Assembly (NCBI GenBank): GCA_905182455.1
Contig: CAJJBJ010000003.1
Span: 1-64,000, forward strand
DNA length: 64,000 nt
DNA from: an uncultured Planktomarina sp.
GTDB lineage: Bacteria > Pseudomonadota > Alphaproteobacteria > Rhodobacterales > Rhodobacteraceae
Reading direction: 5' to 3'
The stretch's first letter is position 1. Every line of letters starts with the position of its first letter. Shown here one piece after another: positions 1-64,000 of this stretch. The position numbers were made by a program, and so were the translations under genes. The notes below the pieces were generated by a model. It was not told the origin of the DNA. It searched no databases and saw only the letters and a program-made list of their open reading frames with translations.

Positions 1-637
1 GTACGCTTAGAGAGATCTATAGGCTCTTTATCTTTATGATTAGTAATACGAGCTTCTAGCTTAGATAATTCAGTATCTTTAACTTCTAGGTCAGCCAGTG
101 CTTTAGGAAGCACGAGTTAATCTTATTGAGGTTGTTTCTGTATCTTTCAGTAGCTGGTGTATCTTCATACTCTAGTAAGACATTCTTACCATCTACTTTG
201 TTACGTAGAATAATAGTCTCACCATCTAAGTCAGGCTTAATTGAGATAGCTGGGTGTCCGTCTAGCTCTTGCAGTCGTTCTAGGAGTTCATCTCTGGCAA
301 CAAAGCGAGTGGTCTTACCTTGGTAGATGGTACGGTCAAAGTGACCTTCCCTGGTGACTTCAATAAAGCCAATCTTAAGCAGCCCATCAAACACAGCTAT
401 CATCTGTTTGTAGGTAAGAAGAGGGTCACGGTATCTTGGGTTCTCTGAGTACCAGCCACTGCGCTTGTTGATGCTACACTCTCTGATTGGGGTACACTTT
501 ACTGCCCGCCATAAGTCTAACAGTACAATACCTACTGCGTGTTCAAAGCGTAGTTGATCATCAGCCCTACGGGACCGTGATCTGCCCTCAGTAGCCTCTA
601 TACGTCTAATAACTTCTTGGGTTAGTTCACTAATCAT
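1..637 (-). CDS. Unknown winged-helix-like protein, frameshifted, runs off left edge
   Basis: Family not recognised with certainty. The gene begins with an ATG at 637 and reads 183 codons, then hits a stop near position 86. Shifting one base near position 105 (around SCF/LPKALADLEV) lets the frame continue open to position 1 with similar composition, so the C-terminus lies outside the window and one indel breaks the frame. The middle part (residues about 70-110, LTYKQMIAVFDGLLKIGFIEV followed by basic residues) looks like a winged helix. The protein is rich in Arg and Glu, and the DNA is more AT-rich than the catabolic genes to the right. It may be a plasmid or phage replication or regulatory protein; I cannot decide which. 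It has no operon partner in the window. Confidence 0.5.
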
Positions 638-910
638 TAGAACCTATATATCTGTTAATGAGTATATAAACTTGGGATAGTACTTTAACTCTATAAGTTA
701 AGCCTATAAGACCTACCACACCATCAGTTCCCCTATACTAGTAACGGTAAGGATATAGCCCTAACTATTGCTTTTAAAGTACAACTTCATTCAGCTTATC
801 ATGTGCTAATTATATTATATGGAAACCTAGCTAACTGTGGTAACAAATTTAAGACTTCAAGCCGTTTAGATAGTGAAGGCCCTGCCCCATACTTACCACC
901 AACATCCCCT
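638..910. other. AT-rich intergenic stretch, nothing recognised
   Basis: Low-complexity AT-rich DNA with no convincing reading frame, RNA gene or repeat that I can see. It separates the left-edge gene from a copy of the dispersed repeat family. Confidence 0.5.
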
Positions 911-1085
911 TGTGCGTGAATAGAGATGGCGTTACTAAACAAAATTACCCCCAAATGAATCCACGACCCCAACACTAAAGGGCCGTCGTCCGAGGCGCGC
1001 AGCCCATGATCCGGGGTCCCCGGTCCTGTGTCCTGGGCCCTTGGGTTGTATGGATTGGGCTAAGTAACCCCCCAATTACATTGTG
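911..1085 (+). repeat. Dispersed repeat family 1, copy A (middle part)
   Basis: This non-coding stretch matches the middle of the long copy at 36885-37393 and part of the copy at 23291-23585. Shared landmarks are GCGTGAATAGAGATG, AAACAAAATTACCCCC, CACTAAAGGGCCG, GATCCGGGGTCC and AGTAACCCCC, in the same order and spacing. The 5' part of the family (ATCAGATTGCTGG region) is absent here. No reading frame is conserved between the copies, so this is probably a non-autonomous or decayed mobile sequence. Confidence 0.7.
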
Positions 1086-1139
1086 TCGCAAAAAACTGCT
1101 TATGATTGGGAAGGTCTGTTTTGGTACGCTATTTCAATT

Positions 1140-1424
1140 ATGGCTGATGGTGGAACAAGAGCAGGTGCAGGGCGCCCGGCTAGATCTCAAAACGCAGATA
1201 CGGCAGCTATGCGAGCGGCGCTGTCGATGCTGTTGGAGGGGCAAGTGCATATCGCCGTCGCGGCCCTTGCTGACATTGCGAAGAGCGGCACGAGCGATGC
1301 GGCACAAGTATCGGCGGCCTGTGCTATACTCGATCGGACGCACGGACGGCCACGCGTGGCCCCTGGCGTAGCCCCATTGCACGGACGTCCAGACGATCCG
1401 TTAGGCGGCTTCATCGATAATTGA
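1140..1424 (+). CDS. Small AGAGRP-motif phage-type protein (possible small terminase-like)
   Basis: A protein of 94 residues if started at ATG 1140; an upstream in-frame start at 1083 would overlap the repeat. It begins MADGGTRAGAGRPA. The Gly/Arg-rich GTRAGAGRP segment is typical of small phage packaging or DNA-binding proteins. A helical part ending AAQVSAACAILDRTHGRP follows, which resembles proteins annotated as small terminase-like or of unknown function in alphaproteobacterial prophages. The base composition is more GC-rich than the DNA to its left. No other phage gene stands next to it, so it is probably a remnant. The assignment rests only on the motif. Confidence 0.45.
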   Translation: MADGGTRAGAGRPARSQNADTAAMRAALSMLLEGQVHIAVAALADIAKSGTSDAAQVSAACAILDRTHGRPRVAPGVAPLHGRPDDPLGGFIDN

Positions 1425-1491
1425 TGAAATTCTTATAATGTCCATTATGTTAATTTTTTTCAGTTTTCCGCCTTGCGCTCTTTAGGTTGCT

Positions 1492-2656
1492 CTAGATCTT
1501 ATTACTCTGGTTCCAGCCCCGCCCTTCGGTTCCAAACATTTCATAGCCAGTTTCTGTCACTGCCAGTGTATCCTCCAGCTTGATGAAACCACGTTTTGGA
1601 TGCAGCATGTGTGTTTCGATGGACAAAACCATGCCGGCTTTCAACGGTTTGTCAGCATCCCTACCTTCATAGGCAACGGGATGGTTGGTGAGCAGAAATG
1701 GTGCTTCGTGGCTGATCAATCCCATACCGTGGCCAAAAAATGCAGTGTATTGCTTGTTAGGTTGACGCGCCAAAGCAGCTTGACCAGCAGCAATCGCAGT
1801 CGCGCCTATTGCTCCTGCTCGAATTTCGGCAAAAGCGGCTTGCTGGATTTCTTCGATCTCGCCCAGCAAATCAATGAGTTCTGCGTCTGGTTTGCCCAAT
1901 ATTGCCATACGGCAGATATCGCCGATATAGCCGTCCAAGTTGCCACCAGAATCAATCGACATGACCTCGCCTGAAGCCCACGCCTGATTTGAACCCGTAC
2001 GGTTGTGGCTGGATCCAATTGTTAACAAGCAATAATCGAATTGAAGCCCACGTTTAGTTTCCTCAACCCGCAAACGTTCAATAATTTCGTGTTTGGTGCA
2101 TCCTGTACCCGAGGCAGCGATAGTGGCCTGCATGGAGCCTGTGATCTGCTCGGATGCTTCGCGTAACACTGCCAATTCCGCGGATGACTTAACAGCGCGC
2201 AGGTTCTCCATTACCGATGTTGCATTTATGAATTCAGAGGCGGGCAAGGCGTTCAGCAAAGTATCCTTGGAATCCGAAGGTAAAAATGGTGGTTCTATAC
2301 CAATGCGTCCGGCCTTGATGCCCATCGTATTCAAATGGGCAATCGCTTGGGTAATGCTATCAACACTGCCCCACGCCATAGGATAGAAATGCGGCACCCA
2401 GAATGGCGCATTTTCGTGCTCCCACTTTTCCATGGTGTTGGCGATATAGGCTGTTTGCTCGCTTTGCCCCTTAACGTACACGATGACTGGCAGGTACCGG
2501 CCATGACCGATGGCATCCATCGCAGAAAAAGAAGAGGAATTTGTAGCCACCCAGCAAGTACTGGACGTTGTGCTTCGACGTAACCAGAAGCACATCCAGT
2601 CCGGCATCATCCATCAGGCTGTCCAGATGATCAAAATTATAATTCAGATTGGCCAT
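1492..2656 (-). CDS. M24-family metallopeptidase (Xaa-Pro aminopeptidase/creatinase-like), frameshifted
   Basis: An M24 'pita-bread' enzyme, which hydrolyses Xaa-Pro peptides or creatine-like C-N bonds with two metal ions. The metal ligands are visible in order: Asp in SIDSGG, Asp in GDICRM, His in FFGHGMGL, Glu in SIETHM and Glu in KLEDTLAV. The true start is ATG 2656 (MANLNYNFDHLDSLMDDAG), preceded by GGAGACTGAC and one base after the cupin stop. The frame breaks at a run of five A (plus strand 2526-2530). Removing one base joins GGYKFLFF to SAMDAIGHGRYL and restores a protein of about 388 residues. It is the last gene of the operon with the cupin, TIM-barrel and Tm-1-like genes. Its substrate is unknown; neighbours suggest a small molecule rather than peptides. 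Confidence 0.85.
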
Positions 2657-2657
2657 G

Positions 2658-3086
2658 TCAGTCTCCGGTCAGTTCATTGGCTGGAATAAGGCGGAAGTCA
2701 GGCGCGTCCTGCAACATCTTTTCCGGACCTGTTGGAGAATAAACCACAAAGATCCCCATCGGATCAAGCCCCGAATTGTGCGTCGCGTGAAAGCGGCTGT
2801 CAGGGATAAACACAGTACAGCCCGGACCCACAACACGTGTTTCTGGTGTCCCGTTTTCGTCCTCGATCATCGGTTCACCGTGACCTTTGAGGATGAATAT
2901 GATTTCCTCGGCGCTGGGGTGGTTGTGTCGAGTGTGCCCTTGACCCGGTGGAACAAACACAACACCCGCCGAAAATTGCGCAACGTCATTCATCTCTGGT
3001 CCGCAGGTCAGCGCCAAGCGGCCCCAATCAAAACTAAAATTATCCACATCATTTGGATAAACAAAGTACTTGTCCATGTTGTCCAT
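2658..3086 (-). CDS. Small single-domain cupin protein
   Basis: A 142-residue single cupin barrel. The first metal-binding motif is readable as GHTRHNHPSAEEIIFILKG (two His, one Glu) and the second as PDSRFHATHNSG (His). The protein probably binds a divalent metal and a small carboxylate or sugar-like ligand; small cupins of this kind act as isomerases, dioxygenases or ligand sensors. It starts two bases after the stop of the TIM-barrel gene and ends one base before the M24 gene start, so translation is coupled. Its specific role is not known. Confidence 0.85.
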   Translation of the reverse strand: MDNMDKYFVYPNDVDNFSFDWGRLALTCGPEMNDVAQFSAGVVFVPPGQGHTRHNHPSAEEIIFILKGHGEPMIEDENGTPETRVVGPGCTVFIPDSRFHATHNSGLDPMGIFVVYSPTGPEKMLQDAPDFRLIPANELTGD

Positions 3087-3088
3087 AC

Positions 3089-3943
3089 CTAGTGCTCTTT
3101 CTTCTTGGCTGTGTTCACATCCATTCCCTTGAACAGCTTGATCTGATCACGGATCGCTATTTCAGTAGGCAACCGTTCGGCACTACTAGCCCAATAGAAA
3201 CTGTGGCAACGTTCGCAGTGCTGCAAAACAAACGCGGCATCGTCCGGCATTGCAATCGGGCCACCGTGGCAAATGACAATCACGTCTTCGCGGACGCTGC
3301 GGGCGGCGGCGGCAATGACGTCAATCTCGGCCACACAATCCTCAAGGGTTTTTGCCGACGTCGCACCAATGCTGCCGCCCGTTGTCACCCCCATGTGGGC
3401 CACGACAATATCCGCGCCCACCTTTGTCATTGCGATGGCTTCCTCCGCGTTGAACACATACGGCGTGGTTAACAGATCAAGCGCGTGGGCTTGGGCGATC
3501 ATATCAACTTCGAGGCCATACCCCATGCCGGTTTCCTCAAAGCTTTGGCGCATGTTTCCGTCAAACAACCCGATTGTCGGGAAATTCTGCACGCCGGAAA
3601 AGCCCATCATCTTCAGCTCTGCCAGAAACTGCGGCATCAGAATAAACGGGTCTGTACCGTTCACACCGGCAAGGACTGGAGTGTGTTTGACCACTGACAA
3701 AACCTCCACTGCCATTTCCTTGACGATCTCGTTTGCGTTGCCATAGGCCAGCAACCCTGCTGATGATCCCCGCCCCGCCATACGGTAACGTCCCGAATTA
3801 TAGATCACGATCAGATCAATGCCGCCCGCCTCTTCCGACTTTGCCGACAGGCCTGTTCCTGCGCCGCCACCGATGATCGATTGCCCTTGGGCGATAAGGG
3901 CAGAGAATTTCGTGAGTATGGATGCGCGGGAAATTGCTGGCAT
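3089..3943 (-). CDS. TIM-barrel 'phosphoenolpyruvate hydrolase-like' protein
   Basis: A 284-residue protein of the TIM-barrel signal-transduction / PEP hydrolase-like family (PF09370). Recognisable family segments are [19 protein letters not shown] near residue 20, [20 protein letters not shown] and the C-terminal [12 protein letters not shown]-like region ([16 protein letters not shown]). In plants the tomato Tm-1 resistance protein fuses this domain to the domain encoded by the next gene upstream, and bacteria usually carry the two as neighbours, as here. The spacing to the Tm-1-like gene is 8 bases. No bacterial activity is firmly established; a phosphonopyruvate/PEP-like substrate is a family guess. 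Confidence 0.85.
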
Positions 3944-3951
3944 GGGTTTTT

Positions 3952-5142
3952 CTATGTGATGTCCAGATACGCCTGCGCCGCAACGGCAGAAAACGCGGGA
4001 TCATTGATATGGTAAGGCAGCCGTAGAATGCGCCTGTTGTCAGTCTGATTAAGGTTATGTTCAAGGGCATCAAACAGGGCAGCATCAGCGTGTGGGTTCC
4101 AGAAAGGACCGTTAGAGATATCAAGCTCTGAAACGCCTTTCTCCGGCAACAGCAGACAAACAGGTCCCGTTGCCGTGTTTAACTTGGTGGCGATCCACGC
4201 GCCAATCTGCGCACATTCTTCTGCGTCCGTGCGCATCAGCGTGACGTTAGAATTGTGGTGATAGAACAGCCTGTCGCTGAATTTTTCTGGTACCGTATCC
4301 GGGGCCCAAAAGTTGACCATGTCCAAGACACCAACCGACCCCACATAAGGTTTGCCACTGGCGATCACCGCATCCAACCGGTTTGCCCCTGCGGAGAAAA
4401 CGCCCCCGACCAGTTTATCAGCGATCTCAGTGGTTGTGATGTCGATCAACCCGTCCAACATATTTTGATCCAGCAATTGCTCCATGCTGCGCCCACCGGT
4501 GCCAGTGGCGTGGAACACAACGCACTCAAGCTGATCTTTGAGCTGTTCAGTGATTTGCGTAACAGAAAGGGTAGTTACGCCAAGCATGCTGAGGCCAACA
4601 CTTGGCTTGGCCACATCCTGCGCAATATACGGATGCGACGCCATGCCAAGTACAGAGTGTGCGGCGTTGTGCAGGATGTGACTGCTGATTTTGTTTAGGC
4701 CTGCAATATCCGTCACTGAAGGCATCATCATAATGCCGCTGGTGCCGATGAACGGGGCAACGTCACCTGATGCAAGCGTTGAAACCATCACCTTTGGCAC
4801 ACCGTAGGGTAGTTTGCGCATACCAACCGTGATGATGGATGTGCTGCCGACCCCGCCAATTCCGATGATCGCATCGATCTGGGAACTGTGCGCCTTGGAA
4901 TAATTGGCAAAGGCCGTGGTCATCGCCGCAACAGCTTGCCCACGCTGTGCCAATCCCAAAAACCTAGCCGCACCTTCCGGATGATATTTTGCGACGTCTA
5001 TCTGTGGTACATCCATTTGTGCCAATGTGCTGCGGGTGCCCACATCAATAGTGCGCACCTGGATGCTTCCGTCCGACAGCAGGTCATGAAGATAGCCAAT
5101 CTCGACTGCCTTGGTGTCAAATGTGCCTACAATATAAATCAC
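3952..5142 (-). CDS. Tm-1-like ATP-binding protein (UPF0261)
   Basis: About 396 residues, UPF0261 / Tm-1-like family (PF06792). The N-terminus [18 protein letters not shown] is the family's hallmark opening, so the start is placed at GTG 5142 rather than at the upstream in-frame TTG at 5175, which would add 11 atypical residues. Family glycine motifs follow: [16 protein letters not shown], then [18 protein letters not shown], and [13 protein letters not shown]. It is first in the minus-strand operon. It diverges from the sugar ABC transporter genes across a region with a candidate FadR-type operator. The biochemical role in bacteria is undetermined; the domain binds ATP in Tm-1. Confidence 0.85.
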
Positions 5143-5323
5143 AAACCGCTGATACCCCCAAACTGGTCTGGCCAATTATAACGAAATATGGATCAAAGTC
5201 CATCTGCTTTATCGAAAATTTTATAAGGCAAAGTGCTCGCATATTTACCTTTTTCTGCATAGTAAACCAATTTTTGATCATTTTTCTCTCAAAAATTGAG
5301 AATGCGAGTCTCCAAACAATGTC

Positions 5324-5352
5324 TTGACAGGTCCTTTTATCTGGTAGTACCA
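5324..5352 (+). promoter_or_regulatory. Candidate promoter with overlapping FadR-type operator
   Basis: A consensus -35 box TTGACA lies at 5324-5329. About 15-17 bases later is a weak -10 region around TAGTAC/AGTACC. That region is covered by the palindrome TGGTAGTACCA (5342-5352), which fits the TNGTNNNACNA operator pattern known for FadR-family regulators. The same TGGTNNNACCA pattern occurs twice upstream of the sugar isomerase genes (15031 and 15195). The position over the -10 would fit repression of the transporter operon by the FadR-type protein encoded at 12117-12815. The motif is seen; the link to that regulator is inferred. Confidence 0.5.
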
Positions 5353-5460
5353 CAAAGAGGTTAACCAAAACGACAGCCCCTGATGTGCTCCCTTGGTGGA
5401 GAGATGCGGAGGCCTAGACGCCGAAAAGGCAATTTGGACTAAAACCTGGGAGGACACGAA

Positions 5461-6771
5461 ATGAGAACAACTTTGAATGGAATGCTGGCCGGCGTGGCAT
5501 TTGGTGCAATATCTGCATCATCCGCGTTGGCAGAAGATCTGGTGATCTTCTGGGCGGAATGGGATCCTGCAAATTACCTACAAGAGCTGGTAAATGAGTA
5601 CGAAGAAGAAACCGGCATTTCGGTGACGGTTGAAACAACGCCGTGGTCGGACTTCCAGACCAAAGCGTTCACGGAATTCAACGCACGCGGCAGTGCTTAT
5701 GACATGATTGTCGGCGACAGCCAGTGGTTGGGTGCCGCATCCGAAGGCAGCCACTATGTTGAAATGACAGACTTTTTCGCCAAACATGGCGTGGCCGACA
5801 TCATGGCCCCTGCAACAGTTAAATATTACGCCGAATACCCTGGAAATTCCAAGCGATACTGGGCAATTCCCGCCGAAGGGGATGCTGTTGGTTGGTCCTA
5901 CCGTAAGGACTGGTTCGAGGATCCTGCCGAGATGGCGGCGTTCAAGACCAAGTACGGCTATGATTTGGCCCCACCCGCAACATGGGCGCAAATGACAGAC
6001 ATCGCCGAGTTCTTTCACCGTCCAGACGAAGACCGTTATGGCATCGCAATCTATACCGACAACAGCTATGATGCGATGGTGATGGGTGTTGAAAACGCGC
6101 TGTTTTCCTATGGTGCAGAACTTGGTGACTTCGAGACCTATGAAGTCGAAGGTTTCGTAAACTCCGACAAAGCAGTTGCAGCCCTCGAGAACTACAAGAA
6201 ACTCTACGGGTTCACGCCTCCGGGTTGGGCCAAGACGTTCTTTGTGGAGAATAACCAAGCGATCACCGAAGGCCTTGTGGCTATGTCGATGAACTACTTC
6301 GCGTTCTTCCCCGCATTGCTGAACGAAGCGACAAACCCACACGCGGCCAACACAGGCTTCTTTGCCAATCCCGCGGGCCCTGACGGCGACCAGTATGCGG
6401 CATTGGGCGGACAAGGTATTTCGGTCATAAAGTACTCCGAAAATCAGGAAGAATCGATGAAGTTCCTTGAGTGGTTCATCAAAGATGAAACCCAGAAACG
6501 CTGGGCCGAACTTGGTGGTTATACGGCAAGCGCTGCAGTTCTTGAATCAGAAGAATTCCGCACCGCGACACCTTATAACGAGGCGTTCTACCAGACCATG
6601 TTCAAGGTCAAGGACTTCTGGGCGGTGCCTGAATTTGCGGAGCTTCTGACGTCGGCCAACCAACGTCTGTACCCTTTCATCATTGGCGATGAAGGCACGG
6701 CAAAAGAGACACTTGGTGCATTGGCCGCCGATTGGACTGCAACGTTCAAAAAGTATGGCCGCGGGCAATAA
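5461..6771 (+). CDS. Extracellular sugar-binding protein of an ABC transporter
   Basis: A 436-residue periplasmic binding protein of the family 1 (maltose-binding-like) type. It has a signal peptide of about 24 residues ending SASSALAED, a strong ribosome site (GGGAGGACACGAA) and the expected length. Family features are the VTVETTPWSDFQTK strand-helix, GSAYDMIVGDSQWLG, and the C-terminal SVIKYSENQEESMKFLEWF segment. It would capture a sugar or polyol and deliver it to the two permeases just downstream. The organisation (two permeases, small membrane protein, two ATPases) resembles the rhizobial glycerol Glp ABC system. The neighbouring epimerases and xylose-isomerase-like enzyme point to a sugar or sugar alcohol. 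The exact ligand is not readable from sequence. Confidence 0.9.
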   Translation: MRTTLNGMLAGVAFGAISASSALAEDLVIFWAEWDPANYLQELVNEYEEETGISVTVETTPWSDFQTKAFTEFNARGSAYDMIVGDSQWLGAASEGSHYVEMTDFFAKHGVADIMAPATVKYYAEYPGNSKRYWAIPAEGDAVGWSYRKDWFEDPAEMAAFKTKYGYDLAPPATWAQMTDIAEFFHRPDEDRYGIAIYTDNSYDAMVMGVENALFSYGAELGDFETYEVEGFVNSDKAVAALENYKKLYGFTPPGWAKTFFVENNQAITEGLVAMSMNYFAFFPALLNEATNPHAANTGFFANPAGPDGDQYAALGGQGISVIKYSENQEESMKFLEWFIKDETQKRWAELGGYTASAAVLESEEFRTATPYNEAFYQTMFKVKDFWAVPEFAELLTSANQRLYPFIIGDEGTAKETLGALAADWTATFKKYGRGQ

Positions 6772-6794
6772 CCCGAACAGCCATTTGTCGACAT

Positions 6795-6816
6795 AAGGGG
6801 CGCGGTTGCGCCCCTT
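6795..6816 (+). terminator. Intercistronic stem-loop after the binding-protein gene
   Basis: A perfect 9-bp stem AAGGGGCGC / GCGCCCCTT with a GGTT loop, without a T-run after it. Stem-loops at this place, between a binding-protein gene and its permease gene, commonly protect the upstream mRNA or attenuate read-through so that the binding protein is made in excess. That role is inferred from position. Confidence 0.6.
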
Positions 6817-6856
6817 GCACTCTCCCAACTAGCCGCAGCGCGAAGGAAGCATTCCA

Positions 6857-7762
6857 GTGCCATCTGAAGTCATGATCCGATTGGATCCAAAATCACGTGC
6901 CGCAGCCAAAGGGCTAAATGACCTTACAATTCGCAATCTTTTTATCATTCCTACGATTGTGTTTCTGATTGTTTTCAACATCTTTCCACTGCTCTACTCG
7001 CTTGGGTATTCGTTTACTGATTTCCGCGCCTCGACAAATGCGCCTGCAAATTTTGTCGGTCTGCAGAACTACCGTGATCTGCTCAACGATCCGTTCATCT
7101 GGAAGAACTTTTCCATCACTGCAAAATACGTCCTGATTTCTGTCACCGGACAGGTAATTGTCGGGTTCGGGTTGGCAATGCTCTTGAACCGTTCGATCCC
7201 TGCCAAGGGTCTGATCACAACGCTGATGCTGTTGCCAATGATGCTGTCGATGGCCGTTGTTGGCCTGTTCTGGAAGCTGCTCTATGATCCTAACTTCGGT
7301 ATCATCAACTACTTCCTTGGCCTTGGTAAATTTGAATGGCTCGCCGATCCTGATATGGCGCTTTATGCTATCGCGATTGTGGACATCTGGATGTGGGCGC
7401 CTTTCGTGATGCTGCTTTCGCTGGCGGGATTGTCTGCAGTCCCCAAGCATCTCTACGAGGCCGCCGAAATTGACCGTGCAGGCAGCTTTTACACTTTCTT
7501 CCGGATCACACTTCCGCTGGTCGCGCCCATCTTGATGATCGCAATCATCTTTCGCACAATGGAAGCGTTCAAGACCTTTGATCTGGCCTATGTGCTGTCA
7601 TCCCAGCCCAACACCGAACTGATTGCCATCCGACTGTACAAGATGGCATTTCAGGAATGGCAGACCGGCATGTCGAGCGCCTTTGCCTATATCGTGTTGA
7701 TCATGGTTGTGGCGATTACCAATATCTATGTGAAATACCTCAACAAAGTGAAGGCGCGCTGA
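6857..7762 (+). CDS. Sugar ABC transporter permease, MalF type
   Basis: A 301-residue inner-membrane subunit with six hydrophobic segments. The first is near residues 30-50, after a cytoplasmic N-terminus. The EAA loop that contacts the ATPase is readable as YEAAEIDRAGSFYTFFRITLP near residues 205-225. The GTG at 6857 has AAGGA nine bases upstream; an ATG at 6872 is the alternative. It forms the transmembrane channel together with the next gene, from which it is separated by one base. Confidence 0.9.
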   Translation: MPSEVMIRLDPKSRAAAKGLNDLTIRNLFIIPTIVFLIVFNIFPLLYSLGYSFTDFRASTNAPANFVGLQNYRDLLNDPFIWKNFSITAKYVLISVTGQVIVGFGLAMLLNRSIPAKGLITTLMLLPMMLSMAVVGLFWKLLYDPNFGIINYFLGLGKFEWLADPDMALYAIAIVDIWMWAPFVMLLSLAGLSAVPKHLYEAAEIDRAGSFYTFFRITLPLVAPILMIAIIFRTMEAFKTFDLAYVLSSQPNTELIAIRLYKMAFQEWQTGMSSAFAYIVLIMVVAITNIYVKYLNKVKAR

Positions 7763-7763
7763 T

Positions 7764-8726
7764 ATGGCTGGTGTCCGTACATCCCGCGAAAAATGGGGAA
7801 ACCGCATAGCAATTGCTACGGTGTTCGTCGCCCTTATCATCATGTTGACGCCGATCTACTGGATCACGGCGACTGCATTCAAACCACGCAATCTGGCCAC
7901 GACAATCCCACCCACTGTGGTGTTCACGCCAGAAGTATCGCCGTTCGTTAAGCTGTTTACCAAACGATCCCAATTGCGCGACCAACCCACGCAAAAAGAA
8001 TACGACGCCGCCCCTTGGTGGGAACAAATGGTCTTTGACGGTGGCGAAAAAGTGGTGCGCAATCGCAAGACTGGCGAGGTACGGCCATCCGGTTATGCCG
8101 ACAGGTTCAAGAATTCGCTGATCATCGCGATCACCTCGACGCTGTTGGCGGTCAGCATGGGCACGCTTACGGCTTATGGCTTTAGCAGGTTCAAGGTGAG
8201 GGGAGAGGACGATTGGATGTTCTTCATCCTATCCACCCGAATGTTGCCCCCCGTTGTCGTCGCAATCCCGATGTTCTTGATGTACCGGGTCGTGGGGTTG
8301 AATGACACGCACTTAGGGTTGATCATCCTTTATACCGCTTTCAACCTCAGTTTTGCGGTATGGATCATGAAGGGCTTCATTGACGAAATCCCCAAGGAGT
8401 ACGAGGAGGCAGCACTCGTCGACGGCTACACCCGTATGCAGGCATTCTTTAAGGTCGTCCTGCCCGAGGCGCTTACCGGTATGGCGGCAACGGCTGTGTT
8501 CTGTTTCATTACAGCGTGGAACGAATATGCCTTTGCGCTGATCATGACGACCCGCAAGGCGCAGACTTCACCGCCCTTTATCCCCTCACAGATTGGATCA
8601 GGCCTGCCGGACTGGACGGTGATTGCCGCAGGTACATTCTTGTTCTTGATCCCTGTCGCAGTATTTACCTTCCTTCTGCGCAATCATCTGCTGCGCGGCA
8701 TGTCATTCGGGGCGATCCGCAAATGA
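7764..8726 (+). CDS. Sugar ABC transporter permease, MalG type
   Basis: A 320-residue inner-membrane permease. The EAA motif is readable as YEEAALVDGYTRMQAFFKVVLPE near residues 215-235, followed by the MalG-type ITAWNEYAFALI segment. A long hydrophilic insert (about residues 50-105) lies between the first and second membrane helices, which is larger than in most MalG homologues. The last bases overlap the start of the next small gene (ATGA). Confidence 0.9.
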   Translation: MAGVRTSREKWGNRIAIATVFVALIIMLTPIYWITATAFKPRNLATTIPPTVVFTPEVSPFVKLFTKRSQLRDQPTQKEYDAAPWWEQMVFDGGEKVVRNRKTGEVRPSGYADRFKNSLIIAITSTLLAVSMGTLTAYGFSRFKVRGEDDWMFFILSTRMLPPVVVAIPMFLMYRVVGLNDTHLGLIILYTAFNLSFAVWIMKGFIDEIPKEYEEAALVDGYTRMQAFFKVVLPEALTGMAATAVFCFITAWNEYAFALIMTTRKAQTSPPFIPSQIGSGLPDWTVIAAGTFLFLIPVAVFTFLLRNHLLRGMSFGAIRK

Positions 8727-8965
8727 GTTTCCGGTCTATCAATCAACGCTTCCTCGCCCCTGCCGCCCAAAGCCTGATGATCTTTGGCATCATTTCGCTG
8801 TGCCAGCCCTGGAGCCTATTTTTGCATAAATACGGCGTCACTCTGACGCTTTTCGGGCTGGTTGCATTCATGATCACATCTAAGATTGCCCCCGACCCAG
8901 AACCAGAAGAAGAGTATCTGGATGAGTACGGCGACGATACGAACAAGGTCGGGGGTGACCACTGA
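8723..8965 (+). CDS. Small two-helix membrane protein of the ABC operon
   Basis: An 80-residue protein with two hydrophobic stretches (about residues 14-28 and 34-50) and a very acidic C-terminal tail (PEPEEEYLDEYGDD). It starts inside the stop of the MalG-type permease (ATGA) and ends by overlapping the first ATPase start (TGATG), so it is tightly coupled to the transporter. A small DUF2160-like membrane protein occupies the corresponding place in rhizobial glycerol (glp) ABC operons. Whether this is a true homologue cannot be decided by eye. It may be an accessory transporter subunit. Confidence 0.75.
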   Translation: MSFRSINQRFLAPAAQSLMIFGIISLCQPWSLFLHKYGVTLTLFGLVAFMITSKIAPDPEPEEEYLDEYGDDTNKVGGDH

Positions 8966-10053
8966 TGGCGCAGATCAAGATGATAAATGTCCAGAAGTTC
9001 TTTGGCCAAAATCAGGTTTTGCAGGATCTAAATCTGACCATTGAAGACGGTGAATTTGTGGTTTTTGTGGGCCAGTCGGGTGGCGGCAAGACAACCGCTT
9101 TGCGTGCGATTGCAGGTCTGGAAACAATCACATCAGGTAAGATTTTGATCGACGGCGTCGAAGTACAAGACCGCAAGGCCGCTGACCGTGACATCGCCTT
9201 TGTCTTTCAATCATTCTCGCTTTATCCACATATGACCGTTCGCGAAAACATCACCTTTCCGTTGCGGGCAGTGCGCATGGATAAAACCGCCCGTGACAAA
9301 GCCGTTAATGAGACCGCCGAAATTCTCCAGATCACCGAGCATTTAGACCGCAAACCATCCTCACTGTCTGGTGGCGATATGCAGCGTGTGGCAATTGGCC
9401 GTGCGCTAGTCCGCCGACCTCAGGCACTGTTGATGGACGAGCCACTTGGTGTACTCGATTCCAAACTACGCGAGCAGATGCGGTCAGAGCTCAAACGCCT
9501 CCATATCGCGCGTGGCTCGACATCGGTCTACGTGACACACGATCAAATCGAAGCGATGAGCCTCGCGGACCAAATGGTCATCTTGCACGACGGCGTGCTG
9601 CAACAAGTAGGCGCCCCTGATGATGTCTATCTGAAACCCAAGAACCTGTTTGTTGCAAAATTTGTGGGGTCACCTGTGATGAACGTAGCTGATGTTCAGA
9701 TCAACGGCAGCGAGGTCACGATGAAGGGTGTGGATACCGGCTTCACGTTTGATGAAAGCACACTGGCCAGCTTGGCGAAATACGACACGGAGATCACTCT
9801 AGGGCTACGCCCCGAAGCAATCCTTTTGAGCCAAGCCAGGACCAAAGGGTACACGCAGGCTGTGACCACGAACATCGAGCCACTTGGCAGCCATGATATT
9901 GTTGACGTGAGGCTGGGAGATACGGTCTTGAGGGTTCGAACCGAAAGCGGATTTGTAAGTGGCGAGGGGCAGCCTGTTTGGGTCGGCCTTGATACAACAC
10001 AGGCACATTTTTTTGATAAGAAAACCGAGCTTAATTTGCGGGGGGCCGCCTGA
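8965..10053 (+). CDS. Sugar ABC transporter ATPase 1 (MalK/UgpC type)
   Basis: A 362-residue ATPase. Motifs in order are Walker A GQSGGGKTT (about residue 38), Q-loop FVFQSFSLYPH, signature LSGGDMQR (instead of LSGGQ/ERQR), Walker B ALLMDEPLGVLD and the switch His in YVTHDQIEA. A C-terminal TOBE-type regulatory domain begins about residue 235. DEPLGVLD differs slightly from the usual DEPLSALD. It pairs with the second ATPase encoded immediately downstream, presumably as a heterodimer. Confidence 0.9.
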   Translation: MAQIKMINVQKFFGQNQVLQDLNLTIEDGEFVVFVGQSGGGKTTALRAIAGLETITSGKILIDGVEVQDRKAADRDIAFVFQSFSLYPHMTVRENITFPLRAVRMDKTARDKAVNETAEILQITEHLDRKPSSLSGGDMQRVAIGRALVRRPQALLMDEPLGVLDSKLREQMRSELKRLHIARGSTSVYVTHDQIEAMSLADQMVILHDGVLQQVGAPDDVYLKPKNLFVAKFVGSPVMNVADVQINGSEVTMKGVDTGFTFDESTLASLAKYDTEITLGLRPEAILLSQARTKGYTQAVTTNIEPLGSHDIVDVRLGDTVLRVRTESGFVSGEGQPVWVGLDTTQAHFFDKKTELNLRGAA

Positions 10054-11123
10054 TGGCAGATATTGCACTGCAAGGGATATCCAAGAAATTTGGTCCCAAC
10101 ACCGCGATGCGCAATGTAGATATCGACGTCAAGGACGGCGAGTTTTTTGTCCTGTTGGGCCAGACAGGAGCTGGTAAGACCACTACCTTACGGATCATCG
10201 CCGGACTTGAGAAACCCGACGCAGGGACCGTGATGATCGAAGGTCAGGATGCAACAGCCTGGAATGCGGCAGAACGTGATGTCGCATTGGTGTTGCAGCA
10301 ATACTCGCTTTACCCACGCCTGACAGTGCGCGGCAATCTGGAGTTTCCCCTAAAATCGCGTACTCATAATTTGACCGCTGACGAGATCAAAGAGCGGGTC
10401 GAACGCGCCGCAGAAACGTTGCAAATCACGCCCCTGTTGGACCGTAAAGTTGAAAAGCTGTCTGGTGGCGAAATGCAGCGCGTTTCCATCGGGCGCGCCA
10501 TTGTTCGAAAGCCCCGCGTGTTTTTGATGGATGAGCCACTATCAGCGCTTGATGCAAACTTGCGCGACGTACTGCGGGTGGAGCTAAAAAAGTTACATCA
10601 GGAACTGGGTGCAACATTTGTATTTGTGACACATGATCAGGTCGAAGCCATGTCGATGGGCGATAAGATCGGCGTGTTGGATCGGGGTAAACTGTTACAG
10701 GTAGGCACACCTAACGACATATATGCCAAGCCGATAAACACGTTTGTCGCCCGCTCGGTCGGGACGCCACCAATGAATTTGATTGATGGCATGATCAAAG
10801 CCGGTACCGCCGTACTCGATGTGGGCGGTCATGCTTTGCCACTTGCAAATCCGGTAGGTTCAGACGGTCAAAAGATACGCTTTGGTATTCGGCCTGAAGA
10901 CGTGGTGATCGCAGCAGATGCGCCGGCAGAAGCCAAGGTGTTTGACATTGAAAATCACGGGGTCATCAAAATTCTGACCCTTGATCTGGGCGGTGTCCAT
11001 GTCCATGCGACTGTATCTGCGCAAATGAAAATCAGTATTGACGATACTGTGCGGTTTGGCTGGAAACCGGAAAAGGTGCTTTATTTTGATCCCGCCAATG
11101 GGCGTAATCTTGCGCTGACTTGA
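10053..11123 (+). CDS. Sugar ABC transporter ATPase 2 (MalK/UgpC type)
   Basis: A 356-residue ATPase. It has Walker A GQTGAGKTT, a Q-loop region VLQQYSLYPRL, signature LSGGEMQRVSIGRA, Walker B VFLMDEPLSALD, H-loop FVTHDQVEAMS and a C-terminal TOBE-type domain. It starts on the stop of ATPase 1 (TGATG) and is the last gene of the transporter operon, converging with the hydroxyacid dehydrogenase gene 6 bases later. Sugar importers normally use a MalK homodimer, so two non-identical ATPases in tandem are a distinctive feature of this operon. Confidence 0.9.
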   Translation: MADIALQGISKKFGPNTAMRNVDIDVKDGEFFVLLGQTGAGKTTTLRIIAGLEKPDAGTVMIEGQDATAWNAAERDVALVLQQYSLYPRLTVRGNLEFPLKSRTHNLTADEIKERVERAAETLQITPLLDRKVEKLSGGEMQRVSIGRAIVRKPRVFLMDEPLSALDANLRDVLRVELKKLHQELGATFVFVTHDQVEAMSMGDKIGVLDRGKLLQVGTPNDIYAKPINTFVARSVGTPPMNLIDGMIKAGTAVLDVGGHALPLANPVGSDGQKIRFGIRPEDVVIAADAPAEAKVFDIENHGVIKILTLDLGGVHVHATVSAQMKISIDDTVRFGWKPEKVLYFDPANGRNLALT

Positions 11124-11129
11124 TCCATT

Positions 11130-12107
11130 CTATGTAAGCCTTGTGCGGTAGTCGTCCCAAACCTGAGGATTGCAGAAATTATCAGGCTTTTCTCCCGCTA
11201 AAATCCTTTTGGTTTCAGCAACAACCCCCTGCCCCATCCGAAGCATGCTTTCCTCGGTGATCCCAGCCATATGCGGCGTCAGGATCACATTGGGTAAGCT
11301 GAAAAACGCATGGTCGGACGGCAAAGGTTGTTCATCAAACACATCTATCGCAGCGCCGCCAAGATGCTCCGATGCAAGTGCCGCGATCAGAGCAGCTTCA
11401 TCTGTAACCGGGCCCCGCGACACATTGATCAGGAGCGCACCTTGTTTCATTTTCGTGATGGCGTGTTGATCTATGATACCCGCAGTTTCATCGGTCAGCG
11501 GGCAAGACAGTACCAGCACATCCGATTGCGCCAAAAGGTCATCAAAAGGCACCTGCGTAATACCGTCAGATAGATTTGCGGGCGTGCGCGTGTGTGCGAT
11601 CACTTTACAGCCGAAACCGTGTTGTGACATCGACGCAATCTGTCGACCTATGTTGCCAACACCGAGAATACCAACAGTTCTCCCTGACAATTCACGTCCG
11701 TCGTTTGAGTGCTTGCGCCCGCTTTCCCAACCCTCGTTCCGCAGATCACTATTTACCGCAGGATACTTGCGCAACAACGCCAGTGCAGACCATATGACGT
11801 GTTCTGCAACCGTGATGGCATTTGCCCCCGGCACATTTGCGACCAGCACGCCTGCTTTGGTTTCAAGTACAGGTATCATGTCCAGTCCGGCGCCATGCCT
11901 GACACAGGCCATCAATCCCTTTTCCCGTATGACTATTTCCGGCGCAATTTTTGCACGTACCACAATGATTTCCGCGCCAGCGCTTTCGGCATTGATCGCT
12001 TCCGGTGTGGGGGCCGATGCGACGCGGTATTCACCTAGTGCGCGCAAACTGTGGGTCACTTCAGGATGAAGGACGTGGGTGGAAAAAATGACTTTGGCCT
12101 CGGACAT
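11130..12107 (-). CDS. D-2-hydroxyacid dehydrogenase (NAD-dependent)
   Basis: A 325-residue member of the D-isomer specific 2-hydroxyacid dehydrogenase family, related to phosphoglycerate dehydrogenase. The Rossmann motif GILGVGNIGRQIA lies near residue 145. The catalytic residues are visible: Arg in NVSRGPVTDEAAL, Glu in DVFDEQPL and His in LTPHMAGIT. The ribosome site is AAGAGGT. It is last in a minus-strand operon with an epimerase-like protein, an MR/MLE-family enzyme and the FadR regulator. It probably interconverts a 2-hydroxy and 2-oxo acid produced in sugar-acid breakdown. The substrate cannot be named. Confidence 0.88.
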   Translation of the reverse strand: MSEAKVIFSTHVLHPEVTHSLRALGEYRVASAPTPEAINAESAGAEIIVVRAKIAPEIVIREKGLMACVRHGAGLDMIPVLETKAGVLVANVPGANAITVAEHVIWSALALLRKYPAVNSDLRNEGWESGRKHSNDGRELSGRTVGILGVGNIGRQIASMSQHGFGCKVIAHTRTPANLSDGITQVPFDDLLAQSDVLVLSCPLTDETAGIIDQHAITKMKQGALLINVSRGPVTDEAALIAALASEHLGGAAIDVFDEQPLPSDHAFFSLPNVILTPHMAGITEESMLRMGQGVVAETKRILAGEKPDNFCNPQVWDDYRTRLT

Positions 12108-12116
12108 GCGTACCTC

Positions 12117-12815
12117 TTATTGAAGGGGAGCGGCGTCTTTGTCTTCCAGCAGTTCTGACCAATAGCTCATCGCGCCACGCAGGTGAGAATTCATCAATGC
12201 CATCGACAGAGCGCCATCGCGTCGCCGCAAGGCATCGTAGATTTGTTGATGCTCACTGTGCGACTGGACGTTGCGATTACCTTCCTTAAAGTAGATCAAA
12301 AGCCGCTTTTCGCTCAGGATATAAAATGTTGTGCAAAGGTTGTAAAAAACCTCGTTCTGGGTTGCGCGTACAATCTCGAGATGAAAATCGTGGTCCAACT
12401 TACTCAATTGCTCACCAGCTTTTATCCGTCTTTCAGACTCGGCAAGAATGCCTTCAAGTGTTGCGAAATTCTCTTCAGTCGCGCGTTCCGCCGCCATTTC
12501 CGCCGCTTTTATCTCATGGATTTTACGGACCTCGACGGCCTCGTAAATCTGGCGGGGGTCAACGGGCAATCCGGCACGCACAAAGAACGCAAGCTGTTCG
12601 ATCCCACGCTGGTCTTTTTGCAAATAGATGCCTGACTTGGCCCGCCGTTCAATGACCTGCATGGCCTCAAGAATGGCAAGAGACTCGCGCACTTGCCCAC
12701 GGCTGACGGTAAAATATTCTGCCAGTTCACGCTCAGAGGGTGCTTTTCCTGCGTTACTCTCAGCCACAGAAATCAAGTATGTCGCCAACTTGGGAAGGAA
12801 ATCCGTTTGCTGCAT
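12117..12815 (-). CDS. FadR/GntR-family transcriptional regulator
   Basis: A 232-residue regulator. The N-terminal winged helix (PSERELAEYFTVSRGQVRESL, about residues 22-42) and the FCD-type all-helical effector domain (about residues 90-215) make it a FadR-subfamily GntR protein. The FCD domain usually binds a metal and a small carboxylate. It is encoded inside the catabolic operon, 9 bases after the dehydratase-like gene. Three matches to the FadR operator pattern (TGGTNNNACCA) in the two divergent promoter regions of this locus make it the probable local repressor, relieved by a sugar-acid intermediate. The regulon is inferred. Confidence 0.9.
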   Translation of the reverse strand: MQQTDFLPKLATYLISVAESNAGKAPSERELAEYFTVSRGQVRESLAILEAMQVIERRAKSGIYLQKDQRGIEQLAFFVRAGLPVDPRQIYEAVEVRKIHEIKAAEMAAERATEENFATLEGILAESERRIKAGEQLSKLDHDFHLEIVRATQNEVFYNLCTTFYILSEKRLLIYFKEGNRNVQSHSEHQQIYDALRRRDGALSMALMNSHLRGAMSYWSELLEDKDAAPLQ

Positions 12816-12825
12816 GTCATCCTAT

Positions 12826-14004
12826 TTAGGTTTGGGTTTTTTTGGCGAATTTGTGAATCACGGCCTCGTTCATGTCCAGTCCTATACCGGGAGTATCCGG
12901 GATTGCAATCATCCCGTCCTGTACCACAACAGGGGTTTTCGAAAGGTCATGAATCATCGGGTTCGCACCCAACGAAAACTCAACCGTAAAGCTGGCAGGT
13001 GCGGCAGCACAGACATGAAGCCCGGCAAAGAAGCATGGCGCGCCAGCCCAAAGATGTGGTGCAAGCCGAAGATTGAACGCGGACGCCAGCGTGCCAATCC
13101 GCATCGCTTCTGTGATGCCACCGCAACACGCGGGGTCAGGTTGTAGGATATCGACACAACGCCCCACAATTAGATCGCGAAAATCAAACCGGGTCGCCTC
13201 CGATTCTCCCGCAGCGATCGGCACGTGTGACGCGCTGCGCACTTCGGCCATACCGACCTTATCGTCACCAGTCACCGGTTCCTCAAACCATGCCAAATCA
13301 CAGTCACGGACCAGATAGGCAAACCGCTTTGCATCAGCGACATTGAAGGTGCCATGCGCATCCACCATCAGATCGACATCAGGACAAAGGGCGCGACGTG
13401 CCGCAATCACGCGTTCTGCAGATCGATGCGGCGTGCCATCCATGGAGCCCACTCGCATCTTGATGCCGTCGAAACCGCCCTTGGTGATATAGCTTTGCAC
13501 CTGATCGCCAATGTTGTCCTTGTCCGCCCAACCACCCGAAGCATAGGCACGCAACCGGTCGGCCTTGCGCCCACCCAGCAATTGCCAAACCGGTTTTGCA
13601 TCGGCTTTGCCAAGGATGTCCCAAAGCGCAATATCTATGGCGCTGATTGCAGAGACCGTGAGCCCGCGCCGCGCCAGTTCTGGCATAACGTGACCAGATG
13701 TGCGAGCTTTCTCGGCACGTACGCCGTTGTACAAATCTTCCCAGATCCACGTGACATCAGCCGGATCACGTCCAATGATGCGAGGGCCAAATTCCGTGTT
13801 TAGTAGATGCACCAAAGTGCCGTAATCACCTGCGCTGCCGGCGGCATTCTTTGCTTCGCCCCATCCGATCAATCCGTCATCTGTTTCTAGTCGCAGGATC
13901 GCCGCATCAAATGTGCGCAGCCTGCCAAAGTCGCTTACGTGCTGCTGCTCCAATTCGATTGGTATCTGAACCCACCACGCCTGAGAAGATGTTATCTTCA
14001 TCAT
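12826..14004 (-). CDS. Mandelate racemase/muconate lactonizing enzyme family protein (sugar-acid dehydratase-like)
   Basis: A 392-residue enolase-superfamily enzyme. Metal ligands are visible as Asp in MVDAHGTFN, Glu in WFEEPVTGDD and Glu in AAGESEATRF. The KxR-type base motif is in GIKMRVG. The His-Asp dyad typical of the mandelate racemase subgroup is Asp in LQPDPACCGG and His in APHLWAGAP. These features fit an acid-sugar dehydratase or racemase that abstracts the proton alpha to a carboxylate. In this operon, next to a hydroxyacid dehydrogenase and epimerases, dehydration of an aldonic-type acid is likely. The substrate is not determined. Confidence 0.88.
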   Translation of the reverse strand: MMKITSSQAWWVQIPIELEQQHVSDFGRLRTFDAAILRLETDDGLIGWGEAKNAAGSAGDYGTLVHLLNTEFGPRIIGRDPADVTWIWEDLYNGVRAEKARTSGHVMPELARRGLTVSAISAIDIALWDILGKADAKPVWQLLGGRKADRLRAYASGGWADKDNIGDQVQSYITKGGFDGIKMRVGSMDGTPHRSAERVIAARRALCPDVDLMVDAHGTFNVADAKRFAYLVRDCDLAWFEEPVTGDDKVGMAEVRSASHVPIAAGESEATRFDFRDLIVGRCVDILQPDPACCGGITEAMRIGTLASAFNLRLAPHLWAGAPCFFAGLHVCAAAPASFTVEFSLGANPMIHDLSKTPVVVQDGMIAIPDTPGIGLDMNEAVIHKFAKKTQT

Positions 14005-14073
14005 ATTGCCTTTATACTGCAGCCCTTTGCCATTCGACCGCAGCGGGAGAAACCGCGGCCGAAAATGCCAAGC

Positions 14074-14961
14074 CTATTTGATCAACGGAAGAATTGTATC
14101 TGCGGTGATCTGCATCTGTTCTGCATAGAACTCTTCGGTCAGAACGCTCGATCCATGGTCCTGAATGAACTTCAGTTGTTCGGGCGAAATGTCTGTTGGA
14201 TTGGTGTCCACCATATCGGGGTATGGTGCTGCCGGTGTCCGGTCGACCGGCGCCACAAATTCATTTGTGACCGCCCCGTCGTATCCAATATCCTTGAGCG
14301 TCTGGATAACCTTTGGCCAATCAATATGGCCAAGTCCTGCGGCGAACCGATTATTGTCAGCGACATGAAAATCAAACAAGCGGTCGCCGATATCGCGGAT
14401 TGTCTGAAACATGTCTTCTTCTTCAATGTTCAAATGGAAGGCATCCAGACACACACCCACTTCGGGGCTGACCGCATCAGCCAACGCCAACGCCTGAGCA
14501 CCGCGGTTAAAGAGATAGGTTTCAAAGCGGTTCAGCGGTTCGACCGCGATCCGCACTCCAACTTTTTGGGCGTGGTGGAAACATTCCTTGGTGGCGTCCA
14601 CCACCCATCCCCATTCTTCCTCGGGTGTGCCGTCTGGCACCACCTTACCTACGGTCGCAGGCACCAGCGTGATGATCTCACCTTCAAGCTCGCTAACCAT
14701 TGTCAGGACGCTTTTGACGTAGTCGACAGACCGTTCGCGTTGACCCTGATCTTTGGCCGCTAAATTTCGTTCGCCTAGCGTAAGCGTCACAGCACCCCAG
14801 CATCGAATGTCATGCTCTTTTAGCAGGGCCAGCGTTTCCTTGGTGTTGTATTGATCCGGCTCGCCCGAAATCTCAATACTTTCATAGCCCATCTTCTTGA
14901 TCCGGCGCACGGTTGTTTCGAGCGGTTCCGCTCGCATCCAGTTATGAGTTGATAGATGCAT
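14074..14961 (-). CDS. Sugar phosphate isomerase/epimerase-family TIM barrel 1
   Basis: A 295-residue AP-endonuclease-2-type TIM barrel. Metal-site motifs resemble the D-tagatose/D-psicose 3-epimerase branch: Glu in VEPLNRFETYLFN, Asp-His in CLDAFHLNIEEEDM, His in DFHVADNNR and a C-terminal Glu in TNEFVAP. This branch isomerises or epimerises free keto sugars rather than phosphorylated ones. It has a good ribosome site (AAGAGGAAAC). It is first in the minus-strand operon and diverges from the gene at 15231, which encodes a related barrel. Confidence 0.85.
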   Translation of the reverse strand: MHLSTHNWMRAEPLETTVRRIKKMGYESIEISGEPDQYNTKETLALLKEHDIRCWGAVTLTLGERNLAAKDQGQRERSVDYVKSVLTMVSELEGEIITLVPATVGKVVPDGTPEEEWGWVVDATKECFHHAQKVGVRIAVEPLNRFETYLFNRGAQALALADAVSPEVGVCLDAFHLNIEEEDMFQTIRDIGDRLFDFHVADNNRFAAGLGHIDWPKVIQTLKDIGYDGAVTNEFVAPVDRTPAAPYPDMVDTNPTDISPEQLKFIQDHGSSVLTEEFYAEQMQITADTILPLIK

Positions 14962-15030
14962 TTTGTTTCCTCTTCCCTGTCGGATATCTAAGGCGCGTCT
15001 GCGCGCCCGACCTGCGTATCTGTCTTCAAT

Positions 15031-15041
15031 TGGTTGGACCA
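15031..15041. promoter_or_regulatory. Candidate FadR-type operator 2
   Basis: TGGTTGGACCA, a perfect match to TGGTNNNACCA, lies 70 bases upstream of the minus-strand epimerase gene at 14961. It shares its arms with the sites at 5342 and 15195. Confidence 0.45.
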
Positions 15042-15194
15042 GTTAGCATCTTAAAATCATAACAGTCAAGGGATACAAGAGGGAAAATTTAGTTTCAAAC
15101 CCCTAATTGATTAAATTTATATAGTTAAAATGCTGAAATCTGCTCCACTTTGACACCCTCATTTTCAGATAAAGATTGACTAATCCTCCTTTTT

Positions 15195-15205
15195 TGGTAT
15201 TACCA
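15195..15205. promoter_or_regulatory. Candidate FadR-type operator 3
   Basis: TGGTATTACCA lies 26 bases before the GTG start of the plus-strand sugar operon. It overlaps a second inverted repeat, TTACCA-gattg-TGGTAA (15200-15216). The position just ahead of the ribosome site fits a repressor site downstream of or over the promoter. Together with the sites at 15031 and 5342 it suggests one regulon. Confidence 0.5.
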
Positions 15206-15230
15206 GATTGTGGTAAATGAGGAATCTCCA

Positions 15231-16085
15231 GTGAAAATAGGCATGTGCATGTTCCTGTGGACCACGCGAATTGGGCCGGAACACAGATCTTTATTGGCTG
15301 ACATACGCGCAACAGGCTTTGACGGCGTCGAAATTCCAGTCTTTGAGGGCCAAGAAGTAAATTTTGCGGCCACCGGTCAGATGCTGGACGAGTTGGGACT
15401 TGAACGCACTGCCGTTACCGCACTTGGCGATCCTTCACATAACCTGATTTCTGCGGATGCGGCGATCCGCACTGCTGGCATTGACCGAATGAAATGGGCA
15501 TTGGACTGTGCTGCGGCATTGGGCGCTGACCGGATCAGTGGCCCCCTACATTCCACGCTTGGCCACTTTTCCGGTGCAGGACCAACACCTGCCGAGTTGG
15601 AACGATCCATCAACAGTCAGCACCAAATTGCAGAGCATGCGGCACAATGTGGCGTCACAGTATGCCTTGAGGCCTTAAATCGCTTCGAGTGTTATCTGCT
15701 CAATACCATGGATGCGCTTGGCGAACATATTCGCGCAATTGATCATCCTAACATCCGCGCAATGTACGACACATTTCATGCAAATATCGAAGAGACCGAT
15801 CCCATCGGAGCGTTGATCCGAAATAGTGGTGTCGTGCACCACATCCACATTTCCGAAAATGACCGCGGCGTGCCGGGGCGTGGAAACATCCCTTGGCCAG
15901 AGACTTTTGCAGCAATCAAGGACAGCGGCTATGATGGCTGGCTGACGATTGAAGCGTTCGGGCGTGGCCTTCCCGACCTTGCCGCAGCAACCAAAGTCTG
16001 GCGTGATTTTTCGGAAAGTCCCGAAGTCGTTTACCGCGAAGGCTTTGCCCACATCGTGAAGTCGATGAAAACGGCGGAGTTATAA
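15231..16085 (+). CDS. Sugar phosphate isomerase/epimerase-family TIM barrel 2
   Basis: About 284 residues. The start is placed at GTG 15231, which has GAGGA eight bases upstream; a longer in-frame GTG at 15210 lies inside the operator region. Motifs of the tagatose/psicose epimerase branch are Glu in CLEALNRFECYLLNT, Asp-His in MYDTFHANIEETD, His in HHIHISENDRG and Glu in LTIEAFGRG. It is first gene of the plus-strand operon, ten bases before the xylose-isomerase-like gene. It probably epimerises or isomerises a keto sugar. Confidence 0.85.
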   Translation: MKIGMCMFLWTTRIGPEHRSLLADIRATGFDGVEIPVFEGQEVNFAATGQMLDELGLERTAVTALGDPSHNLISADAAIRTAGIDRMKWALDCAAALGADRISGPLHSTLGHFSGAGPTPAELERSINSQHQIAEHAAQCGVTVCLEALNRFECYLLNTMDALGEHIRAIDHPNIRAMYDTFHANIEETDPIGALIRNSGVVHHIHISENDRGVPGRGNIPWPETFAAIKDSGYDGWLTIEAFGRGLPDLAAATKVWRDFSESPEVVYREGFAHIVKSMKTAEL

Positions 16086-16094
16086 GGAAACAAT

Positions 16095-17393
16095 ATGACG
16101 ACACCTTTCTTCGATCGCGCGCAACCGCTGGTTTTTGACCCTGACGGCGCAGACACCCTTGCCTTTCGTCATTATGATCCAGACCGTATCGTGGGCGGCA
16201 AGCGCCTAGAAGATCAGTTGCGGTTTGCTGTGTGTTACTGGCACAGCTTTGTCTGGCCCGGCACTGATCCGTTTGGTGGTGACACCTTCCAACGTGACTG
16301 GTTCCCTGCGGATACGATGGAGTTGGCCAAGCGCAAGGCAGACGTGGCGTTCGACATGTTCCGCCTGTTGGGAGTTCCCTATTTTTGCTTTCACGATCAC
16401 GATGTGCGGCCTGAAGGGCCAAGCTTGAAGGAAAGCCGCGCGCGCCTGAACACGATGGCTGACTACATGTTAGAAAAGATGGCACAGACTGGCACAAAGC
16501 TGCTTTGGGGAACGGCCAATCTATTTTCAAACCGCCGCTATATGTCCGGTGCAGCCACAAACCCCGACCCTAATGTGTTCGCCTATGCCGCCGGCACCGT
16601 GCGCGATTGCATGGACGTCACACACCGTATGGACGGAGAAAACTACGTCCTTTGGGGCGGGCGCGAAGGCTACGAGACCTTGCTGAATACCGACTTGGCA
16701 CGCGAAGATGCGCAACTGGGCCGGTTCTTGAACCTCGTGGTCGAATACAAACACAAAATCGGTTATAAAGGTGCGATCTTGATAGAACCCAAGCCCCAAG
16801 AACCCACAAAGCACCAATATGATTATGACGTTGCCACAGTCTATGGATTCCTGCGCCGTCACGGATTGGAGAACGAGATCAAGGTCAACATCGAGCAGGG
16901 TCACGCCATTCTTGCGGGTCATTCGTTCGAACATGAAATTGCACTAGCAAATGCGTTGGGAATTTTTGGGTCCATCGACATGAACCGGAATGATTATCAA
17001 TCAGGTTGGGACACGGACCAGTTTCCCAATAACGTGCCCGAGGTCGCAATGGCCTATTATCACGTCCTTCAGGCAGGCGGCTTTGCCACTGGTGGCACAA
17101 ATTTTGACGCAAAACTGCGCCGCCAATCTTTGGACGCCCAAGACCTGCTTGCCGCCCATGCAGGTGCAATGGATGTCTGTGCGCGTGGGTTCATAGCCGC
17201 GCAAAAGATGACCGATGACGCCGCCCTTAGCCAACCCTTGGCGGACCGGTATGCCGGTTGGGCGAACCACACCGATATGCTGGCAGGCAAAATGACGCTA
17301 GAGCAAATAGCAGATCGCGCTGGACTGCTTGATCCGCAGCCAGTATCTGGGCGTCAGGAAATACTGGAAAATATCGTTAATAAATACGTTTAA
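16095..17393 (+). CDS. xylA: Xylose isomerase-like sugar isomerase (divergent)
   Basis: A 432-residue protein that follows XylA along its whole length, from [16 protein letters not shown] at the N-terminus. Catalytic and metal residues are retained: His/Asp in [11 protein letters not shown], Glu-x-Lys in [15 protein letters not shown], Glu and His in [12 protein letters not shown], and Asp residues in GWDTDQFP and [11 protein letters not shown]. Several second-shell positions differ from the textbook motif: NIEQGHAI for [16 protein letters not shown] for [14 protein letters not shown] for GGLNFDAK. No xylulokinase gene is nearby. It may therefore isomerise a different aldose/ketose pair within this cluster. 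The ribosome site AAGGAAAC is good. Confidence 0.85.
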
Positions 17394-17408
17394 CCAGGAG
17401 GATACTAC

Positions 17409-18464
17409 ATGCAGACGATCAAAGGACCAGGCCTGTTTCTGGCGCAATTCGTAAGCGACGAAGCGCCGTTCAACACATGGGATGGCATCACCAAGAAGGC
17501 CGCCAAATATGGCTATAGAGGCGTCGAAATTCCGTCTTGGGATGCCCGTATCTTTGACATGGACAAGGCGGCCAGCAGCAAAGATTACTGCGACGACTTG
17601 GCCGGACAAGCCCGTGAAAATGGCATTGAAATCACGGATCTGTCCACTCACCTGCAAGGTCAGCTTATCGCTGTCCATCCCGCTTATGATGCCGCATTTG
17701 ACAACTTTGCCGCCCCCGAAGTGCGCGGCAATCCCAAGGCCCGTCAAGCATGGGCCGTTGATCAAGTAAAAAAGTCTATCACCGCATCGCGCAATCTGGG
17801 CATTGACCGCACAGTTACTTTCTCAGGCGCATTGGCATGGCCTTACATGTACCCATGGCCACAGCGCCCCGCAGGTTTGGTCGAACAAGCTTTTGACGAG
17901 CTTGCCGCACGCTGGCGCCCGATTTTTGACCACGGCGAAGAGCATGGCGTAGACGTTTGTTTCGAAATTCACCCCGGTGAAGACCTGCACGATGGCGATA
18001 CCTTCGAAATGCTGCTGGAGCGTGTCGAAAATCACGCACGCTGCAACATGCTGTATGATCCTTCACACCTTCTGCTGCAGTGCATGGATTACATCGACCA
18101 CATCGACATCTACAAAGACCGCATCAAGATGTTTCACGTCAAAGATGCCGAGTTCAAAGCAACGGGCCGCAAAGGTGTCTACGGAGGGTTCCAGTCTTGG
18201 GAAAACCGCGCGGGCCGGTTCCGGTCGTTGGGTGACGGTCAGGTCGATTTCAAAACGATCTTCTCAAAAATGGCGACCAACAACTTTGACGGTTGGGCCG
18301 TGGTCGAATGGGAGTGTGCGATCAAGCATCCCGAAGACGGCGCGATCGAAGGCGCGCAATTCGTCAAGGATCACACAATCCGTGTCACCGAACGGGCCTT
18401 TGACGATTTCGCAGATGGCAGCACCGATGCCGCAGCCAACCGCAAGATGCTAGGATTGGATTAA
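17409..18464 (+). CDS. Sugar phosphate isomerase/epimerase-family TIM barrel 3
   Basis: A 351-residue, larger AP-endonuclease-2-type barrel with metal-site motifs CFEIHPGEDL, MLYDPSHLLLQ, KMFHVKDAEF and AVVEWECAI. The start has a strong ribosome site (AGGAGG). It overlaps the oxidoreductase start by one base (TAATG). Barrels of this size next to a Gfo/Idh/MocA oxidoreductase are common in clusters where a sugar is first oxidised to a keto sugar and then isomerised or eliminated, as in levoglucosan and 3-keto-glycoside pathways. That function is an analogy only. Confidence 0.85.
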   Translation: MQTIKGPGLFLAQFVSDEAPFNTWDGITKKAAKYGYRGVEIPSWDARIFDMDKAASSKDYCDDLAGQARENGIEITDLSTHLQGQLIAVHPAYDAAFDNFAAPEVRGNPKARQAWAVDQVKKSITASRNLGIDRTVTFSGALAWPYMYPWPQRPAGLVEQAFDELAARWRPIFDHGEEHGVDVCFEIHPGEDLHDGDTFEMLLERVENHARCNMLYDPSHLLLQCMDYIDHIDIYKDRIKMFHVKDAEFKATGRKGVYGGFQSWENRAGRFRSLGDGQVDFKTIFSKMATNNFDGWAVVEWECAIKHPEDGAIEGAQFVKDHTIRVTERAFDDFADGSTDAAANRKMLGLD

Positions 18465-19637
18465 TGGCAATCACCGGCACATCAGACAGCCGCCCACCAC
18501 GCATTCGCCTTGGCATGGTGGGTGGTGGGCGCGATGCCTTTATCGGCGGCGTTCACCGTATTGCGTCACGCATCGATGATCATTTTGAACTGGTCGCCGG
18601 TGCATTCAGTTCAACACCAGAAAAATCCAAAGCCAGTGCAGCCAACCTTGGGGTGGCAGGCGACCGCGCCTATGGCGATTTTCTGGAGATGGCGAAACGC
18701 GAGGCGCGGCTAAAGAACGGCATTCAGGCGGTTGCCATCGTCACTCCAAATCACCTGCACTATCCTGTGGCGCGGGAATTCCTCAAGCGTGGCATCCATG
18801 TGATCTGTGACAAACCGATGACGTCCACCCTGCCCGATGCACGTAAACTGGCAAAACTAGCCGAGACATCGGATGCGCTCTTTGTATTGACCCACAACTA
18901 CACCGGCTATCCGATGATGCGTCAGGCCCGCGAAATGGTCGCCAGTGGTTTGCTTGGTAAAATCCGGTTGGTGAATGTTGAATATGTTCAGGACTGGCTT
19001 TCTGAGGCCGTTGAGGAAACCGGACAAAAGCAGGCGGAATGGCGCACCGATCCGGATCGTTCCGGCGGTGGCGGATGCATCGGCGACATTGGCACACACG
19101 CATTCAACCTCGCCGGTTTTGTCTCGGGTCTGACCGTTGAAAAACTTAGCGCAGAATTGACCACATTTGTCCCAGGTCGCCGTCTTGACGACAATGTAAC
19201 CGTGATGATGCGCTACGCTGGTGGTGCGCGTGGTATGCTTTGGGCCAGCCAAGTGGCACCAGGTAATGAAAACGCGCTAACGCTTCGTATCTATGGGGAA
19301 AAAGGGCGGCATCGAATGGGCACAAGAAGAGCCGAACACCTTGTGGTACACGCCGTTGGGCGAACCCAAGCGGATGATCACCCGTAATGGTGCTGGCGCG
19401 GGTGATGCCGCTGCCCGCATGTGCCGGATCCCCCCCGGCCACCCCGAAGGATACCTGGAAGGCTTCGCAAACATCTACTCCGAAGCTGCCCTCGCTATCC
19501 ACACCCACACCGCAGGGATGCCGCAACCGGCCGAAGTCACGTACCCTAACGCAGCTGACGGATTGAAAGGCGTTATGTTTATTGATGCCTGCCTGCAGTC
19601 TTCCAAGCGCGATGCGGCTTGGGTCAGCTTGGGATGA
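18464..19637 (+). CDS. Gfo/Idh/MocA-family oxidoreductase, frameshifted
   Basis: An NAD(P)-dependent sugar or polyol oxidoreductase. The Rossmann motif LGMVGGGRDAFIGGVH is at residues 14-30. The family EKP motif appears as CDKPM, followed by the GGCIGDIGTHAFNLA region of the substrate domain. The first frame ends early at 19387. The family C-terminus (EWAQEEPNTLWYTPLG to SSKRDAAW) continues in another frame to 19637. Removing one base in the GGGGAAAAAGGG tract (about 19294-19306) joins RIYGEKG to GIEWAQ, giving about 390 residues. It probably oxidises a ring hydroxyl before the isomerase step. The stop overlaps the SDR start (ATGA). Confidence 0.87.
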
Positions 19638-20435
19638 ACCGCGACCGGAAAACTGCAAAACATGCCTCCGAAGTTGGGCAATATTCTGACCTCAAGGGCA
19701 AATCCGTTTTCATCACTGGTGGTGGATCTGGCATTGGTGCCGCGCTAACTGAAGCCTTTATTGAACGCGGGGCACATGTTGCGTTTGTCCAGCGATCTGA
19801 TGCGTCTGCCTTTTGTAAGGCCATCGAAGAACGATGTGGTGCGCGCCCGTTCTCTTTCGCCTGTGACATTACTGATATTGCTGCATTGCAAATCGCAATG
19901 GGCACAGCCCAAGAACATCAAGGTCCCATTGATATACTGGTGAACAACGCCGCCAACGATCAAAGGCACCGGACTGAAGATGTGGACGAAGCATTTTGGG
20001 ACAAGTCCATGGCGATCAACCTCAAGGCATATTTCTTTGCCTGTCAGGCGGTGATTGAACCAGATGAAGTTAAACGGCGGCGGCACGATCATCAACTTTT
20101 CCTCCGTTGCCTACATGGCGGGCATGGCCGGTTTTCCAGCCTACACATCATCGAATGCTGCAATCGTATCGCTTACACAAAGCCTTGCCCGCGAATTCGG
20201 CAGGGACGGTATTCGTGTGAATGCACTTGCCCCGGGTATGGTGATTACACCGCGCCAAATGGACCTTTGGCTAACAGACGAGAGCATTTCAAATCAGCTT
20301 GCAAACCAATGCTTGCCAGAAGCTCTTGTACCCGAAGACATTGTGGGAGCGGTTATGTTCCTAGCCTCAGTTGCGAGCAGGATGATGACGGGGCAGACAC
20401 TGATCGTAGACGGTGGATTCATTGCGCGCGGTTAA
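19634..20435 (+). CDS. Short-chain dehydrogenase/reductase, frameshifted, active-site Lys replaced
   Basis: An SDR of about 266 residues. The start ATG 19634 overlaps the previous stop. Motifs are cofactor-binding TGGGSGIG, VNNAAN, a catalytic Ser in INFSSVAY, and C-terminal VNALAPGMV and DGGF. The frame breaks around 20055-20066, where ACQAVI must join QMKLNGGG. The YxxxK motif reads YTSSN: the catalytic Lys is Asn (codon AAT), which should abolish normal SDR catalysis unless it is a base error or a non-classical enzyme. It is last gene of the sugar operon and was probably a keto-sugar or hydroxyacid dehydrogenase. Confidence 0.82.
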
Positions 20436-20649
20436 ATACCCGGCCCATGCCATTACGCTTGGTCCCTGGACGCTGGCACAAAGTACCTCGACGGGTCCGG
20501 GCCTCGCACCTCTGACCTTGCCAGTTTGGGCCGTAGAGCCATGGTTTGGGATTGGCTTTCATTGTGCTCAACTATCATCGGTTTATGGGGTTTTATTATA
20601 CCCCATCTTGGATGGCTTTGCTAGGCATGCGTGGCTTGGTCCACGGACC
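20436..20649. other. Intergenic sequence, nothing recognised
   Basis: GC-rich sequence after the SDR with no convincing reading frame. It leads into a copy of the dispersed repeat. Confidence 0.4.
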
Positions 20650-20884
20650 GCGGACCGAGCAAAACTATCTAATACTGATTGGGCTCATGCAAAACTGACA
20701 GTAGGTCGACGATGCGTGCTCTATTGTCCGATAGTGCCTGGCTCTTGGTTCCCGGTCCACGGGCCTAGGCAAGATGGTTCAGGAACCCCGGGCCAGGTTT
20801 CATGTAGCGAAATGGGGAGTGTTTTGTCATTAGACGAGGTTACAAAGTCACCCTGCCCGCTCTCAAGCAGTTTTCTCTGACAAA
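20650..20884 (+). repeat. Dispersed repeat family 1, copy B (3' part)
   Basis: Matches 37163-37393 in order: CCGAGCAAAAC-ATCTAAT, TGGCTCTTGG, GGTTCCCGGTCC, GCCTAGGCA, AGGTTTCATG, AGCGAAATGGGGAGTGTTTT, then CCCTGC and TCTGACAA. The two copies are clearly diverged but collinear. The repeat ends where an IS110-type fragment begins. Confidence 0.75.
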
Positions 20885-20990
20885 ATCTGGCCGACAGTTT
20901 GCAGCCTATCTCGGCCTTGTACCCCGACAGAACTCTTCAGGAGGTAAGGATCGACTTGGACGTATATCGAAGATGGGAAACGGTTACTTG
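20885..20990 (+). pseudogene. IS110-family transposase fragment 1
   Basis: Encodes SGRQFAAYLGLVPRQNSS followed by GGKDRLGRISKMGNGYL, the conserved C-terminal region of IS110-type (Transposase_20) proteins. It is cut after GNGYL, where IS3-family sequence begins. Bases 20900-20990 are repeated exactly at 22163-22253. Confidence 0.75.
20900..20990 (+). repeat. 91-bp direct repeat, copy 1
   Basis: Appears identical base for base to 22163-22253, as far as read by eye. The two copies lie within IS110-type sequence and bracket the IS3-family element. Ninety-one bases is far longer than an IS3 target duplication (3-5 bp). Confidence 0.85.
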
Positions 20991-21026
20991 GTCTTGTCCC
21001 GCTTACGTTCCGGTCTCTGAACTCAT

Positions 21027-21872
21027 TTATGCGGCCTTTCGCTCAAATGCCAAGGGGCTTTTCCCGCCTAGCGATGAGTGGCGACGGCGCGGGTTATAGA
21101 ACCCGTTGATATACTGGAAGATCGCGCCTTCAGCCTGACGGCGTGTGTCCCAACGGTTGCGCCAGATCAGCTCAGCCTTGATGGATTTGAAGAACGTCTC
21201 GACCATAGAATTATCATAACAATTTCCCTTGCCGCTCATCGAGACCTTGAAGCCGTGCTTGGACAGGCGCTTCTGATACTCATTTGAGCAATATTGCGAA
21301 CCACGATCCGTATGGTGAATGCAATCCTCCGTTGGTTGGCGCAAAGCAACGGCCATATCTAACGCCCGGATTGCCAGATCCTTCTTCATGCGGTTACTGA
21401 CAGCCCAGCCGATGACGCGGCGAGAATACAGGTCAAGGATGACGGCAAGATACAGCCAGCCCTCACTGGTCCAGATGTAGCTGATGTCGCCGGCCCATTT
21501 CTGATTGGGGCCGGTCGCTGAGAAATCTTGATCCAACAGATTTGGTGCGATGTTGAACGTGTGGTTGCTGTCCGTTGTCGCCTTGTATTTCTGGGTTCTG
21601 ATGATCTTGATGCCATTCTCGCCCATCAGACGTCCGACCCTACGATGGCCCACCTTCAATCCCAATTCTTGCAGTTCCTCGGTCATCCGAGGCCGCCCAT
21701 AGCTTTGCAGGCTTAAGCGATGCTGTTCACGGATATGAGCTAGGATCACCATATCATCCATTGCCCGGCAGGCGATTGCAAAGCAATCTGCCGAGAGGGG
21801 CGTTGTCGCTGGCTCATCGGGCGAACCCGCCACGCGCGGAAACCACGTGATGTGACCCGCATAACGCGGCAC
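21027..21872 (-). pseudogene. IS3-family transposase OrfB (DDE)
   Basis: An integrase-core transposase. The DDE triad is visible as Asp in WAGDISYIW, Asp in CIHHTDRGSQY and Glu in NSMVETFFKSIK, and the C-terminus is SSLGGKSPLAFERK. In an intact element OrfB is made by -1 slippage on the A-run at about 21957-21962. That frame reads PVRFAFIDVWKEEWPVEFLC but stops near 21759, while the DDE domain continues in a different frame from DMVILAHIREQH. An extra indel near 21760 therefore breaks the product. Confidence 0.8.
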
Positions 21873-21921
21873 AGAAACTCAACTGGCCATTCTTCTTTCC
21901 AGACGTCGATGAAAGCAAACC

Positions 21922-22158
21922 TCACCGGCTTTGGCCTGCAAAGAAGATCGCCGCCTTTTTTAACACTTCCCTCTCCTCGCGCAGCAGACGGACTTCCTTG
22001 CGAAGCCTCGTGTTCTCCTTCTCAACGTCTTCATGCGGTCCTGACATCAGGTCATCGTGTTGATGCTGTTGAACCCATTTGTTCAGCGTCGAAAGCCCAA
22101 CCCCTAAATCTGATGAAAGTTGAGGCCGCGTTAAGCCACTCGTCGTCGCCATGCGCAC
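21922..22158 (-). pseudogene. IS3-family transposase OrfA, N-terminus missing
   Basis: A helix-turn-helix plus leucine-zipper protein. It reads RMATTSGLTRPQLSSDLG, then LNKWVQQHQHDD, then the coiled coil ENTRLRKEVRLLREEREVLKK and AAIFFA. Family members carry about 15 more residues before VRMA; these are lost where the sequence joins the IS110 fragment at 22162. The A-rich slippery sequence lies in the VLKKAA codons. Confidence 0.75.
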
Positions 22159-22162
22159 CGCA

Positions 22163-22454
22163 TGCAGCCTATCTCGGCCTTGTACCCCGACAGAACTCTT
22201 CAGGAGGTAAGGATCGACTTGGACGTATATCGAAGATGGGAAACGGTTACTTGCGTCGGTTGCTTGTTGTTGGCGCCACCTCCGTCACGCGACGCGCACC
22301 AACCACCGACACCCGAACGGGTACTTGGGTGCGCTCGCTCTTAGAGCGCAAACCGACCCGAGTTGTGACGGTCGCCATTGCCAATAAGACTGCACGTACG
22401 GCCTGGGCATTGCTCTCGAAAGGAGAAAGCTACAAGGCCGTGCCGGCGATTTGA
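22163..22454 (+). pseudogene. IS110-family transposase fragment 2 (C-terminus)
   Basis: Encodes AAYLGLVPRQNSSGGKDRLG, continues through ISKMGNGYLRRLLVVGATS and RKPTRVVTVAIANKTARTAW, and ends KAVPAI. This is the C-terminal third of an IS110-type transposase. The N-terminal DEDD catalytic half is nowhere in the window. The first 91 bases duplicate 20900-20990. Confidence 0.75.
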
Positions 22455-23290
<836 letters not shown>

Positions 23291-23585
23291 TGGTGCTGTC
23301 AAACGGTGTTGTTGGACAAATGAGAACAAGCATCAGATTGCTGGCGCAGCCTAAATCTATGCGCTCAATAATTGACGCCACTCAGCGAGAGCAGCGGCAC
23401 GGTTTAGCTTGAAATTGGTGCGTGAATAGAGATGCAGTACCAAACAAAATTACCCCCGAATGAATTTACAAGGCTAATACTAAAGGGCCGATGTCCGAGA
23501 CGCGGGGCCCTAGGATTGGGGGGCCACTGGCGCCGATTGCAGCTGAACCGTAACGATTGGGTACAGTAACCCCTGATTAACTCTG
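23291..23585 (+). repeat. Dispersed repeat family 1, copy C (5' and middle)
   Basis: Begins GGTGCTGTCAAAC and runs through ATCAGATTGCTGGCGCAGCC, AAATCTATGCGCTCAATAAT, CGAGAGCAGCGGCACGGTT, GCGTGAATAGAGATG and ACTAAAGGGCCG to AGTAACCCC. It is collinear with copy E at 36885 and, in its second half, with copy A at 911. Confidence 0.8.
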
Positions 23586-23680
23586 TTTTGATCTGATGTT
23601 TCATTGTGGGTAGCGTTGTGGGTAGAGATTTTATCTTATATTAATATAATTAAATCAGCTACTTAATTTGGTTATGTGGC

Positions 23681-23802
23681 GGTGCTGTCAGACTAATGAG
23701 AACTCGCATCAGATTGCTGGCACAGCCTAAATCTATGCGCTCAATAATTGACCGCCACTCGGTGAGAGCAGCGGCACGGTTCAGCTTGAAATTGATGCGT
23801 GA
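23681..23802 (+). repeat. Dispersed repeat family 1, copy D (5' end only)
   Basis: Begins GGTGCTGTCAGAC and contains ATCAGATTGCTGGCACAGCC, AAATCTATGCGCTCAATAAT and GTGAGAGCAGCGGCACGGTT. The similarity ends about GCGTGAA. It lies 95 bases after copy C in the same orientation. Confidence 0.8.
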
Positions 23803-23901
23803 AACAGTTGGCGTCCCTCCAATCTAAGAGGACCGCTTTCGGGACCACTTTTCAATTTCAAATCAAAAATAAGTAACTGTAATTAAATATAAATATATAA
23901 A

Positions 23902-23926
23902 GTTCGACGTCCTCTTCTGGGCACCA
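23902..23926 (+). other. Fragment resembling a tRNA 3' end (possible attachment-site remnant)
   Basis: GTTCGACGTCC followed by TCTTCTGGGCACCA looks like the T-arm, acceptor strand and CCA of a tRNA (the TCTGGGCACCA end is typical of tRNA-Phe). No D-arm or anticodon arm precedes it. Three copies of a GGACCACTTT motif flank it (about 23840, 23994 and 24006). Such lone 3' ends often mark past integration by a tRNA-targeting element. Confidence 0.35.
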
Positions 23927-24041
23927 CAGGTACTAACTAAATTATTGTAATTATCATATAAAAATGGGTTTTGTGCCTGCGAAACCTAGCCGCAGGACCA
24001 CTTTTAGGACCACTTTGCTATTTCGTGGTGAGGTTGGGGTT

Positions 24042-24103
24042 TTTTTGTTATTCAAAGATGCTAAAAATTAGCCCTGCCCACTTCAACTGGTTTGGTCTGA
24101 TAG
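24042..24103 (+). repeat. Dispersed repeat family 1, 3'-terminal fragment
   Basis: Matches the last 60 bases of copy E (around ATTAGCCCTGC, CTTCAA and TCTGA). It is short and diverged, so the call is tentative. Confidence 0.5.
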
Positions 24104-24169
24104 AACCGTTCAGTGCAAATCGTGGCAACCAGTTTTGAACAATTTTCCTGGGCTTCCTAGCTCAAGCCT

Positions 24170-24249
24170 GAGTCAAGATAAATACATTCGTGATTGTTTT
24201 TATCTTGACTCATCTAAGCGATTGCTGTTCGCTCAAGAAACAACAACAC
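24170..24249 (+). promoter_or_regulatory. Multi-palindrome element upstream of the Liv operon
   Basis: A 13-bp perfect inverted repeat GAGTCAAGATAAA (24170-24182) / TTTATCTTGACTC (24199-24211) with a 16-base spacer, followed by ATCTAAGCGATTGCTGTTCG and CTCAAGAAACAACAACAC. The same composite sequence occurs inverted at 40733-40838, upstream of the second amino-acid transporter. It lies 48-127 bases before the livG-type ATG. It could be an operator region for the TetR-type protein or another regulator, or the end of a mobile element. Confidence 0.65.
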
Positions 24250-24296
24250 AAATAATTACTGTTTTTGTAATTTGAGCTGTCGTAAGGGGGTCTTCA

Positions 24297-25052
24297 ATGC
24301 TGAAAATTAGTGGCTTGACCAAAATGTTTGGCGCATATCGCGCGCTTAACGTTGGTAACATCGATATCCCTCGCGCCCAAATTACCGGCATTATTGGACC
24401 GAACGGGGCGGGCAAGACAACGTTGTTCAATACAATTGGCGGAGCGCTGCGCCCAAATGCGGGAACCGTTTTGCTGGACGGTGGTGACGTAACTGGATTG
24501 TCGCCACATCGACTTGCGGCGAAGGGTCTTATCCGTACTTTTCAAATCAGTCGTGATCTGTCTGCTTTGACAATCCTGGAAAACTTGCTTGTCGCACGTC
24601 CCGGTCAGCTCGGGGAGGGAGTGGTATCCGCATTGTTTGCACGTAGAAAAATTCGCGCTGAGGAAGAAGCTGCAATCGAGCAGGCCCGATCACTTTTGCA
24701 ACGGGTTGATTTGTGGCGATTGGCGGATCAGTCAGCATCAAGCCTCTCGGGTGGCCAGAAAAAACTCCTCGAGGTGCTGCGAGCGATGATGTTGTCCCCC
24801 AAACTAATATTGCTGGATGAACCCGCTGCAGGCGTCGCGCCGACAATGGAGGGTGTGCTGTGCGATTTTATTCTCGAATTGAAAGCGGAGGGCGTCACAT
24901 TTGCTATCGTAGAACACGACATGGAAATGGTCAAACGACTGTGTGACGACATCTATGTCCTGACAGAAGGGCGAGAGATGATGCATGGTACCTACGAGCA
25001 GGTCACCACCGACCCCCGCGTGCTAAACGCCTTTCTGGGGTCTATGGTCTGA
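24297..25052 (+). CDS. Branched-chain amino acid-type ABC transporter ATPase (LivG-like)
   Basis: A 251-residue ATPase. It has Walker A GPNGAGKTT, signature LSGGQKKLLEV, Walker B LILLDEPAAGV and H-loop VEHDMEMV, with the LivG-type C-terminal AFLGSMV. It energises uptake of an amino acid or amide-like compound by the HAAT family. It is first gene of an operon whose members overlap by 1-4 bases; the next start is TGATG. The ribosome site AAGGGGG precedes ATG 24297. Confidence 0.9.
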   Translation: MLKISGLTKMFGAYRALNVGNIDIPRAQITGIIGPNGAGKTTLFNTIGGALRPNAGTVLLDGGDVTGLSPHRLAAKGLIRTFQISRDLSALTILENLLVARPGQLGEGVVSALFARRKIRAEEEAAIEQARSLLQRVDLWRLADQSASSLSGGQKKLLEVLRAMMLSPKLILLDEPAAGVAPTMEGVLCDFILELKAEGVTFAIVEHDMEMVKRLCDDIYVLTEGREMMHGTYEQVTTDPRVLNAFLGSMV

Positions 25053-25798
25053 TGACAGAACCGCTATTGAAAGTCGAAAAATTGTGCGCTGGCTACGGTA
25101 GTGGTGATATTGTAAAAAACGCGGGATTTACAGTATCTGAAAATGGAATTTCAACCATCGTTGGGCCCAATGGCGCTGGAAAATCTACTCTGATCAAGGC
25201 GCTGGTAGGTTTGTTAATTCCCCGATCTGGGTCGATTATACTGGCGGGCAAGGATGTCGGCAAGATGAACGCCCCGGCAAAGGCCCGAGCGGGCTTAGGG
25301 TATGTCCCCCAAGAGCACAATGTTTTCCGAAACCTGAGCATTGGCGAAAACATGATGCTTGCCTACGAATTTATAGCGCCCGATAGAGCGGGGTTTTCTG
25401 CGGCGAGGGATCGTGTATTTGACATTTTCCCGGACCTTGTAGGACGCGAAAGCGACCTTGCTGGAAACCTATCTGGCGGGCAGCGTCAGATGCTGGCTTT
25501 TGGCTGTGCGTTGATGCCACATCCGAGTCTGCTTTTGTTAGATGAACCCAGTGCAGGCCTTTCCCCCAAATACGTGGAAGGGATGTTCGCTGCCGTAAAG
25601 GCGGTGAATGATGCCGGTGTTTGTATTCTTATGATTGAACAGAATGTCAGGGAGGCCATGGCCATTTCAGAAACCGCAATCGTACTGGCAGCGGGAGAAA
25701 TTCGCGCGCAGATGCCAGCCCGTGAATTCATGAACCACCCAGATATCCACGCACTCTACATGGGTGCGGCAAGCACCCGACAGCAAGAGGGTGCGTGA
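25052..25798 (+). CDS. Branched-chain amino acid-type ABC transporter ATPase (LivF-like)
   Basis: A 248-residue ATPase. It has Walker A GPNGAGKST, a GYVPQEHNVFRNLS Q-loop region typical of LivF, signature LSGGQRQM, Walker B LLLLDEPSAGLSP and MIEQNVREAM. It forms a heterodimer with the LivG-like subunit. The start overlaps the livG stop and the end overlaps the livH start. Confidence 0.9.
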   Translation: MTEPLLKVEKLCAGYGSGDIVKNAGFTVSENGISTIVGPNGAGKSTLIKALVGLLIPRSGSIILAGKDVGKMNAPAKARAGLGYVPQEHNVFRNLSIGENMMLAYEFIAPDRAGFSAARDRVFDIFPDLVGRESDLAGNLSGGQRQMLAFGCALMPHPSLLLLDEPSAGLSPKYVEGMFAAVKAVNDAGVCILMIEQNVREAMAISETAIVLAAGEIRAQMPAREFMNHPDIHALYMGAASTRQQEGA

Positions 25799-26658
25799 TG
25801 TTACAGATTTTGCTTAATGGCATTGTGTCGGGCCTTCTTGTTGCCTTGCCAGCGGTTGCCCTATCTTTGACGTACGGCGTGCTGAATTTTCCGAATTTCG
25901 CCATTGGCTCAATGATCACATTTGGGGCCTACATTGCCTTATTTTTCAATGTGGACATTGGCGTCTCGCTTTTTGTGGCAGCGGGGCTTGCAGCTGTTGG
26001 GCTCGCAGCTGTCGCACTACTAATCGACCGCCTCGTCTATCGACCACTAAGAGGGGCGGATCACGTCACGTTGCTTGTGGCTTCGATAGGCGTCTATTTT
26101 GTTCTGGAGAATGTGGTTCGATTCCTGTTTGGATCAGACATTCGGGGCTACGACGTAACAGTTGCTCGTCCGCATCGATGGATGGGATTGCGGGTTAACA
26201 ACGAGCAGATCCTAATATTTGTCGTGGCGTTTCTGGCGATGGTCATTGTTTGGTTCATCCTGATGCGCACCCCATTTGGGCGCGCGATGCGGGCAGTCTC
26301 TGACAATCCAGATCTTGCTGACGTCAGGGGTATCAGTCGCAACAAGGTCATTGCTCTGGTGTGGGTGATTGCCGCGGCGCTATGTTCAACCGCTGGCGTT
26401 CTGATTGGAATGGATGGGATCATCGATCCGCTCATGGGCTGGAATTATGTGTTGCCTTTGTTCGCGGCAGTCATTCTTGGGGGCATTGGCAATCCTTTGG
26501 GCGCTGTATTGGGCGCGCTTATCATTGGTATTGTTGAAGAAATGGCCACACTTGTGTTACCCACGACTTACCGACAGGCGGTTTCATTCGTCATTATAGT
26601 TTTGGTACTTTTACTGCGCCCACATGGGCTTCTTGGCAAACCGAGGATCAGCAGATGA
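25798..26658 (+). CDS. Branched-chain amino acid-type ABC permease (LivH-like)
   Basis: A 286-residue inner-membrane protein with about eight hydrophobic segments. Family motifs are LTYGVLNFPNFAIG near residue 25 and RAVSDNPDLADVRGI (the ATPase-contact loop), with AVILGGIGNPLGAVLGA near the C-terminus. ATG 25798 overlaps the livF stop (TGATG); an in-frame GTG lies three bases earlier. Confidence 0.9.
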   Translation: MLQILLNGIVSGLLVALPAVALSLTYGVLNFPNFAIGSMITFGAYIALFFNVDIGVSLFVAAGLAAVGLAAVALLIDRLVYRPLRGADHVTLLVASIGVYFVLENVVRFLFGSDIRGYDVTVARPHRWMGLRVNNEQILIFVVAFLAMVIVWFILMRTPFGRAMRAVSDNPDLADVRGISRNKVIALVWVIAAALCSTAGVLIGMDGIIDPLMGWNYVLPLFAAVILGGIGNPLGAVLGALIIGIVEEMATLVLPTTYRQAVSFVIIVLVLLLRPHGLLGKPRISR

Positions 26659-27563
26659 TTGGGTATCTTACTGCAATTTTGGTTGTCGTTCTCATTTCCG
26701 CACTCGTAGCCTTGGCGCTCAACCTGCAATGGGGCCAGGCCGGGATGGTAAACTTTGGTATCTTTGGGTTCTTCGCCGCAACATCTTACGTTGCGGCCCT
26801 GTCTTCCCTTGCTGGATACCCTCTTTTGATATCGCTGGTTTTGGCGATCCTGACCGGTGTTGCCCTGAGTGCGCTTGTCGCTCTGGTATCAGCGCGCCTG
26901 CGTGAAGATTATTTCGCAATTGCGACACTTGCATTTGCTGAGGCTGTTCGATTGTTTCTGCTGAACGAAACATGGCTTACAGGTGGTGCGAACGGCTTAC
27001 CCGGCATTCCACGACCGTTGTCAGCTTACTCGTCGGGCCAAAGCTATGAACTGCTGTTTTTTGTTATGGCGCTTGTCCTTGCAGCAATCTGTTTTGCCTT
27101 TGCCGAAGCTCTTACAAAATCTCCTTTTGGCCGCGTGCTGCGTGCCCTGCGCGAAGACGATCTAGTGGCCGCAACGCTGGGTAAACACGTACTTAGCTTT
27201 CGTATTTGGGCTTTTTCTGCGGGGGGTGCCATCCTTGGCGTGGCTGGTTACCTGCACAGCTCTTATTTCGGGTATATCGATCCAACCCAGTTTGGGGCTT
27301 TCGTCACTGCCTATGCGTTCATGGCGGTGATTGCGGGGGGCCGCGGTTCTAATACCGGACTGCTGTTTGGTGCAGTTTCGGTCATGGTACTGTTAGAAGG
27401 AACCCGTTTTCTTAAGGACCTGATGCCCTTTCTAGATGCCGGACAAGCCGCCTCTTTACGCCTAATATTGATTGGTGCCGGCTTGATTTTGTTACTGATT
27501 TATAAACCACAAGGCTTCTTTCGCGAACACCGCTTGAGAGTTGATAAAGGAGATACCAAATGA
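26655..27563 (+). CDS. Branched-chain amino acid-type ABC permease (LivM-like)
   Basis: A 302-residue inner-membrane protein. LivM-type motifs are ALNLQWGQAGMVNFG near residue 21, LREDYFAIATLAFAE, the ATPase-contact loop RVLRALREDDLVAATLGK, and AGGRGSNTGLLFGA. It starts within the livH stop (ATGA) and ends overlapping the next gene (ATGA). It partners the LivH-like subunit. Confidence 0.9.
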   Translation: MIGYLTAILVVVLISALVALALNLQWGQAGMVNFGIFGFFAATSYVAALSSLAGYPLLISLVLAILTGVALSALVALVSARLREDYFAIATLAFAEAVRLFLLNETWLTGGANGLPGIPRPLSAYSSGQSYELLFFVMALVLAAICFAFAEALTKSPFGRVLRALREDDLVAATLGKHVLSFRIWAFSAGGAILGVAGYLHSSYFGYIDPTQFGAFVTAYAFMAVIAGGRGSNTGLLFGAVSVMVLLEGTRFLKDLMPFLDAGQAASLRLILIGAGLILLLIYKPQGFFREHRLRVDKGDTK

Positions 27564-28111
27564 ATAGAATACCTCTAATCGCCGCGGAAACATTGCAAGA
27601 TGATGCCCGCGAGGTTTTTGAAGACATGAAGCGTTACGGGCCCTTTGGAAATTTGTTGGGTGCAATGGCGCATAGGCCAACAATCCTGAAACACCTGTTT
27701 AGTATGCTTTTGGATCTGCGGGATGAAGCGGTGCTGCCACGGCGATCTCTGGAGGTGGCGTTGGTTGTGGTCTCCAAGCTGAACGAATGCGCCTATTGCG
27801 TTTCGCACCATGCGCCAATGCTTTCAGTGCAGGGACTAAGCCAAGAGGGTATTGACCGTCTGTTGGACGGCGAAGACCACCCCGAACTAGACGAGGTGGA
27901 CAAAATTGTGGTGCGCTATGCTGAGGCGGTGACCAATCGCTCTAACCAGATGCGTGATGCAGAAGTCGATGCACTCAGACCACATTTCAACGATGCACAA
28001 ATCGTGGAGCTGACATGGCGCATTGCGCTGTGTGGTGCGTTCAACCGATTCAATGATTCACTACAACTACCTTTGGAAGACGGGGGTGAGACGGCCCTTA
28101 ATAAATCTTGA
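27560..28111 (+). CDS. Carboxymuconolactone decarboxylase / AhpD-like protein
   Basis: A 183-residue all-helical protein with the AhpD-type redox motif CAYCVSHH near residue 75 (Cys-x-x-Cys followed by His). Proteins of this family are peroxidase-related thiol enzymes or lactone decarboxylases. It overlaps the livM stop by 4 bases and precedes the binding-protein gene by 23 bases, so it is embedded inside the transporter operon. That is unusual for a transport system and suggests a link to a reactive or thiol-active substrate. The ribosome site is AAAGGAGAT. Confidence 0.85.
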   Translation: MNRIPLIAAETLQDDAREVFEDMKRYGPFGNLLGAMAHRPTILKHLFSMLLDLRDEAVLPRRSLEVALVVVSKLNECAYCVSHHAPMLSVQGLSQEGIDRLLDGEDHPELDEVDKIVVRYAEAVTNRSNQMRDAEVDALRPHFNDAQIVELTWRIALCGAFNRFNDSLQLPLEDGGETALNKS

Positions 28112-28134
28112 AAATTTACAACAAGGAGAAGACC

Positions 28135-29367
28135 ATGAAATTTAATCAGATGAACCGCAGAACGTTTATCGGCACCACTTTAGTAGGGGCTGCTGCAAGT
28201 GTGCTGCCTTTGCCTGCAATTGCCAACACTGGGCCGGTTAAGATTGGCATGATATCTCCGCTTACCGGTAGTGGCGGATCTTATGGTCCCAATATCGTAA
28301 AAGCGGCTCAGGTTGTCGCCACACAAATCAATGACGCGGGCGGTATTCTTGGCGGGCGCATGATTGAGATAATCGCCGAAGACAGCGAGACCAATTCCAC
28401 TGCGTCGGTGCGTGCTGCGCGCAAGCTGCTGGATGTCAATCAAGTGAGTGCTATTGTTGGAATGTGGGGCTCCGGTCCGACACTCGCAGTGAAACCGCTC
28501 GCAATTGAGAAAGGCGTTTCGCTTAGCTGCCTTGGTGCGGCTGATGCCATCACTGAGGGTGACACTCAGGGCTTGATCTGGCGTTTTCAGGCCACAGGGC
28601 GCGAATGGGGCGTTCCCGCTGCAAAGGCCATGTTGGCTGCTGGACACAAAAAGATCGGTATTCTCGCTGTTCAAACAGCCTTTACCCAATCTATGATAGC
28701 TCCCTTTATCGAAACCATCGAAGCAGGAGGCGGCCAAGTTGTAGTTCAGGCTGAAGTGAAACCGGATCAGCCCACGTTTAGGGCGGAAGTTGACAAAGTT
28801 ATGGGTCAGGATGTAACGGCCGTTTTCCTGCCAGCCTACATTGCCCAATTCACATCAATAGCCAAAGAATGGTACCGTGGTGGTTATAAAACTGAGCTCT
28901 ATACACTAACAATCGCGGCCAGTGCAGGTGTAAACGGAGGTGGCAAATTCATTTCGGCGGTTGGTAATGAAGTTGGGGAAGGCATTCACCATTTGCAGCC
29001 TACCAATGATTCATCTTCTGCAGTTTATAAAGAATTTGAGTCCCTCATGGGCGCTAAGGCTGGCACGTTCCTACCTTTTTCAGCTTTATGTGCGGACTCG
29101 CTGGCGGTACAGGTTGGTGCGATGGAACGGGCTGGTACCGCTGATGCCACTGTCTACACAAAAGAAATCCTCACAATCACAAATGGGCCAGGTACAGCTA
29201 CCAGCGGCGCGGTAAACCTGCTGAATGCGATTCGTGCCGGTCAGGACGTCAACTACACGGGCTATGGAATGGATGTATCGTTTTATTCCAATGGTAATCT
29301 AAAGGATCGTCCGTTTGGGCACTTTGTAATCCAGAATGGTATAGATATCGAATTAGGCCTTGTTTGA
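28135..29367 (+). CDS. Periplasmic binding protein of the Liv-type transporter, Tat-like signal
   Basis: A 410-residue family 6 (LivJ-like) binding protein. ATG 28135 follows AAGGAGAAGACC; an in-frame TTG upstream is rejected. The N-terminus MNRRTFIGTTLVGAAA is a twin-arginine-like signal, cleaved near PAIA. Typical family segments are KIGMISPLTGSGGSYG, INDAGGILGGRMIE, and AKEWYRGGYK in the second lobe. It would deliver an amino-acid-like substrate to LivHM. It is last gene of the operon. Confidence 0.88.
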   Translation: MKFNQMNRRTFIGTTLVGAAASVLPLPAIANTGPVKIGMISPLTGSGGSYGPNIVKAAQVVATQINDAGGILGGRMIEIIAEDSETNSTASVRAARKLLDVNQVSAIVGMWGSGPTLAVKPLAIEKGVSLSCLGAADAITEGDTQGLIWRFQATGREWGVPAAKAMLAAGHKKIGILAVQTAFTQSMIAPFIETIEAGGGQVVVQAEVKPDQPTFRAEVDKVMGQDVTAVFLPAYIAQFTSIAKEWYRGGYKTELYTLTIAASAGVNGGGKFISAVGNEVGEGIHHLQPTNDSSSAVYKEFESLMGAKAGTFLPFSALCADSLAVQVGAMERAGTADATVYTKEILTITNGPGTATSGAVNLLNAIRAGQDVNYTGYGMDVSFYSNGNLKDRPFGHFVIQNGIDIELGLV

Positions 29368-29513
29368 AATGATGTAAGCTCATTTCAATAACCTGCGTTG
29401 TCCAAAGGGCTTGATCACTGAGGCAAGTCAAATTGGGCAACGCAAAAATGTCTTTGAAAAATCTAATAAAGTCATTAATCACCATACTAGTTTTCATTAA
29501 GCATGAGGATGAG

Positions 29514-30170
29514 ATGCAAAGAACCGAGAGGCGCAGTCAGCAGCAACGGTCAAGCGAAATGACTGAGAAGCTTCGAACTGCAACTATTCAACTAATCACA
29601 GAGGTTGGCTACGTCAACACAAACACCGTAAACATAAGCAGTCGCGCTGGAGTTTCACGGGGTGCCTTGCTGCACCACTACGCAAATAAGTCTGATCTAG
29701 TGATCGATGCCACATCCAAAATGTGGAAGTATTCCATATTGGCGACCCAATTATTATGCAAGAAATTGACGAATTGTGAAATGGATATAGATACCTTCGT
29801 AGACGGTTTGTGGCGAGAATCATTCAACGAAACCTATGTCTCAGTCACCATCGATATAATGATTGCGGCTCGTGGAGATAAAAAACTCGCACAACATCTA
29901 GACACTTCTCTGGCCGAGATGTTTACAGCTTATCGCGCGGCAGCTGCTGTCCTTTTCAAAAATGCCGGCTTGAATGCAGCCCAACAGGAGGTGGCTATGA
30001 CGGTTATCGTGTCGCTTCTACGAGGCCTGCGCGTTCAGGAAATGATGCGGCCAGATGCTGAGTTGGCTGAGGCGGTGCGTAAAGCTCTGAAACTGTTATT
30101 GAAAACGGCACTGGTTGCTAACAATACCCTTGTGCCGGAACGGGGCAGTTCAAAGAACCCTAATCTTTGA
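29514..30170 (+). CDS. TetR-family transcriptional regulator
   Basis: A 218-residue regulator. The start is ATG 29514 with GAGGATGAG upstream; a TTG start at 29433 would add atypical residues. The TetR helix-turn-helix is visible as SSRAGVSRGALLHHYANKSD (about residues 43-62). The helical ligand domain follows. It lies alone between the Liv operon and the LysR gene. The 13-bp palindromes upstream of both transporter operons are plausible targets, though this is unproven. Confidence 0.85.
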   Translation: MQRTERRSQQQRSSEMTEKLRTATIQLITEVGYVNTNTVNISSRAGVSRGALLHHYANKSDLVIDATSKMWKYSILATQLLCKKLTNCEMDIDTFVDGLWRESFNETYVSVTIDIMIAARGDKKLAQHLDTSLAEMFTAYRAAAAVLFKNAGLNAAQQEVAMTVIVSLLRGLRVQEMMRPDAELAEAVRKALKLLLKTALVANNTLVPERGSSKNPNL

Positions 30171-30511
30171 TTTTAGGTCGGCGCGCCGAGGGCTCTATCA
30201 ATCTGAGGCTAAGCCAAAAATTTTTATTTGATTCTGCTGGAATGAAAAAAGTCTCATCATAGATTCGTCGCTATCGGCGCCGGACCTGCCGGATATACCG
30301 CAGCCATTTACACGGCCCGCGCCTTGCGCTTCTTGCTTAGGTCCCAACATCATCAATCCCCTACATTCACAAGCAAATTAAATTAGTGAAAAGCCTTCAA
30401 ATCAAGAAGAGCTTTTCAACAGAATAAGCCCATAGTGACAGTTGCTGCAGTCGATGCAAATTATGGCTTTGTATTGGATAAAAGACTTTAAATCAGGCAA
30501 TGTGTTTGATG
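30171..30511. other. Intergenic region with a gene fragment
   Basis: Lies between the TetR and LysR genes. Apart from a short thioredoxin-reductase-like fragment (30264-30329) I recognise nothing. Confidence 0.5.
30264..30329 (+). pseudogene. Thioredoxin reductase-like FAD-binding fragment
   Basis: Translates as FVAIGAGPAGYTAAIYTARA then LR, which is the dinucleotide-binding N-terminus of TrxB-type flavoproteins (GxGPAGYTAAIYxAR). No start codon precedes it and no further family sequence follows, so it is a relic of about 22 codons. Confidence 0.5.
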
Positions 30512-31387
30512 TTATGTTGCGACAGATGGCTTCTCAAATTGGGCGGCCAGCAGTGGCAGACGCTTAGTCAGTATATTTTCAGATCGTGCCACGAGTATAA
30601 GCGACCGATGGGCATCATTGGGCGCACGGAATTTTACCACCTCGTCGTTAGCATATCTGTGAACGTCTGGAGCGGGTAGCAGAGTATAGCCCAAACCGTT
30701 TTTGACACATCCCATAATGGCTTCGATATTGTCCAACATGACGGTCTCGTTCCCCAAAGGCCGATCAACAAGAGACATCGCTTTCGCGATTAACTTTCCT
30801 ATCCCCGTCTGTGGCATGAAGTGAAAGAACGTTTGCTTAGCAACAATATTGTTAAAGCCTTCTGCCGCAATCGAGGCATGGGCCGCAAAGACAAACGGCT
30901 CGTCTTGCAAAACCAATTGTGCCATCCCCTGTGGATCGACTTCTGCGTCTGTAACAACAGCCGCATCCAATTCCCCTGCGCGTACTTTTTCTTGTAAATT
31001 AACAGAGAGGCCTGTTTCGAATTCAAAGTCAGCGCATGGAAATTTTTGTCGACTGTTTACAAGGAAATCCGGAAGAAGCCGCGCCGACGCTGACGTCACA
31101 AACCCGATCCGGAATTTGCCAACAAGCCCGTCTTGTGACGCGCAAAGTTCAAGTAATTTATCCTCTTGGCCTAAGATATCCATGGCTTTTTCAACCACCA
31201 ATCGGCCTATCGCTGTCAAACGTGGCGGACGCACCGATCGGTCGAAAAGGGCGACATCAAGTTCCGTCTCCAGCGCCTTCATCTGCATCGATAGTGCGGG
31301 CAACGTCATATTCAGTTGGTCAGATGCATGCAGAAATGACCTGACCTGCGAGATCTTCACTAGGTTTTTAAGGGCTCTGGTTTGCAT
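30512..31387 (-). CDS. LysR-family transcriptional regulator
   Basis: A 291-residue protein. The winged helix-turn-helix is at residues 10-60 (SFLHASDQLNMTLPALSMQM, LFDRSVRPPRLT), followed by the periplasmic-binding-like co-inducer domain. It is divergent from the acyl-CoA dehydrogenase gene with 94 bases between, the usual arrangement for a LysR activator of the adjoining operon. In Variovorax paradoxus TBEA6, as I recall, the 3-sulfinopropionate genes also have a LysR neighbour. Confidence 0.88.
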   Translation of the reverse strand: MQTRALKNLVKISQVRSFLHASDQLNMTLPALSMQMKALETELDVALFDRSVRPPRLTAIGRLVVEKAMDILGQEDKLLELCASQDGLVGKFRIGFVTSASARLLPDFLVNSRQKFPCADFEFETGLSVNLQEKVRAGELDAAVVTDAEVDPQGMAQLVLQDEPFVFAAHASIAAEGFNNIVAKQTFFHFMPQTGIGKLIAKAMSLVDRPLGNETVMLDNIEAIMGCVKNGLGYTLLPAPDVHRYANDEVVKFRAPNDAHRSLILVARSENILTKRLPLLAAQFEKPSVAT

Positions 31388-31481
31388 AAATTCAAATTTC
31401 CTGAACTTAAAATTAAATCTTATTATGTTGAGTTGAATATTTCCAGCCCTATAGTGCTCTTAGTTCAAAGGAGAAACAGCA

Positions 31482-32699
31482 ATGACACATGCAGCAGTTG
31501 CCAAGGCCCGTAAACTTGGGCCAGTATTCGCGGCACGCGCCCGTAAATGGGATGTGGAACGCACATATTGCTGGGATAATATCGCCGATCTTGTTGACGC
31601 CGGGATCATGGGAATGACGATCCCTGAAGAACTGGGTGGTTTAGGTGCAAGCTACCTCAACGTTACCGAAGTAATCGAAGAAATTGCTAAAGTCTGTACA
31701 CTGACTGCACGCGTTGTCGTTGAAGCCAACATGGGTGGGATTAGCGCTGTCATGGCCTATGGAACAAAGGCGCAGAAAGCGTTTTGCGCCCCCATCGTTT
31801 TGGCGGGTGACAAACCCGCAATTTGCATCACCGAACCCAATGCAGGAAGCGCTGCGACTGAAATGCAAACAACGGCGCAGAGGCGCGGTGGTACCTATGT
31901 GATCAACGGTACTAAGCACTGGATTACGGGTGGCGGCGTGTCAAAACTTCACCTGATTTTCGCCCGAGTTTTAGATGATGATGGATCAGGACTTGGGATT
32001 GGGGGTTTCATCGTCCACGTCGATCCGCTGGCTGGGATAGAGCCAAAAGGGTTCTCTGTCCTAGGTCGCGAGAGGACTATGGGTTTGTGCGGAATGCCCG
32101 AGACAACCCTAAAATTCGAAGACTTGGTGGTGGATGCAGCCATGGCGCTGATCCCGCCGTCAGGGTTCAAGCGTGGCTTTGCTGATTTGATGAATGCATA
32201 TAATTCACAGCGCGTCGGCGCGGGAACGATCGCAATGGGCGTGGCTGCCGGTGCTTTTGAACATGCCAAAAGATATCTTACTGAGCGCCAGCAGTTCGGG
32301 CGACCTCTCGCAGAATTTCAAGGTCTGCAATGGATGGTCGCCGACATGGATACGCAGCTTCACGCTGCGCGATTGATGTTGCACGAGGCAGCCAGATCGC
32401 GCGGACCAAATAACAGCCAGTTTCCTGATATGACAATGGCTGCACGTGCCAAATTGTTTGCGTCAGAGATGGCGATCAAAGTTGTCAGTGACTCTTTACA
32501 GATGTTCGGCGCGCGCGGATACGGCGACCAAGAACCGCTTGAGCGCATGTACCGCGACGTCCGCATGTTCACAATCGGTGGCGGAACCGGGCAGGTTTTA
32601 CGAACACAGATTGCGGGCTCAGTGCTAGGCATTAAAACACCACAGGCTCGCGACGGTTATGCGCGTGCGGCGACGAAATCAAAAGAGGTAAAATCATGA
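31482..32699 (+). CDS. Acyl-CoA dehydrogenase-superfamily enzyme lacking catalytic Glu (3-sulfinopropionyl-CoA desulfinase-like)
   Basis: A 405-residue FAD enzyme with family motifs CITEPNAGSA, GTKHWITGG and the FAD-binding RQQFGRPLAEFQ. Both known places for the catalytic base lack Glu: the YEGT position reads IGGGT (365-369), and the isovaleryl-type helix-G position reads NSQRVG, giving Gln243. As I recall, 3-sulfinopropionyl-CoA desulfinase of Advenella mimigardefordensis has Gln246 there and an Arg at 84; here Arg77 sits in TARVVVEANMG. That pattern suggests removal of sulfite from a sulfinate-CoA rather than dehydrogenation. The ribosome site AAGGAG is strong. It is first of a four-gene operon with a CoA transferase. 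The family is certain; the desulfinase role is inferred. Confidence 0.8.
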   Translation: MTHAAVAKARKLGPVFAARARKWDVERTYCWDNIADLVDAGIMGMTIPEELGGLGASYLNVTEVIEEIAKVCTLTARVVVEANMGGISAVMAYGTKAQKAFCAPIVLAGDKPAICITEPNAGSAATEMQTTAQRRGGTYVINGTKHWITGGGVSKLHLIFARVLDDDGSGLGIGGFIVHVDPLAGIEPKGFSVLGRERTMGLCGMPETTLKFEDLVVDAAMALIPPSGFKRGFADLMNAYNSQRVGAGTIAMGVAAGAFEHAKRYLTERQQFGRPLAEFQGLQWMVADMDTQLHAARLMLHEAARSRGPNNSQFPDMTMAARAKLFASEMAIKVVSDSLQMFGARGYGDQEPLERMYRDVRMFTIGGGTGQVLRTQIAGSVLGIKTPQARDGYARAATKSKEVKS

Positions 32700-34318
32700 A
32701 GTCCAACCCAAACGACCGCTCCGCCGACCTTGTCGCTCGCAGGTTGTATGAAGCTGGATGTAGGTATGCTTTTGGCATGCCCGGTGGTGAAGTTCTGACA
32801 ATTGTTGATGCGCTTGAAAAGGCAGGCATCCAGTTCGTTTTGTGTAAACATGAAAACAGCGCGGGCTTTATGGCTGAAGGCGTGCATCACCTTACTGGTG
32901 TTCCCGGCGTTCTGGTTGCCACAGTCGGTCCTGGGGCTGTGAACGGTGTGAACGTGGTTGCAAACGCAGAACAAGACCGCGTTCCCTTGATCGTACTGAC
33001 GGGCTGCGTCGATGCAACAGAGGCATTGACCTATACTCATCAGGTCATAGATCATCAGGCCGTCTTTGCGTCTATTACCAAAGCTACGTTTTGTCTAACC
33101 GCCAAAGGTGCGGACATCATCGCGGACAAAGCACTGGCGATTGCCACTGATGGACGCAGCGGGCCTGTTCATATTGATGTGCCTATTTCTGTGGCGGACG
33201 AAAAACCAGGTACGATCGATTTACGTCGTAGAAGAGCACCGAGCCCGTCTGTTCCAACAGGTCCAGATCTAGACCTTGCACGCACATGGCTCACTGAGTC
33301 CGTAAAGCCAGTGATGATTGTTGGACTTGATGCACTGAAAGATGAAGCTGGCAGTAGTATTCTGAAATTCTGCGAGACATTTAACGTCCCCTTCATAACC
33401 ACGTATAAAGCCAAGGGCATCGTGCCTGAGGATCACGCCTTGTGCCTTGGTGGCGCAGGACTTTCCCCGCTGAATGACCAAACGCTTTTGCCCTTTGTCG
33501 AGGCTGCTGATCTTGTGATTTGCGCAGGTTACGATCCCATCGAGATGCGTGCTGGTTGGTGCGATGCCTGGGATGTCGAAACCACAAATATCATTGACAT
33601 TTCCGCTGAAGCAAACACCCATTACATGCACCAATCTGGCCTACACTTTGTAACTGATGTAGGGCTAACGCTTCGCAAGATATCCGATGGTGTGATAACA
33701 CGAGACACTTGGACGGACGGCGCTATTGTCATCGCCCAGGCCAAGCTAAATGCTGATTTCGCTGCTGAGGAAGTCTGGGGGCCAGGTGTCATTATTGAGA
33801 CGTGCCGTGCAAATTTGCCGCGCGAGACCGTAGCTACTGTCGACTCAGGTGCACACCGCATTCTGCTTTCGCAAAAGTGGCAGTGTTTCGAGCCTCGCGG
33901 TCTTTTGCAATCATCTGCCCTTTGTACGATGGGATGTGCGGTGCCATTGGCGATGGGCGCATCACTGGTTCATCCAGATCGCACCGTTGTGTCGTTCTCT
34001 GGCGACGCTGGGATGTTGATGGTGGGTGGCGAATTATCCACAGCATCTGAACTTGGCCTCAAAACTATATTTGTCGTCTTTGTCGATGCCTGCCTGTCCT
34101 TAATCGAGCTAAAGCAGCGTCAACGCCAGATGAAAAATGCAGGTGTTGATTTTGGCAGGCATGATTTCGAAGCATTGGGGAATTCTTTAGGTGGTGCCGG
34201 GCATACAGTAACATCGAAAACAGAACTGGTTGCTGCGCTGAGCGCCGCGCGCACGTGTGACACGTTCACGGTTATTGCAGCCATTATTGATCAGGGCGCT
34301 TATGATGGACGTATCTAA
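32696..34318 (+). CDS. Thiamine pyrophosphate-dependent enzyme (acetolactate synthase/2-oxoacid decarboxylase-like)
   Basis: A 540-residue protein with the three-domain ALS-like layout. The N-terminal pyrimidine domain carries FGMPGGEVLTIVDAL and the activating Glu in CKHENSAGFMAEG. A middle domain follows, and the C-terminal TPP motif starts GDAGMLMVGGE. The second metal-binding Asn of the GDG-x-N motif reads Asp (FVDACLSL). Such enzymes cleave or join carbon bonds next to a keto group. Beside an aminotransferase, decarboxylation of a 2-oxo acid is the simplest idea. It starts inside the acyl-CoA dehydrogenase stop (ATGA). Confidence 0.85.
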   Translation: MKSNPNDRSADLVARRLYEAGCRYAFGMPGGEVLTIVDALEKAGIQFVLCKHENSAGFMAEGVHHLTGVPGVLVATVGPGAVNGVNVVANAEQDRVPLIVLTGCVDATEALTYTHQVIDHQAVFASITKATFCLTAKGADIIADKALAIATDGRSGPVHIDVPISVADEKPGTIDLRRRRAPSPSVPTGPDLDLARTWLTESVKPVMIVGLDALKDEAGSSILKFCETFNVPFITTYKAKGIVPEDHALCLGGAGLSPLNDQTLLPFVEAADLVICAGYDPIEMRAGWCDAWDVETTNIIDISAEANTHYMHQSGLHFVTDVGLTLRKISDGVITRDTWTDGAIVIAQAKLNADFAAEEVWGPGVIIETCRANLPRETVATVDSGAHRILLSQKWQCFEPRGLLQSSALCTMGCAVPLAMGASLVHPDRTVVSFSGDAGMLMVGGELSTASELGLKTIFVVFVDACLSLIELKQRQRQMKNAGVDFGRHDFEALGNSLGGAGHTVTSKTELVAALSAARTCDTFTVIAAIIDQGAYDGRI

Positions 34319-34319
34319 A

Positions 34320-35525
34320 ATGTCTGCTGACAGGCTTCAATCTGTCCAACCCTCTATGATTCTGGGTCTCTTACAAAAGGCACGCAGTCTTCAATCTCAA
34401 GGTTATCCGGTGATCGATCTTGGGATTGGTGAACCAGATTTCAACACACCGGATCATATTAAAGAAGCCGCCATCGCTGCCATCGTGGCGGATCAAACGC
34501 GCTACACCGTGGTCCCGGGTACGCCCGCGTTGCGAGCAGCGATTGTTGAAAAGTTGAGTCGAGAAAATATGCTCAGTTATACGGCAGAGGAGGTCAGCGT
34601 AAGCAACGGCGCAAAGCAAGTCATCTACAACGCGTTTATGGCCACTTTGTCCAAAGGGGATGAGGTCATAATACCTGCCCCATACTGGTCTTCCTATCCC
34701 GATATGGTCGCTATCGCCGATGGCACGCCTGTAACTGTGGATTGTCCGCAAAGTGAGAACTTTCTGCTATCACCGGAAAAGTTGGAGCAGACCATCACAC
34801 CGTATACTCGCTGGCTTATGCTCAATTCGCCGTCCAACCCGACGGGTGGAGTCTATTCAGCGGATCAGCTTGCAGGGTTGGCCGACGTTTTACGCTGTCA
34901 TCCACATGTACGCATCCTAAGCGATGATATTTATGAACATCTTATGTTTGATGGCCACAAATTCGCATCCATTTTGAATGTGGCACCTGATCTGCGGGAT
35001 CGAACATTGCTTGTGAACGGTGTCTCAAAAGTCTTTGCAATGACCGGCTGGCGGATCGGCTACGGCGCAGGTCCTGTGGATCTGATCAAAGCAATGAATG
35101 TGGTGCAGGGACAAAGCTGCACACATGCCTGCTCGATTTCGCAAGCGGCGTCTATTGCCGCTTTAAATGGCCCAAGCGATTTTATGGCTGATCGCGCTAA
35201 CAGTTTTTCACGGCGCAGAGACATCGTGGTCTCTGCACTTAATGCCATTGTCGGTATTAGTTGTCTAAATCCAGAAGGCGCATTTTATGTCTATCCGAAT
35301 TGCGCGGGCTTGATTGACCGCAAAACCCCGGAAGGACGCATTCTCACCGATGATCAAACCGTGTGTAACTGGCTCCTTGATGTGCATCACGTATCTGTGG
35401 TGCCCGGCGTTGCCTTTGGCCTATCCCCCCATATTCGCATTTCGACCGCAGCATCCGAGGACACCCTGCGCGAGGCATGCAGGCGGATTTCAACTGCTTG
35501 TTTGTCATTGGAATCGTCGACATGA
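34320..35525 (+). CDS. Class I/II aminotransferase (aspartate aminotransferase-like)
   Basis: A PLP-dependent aminotransferase of about 401 residues. Motifs are LGIGEPDFNTPDHI, SNGAKQVIYNA, LNSPSNPTGGVY, SDDIYEHLMFDG (PLP Asp and Tyr) and the PLP Lys in NGVSKVFAMTGWRIGY. Start candidates are ATG 34302, 34305 and 34320. The last lies just after the TPP-enzyme stop and gives the usual AspC-like N-terminus. It would convert an amino acid imported by the neighbouring transporters to a 2-oxo acid for the TPP enzyme. The stop overlaps the CoA-transferase start (ATGA). Confidence 0.88.
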   Translation: MSADRLQSVQPSMILGLLQKARSLQSQGYPVIDLGIGEPDFNTPDHIKEAAIAAIVADQTRYTVVPGTPALRAAIVEKLSRENMLSYTAEEVSVSNGAKQVIYNAFMATLSKGDEVIIPAPYWSSYPDMVAIADGTPVTVDCPQSENFLLSPEKLEQTITPYTRWLMLNSPSNPTGGVYSADQLAGLADVLRCHPHVRILSDDIYEHLMFDGHKFASILNVAPDLRDRTLLVNGVSKVFAMTGWRIGYGAGPVDLIKAMNVVQGQSCTHACSISQAASIAALNGPSDFMADRANSFSRRRDIVVSALNAIVGISCLNPEGAFYVYPNCAGLIDRKTPEGRILTDDQTVCNWLLDVHHVSVVPGVAFGLSPHIRISTAASEDTLREACRRISTACLSLESST

Positions 35526-36694
35526 CAGGACCGTTAGACGGGTTGCGCATTCTTGATCTAAGTCGCATTTTAGCAGGCCCAACCTGCACACAGTTACTCG
35601 CCGACTTGGGAGCCGATGTTATCAAGATCGAAAATCCAACTACAAATGGGGATGATACGCGTTCTTGGGGTCCGCCTTTTGTCAAAGGCAAAGATGGGTT
35701 TGATACTGATTTGAGTGCGTATTTCGTCTGCGCAAACCGAAACAAGCGCTCTCTTGCCGTTGATCTGGCTAGTGCCGAGGGACAAAGCATTATTCGTGAA
35801 CTAGTGAAAAACAGCGATGTTCTCGTCGAGAATTTTACTGCTAACGGATTAAAAAAATATGGCCTGGACTACGAGGCGTTGTCAAAGATAGCACCTCAAC
35901 TCGTCTATTGCTCGATTACGGGATATGGGCAAACCGGCCCGAACGCGCACAAACCGGGATATGACCTTATGGCACAGGCCTACGGAGGCATAATGTCATT
36001 GACAGGTGAACCAGATGGTCAGCCTATGAAAGTAGGTGTTGGCGTCGCAGATGTCATGTGCGGAATGTATGCCTCAACCGGTATTTTGGCAGCCCTGCGG
36101 TACCGGGATATATCAGGGGAAGGTCAACACATTGATCTCGCTTTGGTTGATAGCCAAATCGCATGGTTGGTCAACGAAGGGACAAACTATCTGACCAGCG
36201 GTGAATTGCCCAAACGACGCGGTACCGCACACCCAAATATCGTACCCTACCAAGTATTCGCAACCTTCGATGGCCATGTGGTTGTCGCAGTTGGCAATGA
36301 CAGCCAGTTTTCAAGATTTGCAGAATGGCTCGGGCGACCAGATTGGATTGGTGATCCGCGTTTTGAAACGAATCCTGTGCGACTCAAAAACCGCGATGCG
36401 TTGATTGCAGAGATTGAACAGCTATTACGTCAGATCGAAACGAATGCTGTTGTTGCTGGGCTTGAGGCAATCAAAGTGCCTGTTGGACCTGTGAATACGC
36501 TTGATCGCGTATTCGCCTCTGACCAAGTCGAGGCTCGCGAAATGCTTGTAGAGATCCCCAATGGTGCAGGCCAATCCGACAGTATCAAGATGATCGGAAA
36601 CCCGTTGAAATTTTCCAAAACACCTGTGAGCTATCGTCACACGCCACCAATATTCGGAGAGCATACGGATGAAATTTTGTCTAACCTGTTTTAA
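35522..36694 (+). CDS. CaiB/BaiF-type (family III) CoA transferase
   Basis: A 390-residue family III CoA transferase. N-terminal LRILDLSRILAGPTCTQLLA and LADLGADVIKIENP and the catalytic Asp region KPGYDLMAQAYGG are typical. It transfers CoA, usually from succinyl-CoA, to a carboxylic acid. The start ATG 35522 overlaps the aminotransferase stop. In Variovorax paradoxus TBEA6 a family III transferase activates 3-sulfinopropionate next to a desulfinase; the same gene pair occurs in this operon. The substrate assignment is inferred. Confidence 0.9.
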   Translation: MTGPLDGLRILDLSRILAGPTCTQLLADLGADVIKIENPTTNGDDTRSWGPPFVKGKDGFDTDLSAYFVCANRNKRSLAVDLASAEGQSIIRELVKNSDVLVENFTANGLKKYGLDYEALSKIAPQLVYCSITGYGQTGPNAHKPGYDLMAQAYGGIMSLTGEPDGQPMKVGVGVADVMCGMYASTGILAALRYRDISGEGQHIDLALVDSQIAWLVNEGTNYLTSGELPKRRGTAHPNIVPYQVFATFDGHVVVAVGNDSQFSRFAEWLGRPDWIGDPRFETNPVRLKNRDALIAEIEQLLRQIETNAVVAGLEAIKVPVGPVNTLDRVFASDQVEAREMLVEIPNGAGQSDSIKMIGNPLKFSKTPVSYRHTPPIFGEHTDEILSNLF

Positions 36695-36884
36695 CAGGAG
36701 CGTATATTCTCTAAAAGTAAAGGCTACCTTGAATTCATGTGTTGATAAGGGGCTAACCCAAATCGTTTCGCAGCTTTCTGGAGGGTCCCATCTGAGGCTA
36801 ACACAGAGGCTTATACAGGTTGTGTAACGTAGGTTTATAACGCCAGTTAGCGAAGAAGTTTGGGTTTTGATTAAGCAGCTGCGG

Positions 36885-37393
36885 AGCCGTCAAACAAATA
36901 AGAACAAACATCAGATTGCTAGCGCAGTCTAAATCTATGCACTCAATAGTTGACGCCACTCGGCGAGAGCAGCGGTACGGCTTTACTTGATATTGGTTCG
37001 TGAATAGAGATGGCGTCCAAACAAAACTACCCTCGAATGGATCTACACCACCAACACCAAAAGCCCCAGGGCGCACAGCTCGTGATCCGGGGTCCCAAGT
37101 CCATGGCCCTGCAGCTCATATGTGGCGATTAGGCACAGTAACCCCTGCTGTCTGTCAATTGCCCGAGCAAAACCATCTAATCCCAACTGAGCCACAGCAA
37201 CACAATAGTCAGGACAAAGTTGGGTGCGCTAATGTCCGTGGCTCTTGGTGCTTGGTTCCCGGTCCCTGAGCCTAGGCATGATGTCACAAGAACCCCGTGC
37301 AAGGTTTCATGAAGCGAAATGGGGAGTGTTTTGTCGTCCAAACACGCTACAAATTAGCCCTGCACGCTTCAAGCAAGTTTAATCTGACAATGC
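36885..37393 (+). repeat. Dispersed repeat family 1, copy E (longest)
   Basis: About 510 bases of non-coding DNA in the convergent gap between the CoA transferase and the next ABC operon. It contains, in order, every segment seen in the other copies: ATCAGATTGCTAGCGCAG, GAGAGCAGCGGTACGG, GTGAATAGAGATGGCG, GATCCGGGGTCCC, AGTAACCCCTG, GAGCAAAACCATCTAAT, GGTTCCCGGTCCC and AGCGAAATGGGGAGTG. It serves as the reference for the family. No frame of useful length is shared with the other copies. Confidence 0.8.
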
Positions 37394-37404
37394 CCTTCGT
37401 CGAA

Positions 37405-38151
37405 TTATAAGATTTGGCTCAAAAACTCTTTGGTCCGTGAATCCTTTGCATTCTGGAAAAAGGTCTCTGGTGGGCCATGTTCGACGATAATACCGCGATC
37501 CGTGAAATAGATATGATCAGCCACTTCACGGGCAAAGCCCATTTCGTGTGTCACCAAGATACAGGTCATGCCATCCTCAGCAAGGTCCTTGATGGTCTCC
37601 AAAACCTCACCAACGGTTTCAGGATCAAGCGCGGCGGTTACCTCATCAAACAAGATAACATCGGGCTGCATCGCGAGCGAGCGTGCGATTGCCACGCGTT
37701 GTTGCTGACCACCGGATAGCTCGCCCGGATAGGCGTCTTCCTTGCCTTCCAGACGCACTTTCTTAATCAGTGCACGGGCTGTTTCTTCGGCTATAGATTT
37801 GTCCTGCTTCAACACCCGCACTGGCGCCATCATGACGTTCTGTAAAGCAGTCCTGTGAGGGAAGAGATTGTATTGCTGAAACACCATCCCAACCTTCCTG
37901 CGCAGCTGAAGCTTGTCGAGCTTTGGGTCATTCACTTCTATACCTTCGACCTTGATTGAGCCTTTCTGAATGTCATTTAGCGCATTTACACAGCGAATTA
38001 GTGTGGATTTTCCAGACCCTGACGGTCCGATTATGCAGATGACATCACCCTTCATTACATCGAGCGAGATGCCTTTCAGCACATGAAGATCCCCGAATGA
38101 CTTATGCACATTTTTTATTGAAACCATTGGCTCTGCAGGTGTCCAGCTCAT
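37405..38151 (-). CDS. Polar amino acid ABC transporter ATPase (GlnQ type)
   Basis: A 248-residue ATPase. It has Walker A GPSGSGKST, Q-loop MVFQQYNLFPH, signature LSGGQQQRVAIARSLA, Walker B VILFDEVTAALDP and H-loop LVTHEMGFAREV. The common DEPTSALD is DEVTAALD here (Pro to Val). It is last gene of a minus-strand operon with two permeases and a binding protein. Confidence 0.9.
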   Translation of the reverse strand: MSWTPAEPMVSIKNVHKSFGDLHVLKGISLDVMKGDVICIIGPSGSGKSTLIRCVNALNDIQKGSIKVEGIEVNDPKLDKLQLRRKVGMVFQQYNLFPHRTALQNVMMAPVRVLKQDKSIAEETARALIKKVRLEGKEDAYPGELSGGQQQRVAIARSLAMQPDVILFDEVTAALDPETVGEVLETIKDLAEDGMTCILVTHEMGFAREVADHIYFTDRGIIVEHGPPETFFQNAKDSRTKEFLSQIL

Positions 38152-38160
38152 ATCAAGTCC

Positions 38161-38997
38161 TCAGGTTATGAAAGCGTATTTCTTCTCCAACCACACGGTG
38201 AACCGAGCGATTGGGTAGCAGTAGATAAAAAACAATAACAAAATGAAGCCGTAAAAGGGAGCCAGAAGCTCAGGGCGGCCACCTTCAGATGCTAAGGCTT
38301 GCCCAGTCAGGGTCATCACCTCATTCACACCAACTATTGACGCCAGAACCGTGGCCATCGTCAGAATAGAGTACAGGTTCATCCAAGGCGGAAGCATCCG
38401 CTTTATGCATTGCGGCAATATTATGAGCCACAGAGTCTGGAGTCGTGTGTAAGCCAGGCTCTCAGCTGCTTCCCACTGACCGCTTGGCAATGATCTAACC
38501 GCACCGCGTACGATTTCGGATACGTTTGCCATCACGGGCAAAGACAAACCAAAGATTGCTTTCAGCCAATCTGGGAAAGGGACTTTAAATCCAAAGATGT
38601 TCATCTCAAACGGCAGCAAAAACATAGCGAAGAATAGTAGGACCAGCCAAGGCGCGTTACGGAAGAACTGCGTTACGAACCACGAGCTGTGTCGTGTAAC
38701 TGCCAGCAGCGATATCTGCCCCAAACCCAAAATCCCACCAATTATAGTGCCAAGAGCCATAGCACAGAAGGAAATAATAAGGTTAAAGGCAAACCCTTTT
38801 AGCAGCAGAGGTGCCCAGTCCAACAACACGGACAGCGGCGATTGTGCCTCATTTGTGGACTGCGCAAAGGCCAGACCCGGCCCGAATATTGCAATCAGAC
38901 CGATTGGCAAAATATGCCAAAGTTTAAGTCCCAAAAAAGGCTCAGGCGCGTGCGGGTTGGCTTGCAACATCACAGGCAAATCTGTTTTATAACTCAT
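38161..38997 (-). CDS. Polar amino acid ABC transporter permease 2
   Basis: A 278-residue PAAT-family permease. It has an N-terminal helix about residues 28-46, then the core with TRHSSWFVTQFFRNAPWLVL and the ATPase-contact EAA loop SGQWEAAESLAYTRLQTL. It overlaps the upstream permease gene by 4 bases. It pairs with permease 1. Confidence 0.88.
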   Translation of the reverse strand: MSYKTDLPVMLQANPHAPEPFLGLKLWHILPIGLIAIFGPGLAFAQSTNEAQSPLSVLLDWAPLLLKGFAFNLIISFCAMALGTIIGGILGLGQISLLAVTRHSSWFVTQFFRNAPWLVLLFFAMFLLPFEMNIFGFKVPFPDWLKAIFGLSLPVMANVSEIVRGAVRSLPSGQWEAAESLAYTRLQTLWLIILPQCIKRMLPPWMNLYSILTMATVLASIVGVNEVMTLTGQALASEGGRPELLAPFYGFILLLFFIYCYPIARFTVWLEKKYAFIT

Positions 38998-39740
38998 CCG
39001 CCATACCCCGGAATTTTCATCGCACGTTCCCAGCGATTCATTGCGCCTACCAAAATGCCGACAAGCAGGAAGTAGGCAAACAGCAGGAAGACCATCATCT
39101 CTGTAACATTTACATTATCCGACCAGATTTGGTTGGCCTCATACAACATCTCAGGTACCGCAATTGCGTAGGCCAAAGTTGTTGTCTTCACAAGGTTAAC
39201 GAGATTGTTGTTCAACGCTGGTAGCACGACACGAAACGCCAGTGGTAGAGTGATGTCGCGGTAAATCTGTAGTTTTGAAAAACCAAGTGCTTCGGCGGCC
39301 TCCACTGTGGATTTTGGAACCGCTTCAATCCCTGAACGAAAAATCTCGACGTTAAAGGCACCTGCAAAGAATGATAGTGAAATCGCAGCCCATGCGAAAC
39401 TGCCCAAGATCGGCGATTGCCCCCCCCAGTCGTTATCGACCCGAGGCAATAAAGTCCCAATCGCAAAATAGAAGAAGTAGAGCTGTACCAAGGGCGGCGT
39501 GTTTCGAAAAATTTGAATGTAGCCGTTGACTATGCGTCGCGTCCATTTAAACGAAGAACCTTGTAGCCAAGCACCTATTATTCCGATGATGGCCGAGAAA
39601 AACAAACAGACCAGCGATAACCAGATGGTTGTAAAAAACCCTTCCACCATACGGTTTCTATCATATTCGTCGTAAAGGAACGGCAAGTTTATACCCGTCT
39701 CCTGATACAGGACACGAAACCAATCGAAAATATATTCCAT
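38994..39740 (-). CDS. Polar amino acid ABC transporter permease 1
   Basis: A 248-residue PAAT-family permease. Typical features are YIQIFRNTPPLVQLYFFYF and FNVEIFRSGIEAVPKSTVEA followed by EALGFSKLQIYRDITLP. It has about five membrane helices. It sits 62 bases downstream of the binding-protein gene. Confidence 0.9.
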   Translation of the reverse strand: MEYIFDWFRVLYQETGINLPFLYDEYDRNRMVEGFFTTIWLSLVCLFFSAIIGIIGAWLQGSSFKWTRRIVNGYIQIFRNTPPLVQLYFFYFAIGTLLPRVDNDWGGQSPILGSFAWAAISLSFFAGAFNVEIFRSGIEAVPKSTVEAAEALGFSKLQIYRDITLPLAFRVVLPALNNNLVNLVKTTTLAYAIAVPEMLYEANQIWSDNVNVTEMMVFLLFAYFLLVGILVGAMNRWERAMKIPGYGG

Positions 39741-39802
39741 ACTGGCTTTCCCTCAGACGATTTCGACTGGGCGGGACCTGATGGTTCCGCCCAACCTTAC
39801 GA

Positions 39803-40600
39803 TCACTTGTATTTATCGTGCATCGCCAGAGCGAACGGCGTGTTTTCAACACCCCATTTTGTCTCAAGCTCAAGGATGCGACCCGTCTTGTGCCAATCGA
39901 TGATCATCTCGCCCATCATATCTCCAAAGTTTTGCTCGCCCAGTGCAACAGCTAAGCCCCATGGGGCGTCGTCAATAGTCTTAAGTGGCATCTCGTATTC
40001 AGACCAGTCTGGATCGGCAGCTTTGGCAACAATTGCGCTATCGTCATAAACGAACGCGGCACAGTTGCCGCCTCTGAGGGCGGCATACGCCTCTGCTGTG
40101 CCTTTAAATGCAACAATTTCTGCACCGTAATTTTGCGACGTGGCTTTGTTGTAGAACGCCCCTTGAATGCCACAAACTGGCTTACCGCGTAGGTCTTCCC
40201 ATTCCTTTAACTCAAGGCTCTTTAAAGCCAAAATATTGGTGCCGGATGAATAGTAGTTCGGGTCAGGAATTAAGACGACTTTACGACGATCCGGTTTATC
40301 GGTCATGGTTGCAATCATCAGATCAATCTTGCCCTGTTCCAAAAACTGCATCCGGTTGGAGCTGACAACAGGCACATATTCAATAGCTACGCCAAGTTTG
40401 TCAGCGACGTCCTTTGCCAAATCAGGCTCAATGCCTATAATGGCACCCGAGGTGTCCAAAAAACCGTAAGGCTTGTAGTCGGCCTTTACTCCAACGACCA
40501 AAGTTCCGCGTTCCTTGATTGTATCCAAGATGTCCGCTGCTGCAGAGGTGATGCTTAGCGCAGATACCGCAAGTGCAGTTACCAGTGTCTTGATTTTCAT
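39803..40600 (-). CDS. Polar amino acid-binding periplasmic protein
   Basis: A 265-residue family 3 binding protein. The signal peptide is cleaved near ITSAAAD. Then come GTLVVGVKADYKPYGF (ligand pocket), IGIEPDLAKDVADKLG, and QGKIDLMIATMTDKPDRR. GTNILALKSLELKEWEDLRG and CAAFVYDDSAI are also characteristic. It starts the operon, about 135 bases downstream of the multi-palindrome element shared with the Liv operon. The ligand is an amino acid or a close analogue, otherwise unknown. Confidence 0.9.
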   Translation of the reverse strand: MKIKTLVTALAVSALSITSAAADILDTIKERGTLVVGVKADYKPYGFLDTSGAIIGIEPDLAKDVADKLGVAIEYVPVVSSNRMQFLEQGKIDLMIATMTDKPDRRKVVLIPDPNYYSSGTNILALKSLELKEWEDLRGKPVCGIQGAFYNKATSQNYGAEIVAFKGTAEAYAALRGGNCAAFVYDDSAIVAKAADPDWSEYEMPLKTIDDAPWGLAVALGEQNFGDMMGEMIIDWHKTGRILELETKWGVENTPFALAMHDKYK

Positions 40601-40732
40601 AGGTTTCTCCCTGTTACCTAGGTTTCTTTTTTCGTCATTGACTTTCTTTGAGAGCCAAACTCATTTCGCAATGTTCGTATTTGAATGTTGCAACTACGGC
40701 CACTCCCACCAATCTTGTCCATTGCTGTTACT

Positions 40733-40838
40733 TCTCGAGCGAACAGCAATGTTTAGATGAGTCAAGATAAAACAATCACAAATGTTTTTATCTTGACTTG
40801 TATTGTTGTTTCTTGAGGGAACAACAATCGCTTAGTGG
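40733..40838 (-). promoter_or_regulatory. Multi-palindrome element upstream of the polar amino acid operon
   Basis: Contains a perfect 13-bp inverted repeat AGTCAAGATAAAA (40760-40772) / TTTTATCTTGACT (40786-40798) and a second perfect 9-bp one, ATTGTTGTT (40802-40810) / AACAACAAT (40820-40828). The flanks CTCGAGCGAACAGCAATG and CTTGAGGGAACAACAATC are direct repeats of each other. Read on the minus strand it aligns closely with 24170-24249, so both operons carry the element in the same orientation relative to their first gene. It is either a shared operator region or a pair of mobile-element ends. Confidence 0.65.
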
Positions 40839-40872
40839 AGTCAAGTCAGCGATGGCTGCTAAACCAAAGAGA

Positions 40873-40973
40873 GCTATCAGACTAAAGAGAACATAGCACC
40901 AGATTCTGCCACCTATCTATGCAGCTCAATAATTGACGCCACTCAGCGAGAGCAGCGGCACGGTTCAGCTTGA
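40873..40973 (+). repeat. Dispersed repeat family 1, copy F (5' end only)
   Basis: Starts GCTATCAGACTAAAGAGAAC and contains CAGATTCTGCCACC, CTATGCAGCTCAATAATTG and CAGCGAGAGCAGCGGCACGG. It stops about where copy D stops, so these short copies may be defined units. Confidence 0.75.
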
Positions 40974-41036
40974 TAGGGCTAATTTTTACAATTTTATAAT
41001 TTTTTGGGTTGCTATGAACGGAACACATATAGGCTA

Positions 41037-41057
41037 GGGGTGGGGGGCCACCCCCCT
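41037..41057. other. GC-rich hairpin near the tRNA-Ser gene
   Basis: GGGGTGG / CCACCCC with a short G-rich loop stands in AT-rich DNA 130 bases downstream of the tRNA-Ser gene (which is on the minus strand). No T-run follows on either strand in a terminator-like position. Its function is unknown. Confidence 0.4.
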
Positions 41058-41186
41058 CGGTCCCTACCCCCCCATGGGTTAGAAACTACCTTAAGACTAA
41101 ATCTCAGTAACCACATTTATCTTTGATGGGTAGGTAGATGGGTATAAGCTAAAATTACCACTAACCCATTGATTTAAAATAGGTAT

Positions 41187-41276
41187 TGGCGGACAGACAG
41201 GGATTCGAACCCTGGAGACAGTTCCCCGCCTACACACTTTCCAGGCGTGCGCCTTCGACCACTCGGCCACCTGTCC
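41187..41276 (-). tRNA. tRNA-Ser (anticodon GGA)
   Basis: Minus strand, 90 nt including an encoded CCA. The acceptor GGACAG pairs with CTGTCC, the D-arm starts GTGGCCGAGTGG, the anticodon loop CTGGAAA gives GGA, a long class II variable arm is present, and the T-arm is GGGTTCGAATCCC. It lies at the boundary between the repeat-rich accessory DNA on the left and the core genes on the right, and tRNA-Ser genes are common integration targets. Confidence 0.95.
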
Positions 41277-41391
41277 GTTAGGGGCGGTTTAAGAGACTGT
41301 GGCCTGGGTTTCAAGAGCCTAAATGATGGTTTTTTGCGCCGCCGATCGTAGCGGCGCATGATAGCGTGGTTTAGGGGGAAACCCGCACCTG

Positions 41392-43715
41392 TTATGAGCT
41401 GCTCTCGGGCAAAATCATGCCTAGGGCTTCGGGATTGCGGATCCAAATATCACGCTGAGCGAATGGGATTTCAATACCCTGTTCCGCGAAGGTCTCAGCA
41501 ATCTGATGGTTCAGCTCAGATTTAACAGCAAGCCCATAGTTGATATCGCGCAGTAAGGCCCGGATCTCGAAGTTGAGGGAGTCTGCGCCAAAACCCTGAA
41601 ACACCACAGACGGAGCGGGATCCAGCAGCACCATAGGATGAGCCGCAGCCAAGGGCTGCAATATTGCTTCAATCTTGCGGGTATCATTGCCGTAGGCCAC
41701 GCCCACAGGCACGATGATGCGTCCAACGGCGCTGCCATGCGTGTAGTTGGTCACTGTACCAGAAACGAGATCCGCATTGGGCACGATCACATCGGTGCGG
41801 TCAAAGGTTTGAATGCTGGTCGAGCGCACAGAAATCTTACTGACTATCCCCATATTGCCGCCCACTTCAATCCAGTCACCCACGCTGATCGGGCGTTCGA
41901 TCAACAAGATAATACCTGACACGAAGTTTGAGACGATATTTTGCAGCCCAAAACCAATACCAACCGACAGCGCACCCGCCACGATGGCCAGTGACGACAG
42001 ATCAAGCCCTGCAGATGTAATAGCTGTCAGGGCCGCGATGAAGATACCAAGATATCCAATCCCAGAGACAATGGCATTTTGCCCGCCTGCATCCACTTTA
42101 GTCTTGGCCAAAACGCGCGATTTCAAGGTGCGTTGAATTAGCCGTGTGAACAACAGGCCAATGCCAAACACAATGATCAATTCGAGCACTGCACCAGGGG
42201 AAAGCTGTACATCACCTAGTGTTACACCCGTTTTAAATTGGGTCCAAAGCTCGGTAAGCTGCGACACCCGCGCACCCCAAATCAGAGCAAAAACGGGCAG
42301 AGACATCAAAATCAGGGTCGCGTTGATGACAACCGCCGTGAGGCCATCATGGCCCGAAGCCTCATCCGACGCCAGCATCCCGCAGAGGTCACGCACGGAC
42401 TCAAATGTCACAAAAAGTACCGCCAGCAATCCTGCAGAAAACAAGCTGGAAAACAACAGCGCATCGGCCGCATCCGAGTAGCCAACCACAGCCAGTCCCA
42501 AAGGATATCACTGAAACAGCTACCATGGCTTGGCCAAGGCGCGTGATCAACCGATTTGTCGATTTGGCAATCGATTGATCGTCAGCTGCACCTGCGGTGC
42601 TTTTCCAAATCATCATTCCAAGGCGGAATGTGGCGACAGATGCAATCAACACCAATATGAACGAATAAACCGCAATCGTGCCGTTGTTAAAGTCACCGGC
42701 ATCTCGCAAGTACCCCATGAAAACTTGAACCGACACTATCAAACCGAGCCAATGTGTGATGAGGCGCGCTTGTGGCCTTAGGCCGGCTTGCAATGGCACG
42801 GGGATTTGGGTCAGACCATCCAAAGGAAACAGCCGTTTTCCCATCCAACGGCTGCCAAAGAAGGGCGCCAAAATCCAAACTGCATGTTCCAACAAAAACG
42901 CCAGATCATTGCCATGTAGACGTGAGATGTCCCAAGCACGGGCTAAAAGATGCAGGCTCAAAATCACAATCGCCAACTGTCCCAAAGAGCGCAGATAGGA
43001 GGCGAATTTATTGGCATATGGGCTTTCAGCACGATTGAAGGTCAGTGAAACATGCCCCATCCAACGGCGACCTTGGGTCATCAACAAACCCGCAGCCAGC
43101 AAAAGCGATAAGATGACAGGGAGATTATCGCGGATTTCCTCACGCACCACCGGTGTGTTCCAAGCGGCTGAGACACTGCCAATCACGACCTGAAGCGCTT
43201 CGGTAAGCTGCCCCATTGCTGAGGGCCAAATGCGGACATCCAAGGGTGACGGGCCAAGACGCATCAAAATTGCAGCTTGCTGGGCCGAAAGGGCCGCATC
43301 AATTTCGCGGATCAATCCCTCGGCGCGCTCAAAGGCTTCTTTGGCGCGAATGCGTGGTGCATTCAAAGTCTCGATTTCGCTTTTCAACGTGGTGCGACGG
43401 CTCGCGATATCCTCAGGCTCACTGCCCTCTTCTGGCACTGGACCCAAGGCGGAGAGTTGCGTTTTCAAGGTGTTGAGCCGAACAGTATTAGCATCTTGCG
43501 CCGCTACAAAATCAGCCCGGCGCAGCGCCAGTTTTTCGCGCAGTTTTGTCAAAAAAGCTTCGTTAGCTGCGCCACTTTCAAGCGTATTTTGGGCTATAGA
43601 GGCGGTCGCAGCCCAGCGGTCATAATCAGGAGACGTCCCAGACGTGCTTTGTGCGACCCCCTGCCATGCCCCAAAGGCATAAGCATAGGACAAGTGCGAG
43701 CTTAGGAAGTTTCAT
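41392..43715 (-). CDS. MscS-family mechanosensitive channel with DUF3772 N-terminus, two frameshifts
   Basis: A large MscS-like protein, about 775 residues when repaired. The start is ATG 43715, giving the signal peptide [22 protein letters not shown]. The frame then breaks in a run of five G (plus strand 43657-43661) and again near 42500, where VISFG must join [11 protein letters not shown]. The periplasmic helical part (DUF3772-like, residues about 30-150) is followed by many membrane helices. The MscS pore and beta domain reads [20 protein letters not shown] and [13 protein letters not shown]. It releases osmolytes on hypo-osmotic shock. It overlaps the cysK end by 14 bases, suggesting coupled translation. 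Confidence 0.85.
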
Positions 43716-44737
43716 AAACTGTTTTAATATCACGGCTGGTCTCCATCCATTCCGGCACGTCAAATCCTTTTGAGCGCAGGAAATCAGGGTTAAAGAGTTT
43801 TGATTGATAACGAGTTCCGTAGTCGCATAAGATTGTCACGATCATATTGACCGGGGCCCATATCGCGGGCCATACGCACGGCGCCGGCAATGTTAATTCC
43901 TGAAGATCCGCCCAAGACAAGACCTTCGTTGCGCAGCAGATCAAACACATAGGGCAAAGCCTCAGCATCAGAGATATTGTAGGACATATCCGGGGTGAAG
44001 CCTTCCAGATTTTTGGTGATCCGCCCTTGCCCAATGCCCTCGCTGATAGATGCGCCGGAGGAGGCCAAAACGCCAGTGGTGTAAAAACTGTGCAATGCCG
44101 CACCATCTGGATCGGCCAATCCCACTTTCACACCCTTAGGCTGCAAATACATCCCCATGCCGGCAACCGTGCCACCTGAGCCTGCGGCACAGATGAAACC
44201 ATCCACTTTGCCGTCGGTTTGGGCCCAAATTTCCGGCGCTGTGGTTTCGATATGGGCCTGCCTGTTGGCAGTATTGTCAAATTGATTGGCCCAAATTGCG
44301 CCATGCAGCTCGGTCTTGGCCAGCTCTTTCGCCAAACGCTCGGAATAGCGCACATAGTTATTCGGGTTTTTGTAGGGGGCGGCTGGCACTTCGACCAATT
44401 CAGCCCCCGCAAGCCGCAGCATATCTTTTTTCTCTTGGCTCTGGGTCTCAGGGATCACAATCACAGTGCGAAAGCCCATCGAGGCACCCACCAAGGCCAA
44501 ACCAATGCCGGTATTGCCAGCCGTGCCCTCAACAATCGTCCCGCCCGGCTTAAGCGCACCAGACGCCACTGCGGCATTGATGATATAAAGCGCCGCACGA
44601 TCTTTAACCGATTGACCTGGGTTCATAAATTCTGCTTTGCCCAGGATTTCGCAGCCCGTAGCCTCACTTGCGGCATTCAGCCTGATCAAAGGTGTATTGC
44701 CCACGGCCGCAGCCAGATCCGAGTAGATAGTCGTCAT
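43702..44737 (-). CDS. cysK: Cysteine synthase A, frameshifted near the C-terminus
   Basis: A PLP-dependent O-acetylserine sulfhydrylase of about 344 residues. The PLP Lys is in NPGQSVKDRAALYI. The substrate loop is EGTAGNTGIGLA, and the phosphate-binding loop is CAAGSGGTVAG. The C-terminal part (TILCDYGTRYQSKLFNPDF) is in another frame after an apparent one-base insertion at about 43846. It joins sulfide to O-acetylserine to make cysteine. The ribosome site is AAAGGG. The last codons overlap the mscS start. Confidence 0.9.
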
Positions 44738-44784
44738 TGCAAGCCCTTTTCTTTTTATCTTCCTAGTCCCCTAAGCGGAGAATC

Positions 44785-45905
44785 TCAAGAATTGTTGCGC
44801 AATTCATCACGATTAAGCGCCAACCAATAGCCCGCGACGGCCAAAGGCACGACCGGGAGTTGGCCCGATTTAAGCAAAGCCAAGAAATCATCAAAGGGCA
44901 TAATATGGCCTTGGATATCCTCAGATTCATCTTCTAACCCGCCCAAAATAGCGGCATCGTCGCCAATATCGGTTATGCCCACGTAGATATTAAAGTAGTC
45001 AGTACTGCTGCCTGGCGAGCTGTAGCCGCTGTGCACCTGATGCAGGGCACGCAAGATCAGACCGGCTTCTTCTTGCGTCTCGCGTATGGCCGCGGCTTCA
45101 GGGGTTTCGCTTGGATCAATGCGCCCCGCGATAGGCTCTATCAACCAAGGGTTTGGGTCATCGCGTAAAAATGGGCCAAAACGAAATTGCTCCACCAGCA
45201 ACACCCGATCTGTTTTAGGATCATAGGGCAATACAATCGCGGCGTCCGTGCCCATATAGGCCGCGCGAAACATCCGCTGCGCAGGGCCACCGTCAAAGCG
45301 CGGCACCGAGATATCAGCCTCTTGCATCGCAAAAAACCGGGTATAGGGCTGTTGGTGTTGATGCACGGTGACATCCCCGTGCGACAAACCCGACGGAGAC
45401 ACCGGCGAAGGCAAAGCACGGGCTTTCAAGCGCGCATCGGCCCGCACCAGAATCATCGAATAGGCTTGGGCCATATCAGCCGCCGATATTCGACCCATCA
45501 CCGACATAACTCTCCGAAGACGCCTCATAGGCCAAAGCACCGTAATCGCGCACCCAATCAGCAAGATTCCAAACCTCTCCGGCCGAAATGCCCTCAGGTG
45601 GTAAGTAAACTTGAGCCTGCAGCGGCCCGTCAGGTTCTTGGACCTCAACCGGATGTAAGCTGTAGCCAAAACCGCTTTCGTAATGGTCTAAACGGCTCAA
45701 AACCGCAGCATCGCAGCCGCGAAGAACCATCCCATGAGCCGCCGAGCCCGTCACCTGATGGATGGCTGGAAAACCATGTCCCTTCGCCCAGCTGACGCTG
45801 AAAACCGTTCAAAACAGCCGCCTGCCCTTCAGGACAGGTCTGGCCGCCCACCCGATGCAAAAGATCGGGCCAGCAGAGGGTTCCGAAGAGGAACACATTT
45901 GTCAT
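44785..45905 (-). CDS. Gamma-glutamylcyclotransferase-like domain fused to NUDIX hydrolase, two frameshifts
   Basis: Three frames join into one protein of about 372 residues. The N-terminus NVFLFGTLCWPDLLHRVGG is the GGCT/AIG2 fold with its substrate-binding FGTL-type loop. The middle YESGFGYSLHPVEVQ continues it. The C-terminal half is an ADP-sugar/ADP-ribose pyrophosphatase-type NUDIX domain with the Nudix box GRIDPSETPEAAAIRETQEE AGL, read here in two parts. Frame breaks fall in runs at plus-strand 45770-45773 (AAAA) and 45493-45495 (CCC); removing one base at each restores the frame. It probably hydrolyses ADP-ribose-like nucleotides, with the first domain acting on gamma-glutamyl or similar groups. 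The fusion occurs in related Rhodobacterales, as I recall. Confidence 0.82.
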
Positions 45906-45914
45906 ATAAACTAC

Positions 45915-47123
45915 TCAGTTTGGTTTGGAAATTGTGATCTGGGTCACGTCGCAGTTGCCATAATGAAAGGTGGCAGCGCAAGAGGTGAGATAAAAATTCC
46001 ACATCCGGCGGAACCGATCATCAAAACCCATAGCAACCACCTGATCCCATTTGTCATTGAAAGTGTCATGCCAACGCCTCAAAGTTTGGCTGTAGCTTTC
46101 GCCAAATTCAATCGATTTGACCACATTCAAACCCGCCTTTTCTACCTGCTGCGCCAACACCGCCGGCGAAGGCAGCATGCCGCCCGGAAAAATATATTTC
46201 TGTATAAAATCAACGCTTTTACGGTACACGTCAAAGCGATCATTGCGCACGGTTATGATTTGCAACGTGGCCTGCGCCCCCGGCTTTAACCTGTCGTGGA
46301 TCGTTTTGAAGTAAGAGGGCCAATATTTTTCCCCCACAGCCTCAAACATTTCTATACTGGCAATCCCGTCATAGACCCCAGTTTCATCGCGGTAATCTTG
46401 CAGTTTAAATGTCACCAAATCCTGTAGTCCCGCAGCCGTGATCCGGTCCTGTGCATATTTAATTTGCTCTTTGCTGATGGTCAGACAGGTCACGTTCAAT
46501 CCGCGCTCCTTAGCGGCATATTCAGCAAATCCGCCCCATCCACAGCCAATTTCCAGCACATGATCGCCGGCCTTTACGCCCATTTGGTCAACCATGCTAG
46601 CATATTTTGCAGTTTGGGCCTTCTCAAGGCTTTCTTGACCATCCGCAAAAATGGCAGAGGAATAGGTCATAGTTTTATCAAGCCAGAGACCGTAAAAATC
46701 ATTTCCAAGATCATAGTGATAGCTGATATTTTTGCGCGCTTGACCTTTTGAGTTGCCCTGCATCCAAAAGCGAAATCGCTCATAGAGTTGTACCAACTTT
46801 TGGCCCGGAAAACTGTCGAACACTTCGTCATTATCCGCATGGATGTAATCCATGAAGGCCTGCAAGTCAGGGGTGCTCCATTGCCCATCAAGATAGGCGT
46901 CGCAGAAGCCCAATTGGCCTTCCCTCAGCAGCCGTTCAAAAATACCACTATTATGGATCCGAATTTCGCAAATAGGACCCACGCCCGGTCCTTCAGCACG
47001 AAACGTGCGGCCATCGTCCAGCACAAAGTCGATGCGCCCGTTTTGCCCTTTCTGCGCTATACCAAAGGCCGTTGCAAAATAACGAGGCAAATCTTTCTGG
47101 CCGTCAGTAGTCGTCAGTATCAT
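45915..47123 (-). CDS. cfa: Cyclopropane-fatty-acyl-phospholipid synthase family methyltransferase
   Basis: A 402-residue protein. The start is ATG 47123 with GGAG upstream; a TTG just before it is discounted. The SAM-binding motif VLEIGCGWGGFAEYAAKE lies near residue 190. It is preceded by the NISYHYDLGNDFYGLWLD substrate segment of Cfa enzymes and followed by SIEMFEAVGEKYWPSYF, with the bicarbonate-site Glu. It adds a methylene bridge to unsaturated lipid chains at the membrane. It starts a few bases before the NUDIX fusion gene end in the same direction. Confidence 0.92.
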   Translation of the reverse strand: MILTTTDGQKDLPRYFATAFGIAQKGQNGRIDFVLDDGRTFRAEGPGVGPICEIRIHNSGIFERLLREGQLGFCDAYLDGQWSTPDLQAFMDYIHADNDEVFDSFPGQKLVQLYERFRFWMQGNSKGQARKNISYHYDLGNDFYGLWLDKTMTYSSAIFADGQESLEKAQTAKYASMVDQMGVKAGDHVLEIGCGWGGFAEYAAKERGLNVTCLTISKEQIKYAQDRITAAGLQDLVTFKLQDYRDETGVYDGIASIEMFEAVGEKYWPSYFKTIHDRLKPGAQATLQIITVRNDRFDVYRKSVDFIQKYIFPGGMLPSPAVLAQQVEKAGLNVVKSIEFGESYSQTLRRWHDTFNDKWDQVVAMGFDDRFRRMWNFYLTSCAATFHYGNCDVTQITISKPN

Positions 47124-47196
47124 CAAAGTTCTCCAGCAAAGGTCGAAATTACGTACGAATTAAAGTAGAACACACAAAAAGCAAGCGTTTCCCTAG

Positions 47197-48614
47197 CTAG
47201 AAAGCACGAGATTGATAGTAGGACAAAGCAATCTCGCGCCCTTCTTTGGCGGTTACAATCGGTTGCGGATAAGGTGTTTTGGGCGAAAGGTTCCATGACA
47301 CGGGGCTTGCGGCATAAAACTGCAAAGCCGTGTCTGGCGGCGCCTGCTGGCCCTCTGCAATCCATGTGCGCCGATAACGACGGTCCGCATCAAACTTCTC
47401 AATTTGGCTTTCAGGATTGAACACACGAAAATAGGGGGCGGCATCCGGGCCGCTGCCCGCTGCCCATTGCCAGCCCATAGCATTGCTGGCGGGATCCCAG
47501 TCGATCAAACAGTCTTCAAACCACGCTTGGCCTAAGCGCCAATGTGTCATCAAATGTTTGGTCAAATAGGACGCCACAATCATCCGACCGCGGTTGTGCA
47601 TTGTGCCTGTCACATAAAGCTCGCGCATGGCTGCATCGATAAACTCAAGCCCAGTCTGACCCATTTTCCATGCGGTGAAATTGCGGCTATTACTGTCCTC
47701 ACTCCAAGGAAAGGCGTCCCAAGCGGGCTTCCAATTTTGGTTTAAAATTTGTGGTGTATGGTGCAGTAGGTGATAGGCAAACTCGCGCCAAACTAGCTCT
47801 TTGAGGAAAGTTTCTGCTCCTGGATTGCCGCGTTCCAATTCCGCCTGCCCCACATGCCAGCATTGCGCCGGGGTAATTTCGCCCAGCGCAAGATTTTCCG
47901 CCAGCTTCGAGGTGCCATCTTCGCCCGGGATGTCACGATTGGCGCGATAATCGCGCAATCCACCGTTAGTAAACTCCTCCAGCCGCGCCATGGCCTTTGC
48001 AGCCCCAACACGGGCATAACCCGCCACAATCGCTCCCCCGCGCTGCATTTGACGGCCCAGCCGCCAATCTGCAAGGTTATCAGATGCGGGAAATGCCTCT
48101 GGCGCAGTAACGATGGCCGGTTCTGGCAAAGGTGCAGGCACGTCGCGTCCCCGCACAGAATTCCACATCGGCGTGTAGACTTTAAAAAACCCGCCCACTT
48201 TGGTTTGCACAGTCCAGGGTTCAAACAATAAATGGCCCTTGAAACTCTGAGCCTCCACGCCCAGCTCCAGCAATGCCGCTTTAACGGCCGCATCGCGCTC
48301 TTGGCTTGTTGGGATCATAGGCACGTTGCCAATAGACAGTCCTGAGCACCGGTTTCAGCCACCAGAGCCTTCAGCTCCTCGAAGGCAGAACCTCGACGCA
48401 ATATAAGCCGATTACCCTTCGCCTCCAAGGCGGATTGCAAAGCCTCTATGCCGAGACCGAGCCGCCATTTGGGCGCCGCTCCCAGGCTTTCAACCTGAGC
48501 ATCACAGATAAACACGGCAATCACCGGCCCCCCACGCGCGATAGCGGCGGTCAGGGCAGTATGATCCTGCAGGCGCAAATCGCGCCGAAACCACAGAATT
48601 GTGGGGGTCATCAT
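47197..48614 (-). CDS. phr: Deoxyribodipyrimidine photolyase (class I), two frameshifts
   Basis: About 472 residues when repaired. The N-terminal TILWFRRDLRLQDHTAL is the photolyase antenna-binding domain start. The FAD domain carries GLEFIDAAMRELYVTGTMHN, RGRMIVASYLTKHLMTHWRLG and DWDPASNAMGWQWAAGSGPDAA. Around 48315-48345 the three frames must be read in turn as AETGAQD, VYWQRAYDP and TSQERDAAV, so two one-base insertions are present within 25 bases. It repairs pyrimidine dimers using blue light. The ribosome site is AAGGA. Confidence 0.88.
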
Positions 48615-48631
48615 GCGTCCTTTTTGATCAA

Positions 48632-49857
48632 TTATAAGATGTGATCTAGCGCGTTCAATAAACGGTCAACATCTTCAGGGCCAGTATAATGCACAAAAGA
48701 TAGGCGCAGCACGCCATGCTCTGGCGAGATGTTCATTGCCTCCAGCGGACGCACCGCATAAAAGTCGCCCCCGCCTGCCATCACACCAAAGGGGACCAGC
48801 TTTTCAGCCGCCTCTTCGCCGGACATCTGAAGCTTGATCGCAATGGTTGGCGCGCGGTCTTCGGCCTTCGCAGGGCCAATCAATTGCGCAGAGTTTTTCG
48901 CGGCAAGATAATCCAAAATAGGTTGGGTCAACTGCACTTCATGGGCGCGAAACAGATCATGTACCTGAGCACAACGCAGCGCCGGAGAAGCCTCACCGCC
49001 AAAGTGATGCGCATGCACCGCATCCACATAATCAGCCATGCCAGCACAGGCCGCCACCTGCGCATGATCGGGTCCTGCCGGGGTAAAGCGCTTGTATAGG
49101 CTGTGTGCATTGAAATAATGGCCTTGGTTCGGCAGGCTCATGCCCAGCTCTCTGCGGATCACCATCACCCCCTGATGCGGCCCATAGGTCTTATAGGCTG
49201 AAAACAGGTAAATATCTGCGCCCAGGGCATCTACATTGGGAAAGCCATGCGGGGCATAGCTCACCCCATCCACACAGCTATAAGCGCCCGCCGCCCTGAC
49301 CATGGCCGTGATTTGAGCCACAGGGTTCACCGCCCCCACCACATTTGAACAATGCGGAAAACAAACCATGCGGACGTCATCCCCTAAAAGCGCCTGTAAA
49401 TCTTGCGGATCCAACAGCCCCGTTTCAGGATTGATGCGCCATTCTTTGACCGTAATCCCGCGCTCTGCCAAACGCCGCCAGGGACCAGAATTGGCCTCAT
49501 GGTCTTGGTTCGTCACGATGATCGATTGCCCCGGCTCCAACCACTGCGCCACCGCTTGCGATAAAACATAGGTGTTTTGCGTCGTGGAGGGGCCAAAGCT
49601 CAACTCATCGGTCTCAACCCCCAGCATCGCAGCCAAGCGCAGGCGAGCTTCATCCATCTCCTCCCCGCCCAGACGGGAGGCCTCATAGGGCGCATAGGGC
49701 TGCACCTTGCGTTCACGGTAAAATCGAAACAATCGGTCCTGCACCTGGGCGCAGGTATATGAGCCGCCGGCATTTTCAAAAAATGATTGCCCATCCAGTG
49801 ATGGCACATCAAAGCAGGAAACTGTTGGCGAATAAAATCGAGGTCGAGCTGCATCAT
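48632..49857 (-). CDS. Cysteine desulfurase-like class V aminotransferase, frameshifted
   Basis: About 408 residues. The start is ATG 49857 (MQLDLDFIRQQFPA) after AAGGAACACG. A missing T near 49812 breaks the frame; restoring it gives FPAFDVPSLDGQSFFENAGG. Class V features are the SLDGQSFFENAGGSYTCAQV substrate loop, TNQDHEANSGPW, FPHCSNVVGAVNP and the PLP Lys in LFSAYKTYGPHQGVM. The family includes cysteine desulfurase-like proteins of unknown substrate. It precedes the photolyase gene by 17 bases. Confidence 0.87.
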
Positions 49858-49872
49858 CGTGTTCCTTGGCAT

Positions 49873-49905
49873 AAAAAAATCCCCCAGGCCGAGACCCGAA
49901 GGGAT
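49873..49905 (-). terminator. Rho-independent terminator after acuI
   Basis: Read on the minus strand, ATCCC and GGGGGAT form the base of a hairpin with a GC-rich interior, followed by a run of seven T. It lies 70 bases after the reductase stop and before the cysteine desulfurase-like gene. Confidence 0.6.
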
Positions 49906-49976
49906 AGTGTTGTTTGAAATTTGCTTGGGATCAACCCCGCAGCACAGATATCGCTGAAAATTAAGACCCTTGCAGC

Positions 49977-50963
49977 CTAGGCGTTGACGTCAACCACCAC
50001 GCGACCCTGCACTTGGCCTTTGAGAATATCTTTTCCCAGCGCCGGCAGGTCCGCCAAAGTGGCCGCGGTGATCATGCCTTCAAGCTTGTCCATGGGCAGA
50101 TCTTTTGCAATTCGAGCCCAAGCGCGTTTGCGGTTTTCAAAAGGTTGCATCACGCTGTCGATGCCCAAAAGGTTCACTCCGCGCAGCAGAAACGGAATTA
50201 CCGTGGTGGGCAGCCCTGCCCCCCCCGCCAAACCCACAGCGGCCACAGAAGCACCATAGGCCATCTGTCCCAAGACCCGCGCCAACATGTCGCCGCCTAC
50301 CGCATCCACACAACCAGACCATGTTTCCGCTTCAAGCGGGCGTTTGGTAGTTTCATTAATGTCAGAGCGCGCCACAATTTGCGTGGCACCCAGTGCTTTG
50401 AGGTAGTCAGAGGCTTCTGGCCGACCGGTCACGGCCGCAACTTCATAGCCCAAATTGGCTAAAATCGCGATTGCAACCGAGCCCACACCGCCCGCCGCAC
50501 CGGTGACCAGCACGGGGGCTTGTTCGGGTTGCAGCCCATGATCTTCCAAAGCCATAATAGCAAGCATGGCCGTAAACCCTGCCGTGCCCACTGCCATAGC
50601 TTGGCGGCTACTCAAACCTTCTGGAAGCGGCACGAGATAATCCGCCTTCACGCGGGCCTTTTGGCTATAGCCGCCCCAATGTTTTTCGCCGACGCGCCAG
50701 CCAGTCAGCACGACCGCATCACCGGCTTTGTAGCGAGGATCGTCAGAGCTCTCGACGGTACCCGCGAAATCAATGCCCGGAACATGCGGATACGTGCGCA
50801 CCAAACCGCCACCGGGGCCAATGCACAGGCCATCTTTGTAATTGACGGTGGAATATTCAACCAAAACTGTCACATCGCCCGCAGGCAAATCGTCATATGA
50901 GATTTCACGCACAGCAGCATGGGTACCAGTTTCAGTTTTTTCAACAACAAGGGCATTAAACAT
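49977..50963 (-). CDS. acuI: Acrylyl-CoA reductase-type oxidoreductase (AcuI/YhdH family)
   Basis: A 328-residue zinc-free medium-chain reductase. Family segments are YSTVNYKDGLCIGPGGGLVR, PHVPGIDFAGTVE, the NADPH-binding VTGAAGGVGSVAIAILA and GRPEASDYLKALGA. In Roseobacter-group bacteria AcuI reduces toxic acryloyl-CoA to propionyl-CoA during dimethylsulfoniopropionate or acrylate metabolism. Here no dmd gene is adjacent, so it may serve as a housekeeping acryloyl-CoA reductase. It would also fit downstream of a sulfinate pathway yielding C3-CoA. It diverges from the tmRNA gene. Confidence 0.85.
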   Translation of the reverse strand: MFNALVVEKTETGTHAAVREISYDDLPAGDVTVLVEYSTVNYKDGLCIGPGGGLVRTYPHVPGIDFAGTVESSDDPRYKAGDAVVLTGWRVGEKHWGGYSQKARVKADYLVPLPEGLSSRQAMAVGTAGFTAMLAIMALEDHGLQPEQAPVLVTGAAGGVGSVAIAILANLGYEVAAVTGRPEASDYLKALGATQIVARSDINETTKRPLEAETWSGCVDAVGGDMLARVLGQMAYGASVAAVGLAGGAGLPTTVIPFLLRGVNLLGIDSVMQPFENRKRAWARIAKDLPMDKLEGMITAATLADLPALGKDILKGQVQGRVVVDVNA

Positions 50964-51129
50964 GGGTCTCTCCGAAGTTATAACTTTGGCGCAGTGCTAA
51001 CCCGGTTTTCCCACAAGTGCCAGAGCCGGAGTAGCCAACTGGAAGGTTACGCAGTGTCGGTGCGCTCAAAAACTGGATTGCCAGCCCATCGCCCCCTTTC
51101 AATCCGCCCCAAAGCGCCTTACACATGAA

Positions 51130-51440
51130 TTGTCCTTCGGGACTATGGTCATAAACGCGCTCGTAATACATGGATCGGACCCGGGGGCGGTACCCGGCAG
51201 CTCCACCATCACCTCCCTCATTTGGGGACAGATGGGGCTGAAATAGGATCGACGGACGTTTAAAGGGGTAAGCTTTGGCTCGGTGAGATACCACCGTTAT
51301 CGGTTCACTATAGCTAGTTGCAAATGACAACAAAGCTCCAATGGCTTTGGCTGCGTAAGCAGTTCGAGACATTGAACACTTAAGCCCTGTCGCCTAGCAG
51401 CGGCAGGCGGGGCTCGGAGGTGCCTGGCAACAGAAACCTC
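51130..51440 (+). ncRNA. ssrA: Two-piece (permuted) tmRNA, alphaproteobacterial type
   Basis: The acceptor piece comes first. Its T-arm GGACCCGGGGGCGGTACCCGG is followed by the acceptor strand CAGCTCC and ACCA, ending at 51208. A 25-base intervening segment follows. The coding piece begins at 51234 with GGGGCTG, which pairs with CAGCTCC, and continues AAATAGGATCGACGG. CGTTTA in the coding piece pairs with TAAACG in the acceptor piece. The tag frame at 51320-51358 reads ANDNKAPMALAA and stop. It rescues stalled ribosomes and tags products for ClpXP; the SspB adaptor is encoded 6 kb away. The outer ends of both pieces are estimates. Confidence 0.92.
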
Positions 51441-51706
51441 CACTATTACCACTCTAGTTCTGAATGATTAGGCTGAAGAGGCTCAATAATTTTATGGGTT
51501 ATTTCGTGAGTCTTTTCACGCCTAAATTCTATCCGTTCTGGTGGGGTGATACTTTTGATCAATTAGTAACCGCTACTATGTAAATTTACCTTTTTTCAAC
51601 TGCACTTTTACATGTCATAATTTAGCTATAAAAAATTCAATACAAAACATTTGATTAAAATATTAACTTCACCAAGATATAACTAATACTAAACAACGAT
51701 AAAAAA
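51441..51706. other. AT-rich region downstream of tmRNA
   Basis: Contrasts sharply in composition with the flanking core genes. No gene is recognised. It leads into broken foreign genes. Confidence 0.5.
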
Positions 51707-52051
51707 ATGGCATCCACATTCTACATCGTTCATCATCACTTAAAACCGGAAATCGCCGGGGAGTGGTGGGGTAAAACTGGCGCACCGATGAGTAACGAAA
51801 CTGTGTTTGCACAAAACATCAAAACAACCATGGAAAAAGGCTTTTTCAACCATGCCTTCATGCCGATGAACTCAGAAGGTCCGATTTACTGCGTCTGAGA
51901 AGCTAAAGAGGGCATTTCAGATTCTCAATTTCAAGATTTCATTGATGGTCCATATGGTGTGAATTGGGGTCTAGTGGCTCTCAACAACAATGCCATGAAA
52001 ATCGACTTGGCATTAACTGGGGGCCAAACTCCTTACGAAAGAAAGTTCTAG
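51707..52051 (+). pseudogene. Unknown AT-rich gene with in-frame TGA
   Basis: The frame reads MASTFYIVHHHLKPEIAG to GPIYCV, meets TGA at 51896-51898, then continues without a break as EAKEGISDSQFQDF to QTPYERKF and TAG at 52051, 114 codons in total. The stop occupies a place where Trp would fit (YCV-W-EAKEG); two other Trp in the gene use TGG, so a different genetic code is unlikely. The family is not recognised. No good ribosome site is visible. It is probably a nonsense mutation or a base error in a horizontally acquired gene. Confidence 0.5.
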
Positions 52052-52137
52052 GCTGGTAAACCTACTAAACATTGGAAACCAACACTTACATAGATACTTG
52101 GGCGAGATTTTATCTAAATATCAAAAGGAATTAACTA

Positions 52138-52462
52138 ATGGCAATTGGTGGAAACTAAACAAAACAATATCTGATAGAGACGTTGACGCTTACTTAGAGC
52201 TTATTCACGAAGACGCTGTCTTCGTTTTTCACAAATCAGGCGATAAGTTTTCTAAAACCAGTGGGCATCCATGTTTGCAGCTATGATGGCCAACGAAAAG
52301 TTCATTCAGGACTCTACTCGTTTGGTTTATGAAAACGATGACATCTTGGTAGTGCACAACTTCATTTCCTATCCGGATAATACAAAGGAAGCCGTCATGA
52401 TCGTCAGCATGATCAAAGACGGACAAATCATCCACATGGAAACTGGAGCTACTCCTTTATAA
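52138..52462 (+). pseudogene. NTF2/SnoaL-like protein, broken by two indels
   Basis: An NTF2-fold protein of about 110 residues. ATG 52138 with AAAAGGAATTAACTA upstream goes out of frame after two codons; adding one A near 52143 gives MANWWKLNKTISDRDVDAYL. A second missing base near 52258 separates HKSGDKFSKT from QWASMFAAMMANEKF. The C-terminus ends HMETGATPL. SnoaL-like proteins are small isomerase, lyase or binding proteins. AT-rich like its neighbour and unlike the core genes around it. Confidence 0.55.
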
Positions 52463-52477
52463 AGTAAATAAAATAAA

Positions 52478-52546
52478 GTGGCTTTGGTCAAAATTAAGGA
52501 CTTTGTAAAAGATGCCGACGAAGTAAGCATTAGCTTGTTTGTCTAG
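52478..52546 (+). pseudogene. Possible short gene remnant
   Basis: A GTG-started frame of 22 codons, ALVKIKDFVKDADEVSISLF, of the same AT-rich style, 15 bases after the NTF2-like gene. Too short to assign. Confidence 0.25.
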
Positions 52547-52628
52547 TAAATATCAAAACTGCGATTAATTTTATTATAGGGGCTCGGCGTTAGCTCTACT
52601 ATTAGCGAAGACTGAAGACCTTAAGGTA

Positions 52629-53303
52629 CTATAGTTTAGTGTCTCGAAAAAAGTGATTTAAGGTAAAAAGACTCGCGGAGACGGCAGGGCCAATGCCGAT
52701 TGCGAACAAGACTGTGCCGAGGCCAACCGTGCCCCCCAACGACCAGCCCGCGATTACAACGAGTATCTCAATACTGGCACGGACGCCTGAAATTGGCCAG
52801 TTGGTTAGATGTTGCACCCCAGTCATCAAACCATCACGCGGACCTGGGCCCAGATTGGAAATCAAATAAATTGCCCCCCCAAATCCCGTAACAAGAACCC
52901 CAAAAACTGCTTGGGCTATCTGTAAGGCATCAAGCTCAAACCGAGGTAAATGCGGCAAAATATATTCCAACACCAACGCGATCACGATCGCATTAGAAAT
53001 TGTCCCAATCCCCGGTATTTGTCTCAGTGGCACCCAAAGTACAAGAACGGCAATGCTGGTAATAAAGGTTGCGAAGCCGATGCTCCAGCCTGTCACCGTG
53101 GTGAGACCTTGAGCAAACACCGTCCAAGGGCTTACCCCATATCCAGCAGAAATCAGTAAAGCCTCGCCCAATCCAAAAATAGCCAAACCTATTATCAGGA
53201 GAACAAAAGACTTAAACGGCGGCTTTATCGTCAAAGCTTTGGGAGAGCTCCAAAACAACACTGGAATGCCTTTTACTTGGAGAAACCGTAAATTTAATGC
53301 CAT
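52629..53303 (-). CDS. YczE-type integral membrane protein
   Basis: A 224-residue inner-membrane protein with five to six helices. The family segments are LAIFGLGEALLISAGYGVSP, PWTVFAQGL, a central short helix pair, and NLGPGPRDGLMTGVQ near residue 150. It belongs to the YczE/YyaS/YitT-like group (COG2364), whose function is unknown; some members sit beside transport or regulatory genes. It stands alone between the AT-rich island and the hydantoinase-like gene. Confidence 0.82.
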   Translation of the reverse strand: MALNLRFLQVKGIPVLFWSSPKALTIKPPFKSFVLLIIGLAIFGLGEALLISAGYGVSPWTVFAQGLTTVTGWSIGFATFITSIAVLVLWVPLRQIPGIGTISNAIVIALVLEYILPHLPRFELDALQIAQAVFGVLVTGFGGAIYLISNLGPGPRDGLMTGVQHLTNWPISGVRASIEILVVIAGWSLGGTVGLGTVLFAIGIGPAVSASLFTLNHFFRDTKL

Positions 53304-53366
53304 TTACCCTACGTCCTTATTTGATTTAAAATTATCCCAACACAAAGCTCAGGCCGTGGCCTAGCT

Positions 53367-55367
53367 TTAATGAGATACCCGAGGACGACCAGAAGCCTCT
53401 ACAAAAATAGTAGCTTCGATAAACACATCACGTGCTTCTGTTCTGGCGCGTTTGATCTCCCGGCTTGCTGAGACTTGGATATTTTTGCTGCCACTCTCTT
53501 GAGCATCAGCCATAGCCGCCGCTGATAGCCACTCCTCCAAAGCCTGCAATGCTACATCTTCTGAGATGAAATCCTTAGGCCCATCAATAAAATGCACCCG
53601 ATAAACGCCCTCTGCCGGCGCTGTAACCGTCCCTGAGCGACGCATGGTAATCCGGCCGACAACAGCGCCAATAGCATTGGCCACAGCGGCATGTTCTGGC
53701 AGGGTAACCTTACATTGCAACTTGCGTCCTACCGCAGGGTAATAAGTGGCGGCCGAAGCGCCAAGCCCAATCACATCCACATTCAACCCCGCCTCAATTT
53801 TTACCAAACCGGGCATACGGCTCAAACCGCGATGCAGCAACTCATGGCTCGCCAAATCCGCGGGCGCGCCATGATAGGGATCTTGTTCCTCGCCAAAGGC
53901 CACGGTCAGCAGCGCAAGGGAGGTTTGCGCGGTCAATTGGTCCAAAATAATCTGCGCCATCGCAGCCGGATCAACCGACAGAGGGTCCCCAGAACCAGTT
54001 CTGCGGCGGCCAAACAGCTTGAGCGCCGTCGCGGCTGCGTCGCAGTCCCAGACATCCAAGAGGCCCAACACATGGCTGGCGTCGGAGGGTGTCACACCTG
54101 ACACTTGTACCAGACCACGTGACACCAAACGCTGTACAGACAGGGCCTCAACCCGCGCCATGAGTACTTGGTCCATGGCGTGGGTTCCCTGCCCGATTCG
54201 CTCGAACACCGCCAGATCACGCGCAGTTAATCCGCCCGCATCCACGCCCGCAACGGCGCGCAGAAACTGTCCGTCGTATTCCCCAGGCATGACAGCCCGC
54301 AGCTGACGGTCGAGCGCAGGCAAGACCACCTCTGGCGCCTCATGCGCAATCAAGGAAATTGGCAAAACCCGCTTGGGGCCGAGGGATACTCCGCCCAGAA
54401 GCCCATGCGAAATGAAATGCACTTCGCTGTCGCCCCCCAGACCTGTGGTACGCATCGCCACCGCTTCCACCATGGTGCGATAAGGCCCCACCTGCGCGCC
54501 TGCGGGATCAATCTCTGGCCGTCCATCGCGCAGAAGAGCTATATCGGTAGTGGTGCCCCCAATATCTGACACCAAAGCATGATCCAGCCCGGTCATCCAA
54601 CGCGCACCGACAATACTAGCCGCAGGACCGCTTAGAATGGTTTCAATCGGCCGTTCCTTGGCCATGCTGGACGAGATTAAGGCCCCGTCTCCACGCACCA
54701 CCATCAAAGGTGCCGTTATGCCAATATCTTGCAAAATATCTTCAGCACGACCAATCAGCTTATGGGTCAATCCAATCAAGCGCGCATTTAGCACCGCGGT
54801 CAACGCGCGTTTTGGGCCATTGAGCTTTGATGACAAATGATGCGAGGCACTGACCGGGCGGCCAGTGATATCTGAAACCATCTCGGAAGCCCGCTGCTCA
54901 TGCGCCGGATTTCGAGTGGCAAATTGCGCCGCAACTGCAAAAGCGGACACGCCTTGATCTTGCGCCAACCAATCACGTAAGCCAGCTTCATCCAACGGGG
55001 CCACTTCCGAGCCTGAGTGATCATGCCCCCCAGTTATGACAATCACAGGATCGCCCTTCAGCGCGTCTTTCAATCCATGGGTTTCAAGGTCACGCGCGTC
55101 AAAGCCGATGTAGATCAACCCTACGCGGCCCCCTTGCCCCTCGACCAAGGCATTTGTGGCCAAAGTGGTGGAGAGTGAAGCCAGAGAGATATCTTTCGCA
55201 GAAACTTGAGCCTTAGCCAAAACATCCCGCACCACAGCTCCGATGCCCAACGCCAGATCTGCGCGCGTGGTGAGGGACTTCGCTGTGGCGATGACATGCG
55301 TCTCATCGCGGATCAACACCGCATCCGTATACGTGCCGCCGGTGTCGACGCCCAAAAGTAAAGTCAT
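53367..55367 (-). CDS. Hydantoinase A/oxoprolinase family protein
   Basis: A 666-residue ATP-dependent amidohydrolase-type protein. The start is ATG 55367 (MTLLLGVDTGGTYTDAVL), which places the ASKHA phosphate motif DTGGTYTD at residue 9; an earlier frame start adds eight residues. A second ATP-site motif DIGGTTTDIALLRDG is near residue 270. The LSTTLATNALVEGQGGRVGL segment is also conserved in HyuA and OplA. The partner HyuB is absent. It may open a hydantoin, oxoproline or ketone-like ring. It diverges from the chromate transporter gene. Confidence 0.88.
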   Translation of the reverse strand: MTLLLGVDTGGTYTDAVLIRDETHVIATAKSLTTRADLALGIGAVVRDVLAKAQVSAKDISLASLSTTLATNALVEGQGGRVGLIYIGFDARDLETHGLKDALKGDPVIVITGGHDHSGSEVAPLDEAGLRDWLAQDQGVSAFAVAAQFATRNPAHEQRASEMVSDITGRPVSASHHLSSKLNGPKRALTAVLNARLIGLTHKLIGRAEDILQDIGITAPLMVVRGDGALISSSMAKERPIETILSGPAASIVGARWMTGLDHALVSDIGGTTTDIALLRDGRPEIDPAGAQVGPYRTMVEAVAMRTTGLGGDSEVHFISHGLLGGVSLGPKRVLPISLIAHEAPEVVLPALDRQLRAVMPGEYDGQFLRAVAGVDAGGLTARDLAVFERIGQGTHAMDQVLMARVEALSVQRLVSRGLVQVSGVTPSDASHVLGLLDVWDCDAAATALKLFGRRRTGSGDPLSVDPAAMAQIILDQLTAQTSLALLTVAFGEEQDPYHGAPADLASHELLHRGLSRMPGLVKIEAGLNVDVIGLGASAATYYPAVGRKLQCKVTLPEHAAVANAIGAVVGRITMRRSGTVTAPAEGVYRVHFIDGPKDFISEDVALQALEEWLSAAAMADAQESGSKNIQVSASREIKRARTEARDVFIEATIFVEASGRPRVSH

Positions 55368-55523
55368 GTGAAAACCTCGCCGCAAAGTCATGGGCGGTTT
55401 AACTCATTTTCGGCCAAGGTCACGCTCTTTTGCGACACAACCACCTCCGCTTCGGCCAATGGTTGAAGATATTGTCTTGTGTCCTTTGTTCCCTTGGGCC
55501 AATTCTTAGCTAAGGAGACCAGC

Positions 55524-56798
55524 ATGACACCGCAAAACCGTGCAGACCCGCAAGTTTCCCTTTCGCAGTTCACTGCCGTGGCAGGCAAGATTGGGCTGCT
55601 GTCATTTGGTGGCCCTGCAGCTCAGATCGCTCTGATGCAGGATGAGTTGGTCGATAAGCGTGGCTGGATCTCGCAGGAAGATTTTCTGCGCGCCCTTTCC
55701 TTTTGCATGTTGCTGCCCGGGCCGGAGGCGATGCAATTGGCCACCTATTTGGGCTGGCGCCTGCATGGGGTCCGTGGCGGCTTGATCGGCGGCAGTCTGT
55801 TCGTCTTGCCGGGCGCTTTGGTGATTTTTGCCCTGGCTCTGGCCTATGTGCAATTTAGACAAACCCCATTGCTGCTTGCGGCTTTCATGGGGATCAAAGC
55901 CTGTGTGGTGGTGATCGTGGTGCAAGCGCTGCTCAAGATCTCAAAACGCGCGTTGCGTACTCGGATGGCTTTGGCTGTGGCTGCCAGTAGTTTTTGCGCC
56001 ATTACTATTGCGGATCTGCCATATCCCGCTGTGGTCTTTGTGGCCGCGATTTGGGGCATATTAGCCTTGCCCGACGCGGACCATGCCGCAGGCAAAATCA
56101 TGAAGTTGCCACAGTCCACCACGGCCATATCAACCCTTTTGGCCGCGCTTTGGGTCGCGCCTATTGCATTGCTGTGGTTGATCAAAGACGCGTTTTTAAC
56201 CAAAGTCGCAGTGGTGTTTTCAACTCTTGCGGTGGTGACATTCGGCGGCGCCTATGCAGTTTTGGGTTATTTAGGACAAACTGCCGTGACCGATCTTAAT
56301 TGGATCACCGCACCGCAGATGGTGGATGCTTTGGGTCTCGCGGAAACCACCCCCGGGCCGCTGATATTGGTCACGCAATTTGTCGGCTTTTTGGCCGGCT
56401 ATCAAGCGGCCGGACTTGGATTGGCTTTGCTGGCCGGTCTGCTGACCCTTTGGGTGACCTTCATCCCCTGCTTTTTATGGATATTTCTATTTGCCCCTCA
56501 TCTTGAGCGGCTGATGTCTGTAGCTTGGCTGGCGCGTGGATTGGCCGGAATAACGGCGGCTGTAGTCGGGGTAATTGCCAGTATCTCCATCTGGTTTGCC
56601 GGTCAAATTTGGTTTTTGGCCCATGCCCGCCTTACCCTTGGCCCTTTTGACATATCATTGCCCCAGTGGCAGGCGGTAGATGGCTCGGCTTTGGGCCTCT
56701 CGGCCATTGCGGCCATAATGCTGATTTGGCGCGAATGGGACATCCTTTGGGTTTTGCCAACGCTCGCACTTGTATCCGTCGCAGTTTCTTTGCTCTAA
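55524..56798 (+). CDS. chrA: Chromate transporter, ChrA family
   Basis: A 424-residue two-domain membrane protein. ATG 55524 follows AAGGAGACCAGC; an in-frame TTG at 55479 is discounted. Each half starts with the CHR domain motif: KIGLLSFGGPAAQIALMQ (first), and VVTFGGAYAVLGYLGQTAV (second). FCMLLPGPEAMQLATYLGW and LAETTPGPLILVTQFVGF are the paired PGP segments. It exports chromate, or possibly sulfate-like anions. Confidence 0.9.
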   Translation: MTPQNRADPQVSLSQFTAVAGKIGLLSFGGPAAQIALMQDELVDKRGWISQEDFLRALSFCMLLPGPEAMQLATYLGWRLHGVRGGLIGGSLFVLPGALVIFALALAYVQFRQTPLLLAAFMGIKACVVVIVVQALLKISKRALRTRMALAVAASSFCAITIADLPYPAVVFVAAIWGILALPDADHAAGKIMKLPQSTTAISTLLAALWVAPIALLWLIKDAFLTKVAVVFSTLAVVTFGGAYAVLGYLGQTAVTDLNWITAPQMVDALGLAETTPGPLILVTQFVGFLAGYQAAGLGLALLAGLLTLWVTFIPCFLWIFLFAPHLERLMSVAWLARGLAGITAAVVGVIASISIWFAGQIWFLAHARLTLGPFDISLPQWQAVDGSALGLSAIAAIMLIWREWDILWVLPTLALVSVAVSLL

Positions 56799-56862
56799 TC
56801 GCTCAGCCACTCTTTTGTTTCCCGCTAAATACCTTAAAGTGCAACAAACAGGAACCGATGCA

Positions 56863-57357
56863 ATGGTGGTAAAAATGATCGACTATGGCAATATGATGCA
56901 CGATGCGATGCGTGGTCTCATCAAAACCTTGCTACAAAATATAGCCACCGTCGGTGAATTGCCGGGAGATCACCATTTTTTCATCACCTTTGATACCATG
57001 CATCCAGATGTGGAAATCGCCGATTGGCTTTCAGATCGCTATCCCGATGAAATGACCGTCGTGGTGCAGCATTGGTTCGACAATCTGGAAGTCACCGATG
57101 AAGGCTTCTCCATCACCCTGAATTTTGGCGACTCCCCAGAACCACTTTACATTCCCTTCATGGCCCTGCGCACGTTTGTGGACCCTTCGGTCGAGTTTGG
57201 CCTGCGCTTTGAGCAATCCGAGAGCGCCGAGCCTCAAGATGCGGATATAGAAACCCTGCCCGTCGCAGAGGCACCAATGCATGAAAATGCCGAACCAAGT
57301 GACAAACCCAAGCCAGAAGCGGAGGTTGTGAGGCTCGATAGCTTCCGAAAACACTAA
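56863..57357 (+). CDS. sspB: SspB-family ClpXP adaptor (alphaproteobacterial type)
   Basis: A 164-residue protein. The start is ATG 56863 after AGGAA; upstream in-frame codons overlap the chrA end and look unrelated. The body reads IDYGNMMHDAMRGLIKTLL, HHFFITFDTMHPDVEIADWL, then VTDEGFSITLNFGDSPEPLY. The C-terminal tail is acidic with a short basic end, as expected for the ClpX-binding tail. SspB delivers ssrA-tagged proteins to ClpXP, and the tag RNA gene is in the same window. Confidence 0.88.
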   Translation: MVVKMIDYGNMMHDAMRGLIKTLLQNIATVGELPGDHHFFITFDTMHPDVEIADWLSDRYPDEMTVVVQHWFDNLEVTDEGFSITLNFGDSPEPLYIPFMALRTFVDPSVEFGLRFEQSESAEPQDADIETLPVAEAPMHENAEPSDKPKPEAEVVRLDSFRKH

Positions 57358-57429
57358 AACCCGGATTGAGCGCATTGCGCCCCCAGCCCTGCATGGGTAA
57401 ACCTTTCTCAAATAACGAAAGGGCATCCC

Positions 57430-58821
57430 ATGACCACCACACGTACTGAGACCGACAGCTTCGGCCCGCTTGAAGTTCCTTCAGACAAATATTGGGGTGC
57501 GCAGACACAGCGCTCATTAATGAATTTCCCAATTGGTTGGGAAAAACAGCCCGTCGCCATCGTGCGCGCACTTGGGGTGATCAAACAGGCCTGTGCCAAA
57601 GCCAACACTGGCTTGGGAAAATTGCCCGCCGATAAGGGCCAAGCCATTCAAGACGCGGCCAATGAAGTGTTTACTGGACTGTTGGATGATCATTTTCCAC
57701 TGGTTGTTTGGCAAACTGGCTCAGGCACGCAATCGAATATGAACGCCAATGAGGTGATCGCCAACCGTGCAATCGAAATGATGGGCGGGGTGATTGGATC
57801 CAAAGACCCAATTCACCCGAATGATCATTGCAACATGGGCCAATCGTCCAACGACACTTTTCCAACAGCGATGCATATCGCCACCGCCATGACTGCGCGG
57901 GACGTGACCCTTCCAGGCCTGCGGGCGCTGCATCAAGCTTTACAGGTCAAAACCGAAGAGTTTAACGGGATCATCAAAATTGGCCGCACCCATATGATGG
58001 ATGCCACGCCTTTGACCTTGGCCCAAGAATTCTCTGGCTACGCCCATCAAGTTGCCATGGCCATTCGGCGCGTTGAATCAGCCTTGCCGCATATCTACGA
58101 GCTGGCACAGGGTGGCACGGCGGTTGGCACGGGGTTGAACACGCCTCAGGGTTGGGGGCCCATGGTCGCGGCGCATATGGCCGATATCACCGGTCTGCCC
58201 TTCGTGACTGCACCCAACAAGTTCGAAGCCCTTGCCGCCCATGACGCTATGGTCGAAATGTCCGGTGCGTTGAAAACAGTCGCGGTGAGCCTGTTTAAGA
58301 TCGCCAATGACATCCGCCTTTTGGGATCAGGTCCACGCTGCGGCTTGGGCGAATTGATGTTGCCAGAAAATGAGCCCGGCAGCTCGATTATGCCCGGCAA
58401 GGTCAATCCTACCCAATGCGAAGCTCTCACGCAGGTCTGTGCTCATGTGCTGGGCAATGATGCCGCTGTTGGCTTTGCCGGCAGCCAAGGGCATTTTGAG
58501 CTGAACGTCTACAAGCCAATGATGGCATATAACGTGTTGCAATCCATGCAGCTGTTGGGCGATGCGGCCAAAGCCTTCACTGACAATTGCGTTGTGGGCA
58601 TCCAAGCGGACCGCGACCGGATCGAGAAGCTGATGCGCGAGAGCTTGATGCTGGTCACCGCATTGGCACCGGAAATAGGCTATGACAATGCCACCAAAGT
58701 GGCCAAAACTGCTCATAAAAATGGCACCACTTTGAAGCAAGAGGCAATTGCCTTAGGCTTTGTCGATGAGGCCACCTTTGACCGGGTGGTGCGGCCAGAG
58801 CTGATGATTGGCCCCAAATGA
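57430..58821 (+). CDS. fumC: Fumarate hydratase class II
   Basis: A 463-residue TCA-cycle enzyme converting fumarate and malate. The superfamily signature [16 protein letters not shown] is near residue 318. Substrate-site segments are [35 protein letters not shown] and [16 protein letters not shown]. Full length. Its stop overlaps the start of a small DUF4169 gene (ATGA), forming a compact three-gene unit. Confidence 0.97.
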
Positions 58822-58994
58822 GCCAACCGGTCAACCTCAACAGATTTCGCAAAACCAAAGCACGGGCGGATAACTCCACTCGTGCTGAGGCTAATGCAGT
58901 GAAGTTTGGCCGGACCAAAGCTGAAAAACAGGCGCAAGAGTCACAGGTCAAGGCTGAGGCGCACCGGCTTGATCAACACAAGCGAAATCCCTGA
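58818..58994 (+). CDS. Small DUF4169-family protein
   Basis: A 58-residue, highly charged protein: [18 protein letters not shown], then [16 protein letters not shown]. The N-terminal [12 protein letters not shown] and [11 protein letters not shown] are the DUF4169 landmarks, common next to fumC in Rhodobacterales. It overlaps fumC by 4 bases and the next gene by one. The function is unknown. Confidence 0.85.
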
Positions 58995-59218
58995 TGCAGC
59001 GGCCAAAAAAACGCTCACTCACCTTGGATGGTCACCGCACCAGCGTATCGCTGGAAGATGAATTTTGGTGGGAATTTCTGCGTATTGCTCAAGAGCAAGG
59101 CAAAGCTATCAATGCTTTGGCCGTTGAAATTGACCATGCGCGCGGCGTTGATCTGGGGCTGGCCTCTGCTATTCGGCTGTTTGTTTTAGCGCAGGCGCTT
59201 GGGCGGCCATTTCCCTAA
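58994..59218 (+). CDS. Small ribbon-helix-helix protein
   Basis: A 74-residue protein: RSLTLDGHRTSVSLEDEFW forms the ribbon strand and EFLRIAQEQGKAINALAVEI the helices (RHH_4-type). It is probably a DNA-binding protein. It starts on the stop of the DUF4169 gene. Its last 50 bases overlap the end of the convergent acyl-CoA synthetase gene. Confidence 0.85.
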   Translation: MQRPKKRSLTLDGHRTSVSLEDEFWWEFLRIAQEQGKAINALAVEIDHARGVDLGLASAIRLFVLAQALGRPFP

Positions 59219-60746
59219 GGGCCACACGGCGAATTTTGCCCGTGGCAGTCATGGGCATCTCCGCCACAACTCGCACCCATTTGGGTGCCATATGCGGCGA
59301 TAGCTGCTTGGCCACTTTGGCGATCAACTCTTGTTCAAATCCCGGCTCAGGTGATGAGGAAACCGTTACATAGGCCCCAATCACATGGCCGCGCGTTGGA
59401 TCAGGCGCAGCCACCACGGCCGCCATGATCACCCTTGGATCCTGCGCCAATGTCGCTTCGATCTCCGTCGGGCCAATCCGGTAGCCACTTGCGGTGATCA
59501 CATCATCATCGCGGGCCACAAATTGCAAATATCCCTGCGCATCCATAAGGCCCAAATCGCCGGTGATCAAATAGTCGCCAACAAAGCGCTCAGCGGTCTT
59601 TTCAGGTTGGTTCCAATAGCGTAAAAACATGCTAGGTGTGTCACGGTGCACGCAGATCTGCCCGACCTCGCCGGCCGCCAGCTCTTGGCCCTCCGCATCT
59701 AAAATACGCAAATCAAAGCCTGGAAAACCTTGGCCAATCCAGCCCGTTTGCGCCACACCCCAAGCGCGCGCAGATCCAGCACTGAGATTGCATTCGGTTT
59801 GCCCGTAAAGCTCGTTCACCTCAGCCCCTAACACCGTCTTGGCCCAAGCGATCAGATCCGCAGACAGAGGTTCGCCACCGGATGATATGCTCACCAAGCG
59901 CGCATCTTCGGGCACCACGGACTGTCGCATCATCTTCAACGCTGTGGGCGGTAAAAAGGCGCGGGTCACCTGTGCATCCCGGATCAGCGTAAAAGCGGCT
60001 TCAGCCGTAAATCGGTCAAACCGCTTGGCCACCAGAGGCACCCGGTAATAAAAGCAAGGCACGGCCATATCCATCAAGCCACCAATCCACGCCCAATCCG
60101 CCGGGGTCCAGCCCACATCAGCGCTATTGGGGAAATCTGCGAAGGAAAGCTCCAAACAGGGCAAATGCCCCAGCAAAAACCGATGCGCATGCAACACGCC
60201 CTTTGGGCTGCCTGTGGTGCCTGACGTGTAAATCATCATCGCAGGGTCTTCGGCTAATGTTTTTACGCCGCGCAAAGGCGCATGAGAGGCCTCTAGGCTG
60301 CGCCACAGGCTCAAAGCCTCCACGTCCTCACCATCACATAAGAATACCTGTTCAAGCTCTGGTAAGCTCTGTCTGATTTCAAAAATTTTGGGATATTGCA
60401 CCCGGTCTGTCACCACAATTTTAGCGCCGCTGTCGGCCAATCGGTATTGCAAAGCGTCAGGCCCAAACAGCACAAACAACGGCAGAGAAACCGCCCCAAT
60501 CAAATGCGCCGCGAAATGGGCAATCATCGTTTCCGCACATTGCGGCAAGAGAATGGCAACACGGTCACCTTTTTGCACACCTTGGTCCTGCCAAAGCCCG
60601 GCCAATTTCTCCGCAGCCTCTGCCATCTCCCCATAGGTCCAAATGCGGGCCGTTCCGTTAAAATCCATAATTGCAATAGCATCCGGCCACTCTCGGGCAT
60701 GAGACATCAAACAAGCCTCGGCTATATTGAAATACTCAGGGATCAT
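59169..60746 (-). CDS. AMP-binding acyl-CoA synthetase (acetyl-/acyl-CoA synthetase-like)
   Basis: About 525 residues. ATG 60746 (MIPEYFNIAEACLMSHAR) is chosen over a start 69 bases upstream because relatives begin with this FNIAEACL-type opening. The P-loop is MIYTSGTTGSPKGVLHAH. Then come NELYGQTECNLS, the hinge LITGDLGLMDAQGYLQFVAR with DDVITASGYRIGPTEIE, and the catalytic Lys in MPMTATGKIRRVALRE. It activates a carboxylic acid to its CoA thioester. It converges with the RHH gene with a 50-base overlap. Confidence 0.88.
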   Translation of the reverse strand: MIPEYFNIAEACLMSHAREWPDAIAIMDFNGTARIWTYGEMAEAAEKLAGLWQDQGVQKGDRVAILLPQCAETMIAHFAAHLIGAVSLPLFVLFGPDALQYRLADSGAKIVVTDRVQYPKIFEIRQSLPELEQVFLCDGEDVEALSLWRSLEASHAPLRGVKTLAEDPAMMIYTSGTTGSPKGVLHAHRFLLGHLPCLELSFADFPNSADVGWTPADWAWIGGLMDMAVPCFYYRVPLVAKRFDRFTAEAAFTLIRDAQVTRAFLPPTALKMMRQSVVPEDARLVSISSGGEPLSADLIAWAKTVLGAEVNELYGQTECNLSAGSARAWGVAQTGWIGQGFPGFDLRILDAEGQELAAGEVGQICVHRDTPSMFLRYWNQPEKTAERFVGDYLITGDLGLMDAQGYLQFVARDDDVITASGYRIGPTEIEATLAQDPRVIMAAVVAAPDPTRGHVIGAYVTVSSSPEPGFEQELIAKVAKQLSPHMAPKWVRVVAEMPMTATGKIRRVALREMAAQAPALKQTAE

Positions 60747-61066
60747 AACCGGGCTTGATTGGGGAAAGCAACGGCCCGATGGACCGTAGTCCTGGCGTCG
60801 ATCACGCGCGCTCATCGGCGGCGGCCAAGGCAGCCAAAGGGGCCCACATCTTGTTCATGCCTTGTCATCAACCGCTCACGTCCCAATCTCATCAAGTTCA
60901 CTCCATGCCAAATTTTTCACACAGATAAGCAAGCTTGCCAGCCCTTGTCGATGGCCATAAATTTTAGCTCAATTTTTAACAATTGGCAAAGTTTAAGGTT
61001 GCATTGATATACCCTGACCAAAAATTCTTACTTGTGATCACTCAACGACAGCGCTACCTCTTGTGT

Positions 61067-62071
61067 ATGAAAGCACCGTTGATTGATCCCTTCGCCCGCG
61101 CAATCACCTATTTGCGCCTCTCTGTGACCGACCGTTGTGACTTCCGCTGCGTCTACTGCATGTCGGAGAACATGACCTTCTTGCCAAAGCGTGACCTTCT
61201 CACCTTGGAAGAGTTAGACCGGTTATGCTCAAGTTTTATTGGGCTTGGCGTGCGCAAACTGCGCATCACCGGCGGTGAACCCTTGGTGCGGCGTGATATC
61301 ATGTCGTTTTTTCAAGGCATGTCACGACATTTGCAATCTGGCGCTTTGGAAGAGTTAACTTTAACCACCAACGGCAGCCAATTGCACCGCTTCGCCAGAG
61401 ATCTGTATGCCGCTGGTGTACGGAGGATCAATATTTCCATCGACACTTTAGACGAGGCAAAATTTGCCGAAATCACCCGTTGGGGCAAGTTAGTGAACGT
61501 TTTGCGCGGCATTGACGCTGCGCTGGAAGCCGGCCTCAAAGTGAAGCTGAACGCGGTGGCGTTGAAAGACTTTAACGAGAGCGAATTGTTCGATCTGACC
61601 GAATTTTGCGCCGCACGCGATATGGACCTCACCTTCATCGAGGTGATGCCTATGGGCGATTTGGGCGAAGAAGACCGAGTGGGACAATATTGGGCCTTGA
61701 GCGACCTGCAAGTCAAACTGGCCACACGTTACACGTTGACCGACCTGCCCGACCGTACCGGCGGCCCTGCGCGCTATTTGCGTCTGGAAGAAACCGGCCA
61801 GCGCGTTGGGTTGATCACACCTTTGACCCATAATTTCTGCGAGAGCTGCAACCGGGTGCGGGTCACCTGCACGGGAGAGATCTACACCTGCCTTGGCCAA
61901 GAAGGCAGCGCAGACCTGCGTGAACCTCTGCGCGCCTCTGAAGGCAATGATGTGCTTGAAAATGCCATTCGCGCCGCCATTGGCAATAAGCCAAAAGGGC
62001 ATGATTTTGACTATTCACGCGGTAATGAGGGCGGAAAAATGTCCCGTCATATGAGCCACACTGGCGGTTAG
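61067..62071 (+). CDS. moaA: GTP 3',8-cyclase (molybdenum cofactor biosynthesis)
   Basis: A 334-residue radical SAM enzyme catalysing the first step of molybdopterin synthesis. The first Fe-S cluster motif is CDFRCVYC, near residue 25. The second, C-terminal cluster is [18 protein letters not shown]. The GxGEPL-type segment [14 protein letters not shown] and a long TLTTNGSQL strand fit. ATG 61067 is chosen; the in-frame TTG at 60983 lies on a promoter-like TTGGCA that is followed, 17 bases later, by GATATA. The terminal GG expected of MoaA is present (SHTGG). Confidence 0.95.
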
Positions 62072-63235
62072 TTAAGCGGTTTGAAGACTTTCGAGCAACC
62101 GCTCTAACATCTGTGCGCCGGCGTGAAATTCTGTTAGTTCAATGAATTCATTAGCTTGATGCGCCTGAGCAATACTGCCCGGACCGCAAATCACCACTGA
62201 GAACCCCTCTTTTTGAAAATGTCCGCCATCGGTGCCATAGGCAACGGTGTGACTGCCGTTATCTCCGGTCAATCGCCGTGCCAAAGCCTCAGCCTTGCCT
62301 TCAACTTCGGGCACCACCGCCGGGCCACGCATGATATGAATATTGAAAAATGTATCCGGGTGAACCGCCTGCATTTCAGCCTCAATGATATCGATCTGTG
62401 CTTGAATTTTGGCCAACCAATCTTCAGTCCGTTCATCGCCAACACAGCGCAAATCGATTGAGAAATAGCAGTCTTTGGCCGTGATGTTGTGGGCCGTACC
62501 ACCGTTGATTTTACCCACATGCAGCGTGGTGAAAGGCGGATCATAGAGAGCCGCGGTCGCAGATGGCGTTTTGGCTTGGCTTTCAATATTCTGTTGGCGC
62601 ACCCATTCCACAAACCGCGCAGCACACATGACCGCTGACACACCTTCATGTAAGCGCGACGAGTGCACCTCATGGCCGCGCACGTGAAACTGCAGATCGT
62701 CACAGCTTTTGTGACCGGTCACCACCTGCATTTCAGTCGGTTCCCCCACGACCACAGCCTCAACCTTAGCAAAATTGTCCAATAGGCACTTGGCCACATC
62801 CGGCGCGCCCAGCAGGCCAACCTCTTCATCGCGCGACAGAGCAAATTGTAGCGGGCGTTGCAGATCCATCGACTTGGCTTTCACGATCGCGGCCATAGCC
62901 AAAGCCACAAACCCCTTCATATCACAGGTGCCCCGACCATACAGACGGTCGTCTTTTTCAACTACGTTCCAAGGGTCCGTGATCCAATCTTGGCCTTCAA
63001 CCGGCACCACATCCGAATGTCCCGACAAGGCCACGCCACCGGCCACATTTGGCCCCACCTGCGCCACCAGTCCGGCTTTGGTGCCGTCTTCGTTTGGGAT
63101 CACCACACTGTCGATGTCATGCTGAGCAAAATAATCACGCACAAAATGGATCAACGGCAAGTTCGTATCACAACTGACGGTGGGGAAAGAGACCAGATGG
63201 TCCAGCAATTGGCGGGCGTTGAGAATATCTGTCAT
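62072..63235 (-). CDS. argE: Acetylornithine deacetylase
   Basis: A 387-residue M20-family zinc peptidase. Metal ligands lie in ALSGHSDVVPVEGQDW (His, Asp), YGRGTCDMKGF (Asp) and SRDEEVGLLGA (Glu-Glu). A His in GTDGGHFQKEG completes the family pattern. It removes acetyl from N-acetylornithine in arginine synthesis. It ends on the base after the moaA stop, so the two genes converge without a gap. Confidence 0.9.
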   Translation of the reverse strand: MTDILNARQLLDHLVSFPTVSCDTNLPLIHFVRDYFAQHDIDSVVIPNEDGTKAGLVAQVGPNVAGGVALSGHSDVVPVEGQDWITDPWNVVEKDDRLYGRGTCDMKGFVALAMAAIVKAKSMDLQRPLQFALSRDEEVGLLGAPDVAKCLLDNFAKVEAVVVGEPTEMQVVTGHKSCDDLQFHVRGHEVHSSRLHEGVSAVMCAARFVEWVRQQNIESQAKTPSATAALYDPPFTTLHVGKINGGTAHNITAKDCYFSIDLRCVGDERTEDWLAKIQAQIDIIEAEMQAVHPDTFFNIHIMRGPAVVPEVEGKAEALARRLTGDNGSHTVAYGTDGGHFQKEGFSVVICGPGSIAQAHQANEFIELTEFHAGAQMLERLLESLQTA

Positions 63236-63283
63236 ATCGACAGTTGTGCGTGCAATGAAGCCCCCGTCAAGAGGTGATGTAAA

Positions 63284-64000
63284 TCAACGCGGGATATGGC
63301 GCCGAATGCGTCGCAAAGCCAGATAGACCAACCCGACCACCACAGGCACAACACAGGCTGTCAAAATACCCTTAGGCAAGTCAAACATCGCCGCCACAGG
63401 CGCCAAGACATAAAGCGCCAGCCCAGTGGCATAATAGCTGATTGCCACCACAGACAGGCCTTCAACGGTCTTTTGCAGCCGCAACTGTACATCCGCACGG
63501 CGGTTCATGCTGGTCAACAGCTCTTGGCTTTGGCCTTGGCGTTCAACATCCACTCGGGTGCGCAAAAGGTCACCGGTTCGGATCGCCCTTGCAATCAGAT
63601 CTTGCAGCCGTGCATCCAGCGCTTGCACCGTGCGCATCGCTGGATCAAAGCGCCGCATCATGAATTCCCGGAATGTTTGGCGACCTTCAAATTGACCTTC
63701 ACGTAAAACTTCGATGCGCTGTGCCACAATCGCCGAATAGGCCTTGCTGGCGGCAAAGCGGTAAGCCACCCGCGCCGAATGATGTTCAAGTTTTGCGGAC
63801 AGCCGCAACAACGCATGTAGATTGTCTTCAGCAGAGATCTGATCATCGGCCAAGGCCGCAACCAGTTCCGACATCTCGGTATCGACCAAATTCAGCTGCG
63901 AGGACAAGGCGCGTGCGCGGATCAGCCCCAACATTGACATAGTTTTATAAACTTCAATCTCATTGAGCCGCTGCACAATGCGCCCCACTCGGCGGCGACC
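63284..64000 (-). CDS. DUF3422 family protein, C-terminal part (cut by right edge)
   Basis: At least 238 residues; the frame remains open to base 64000, so the N-terminus lies beyond the window. It has a long helical region (coiled-coil-like), then two hydrophobic helices near the C-terminus (VVAISYYATGLALYVLAPVA and GILTACVVPVVVGLVYLAL) and a basic tail. MRRFDPAMRTVQALDARLQ and SLLTSMNRRADVQLRLQKTV-like segments identify DUF3422, a membrane-anchored family of unknown function frequent in alphaproteobacteria. Confidence 0.85.
   Translation of the reverse strand, partial: GRRRVGRIVQRLNEIEVYKTMSMLGLIRARALSSQLNLVDTEMSELVAALADDQISAEDNLHALLRLSAKLEHHSARVAYRFAASKAYSAIVAQRIEVLREGQFEGRQTFREFMMRRFDPAMRTVQALDARLQDLIARAIRTGDLLRTRVDVERQGQSQELLTSMNRRADVQLRLQKTVEGLSVVAISYYATGLALYVLAPVAAMFDLPKGILTACVVPVVVGLVYLALRRIRRHIPR

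Follow-up and report, generated by a model that had tools for sequence, protein, structure and literature searches.

Growth on dithio- and thiodipropionate was the route by which the 3-sulfinopropionyl-CoA desulfinases came to be characterised (PMC5373536, PMC6370202), and the key enzyme of the locus described here belongs by family to this known kind. The desulfinase gene of Advenella mimigardefordensis DPN7 has a class III acyl-CoA transferase gene and a LysR gene as neighbours, and an AhpD core-domain gene is also part of the cluster (PMC5373536). In Variovorax paradoxus TBEA6, the desulfinase cluster includes IlvX, a putative acetolactate synthase, and, judging from its locus tag, also a semialdehyde dehydrogenase; on 3-sulfinopropionate these rose 6.78-fold and 6.69-fold, respectively, and the authors remarked that the gel spots of some such proteins also contained pathway proteins (PMC6370202). 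Deletion of ilvX left growth on thiodipropionate unchanged, and the gene was left without a role (PMC6370202).

The stretch of 64,000 nucleotides analysed here (the window) carries a locus of this kind with additional genes. An earlier sequence-only reading had placed a LysR gene divergently to a four-gene operon, and both the positions and the Pfam assignments agreed with it. The features are as follows.

24297-25052, + strand: LivG-type ABC transporter ATPase, named from sequence; Liv-type genes also occur in loci L040 and L145/L153
25052-25798, + strand: LivF-type ABC transporter ATPase, named from sequence
25795-26658, + strand: LivH-type permease, named from sequence
26655-27563, + strand: LivM-type permease, named from sequence
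27560-28111, + strand: AhpD/carboxymuconolactone decarboxylase-family protein (PF02627)
28108-29367, + strand: Liv-type substrate-binding protein (PF13458), whose ligand may be an amino-sulfinate
29433-30170, + strand: TetR-family regulator (PF00440), with a 49% relative adjoining the operon in L040
30512-31387, - strand: divergent LysR-type regulator (Pfam agrees)
31388-31481: divergent promoter region; part of it is conserved (21-locus alignment), and a Shine-Dalgarno-like sequence precedes 31482
31482-32699, + strand: predicted 3-sulfinopropionyl-CoA desulfinase of acyl-CoA dehydrogenase fold (NF042439; 5af7/5ahs; residues 77, 243 and 367; tree)
32696-34318, + strand: thiamine diphosphate (ThDP) enzyme, proposed 2-oxo-4-sulfinobutyrate decarboxylase (PF02776/PF00205/PF02775)
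34302-35525, + strand: aspartate-type (class I/II) aminotransferase, proposed first enzyme (PF00155)
35522-36694, + strand: class III CoA-transferase (PF02515)

The ThDP enzyme, aminotransferase and CoA-transferase genes lie downstream of the desulfinase gene, overlapping or abutting, with ATGA overlaps at 32696-32699 and 35522-35525. Because neighbouring genes overlap in this way, 35522 is a more probable start of the CoA-transferase than 35477. The candidate starts of the aminotransferase are 34302/34305, which overlap the ThDP gene, or 34320, which lies one base apart. A LysR-type match (at least 28% identity, anywhere in the locus) was found in 78 of 99 desulfinase loci.

The 31482-32699 protein had been read as a desulfinase-like acyl-CoA dehydrogenase, and the family cut-off, the nearest sequence and fold in the PDB, the residues and the tree all agreed with this identity. 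It scored 643.9 bits against the NCBIfam equivalog NF042439 (cut-off 600), which places it within that family, and its best PDB sequence match was 5af7 at 454.6 bits, the next PDB sequence reaching 198.8. With the predicted model (mean pLDDT 86.6), Foldseek returned 5ahs/5af7 at ranks 1-3, with a best E of 1.1e-40 compared with 1.1e-26 for the next protein. These structures represent the DPN7 desulfinase, to which the window protein is 57% identical over 386 aligned positions. The protein carries IGGGT at 365-369, Gln243 within NSQRVG and Arg77 within TARVVVEANMG; Gln243 and Arg77 align with Gln246 and Arg84 of the solved Advenella enzyme, and IGGGT aligns with its IAGGT, so that the two enzymes share the arginine, the glutamine and a glycine (Gly367 in the window) instead of the usual catalytic glutamate of dehydrogenases 4n5f and 3pfd (YEGT). 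In the column of Gln243, these dehydrogenases have glycine and threonine, and we take the Gln246 column to be the place of Glu254 in isovaleryl-CoA dehydrogenase. The alignment thus bears out the claim that glutamate is missing at both known catalytic positions and that the glutamine and arginine are equivalents of the Advenella residues. Arg77, Gln243 and Gly367 were identical in 98 of 98 compared loci, including L001, the window's own twin.

The sequence-only reading had proposed placing the protein in a tree with known desulfinases, and such a tree put it in one clade with AcdDPN7 that excluded the remaining dehydrogenases of the set. In this tree of 54 rows, the 47 family rows including AcdDPN7 lay on one side of a branch with an SH-aLRT of 99, with 7 dehydrogenase rows, some on long branches, as the outgroup. 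The window protein fell within an alphaproteobacterial subclade, on its own branch. Comparison with its nearest relative, L002, gave a dN of 0.043 and a dS of 0.51, and purifying selection acts on this gene. By family, then, the protein is a predicted 3-sulfinopropionyl-CoA desulfinase.

The proposal that the operon serves the catabolism of a glutamate-like amino acid in which a side-chain sulfinate replaces the carboxylate has, in our judgement, a nearly even chance of being right. The most likely substrate would be homocysteine sulfinate (2-amino-4-sulfinobutyrate), which to our knowledge is not known as an abundant marine compound; we infer the substrate, the order of the steps and all of the activities from the genes. 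The amino acid would be taken up through the Liv-type ABC transporter and transaminated to 2-oxo-4-sulfinobutyrate, which the ThDP enzyme would decarboxylate to 3-sulfinopropionaldehyde. Oxidation of the aldehyde to 3-sulfinopropionate would fall to a succinate-semialdehyde-type dehydrogenase whose gene lies outside the operon; the class III CoA-transferase would move CoA to the 3-sulfinopropionate, probably from succinyl-CoA, and the acyl-CoA dehydrogenase-like enzyme would desulfinate 3-sulfinopropionyl-CoA to propionyl-CoA and sulfite. Such chemistry would parallel the conversion of glutamate through 2-oxoglutarate, succinate semialdehyde and succinate to succinyl-CoA, a sulfinate standing where those compounds carry the distal carboxylate. 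Sequence tests support the family identity of the predicted last enzyme, and comparative gene clusters support the view that the genes for transamination, decarboxylation, CoA transfer and desulfination, together in some clusters with those for aldehyde oxidation or uptake, belong together.

The four genes for the desulfinase, ThDP enzyme, aminotransferase and CoA-transferase occurred together in L001 (window), L008, L040, L110 and L145, and the set recurs in a Roseovarius, in a Hyphomicrobiales MAG and in a proteobacterium of another class; in the latter two, a Liv-type ABC transporter resembling that of the window accompanies the set. An aminotransferase match was present in 5 of the 99 desulfinase loci, all five being among the 14 with a ThDP gene. 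On plasmid pBB1 of Cupriavidus necator N-1 (50-78 kb, L110), the four genes are clustered with an aldehyde dehydrogenase nearest to succinate-semialdehyde dehydrogenase (SSADH), and the desulfinase there is 77% identical to the proven AcdDPN7. The aldehyde dehydrogenase step had been placed elsewhere, and its presence inside the C. necator cluster supports the logic of the pathway, as do the acetolactate synthase and semialdehyde dehydrogenase of TBEA6 that rise on 3-sulfinopropionate; the window's genome encodes a homologue of the C. necator enzyme (48% identity) outside the operon. Marine Rhodobacteraceae and their relatives carry desulfinase genes widely, as seen in the best 80 of 351 relatives. 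In a 398-genome sample, the desulfinase and the ThDP enzyme co-occurred (Fisher 5e-7, kinship not corrected for), which gives the pathway weak support because in 3 of the 5 genomes holding both, the ThDP gene sits among glucan genes.

Two amino-acid ABC transporters had been read as parts of the system, of which one stood. The Liv-type transporter (24297-29367) accompanies the operon in other genera as well: L040 has a 51% LivG/F-type and a 67% LivH/M-type match, L145 has LivH (49%), LivM (42%), AhpD-like (51%) and Liv-type binding protein (35%) matches, and L153 has a Liv/Urt-type ATPase. A Liv match was absent from L008, which has the four genes, and from the C. necator pBB1 50-78 kb stretch. 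The HisP-type transporter (37405-40600) does not recur in this way; its binding protein was matched in 1 of the 99 desulfinase loci, the window's twin, and the matches in L116 to its ATPase (55%) and to one permease (32%), about 10 kb from the desulfinase, are probably due to chance. The amino-sulfinate pathway as first read keeps the desulfinase identity and its overall logic and loses the second ABC transporter. AhpD family members were found in 6 of the 99 loci (L001, L002, L077, L114, L135 and L145). Next to the transporter and AhpD-like genes of L145 lies an amidohydrolase gene that passes the cut-off of the imidazolonepropionase (HutI) model and that the proposed pathway leaves unexplained.

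Family models defined the other operon enzymes broadly. The aminotransferase scored 553.9 bits against the aspartate transaminase equivalog PRK06107, below its cut-off of 617, and a second aspartate-type aminotransferase, a 53% homologue, is encoded elsewhere in the window's genome. PF02515 matched the CoA-transferase over its full length (439.8 bits, profile 1-366 of 366), in line with class III, and the best NCBIfam model, succinate-glutarate CoA-transferase NF052585, gave 467.1 bits, below its cut-off of 750. The ThDP enzyme fell below the cut-offs of all of the best 25 of 54 NCBIfam models. It missed the curated acetolactate synthase cut-offs (TIGR02418, 304.8 of 551.1 bits; PRK08322, 346.9 of 509), and the model for 5-guanidino-2-oxopentanoate decarboxylase, PRK07524, gave 211.6 of 500 bits. 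The modelled enzyme has the same fold as the catabolic acetolactate synthase AlsS (PDB 4rjj; TM 0.89) at about 29% identity, and its Glu53 aligns with AlsS Glu61, presumably the ThDP glutamate. Lys238, Lys240, Arg285 and Arg388 were invariant across 31 ThDP-enzyme rows and are missing from AlsS, and Cys410 and Lys473 take the places of AlsS Gln424 and Gln487, which are said to position the second pyruvate (PMC9469723).

Close relatives of the ThDP enzyme adjoin OpgC-type periplasmic-glucan genes and a TPR gene. No residue position separated the desulfinase-linked from the glucan-linked enzymes under the thresholds used, and the ThDP enzyme may therefore use 2-oxoglutarate or another acid. In the ThDP-enzyme tree, the desulfinase-linked label requires 4 changes (2 if only the strongly supported branches are counted), and a single clade of desulfinase-linked enzymes was rejected (p-AU 1.2e-126). 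Because of these results, the pairing of the two genes is best read as having been made or kept in several lineages.

Other explanations of the operon were considered against these data. That the enzyme is an ordinary acyl-CoA dehydrogenase, oxidising an acyl-CoA with a base elsewhere, agrees with its fold but is very improbable, as the family score, the position in the tree, the active-site residues and the closest structure all point to the desulfinases. It is rather unlikely that the sulfur compound is handled by the desulfinase and CoA-transferase alone, with 3-sulfinopropionate external or derived from 3-mercaptopropionate as in Advenella and Variovorax, while a different amino acid is the substrate of the co-regulated aminotransferase and ThDP enzyme. 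The ThDP gene was unseen in 85 of the 99 desulfinase loci (some contigs end early) and an aminotransferase match in 94, a cysteine dioxygenase-type gene adjoins the desulfinase in L115 and lies about 6 kb away in L114, and the ilvX deletion did not affect thiodipropionate growth of TBEA6 (PMC6370202). The thiol dioxygenase model PF05995, a marginally sensitive one, gave no match (E <= 0.001) in the window's genome, which is 95.8% complete, and none in 19 of the 22 other desulfinase-bearing genomes (20 of 23 in all). This absence is weak evidence against a dioxygenase feed because the model scores the dioxygenases of L114 and L115 near its cut-off of 23 (22.3 and 31.3 bits). Also against such a division of labour, several lineages link the ThDP gene with the desulfinase, and in C. 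necator N-1 the series of aminotransferase, ThDP enzyme and aldehyde dehydrogenase adjoins the desulfinase.

We also regard it as unlikely that the ThDP enzyme belongs with the CoA-transferase to an older unit of 2-oxoglutarate/succinate chemistry, used for example in glucan succinylation by OpgC, that here makes or recycles a succinyl donor and does not process the sulfur compound. OpgC succinylates glucans, and 14 loci in the tree combine the ThDP gene with OpgC-type and TPR genes; 9 of the 14 carry a 55-67% CoA-transferase match and none of these stretches holds a desulfinase match, which together with the lack of separating residues favours such a unit. However, the citric acid cycle already supplies succinyl-CoA, the added aminotransferase and SSADH-like gene beside the desulfinase are left unaccounted for, and the desulfinase/ThDP pairing recurs in several lineages. 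A related substrate entering the same route seems quite unlikely; it could be N-acylated or cyclic, a 2-hydroxy acid, or a thiol-level precursor that the cell oxidises, in each case ending in 3-sulfinopropionyl-CoA. Such a substrate would suit the ArgE/M20-type deacylase (above the TIGR01892 cut-off) and GlcD-like oxidase (257.6 of 567.9 bits) of the C. necator cluster, the HutI-like amidohydrolase of L145 and the recurrence of the AhpD-like gene, but of these extra genes the AhpD-like one alone is in the window's operon.

A pathway with all of the steps of the proposed amino-sulfinate route was not found among the matches listed from the openly licensed PMC literature. The broader reading, that this is a complete and undescribed route for gamma-sulfino amino acids in which every step from glutamate to succinyl-CoA is copied on a sulfinate isostere, the desulfinase frees the sulfur as sulfite and the ThDP family represents a new kind of 2-oxo-4-sulfinobutyrate/2-oxoglutarate decarboxylase, is put forward tentatively, as somewhat short of an even chance; it would span marine alphaproteobacteria, a proteobacterial lineage of another class and Cupriavidus. 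A feed through a transaminase, decarboxylase and aldehyde dehydrogenase would partly explain the desulfinase genomes that lack a match to the Pfam family of the known feeding enzyme, would extend the range of organic sulfur compounds usable by bacterioplankton to an amino-sulfinate, and would offer a testable role for the unexplained TBEA6 enzyme.

Among known systems, the AruH/AruI arginine transaminase pathway is like the proposed scheme in outline, with a different substrate: an aminotransferase and an acetolactate synthase-like decarboxylase act and an aldehyde dehydrogenase follows, and we know of no CoA-transferase or desulfinase in it. The C. necator cluster differs from the window operon in its extra genes, namely the SSADH-like dehydrogenase, the ArgE-type deacylase, a TctC-type binding protein and the GlcD-like oxidase. 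Unlike the DPN7 cluster, the window operon has an aminotransferase and a ThDP enzyme and lacks a dioxygenase gene. The thiodipropionate cluster of TBEA6 contains mdo and enoyl-CoA hydratases, and its IlvX is likened to the window's ThDP enzyme by description (PMC6370202).

A LysR-type gene diverging from an operon for an acyl-CoA dehydrogenase, a TPP (ThDP) enzyme, an aminotransferase and a CoA-transferase had been described in the sequence-only reading, and all of these genes were found where that reading had put them:

30512-31387, minus strand, LysR-type gene, divergent from the four-gene operon
31482-32699, plus strand, acyl-CoA dehydrogenase-like gene (desulfinase)
32696-34318, plus strand, ThDP enzyme gene
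ending at 35525, plus strand, aminotransferase gene
ending at 36694, plus strand, class III CoA-transferase gene

ATGA overlaps occur at two gene junctions (32696-32699 and 35522-35525), and the third is an overlap or an abutment according to the start codon chosen; because the junctions overlap or abut, the four genes are suggested to form a single transcription unit. A Shine-Dalgarno-like sequence lies upstream of 31482. In the gap between the LysR and desulfinase genes (31388-31481), we observed a stretch like TATTCGATTG..TGAA that is kept in many of 21 aligned loci and that is a candidate LysR binding site.

The closest PDB sequence to the 31482-32699 protein was 5af7 (454.6 bits; runner-up 198.8 bits), which is AcdDPN7, the 3-sulfinopropionyl-CoA desulfinase of Advenella mimigardefordensis DPN7; the two share 57% identity over 386 positions. 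In addition, the protein passed the NCBI 3-sulfinopropanoyl-CoA desulfinase model with 643.9 bits (cut-off 600). It had been read as a desulfinase-like dehydrogenase without the catalytic Glu, and the residues named for it proved exact: in the alignment, Gly367 corresponds to Gly in AcdDPN7 and to Glu in other dehydrogenases, while Arg77 and Gln243 correspond to Arg84 and Gln246 of AcdDPN7. These three residues were unchanged in 98/98 loci compared (L001, the window's own twin, counted), the 98 desulfinase rows being those left after removal of loci under 4,500 bases, duplicates, and matches below 75% coverage or 38% identity. The placement in a tree that had been proposed as a check was carried out with 54 rows hand-picked for spread: 47 family rows, AcdDPN7 and the window protein included, fell on one side of a branch with an SH-aLRT of 99, apart from other dehydrogenases in a long-branched outgroup, and the window protein lay in an alphaproteobacterial subclade. 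The first three PDB matches of its AlphaFold2 model (pLDDT 86.6) were to 5ahs and 5af7, with E values of 1.1e-40 to 2.4e-39, and the next had 1.1e-26. Because the PDB match, profile cut-off, residues, tree and structure model all point the same way, membership of the desulfinase family is firm, and this assignment is much more secure than the pathway reading as a whole; sulfite release is the reaction predicted from that membership. The gene showed a dN/dS of 0.043/0.51 against the compared locus L002. An ordinary acyl-CoA dehydrogenase was ruled out by the closest structure, the profile, the residues, the clade and the model's fold matches.

The window's genome comprises 2.12 Mb and is 95.8% complete, the window being 64 kb of contig 3. 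The desulfinase of L001, an uncultured Planktomarina record, is 100% identical to the window's. At E <= 1e-90, the gene was found in one of 19 other Planktomarina genomes (G018) and not in the remaining 18, several of which are incomplete, a distribution that makes the operon appear accessory. Upstream of the Liv operon, at 19619-21872, an apparently broken short-chain dehydrogenase frame and an IS3-type transposase were noted by eye, fitting an accessory island.

For the neighbours, the best 80 of 351 desulfinase relatives were taken, giving with other loci 99 desulfinase loci; identity thresholds were chosen per family, and the counts are lower bounds where contigs end. A LysR-type match was present in 78 of the 99, the CoA-transferase and the ThDP enzyme in 14 each, and the aminotransferase in five, each of them ThDP-bearing. 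The four-gene set occurred in L001, L008 (Roseovarius), L040 (a Hyphomicrobiales MAG), L145 (genome G812, a proteobacterium of another class, drawn from a 36-genome family) and, on plasmid pBB1 of Cupriavidus necator N-1, L110. On Parasedimentitalea marina plasmid pW43B (L109:13085-14113), the desulfinase gene is in two pieces and missing from the gene table, with its ThDP and LysR neighbours annotated as intact genes; this desulfinase did not enter the residue comparison, and its locus was kept among the 99. In L014, at about 11230, the desulfinase is followed by a short match to just about 12% of the ThDP enzyme, as if the operon were decaying. Mesorhizobium loti pML2037 (L117, 5362-17313) carries LysR, CoA-transferase, desulfinase and sulfate-exporter-type genes together, with glutamine synthetase-family, gamma-glutamyl-GABA hydrolase-family and APC permease genes nearby, which suggests a gamma-glutamylated amine as another desulfinase feed. 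A sulfoacetaldehyde acetyltransferase gene lies near the desulfinase in L133 (12565-14343; TIGR03457, 961.3 bits, cut-off 676.4), and similar genes were seen by eye in three Tateyamaria loci (L009, L011 and L016, about 5424-7218), a link between desulfinase loci and taurine breakdown.

Of the two amino-acid ABC transporters that had been noted near the operon, one probably belongs with it. Liv genes and a TetR-like gene adjoin the four-gene set in L040, and L145/L153 have matches to LivH, LivM, a Liv binding protein and an AhpD-like gene, with an ATPase whose best models, UrtE and LivF, both fall short of cut-off; no Liv match was found in the stretches compared of L008 or L110. From this pattern, the Liv operon (24297-29367) is likely but not certain to belong to the system. 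The second transporter, of HisP type (37405-40600), was not taken as part, its binding protein matching in one of 99 loci, the window's twin; in L116, some 10 kb separate the desulfinase from an ATPase similar to the HisP-type one. A gene above the imidazolonepropionase cut-off (L145:7541-8806) lies next to the AhpD-like gene and is clustered with Liv transporter and desulfinase genes.

The ThDP enzyme (model pLDDT 83.2) has the fold of catabolic acetolactate synthase, with a Foldseek TM of 0.89 to AlsS (4rjj). However, Gln424 and Gln487 of AlsS, which position the second pyruvate according to an excerpt of PMC9469723, align with Cys410 and Lys473, and the enzyme matched 54 NCBIfam models and fell below the cut-off of all 25 that were listed; acetolactate synthase was ruled out by these acceptor residues and missed cut-offs. 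Lys238, Lys240, Arg285, Arg388 and Lys473 are invariant in 31 aligned rows, where the window and L001 are one and the same sequence, and differ in AlsS; such basic residues would suit an acid with an anionic tail. In the 33-row tree, which includes L164 from outside the 99 loci, the desulfinase-linked label required four changes, two of them forced by strongly supported branches alone, and a single clade of the 15 desulfinase-linked rows was rejected (p-AU 1.2e-126). Near the ThDP gene in two classes, L049 (18148-19239) and L162 (7930-8925) carry genes that score best against the NCBIfam model of the D-cysteate sulfo-lyase CuyA, at 308.2 and 349.9 of 450 bits, both missing the cut-off.

The simplest account of the operon, to which we give a chance just short of even, is that it copies the glutamate-to-succinyl-CoA route on a sulfinate: the sulfinate analogue of glutamate would pass through steps of that type to end as propionyl-CoA and sulfite. 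That it forms a complete, undescribed route for a gamma-sulfino amino acid, copying glutamate breakdown on the sulfinate isostere, is possible but a little more doubtful. The imidazolonepropionase-model gene of the L145 cluster counts against the pathway reading, which gives it no place. The ThDP relative also adjoins OpgC-type glucan genes and a TPR gene in 14 loci of the tree (L111-L113, L118-L123, L125, L127-L130), nine with a class III CoA-transferase of 55-67% identity and none with a desulfinase match within the stretch. No residue separated desulfinase-linked from glucan-linked enzymes (15 vs 14 rows; majority residue in >=85% and >=70%). Because the same family also stands at glucan loci and shows no separating positions, the enzyme may in general be a 2-oxoglutarate-type decarboxylase; that the operon's enzyme has such a glucan-type role is a less likely alternative. 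The ThDP enzyme occurred in 5/7 desulfinase genomes vs 9/391 others in a 398-genome sample, and in 2/4 vs 1/365 among 369 genomes sampled from another class, both significant by Fisher's test. Three of the first five have their ThDP gene at a glucan locus; the latter two are of one genus, with the genes on separate contigs. This co-occurrence is weak support.

It is also conceivable, if rather unlikely, that only the desulfinase and CoA-transferase handle sulfur, with the aminotransferase and ThDP enzyme serving another amino acid. In the Advenella and Variovorax pathways, 3-sulfinopropionate comes from 3-mercaptopropionate via a cysteine dioxygenase-like enzyme, as excerpts of PMC6370202 and PMC5373536 describe. 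No PF05995 match was found in 20 of 23 desulfinase-bearing genomes, the window's among them. However, in a control, the dioxygenases annotated near two desulfinases scored a marginal 22.3 and 31.3 bits with this model, whose cut-off is 23; therefore the dioxygenase's absence is weak evidence, and its loss of weight favours this alternative slightly and makes the sulfinate route slightly less likely.

The sequence-only reading knew of no described pathway with all the steps of the sulfinate route, and among the openly licensed papers listed there was likewise none, nor any for bacterial homocysteine sulfinate catabolism; no paper joining Planktomarina to organosulfur compounds, or OpgC to a ThDP enzyme and CoA-transferase, was found, and PMC6015842 and PMC7652814 proved to be off the subject or of little use. 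In Variovorax paradoxus TBEA6, deletion of ilvX, encoding a putative acetolactate synthase, left growth on thiodipropionate unaffected; its authors point out that some proteins of this kind shared gel spots with pathway proteins (excerpts of PMC6370202). A decarboxylase supplying 3-sulfinopropionate from another source would fit these observations.

The gene order in C. necator N-1 is CoA-transferase, desulfinase (77% identity to AcdDPN7), TctC-type binding protein, permease, two LysR-type genes, aminotransferase, ThDP enzyme, a 485-residue aldehyde dehydrogenase, and an ArgE-type deacylase. Of known kinds, this aldehyde dehydrogenase comes closest to succinate-semialdehyde dehydrogenase, scoring 606.4 bits where the cut-off is 646.35. 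Contig 4 of the window's genome encodes a homologue of it (48% identity), a candidate for the aldehyde dehydrogenase that had been expected outside the operon. Because that genome has elsewhere a 53% homologue of the operon aminotransferase, with one stop codon within the matched stretch, the operon aminotransferase is probably an extra copy.
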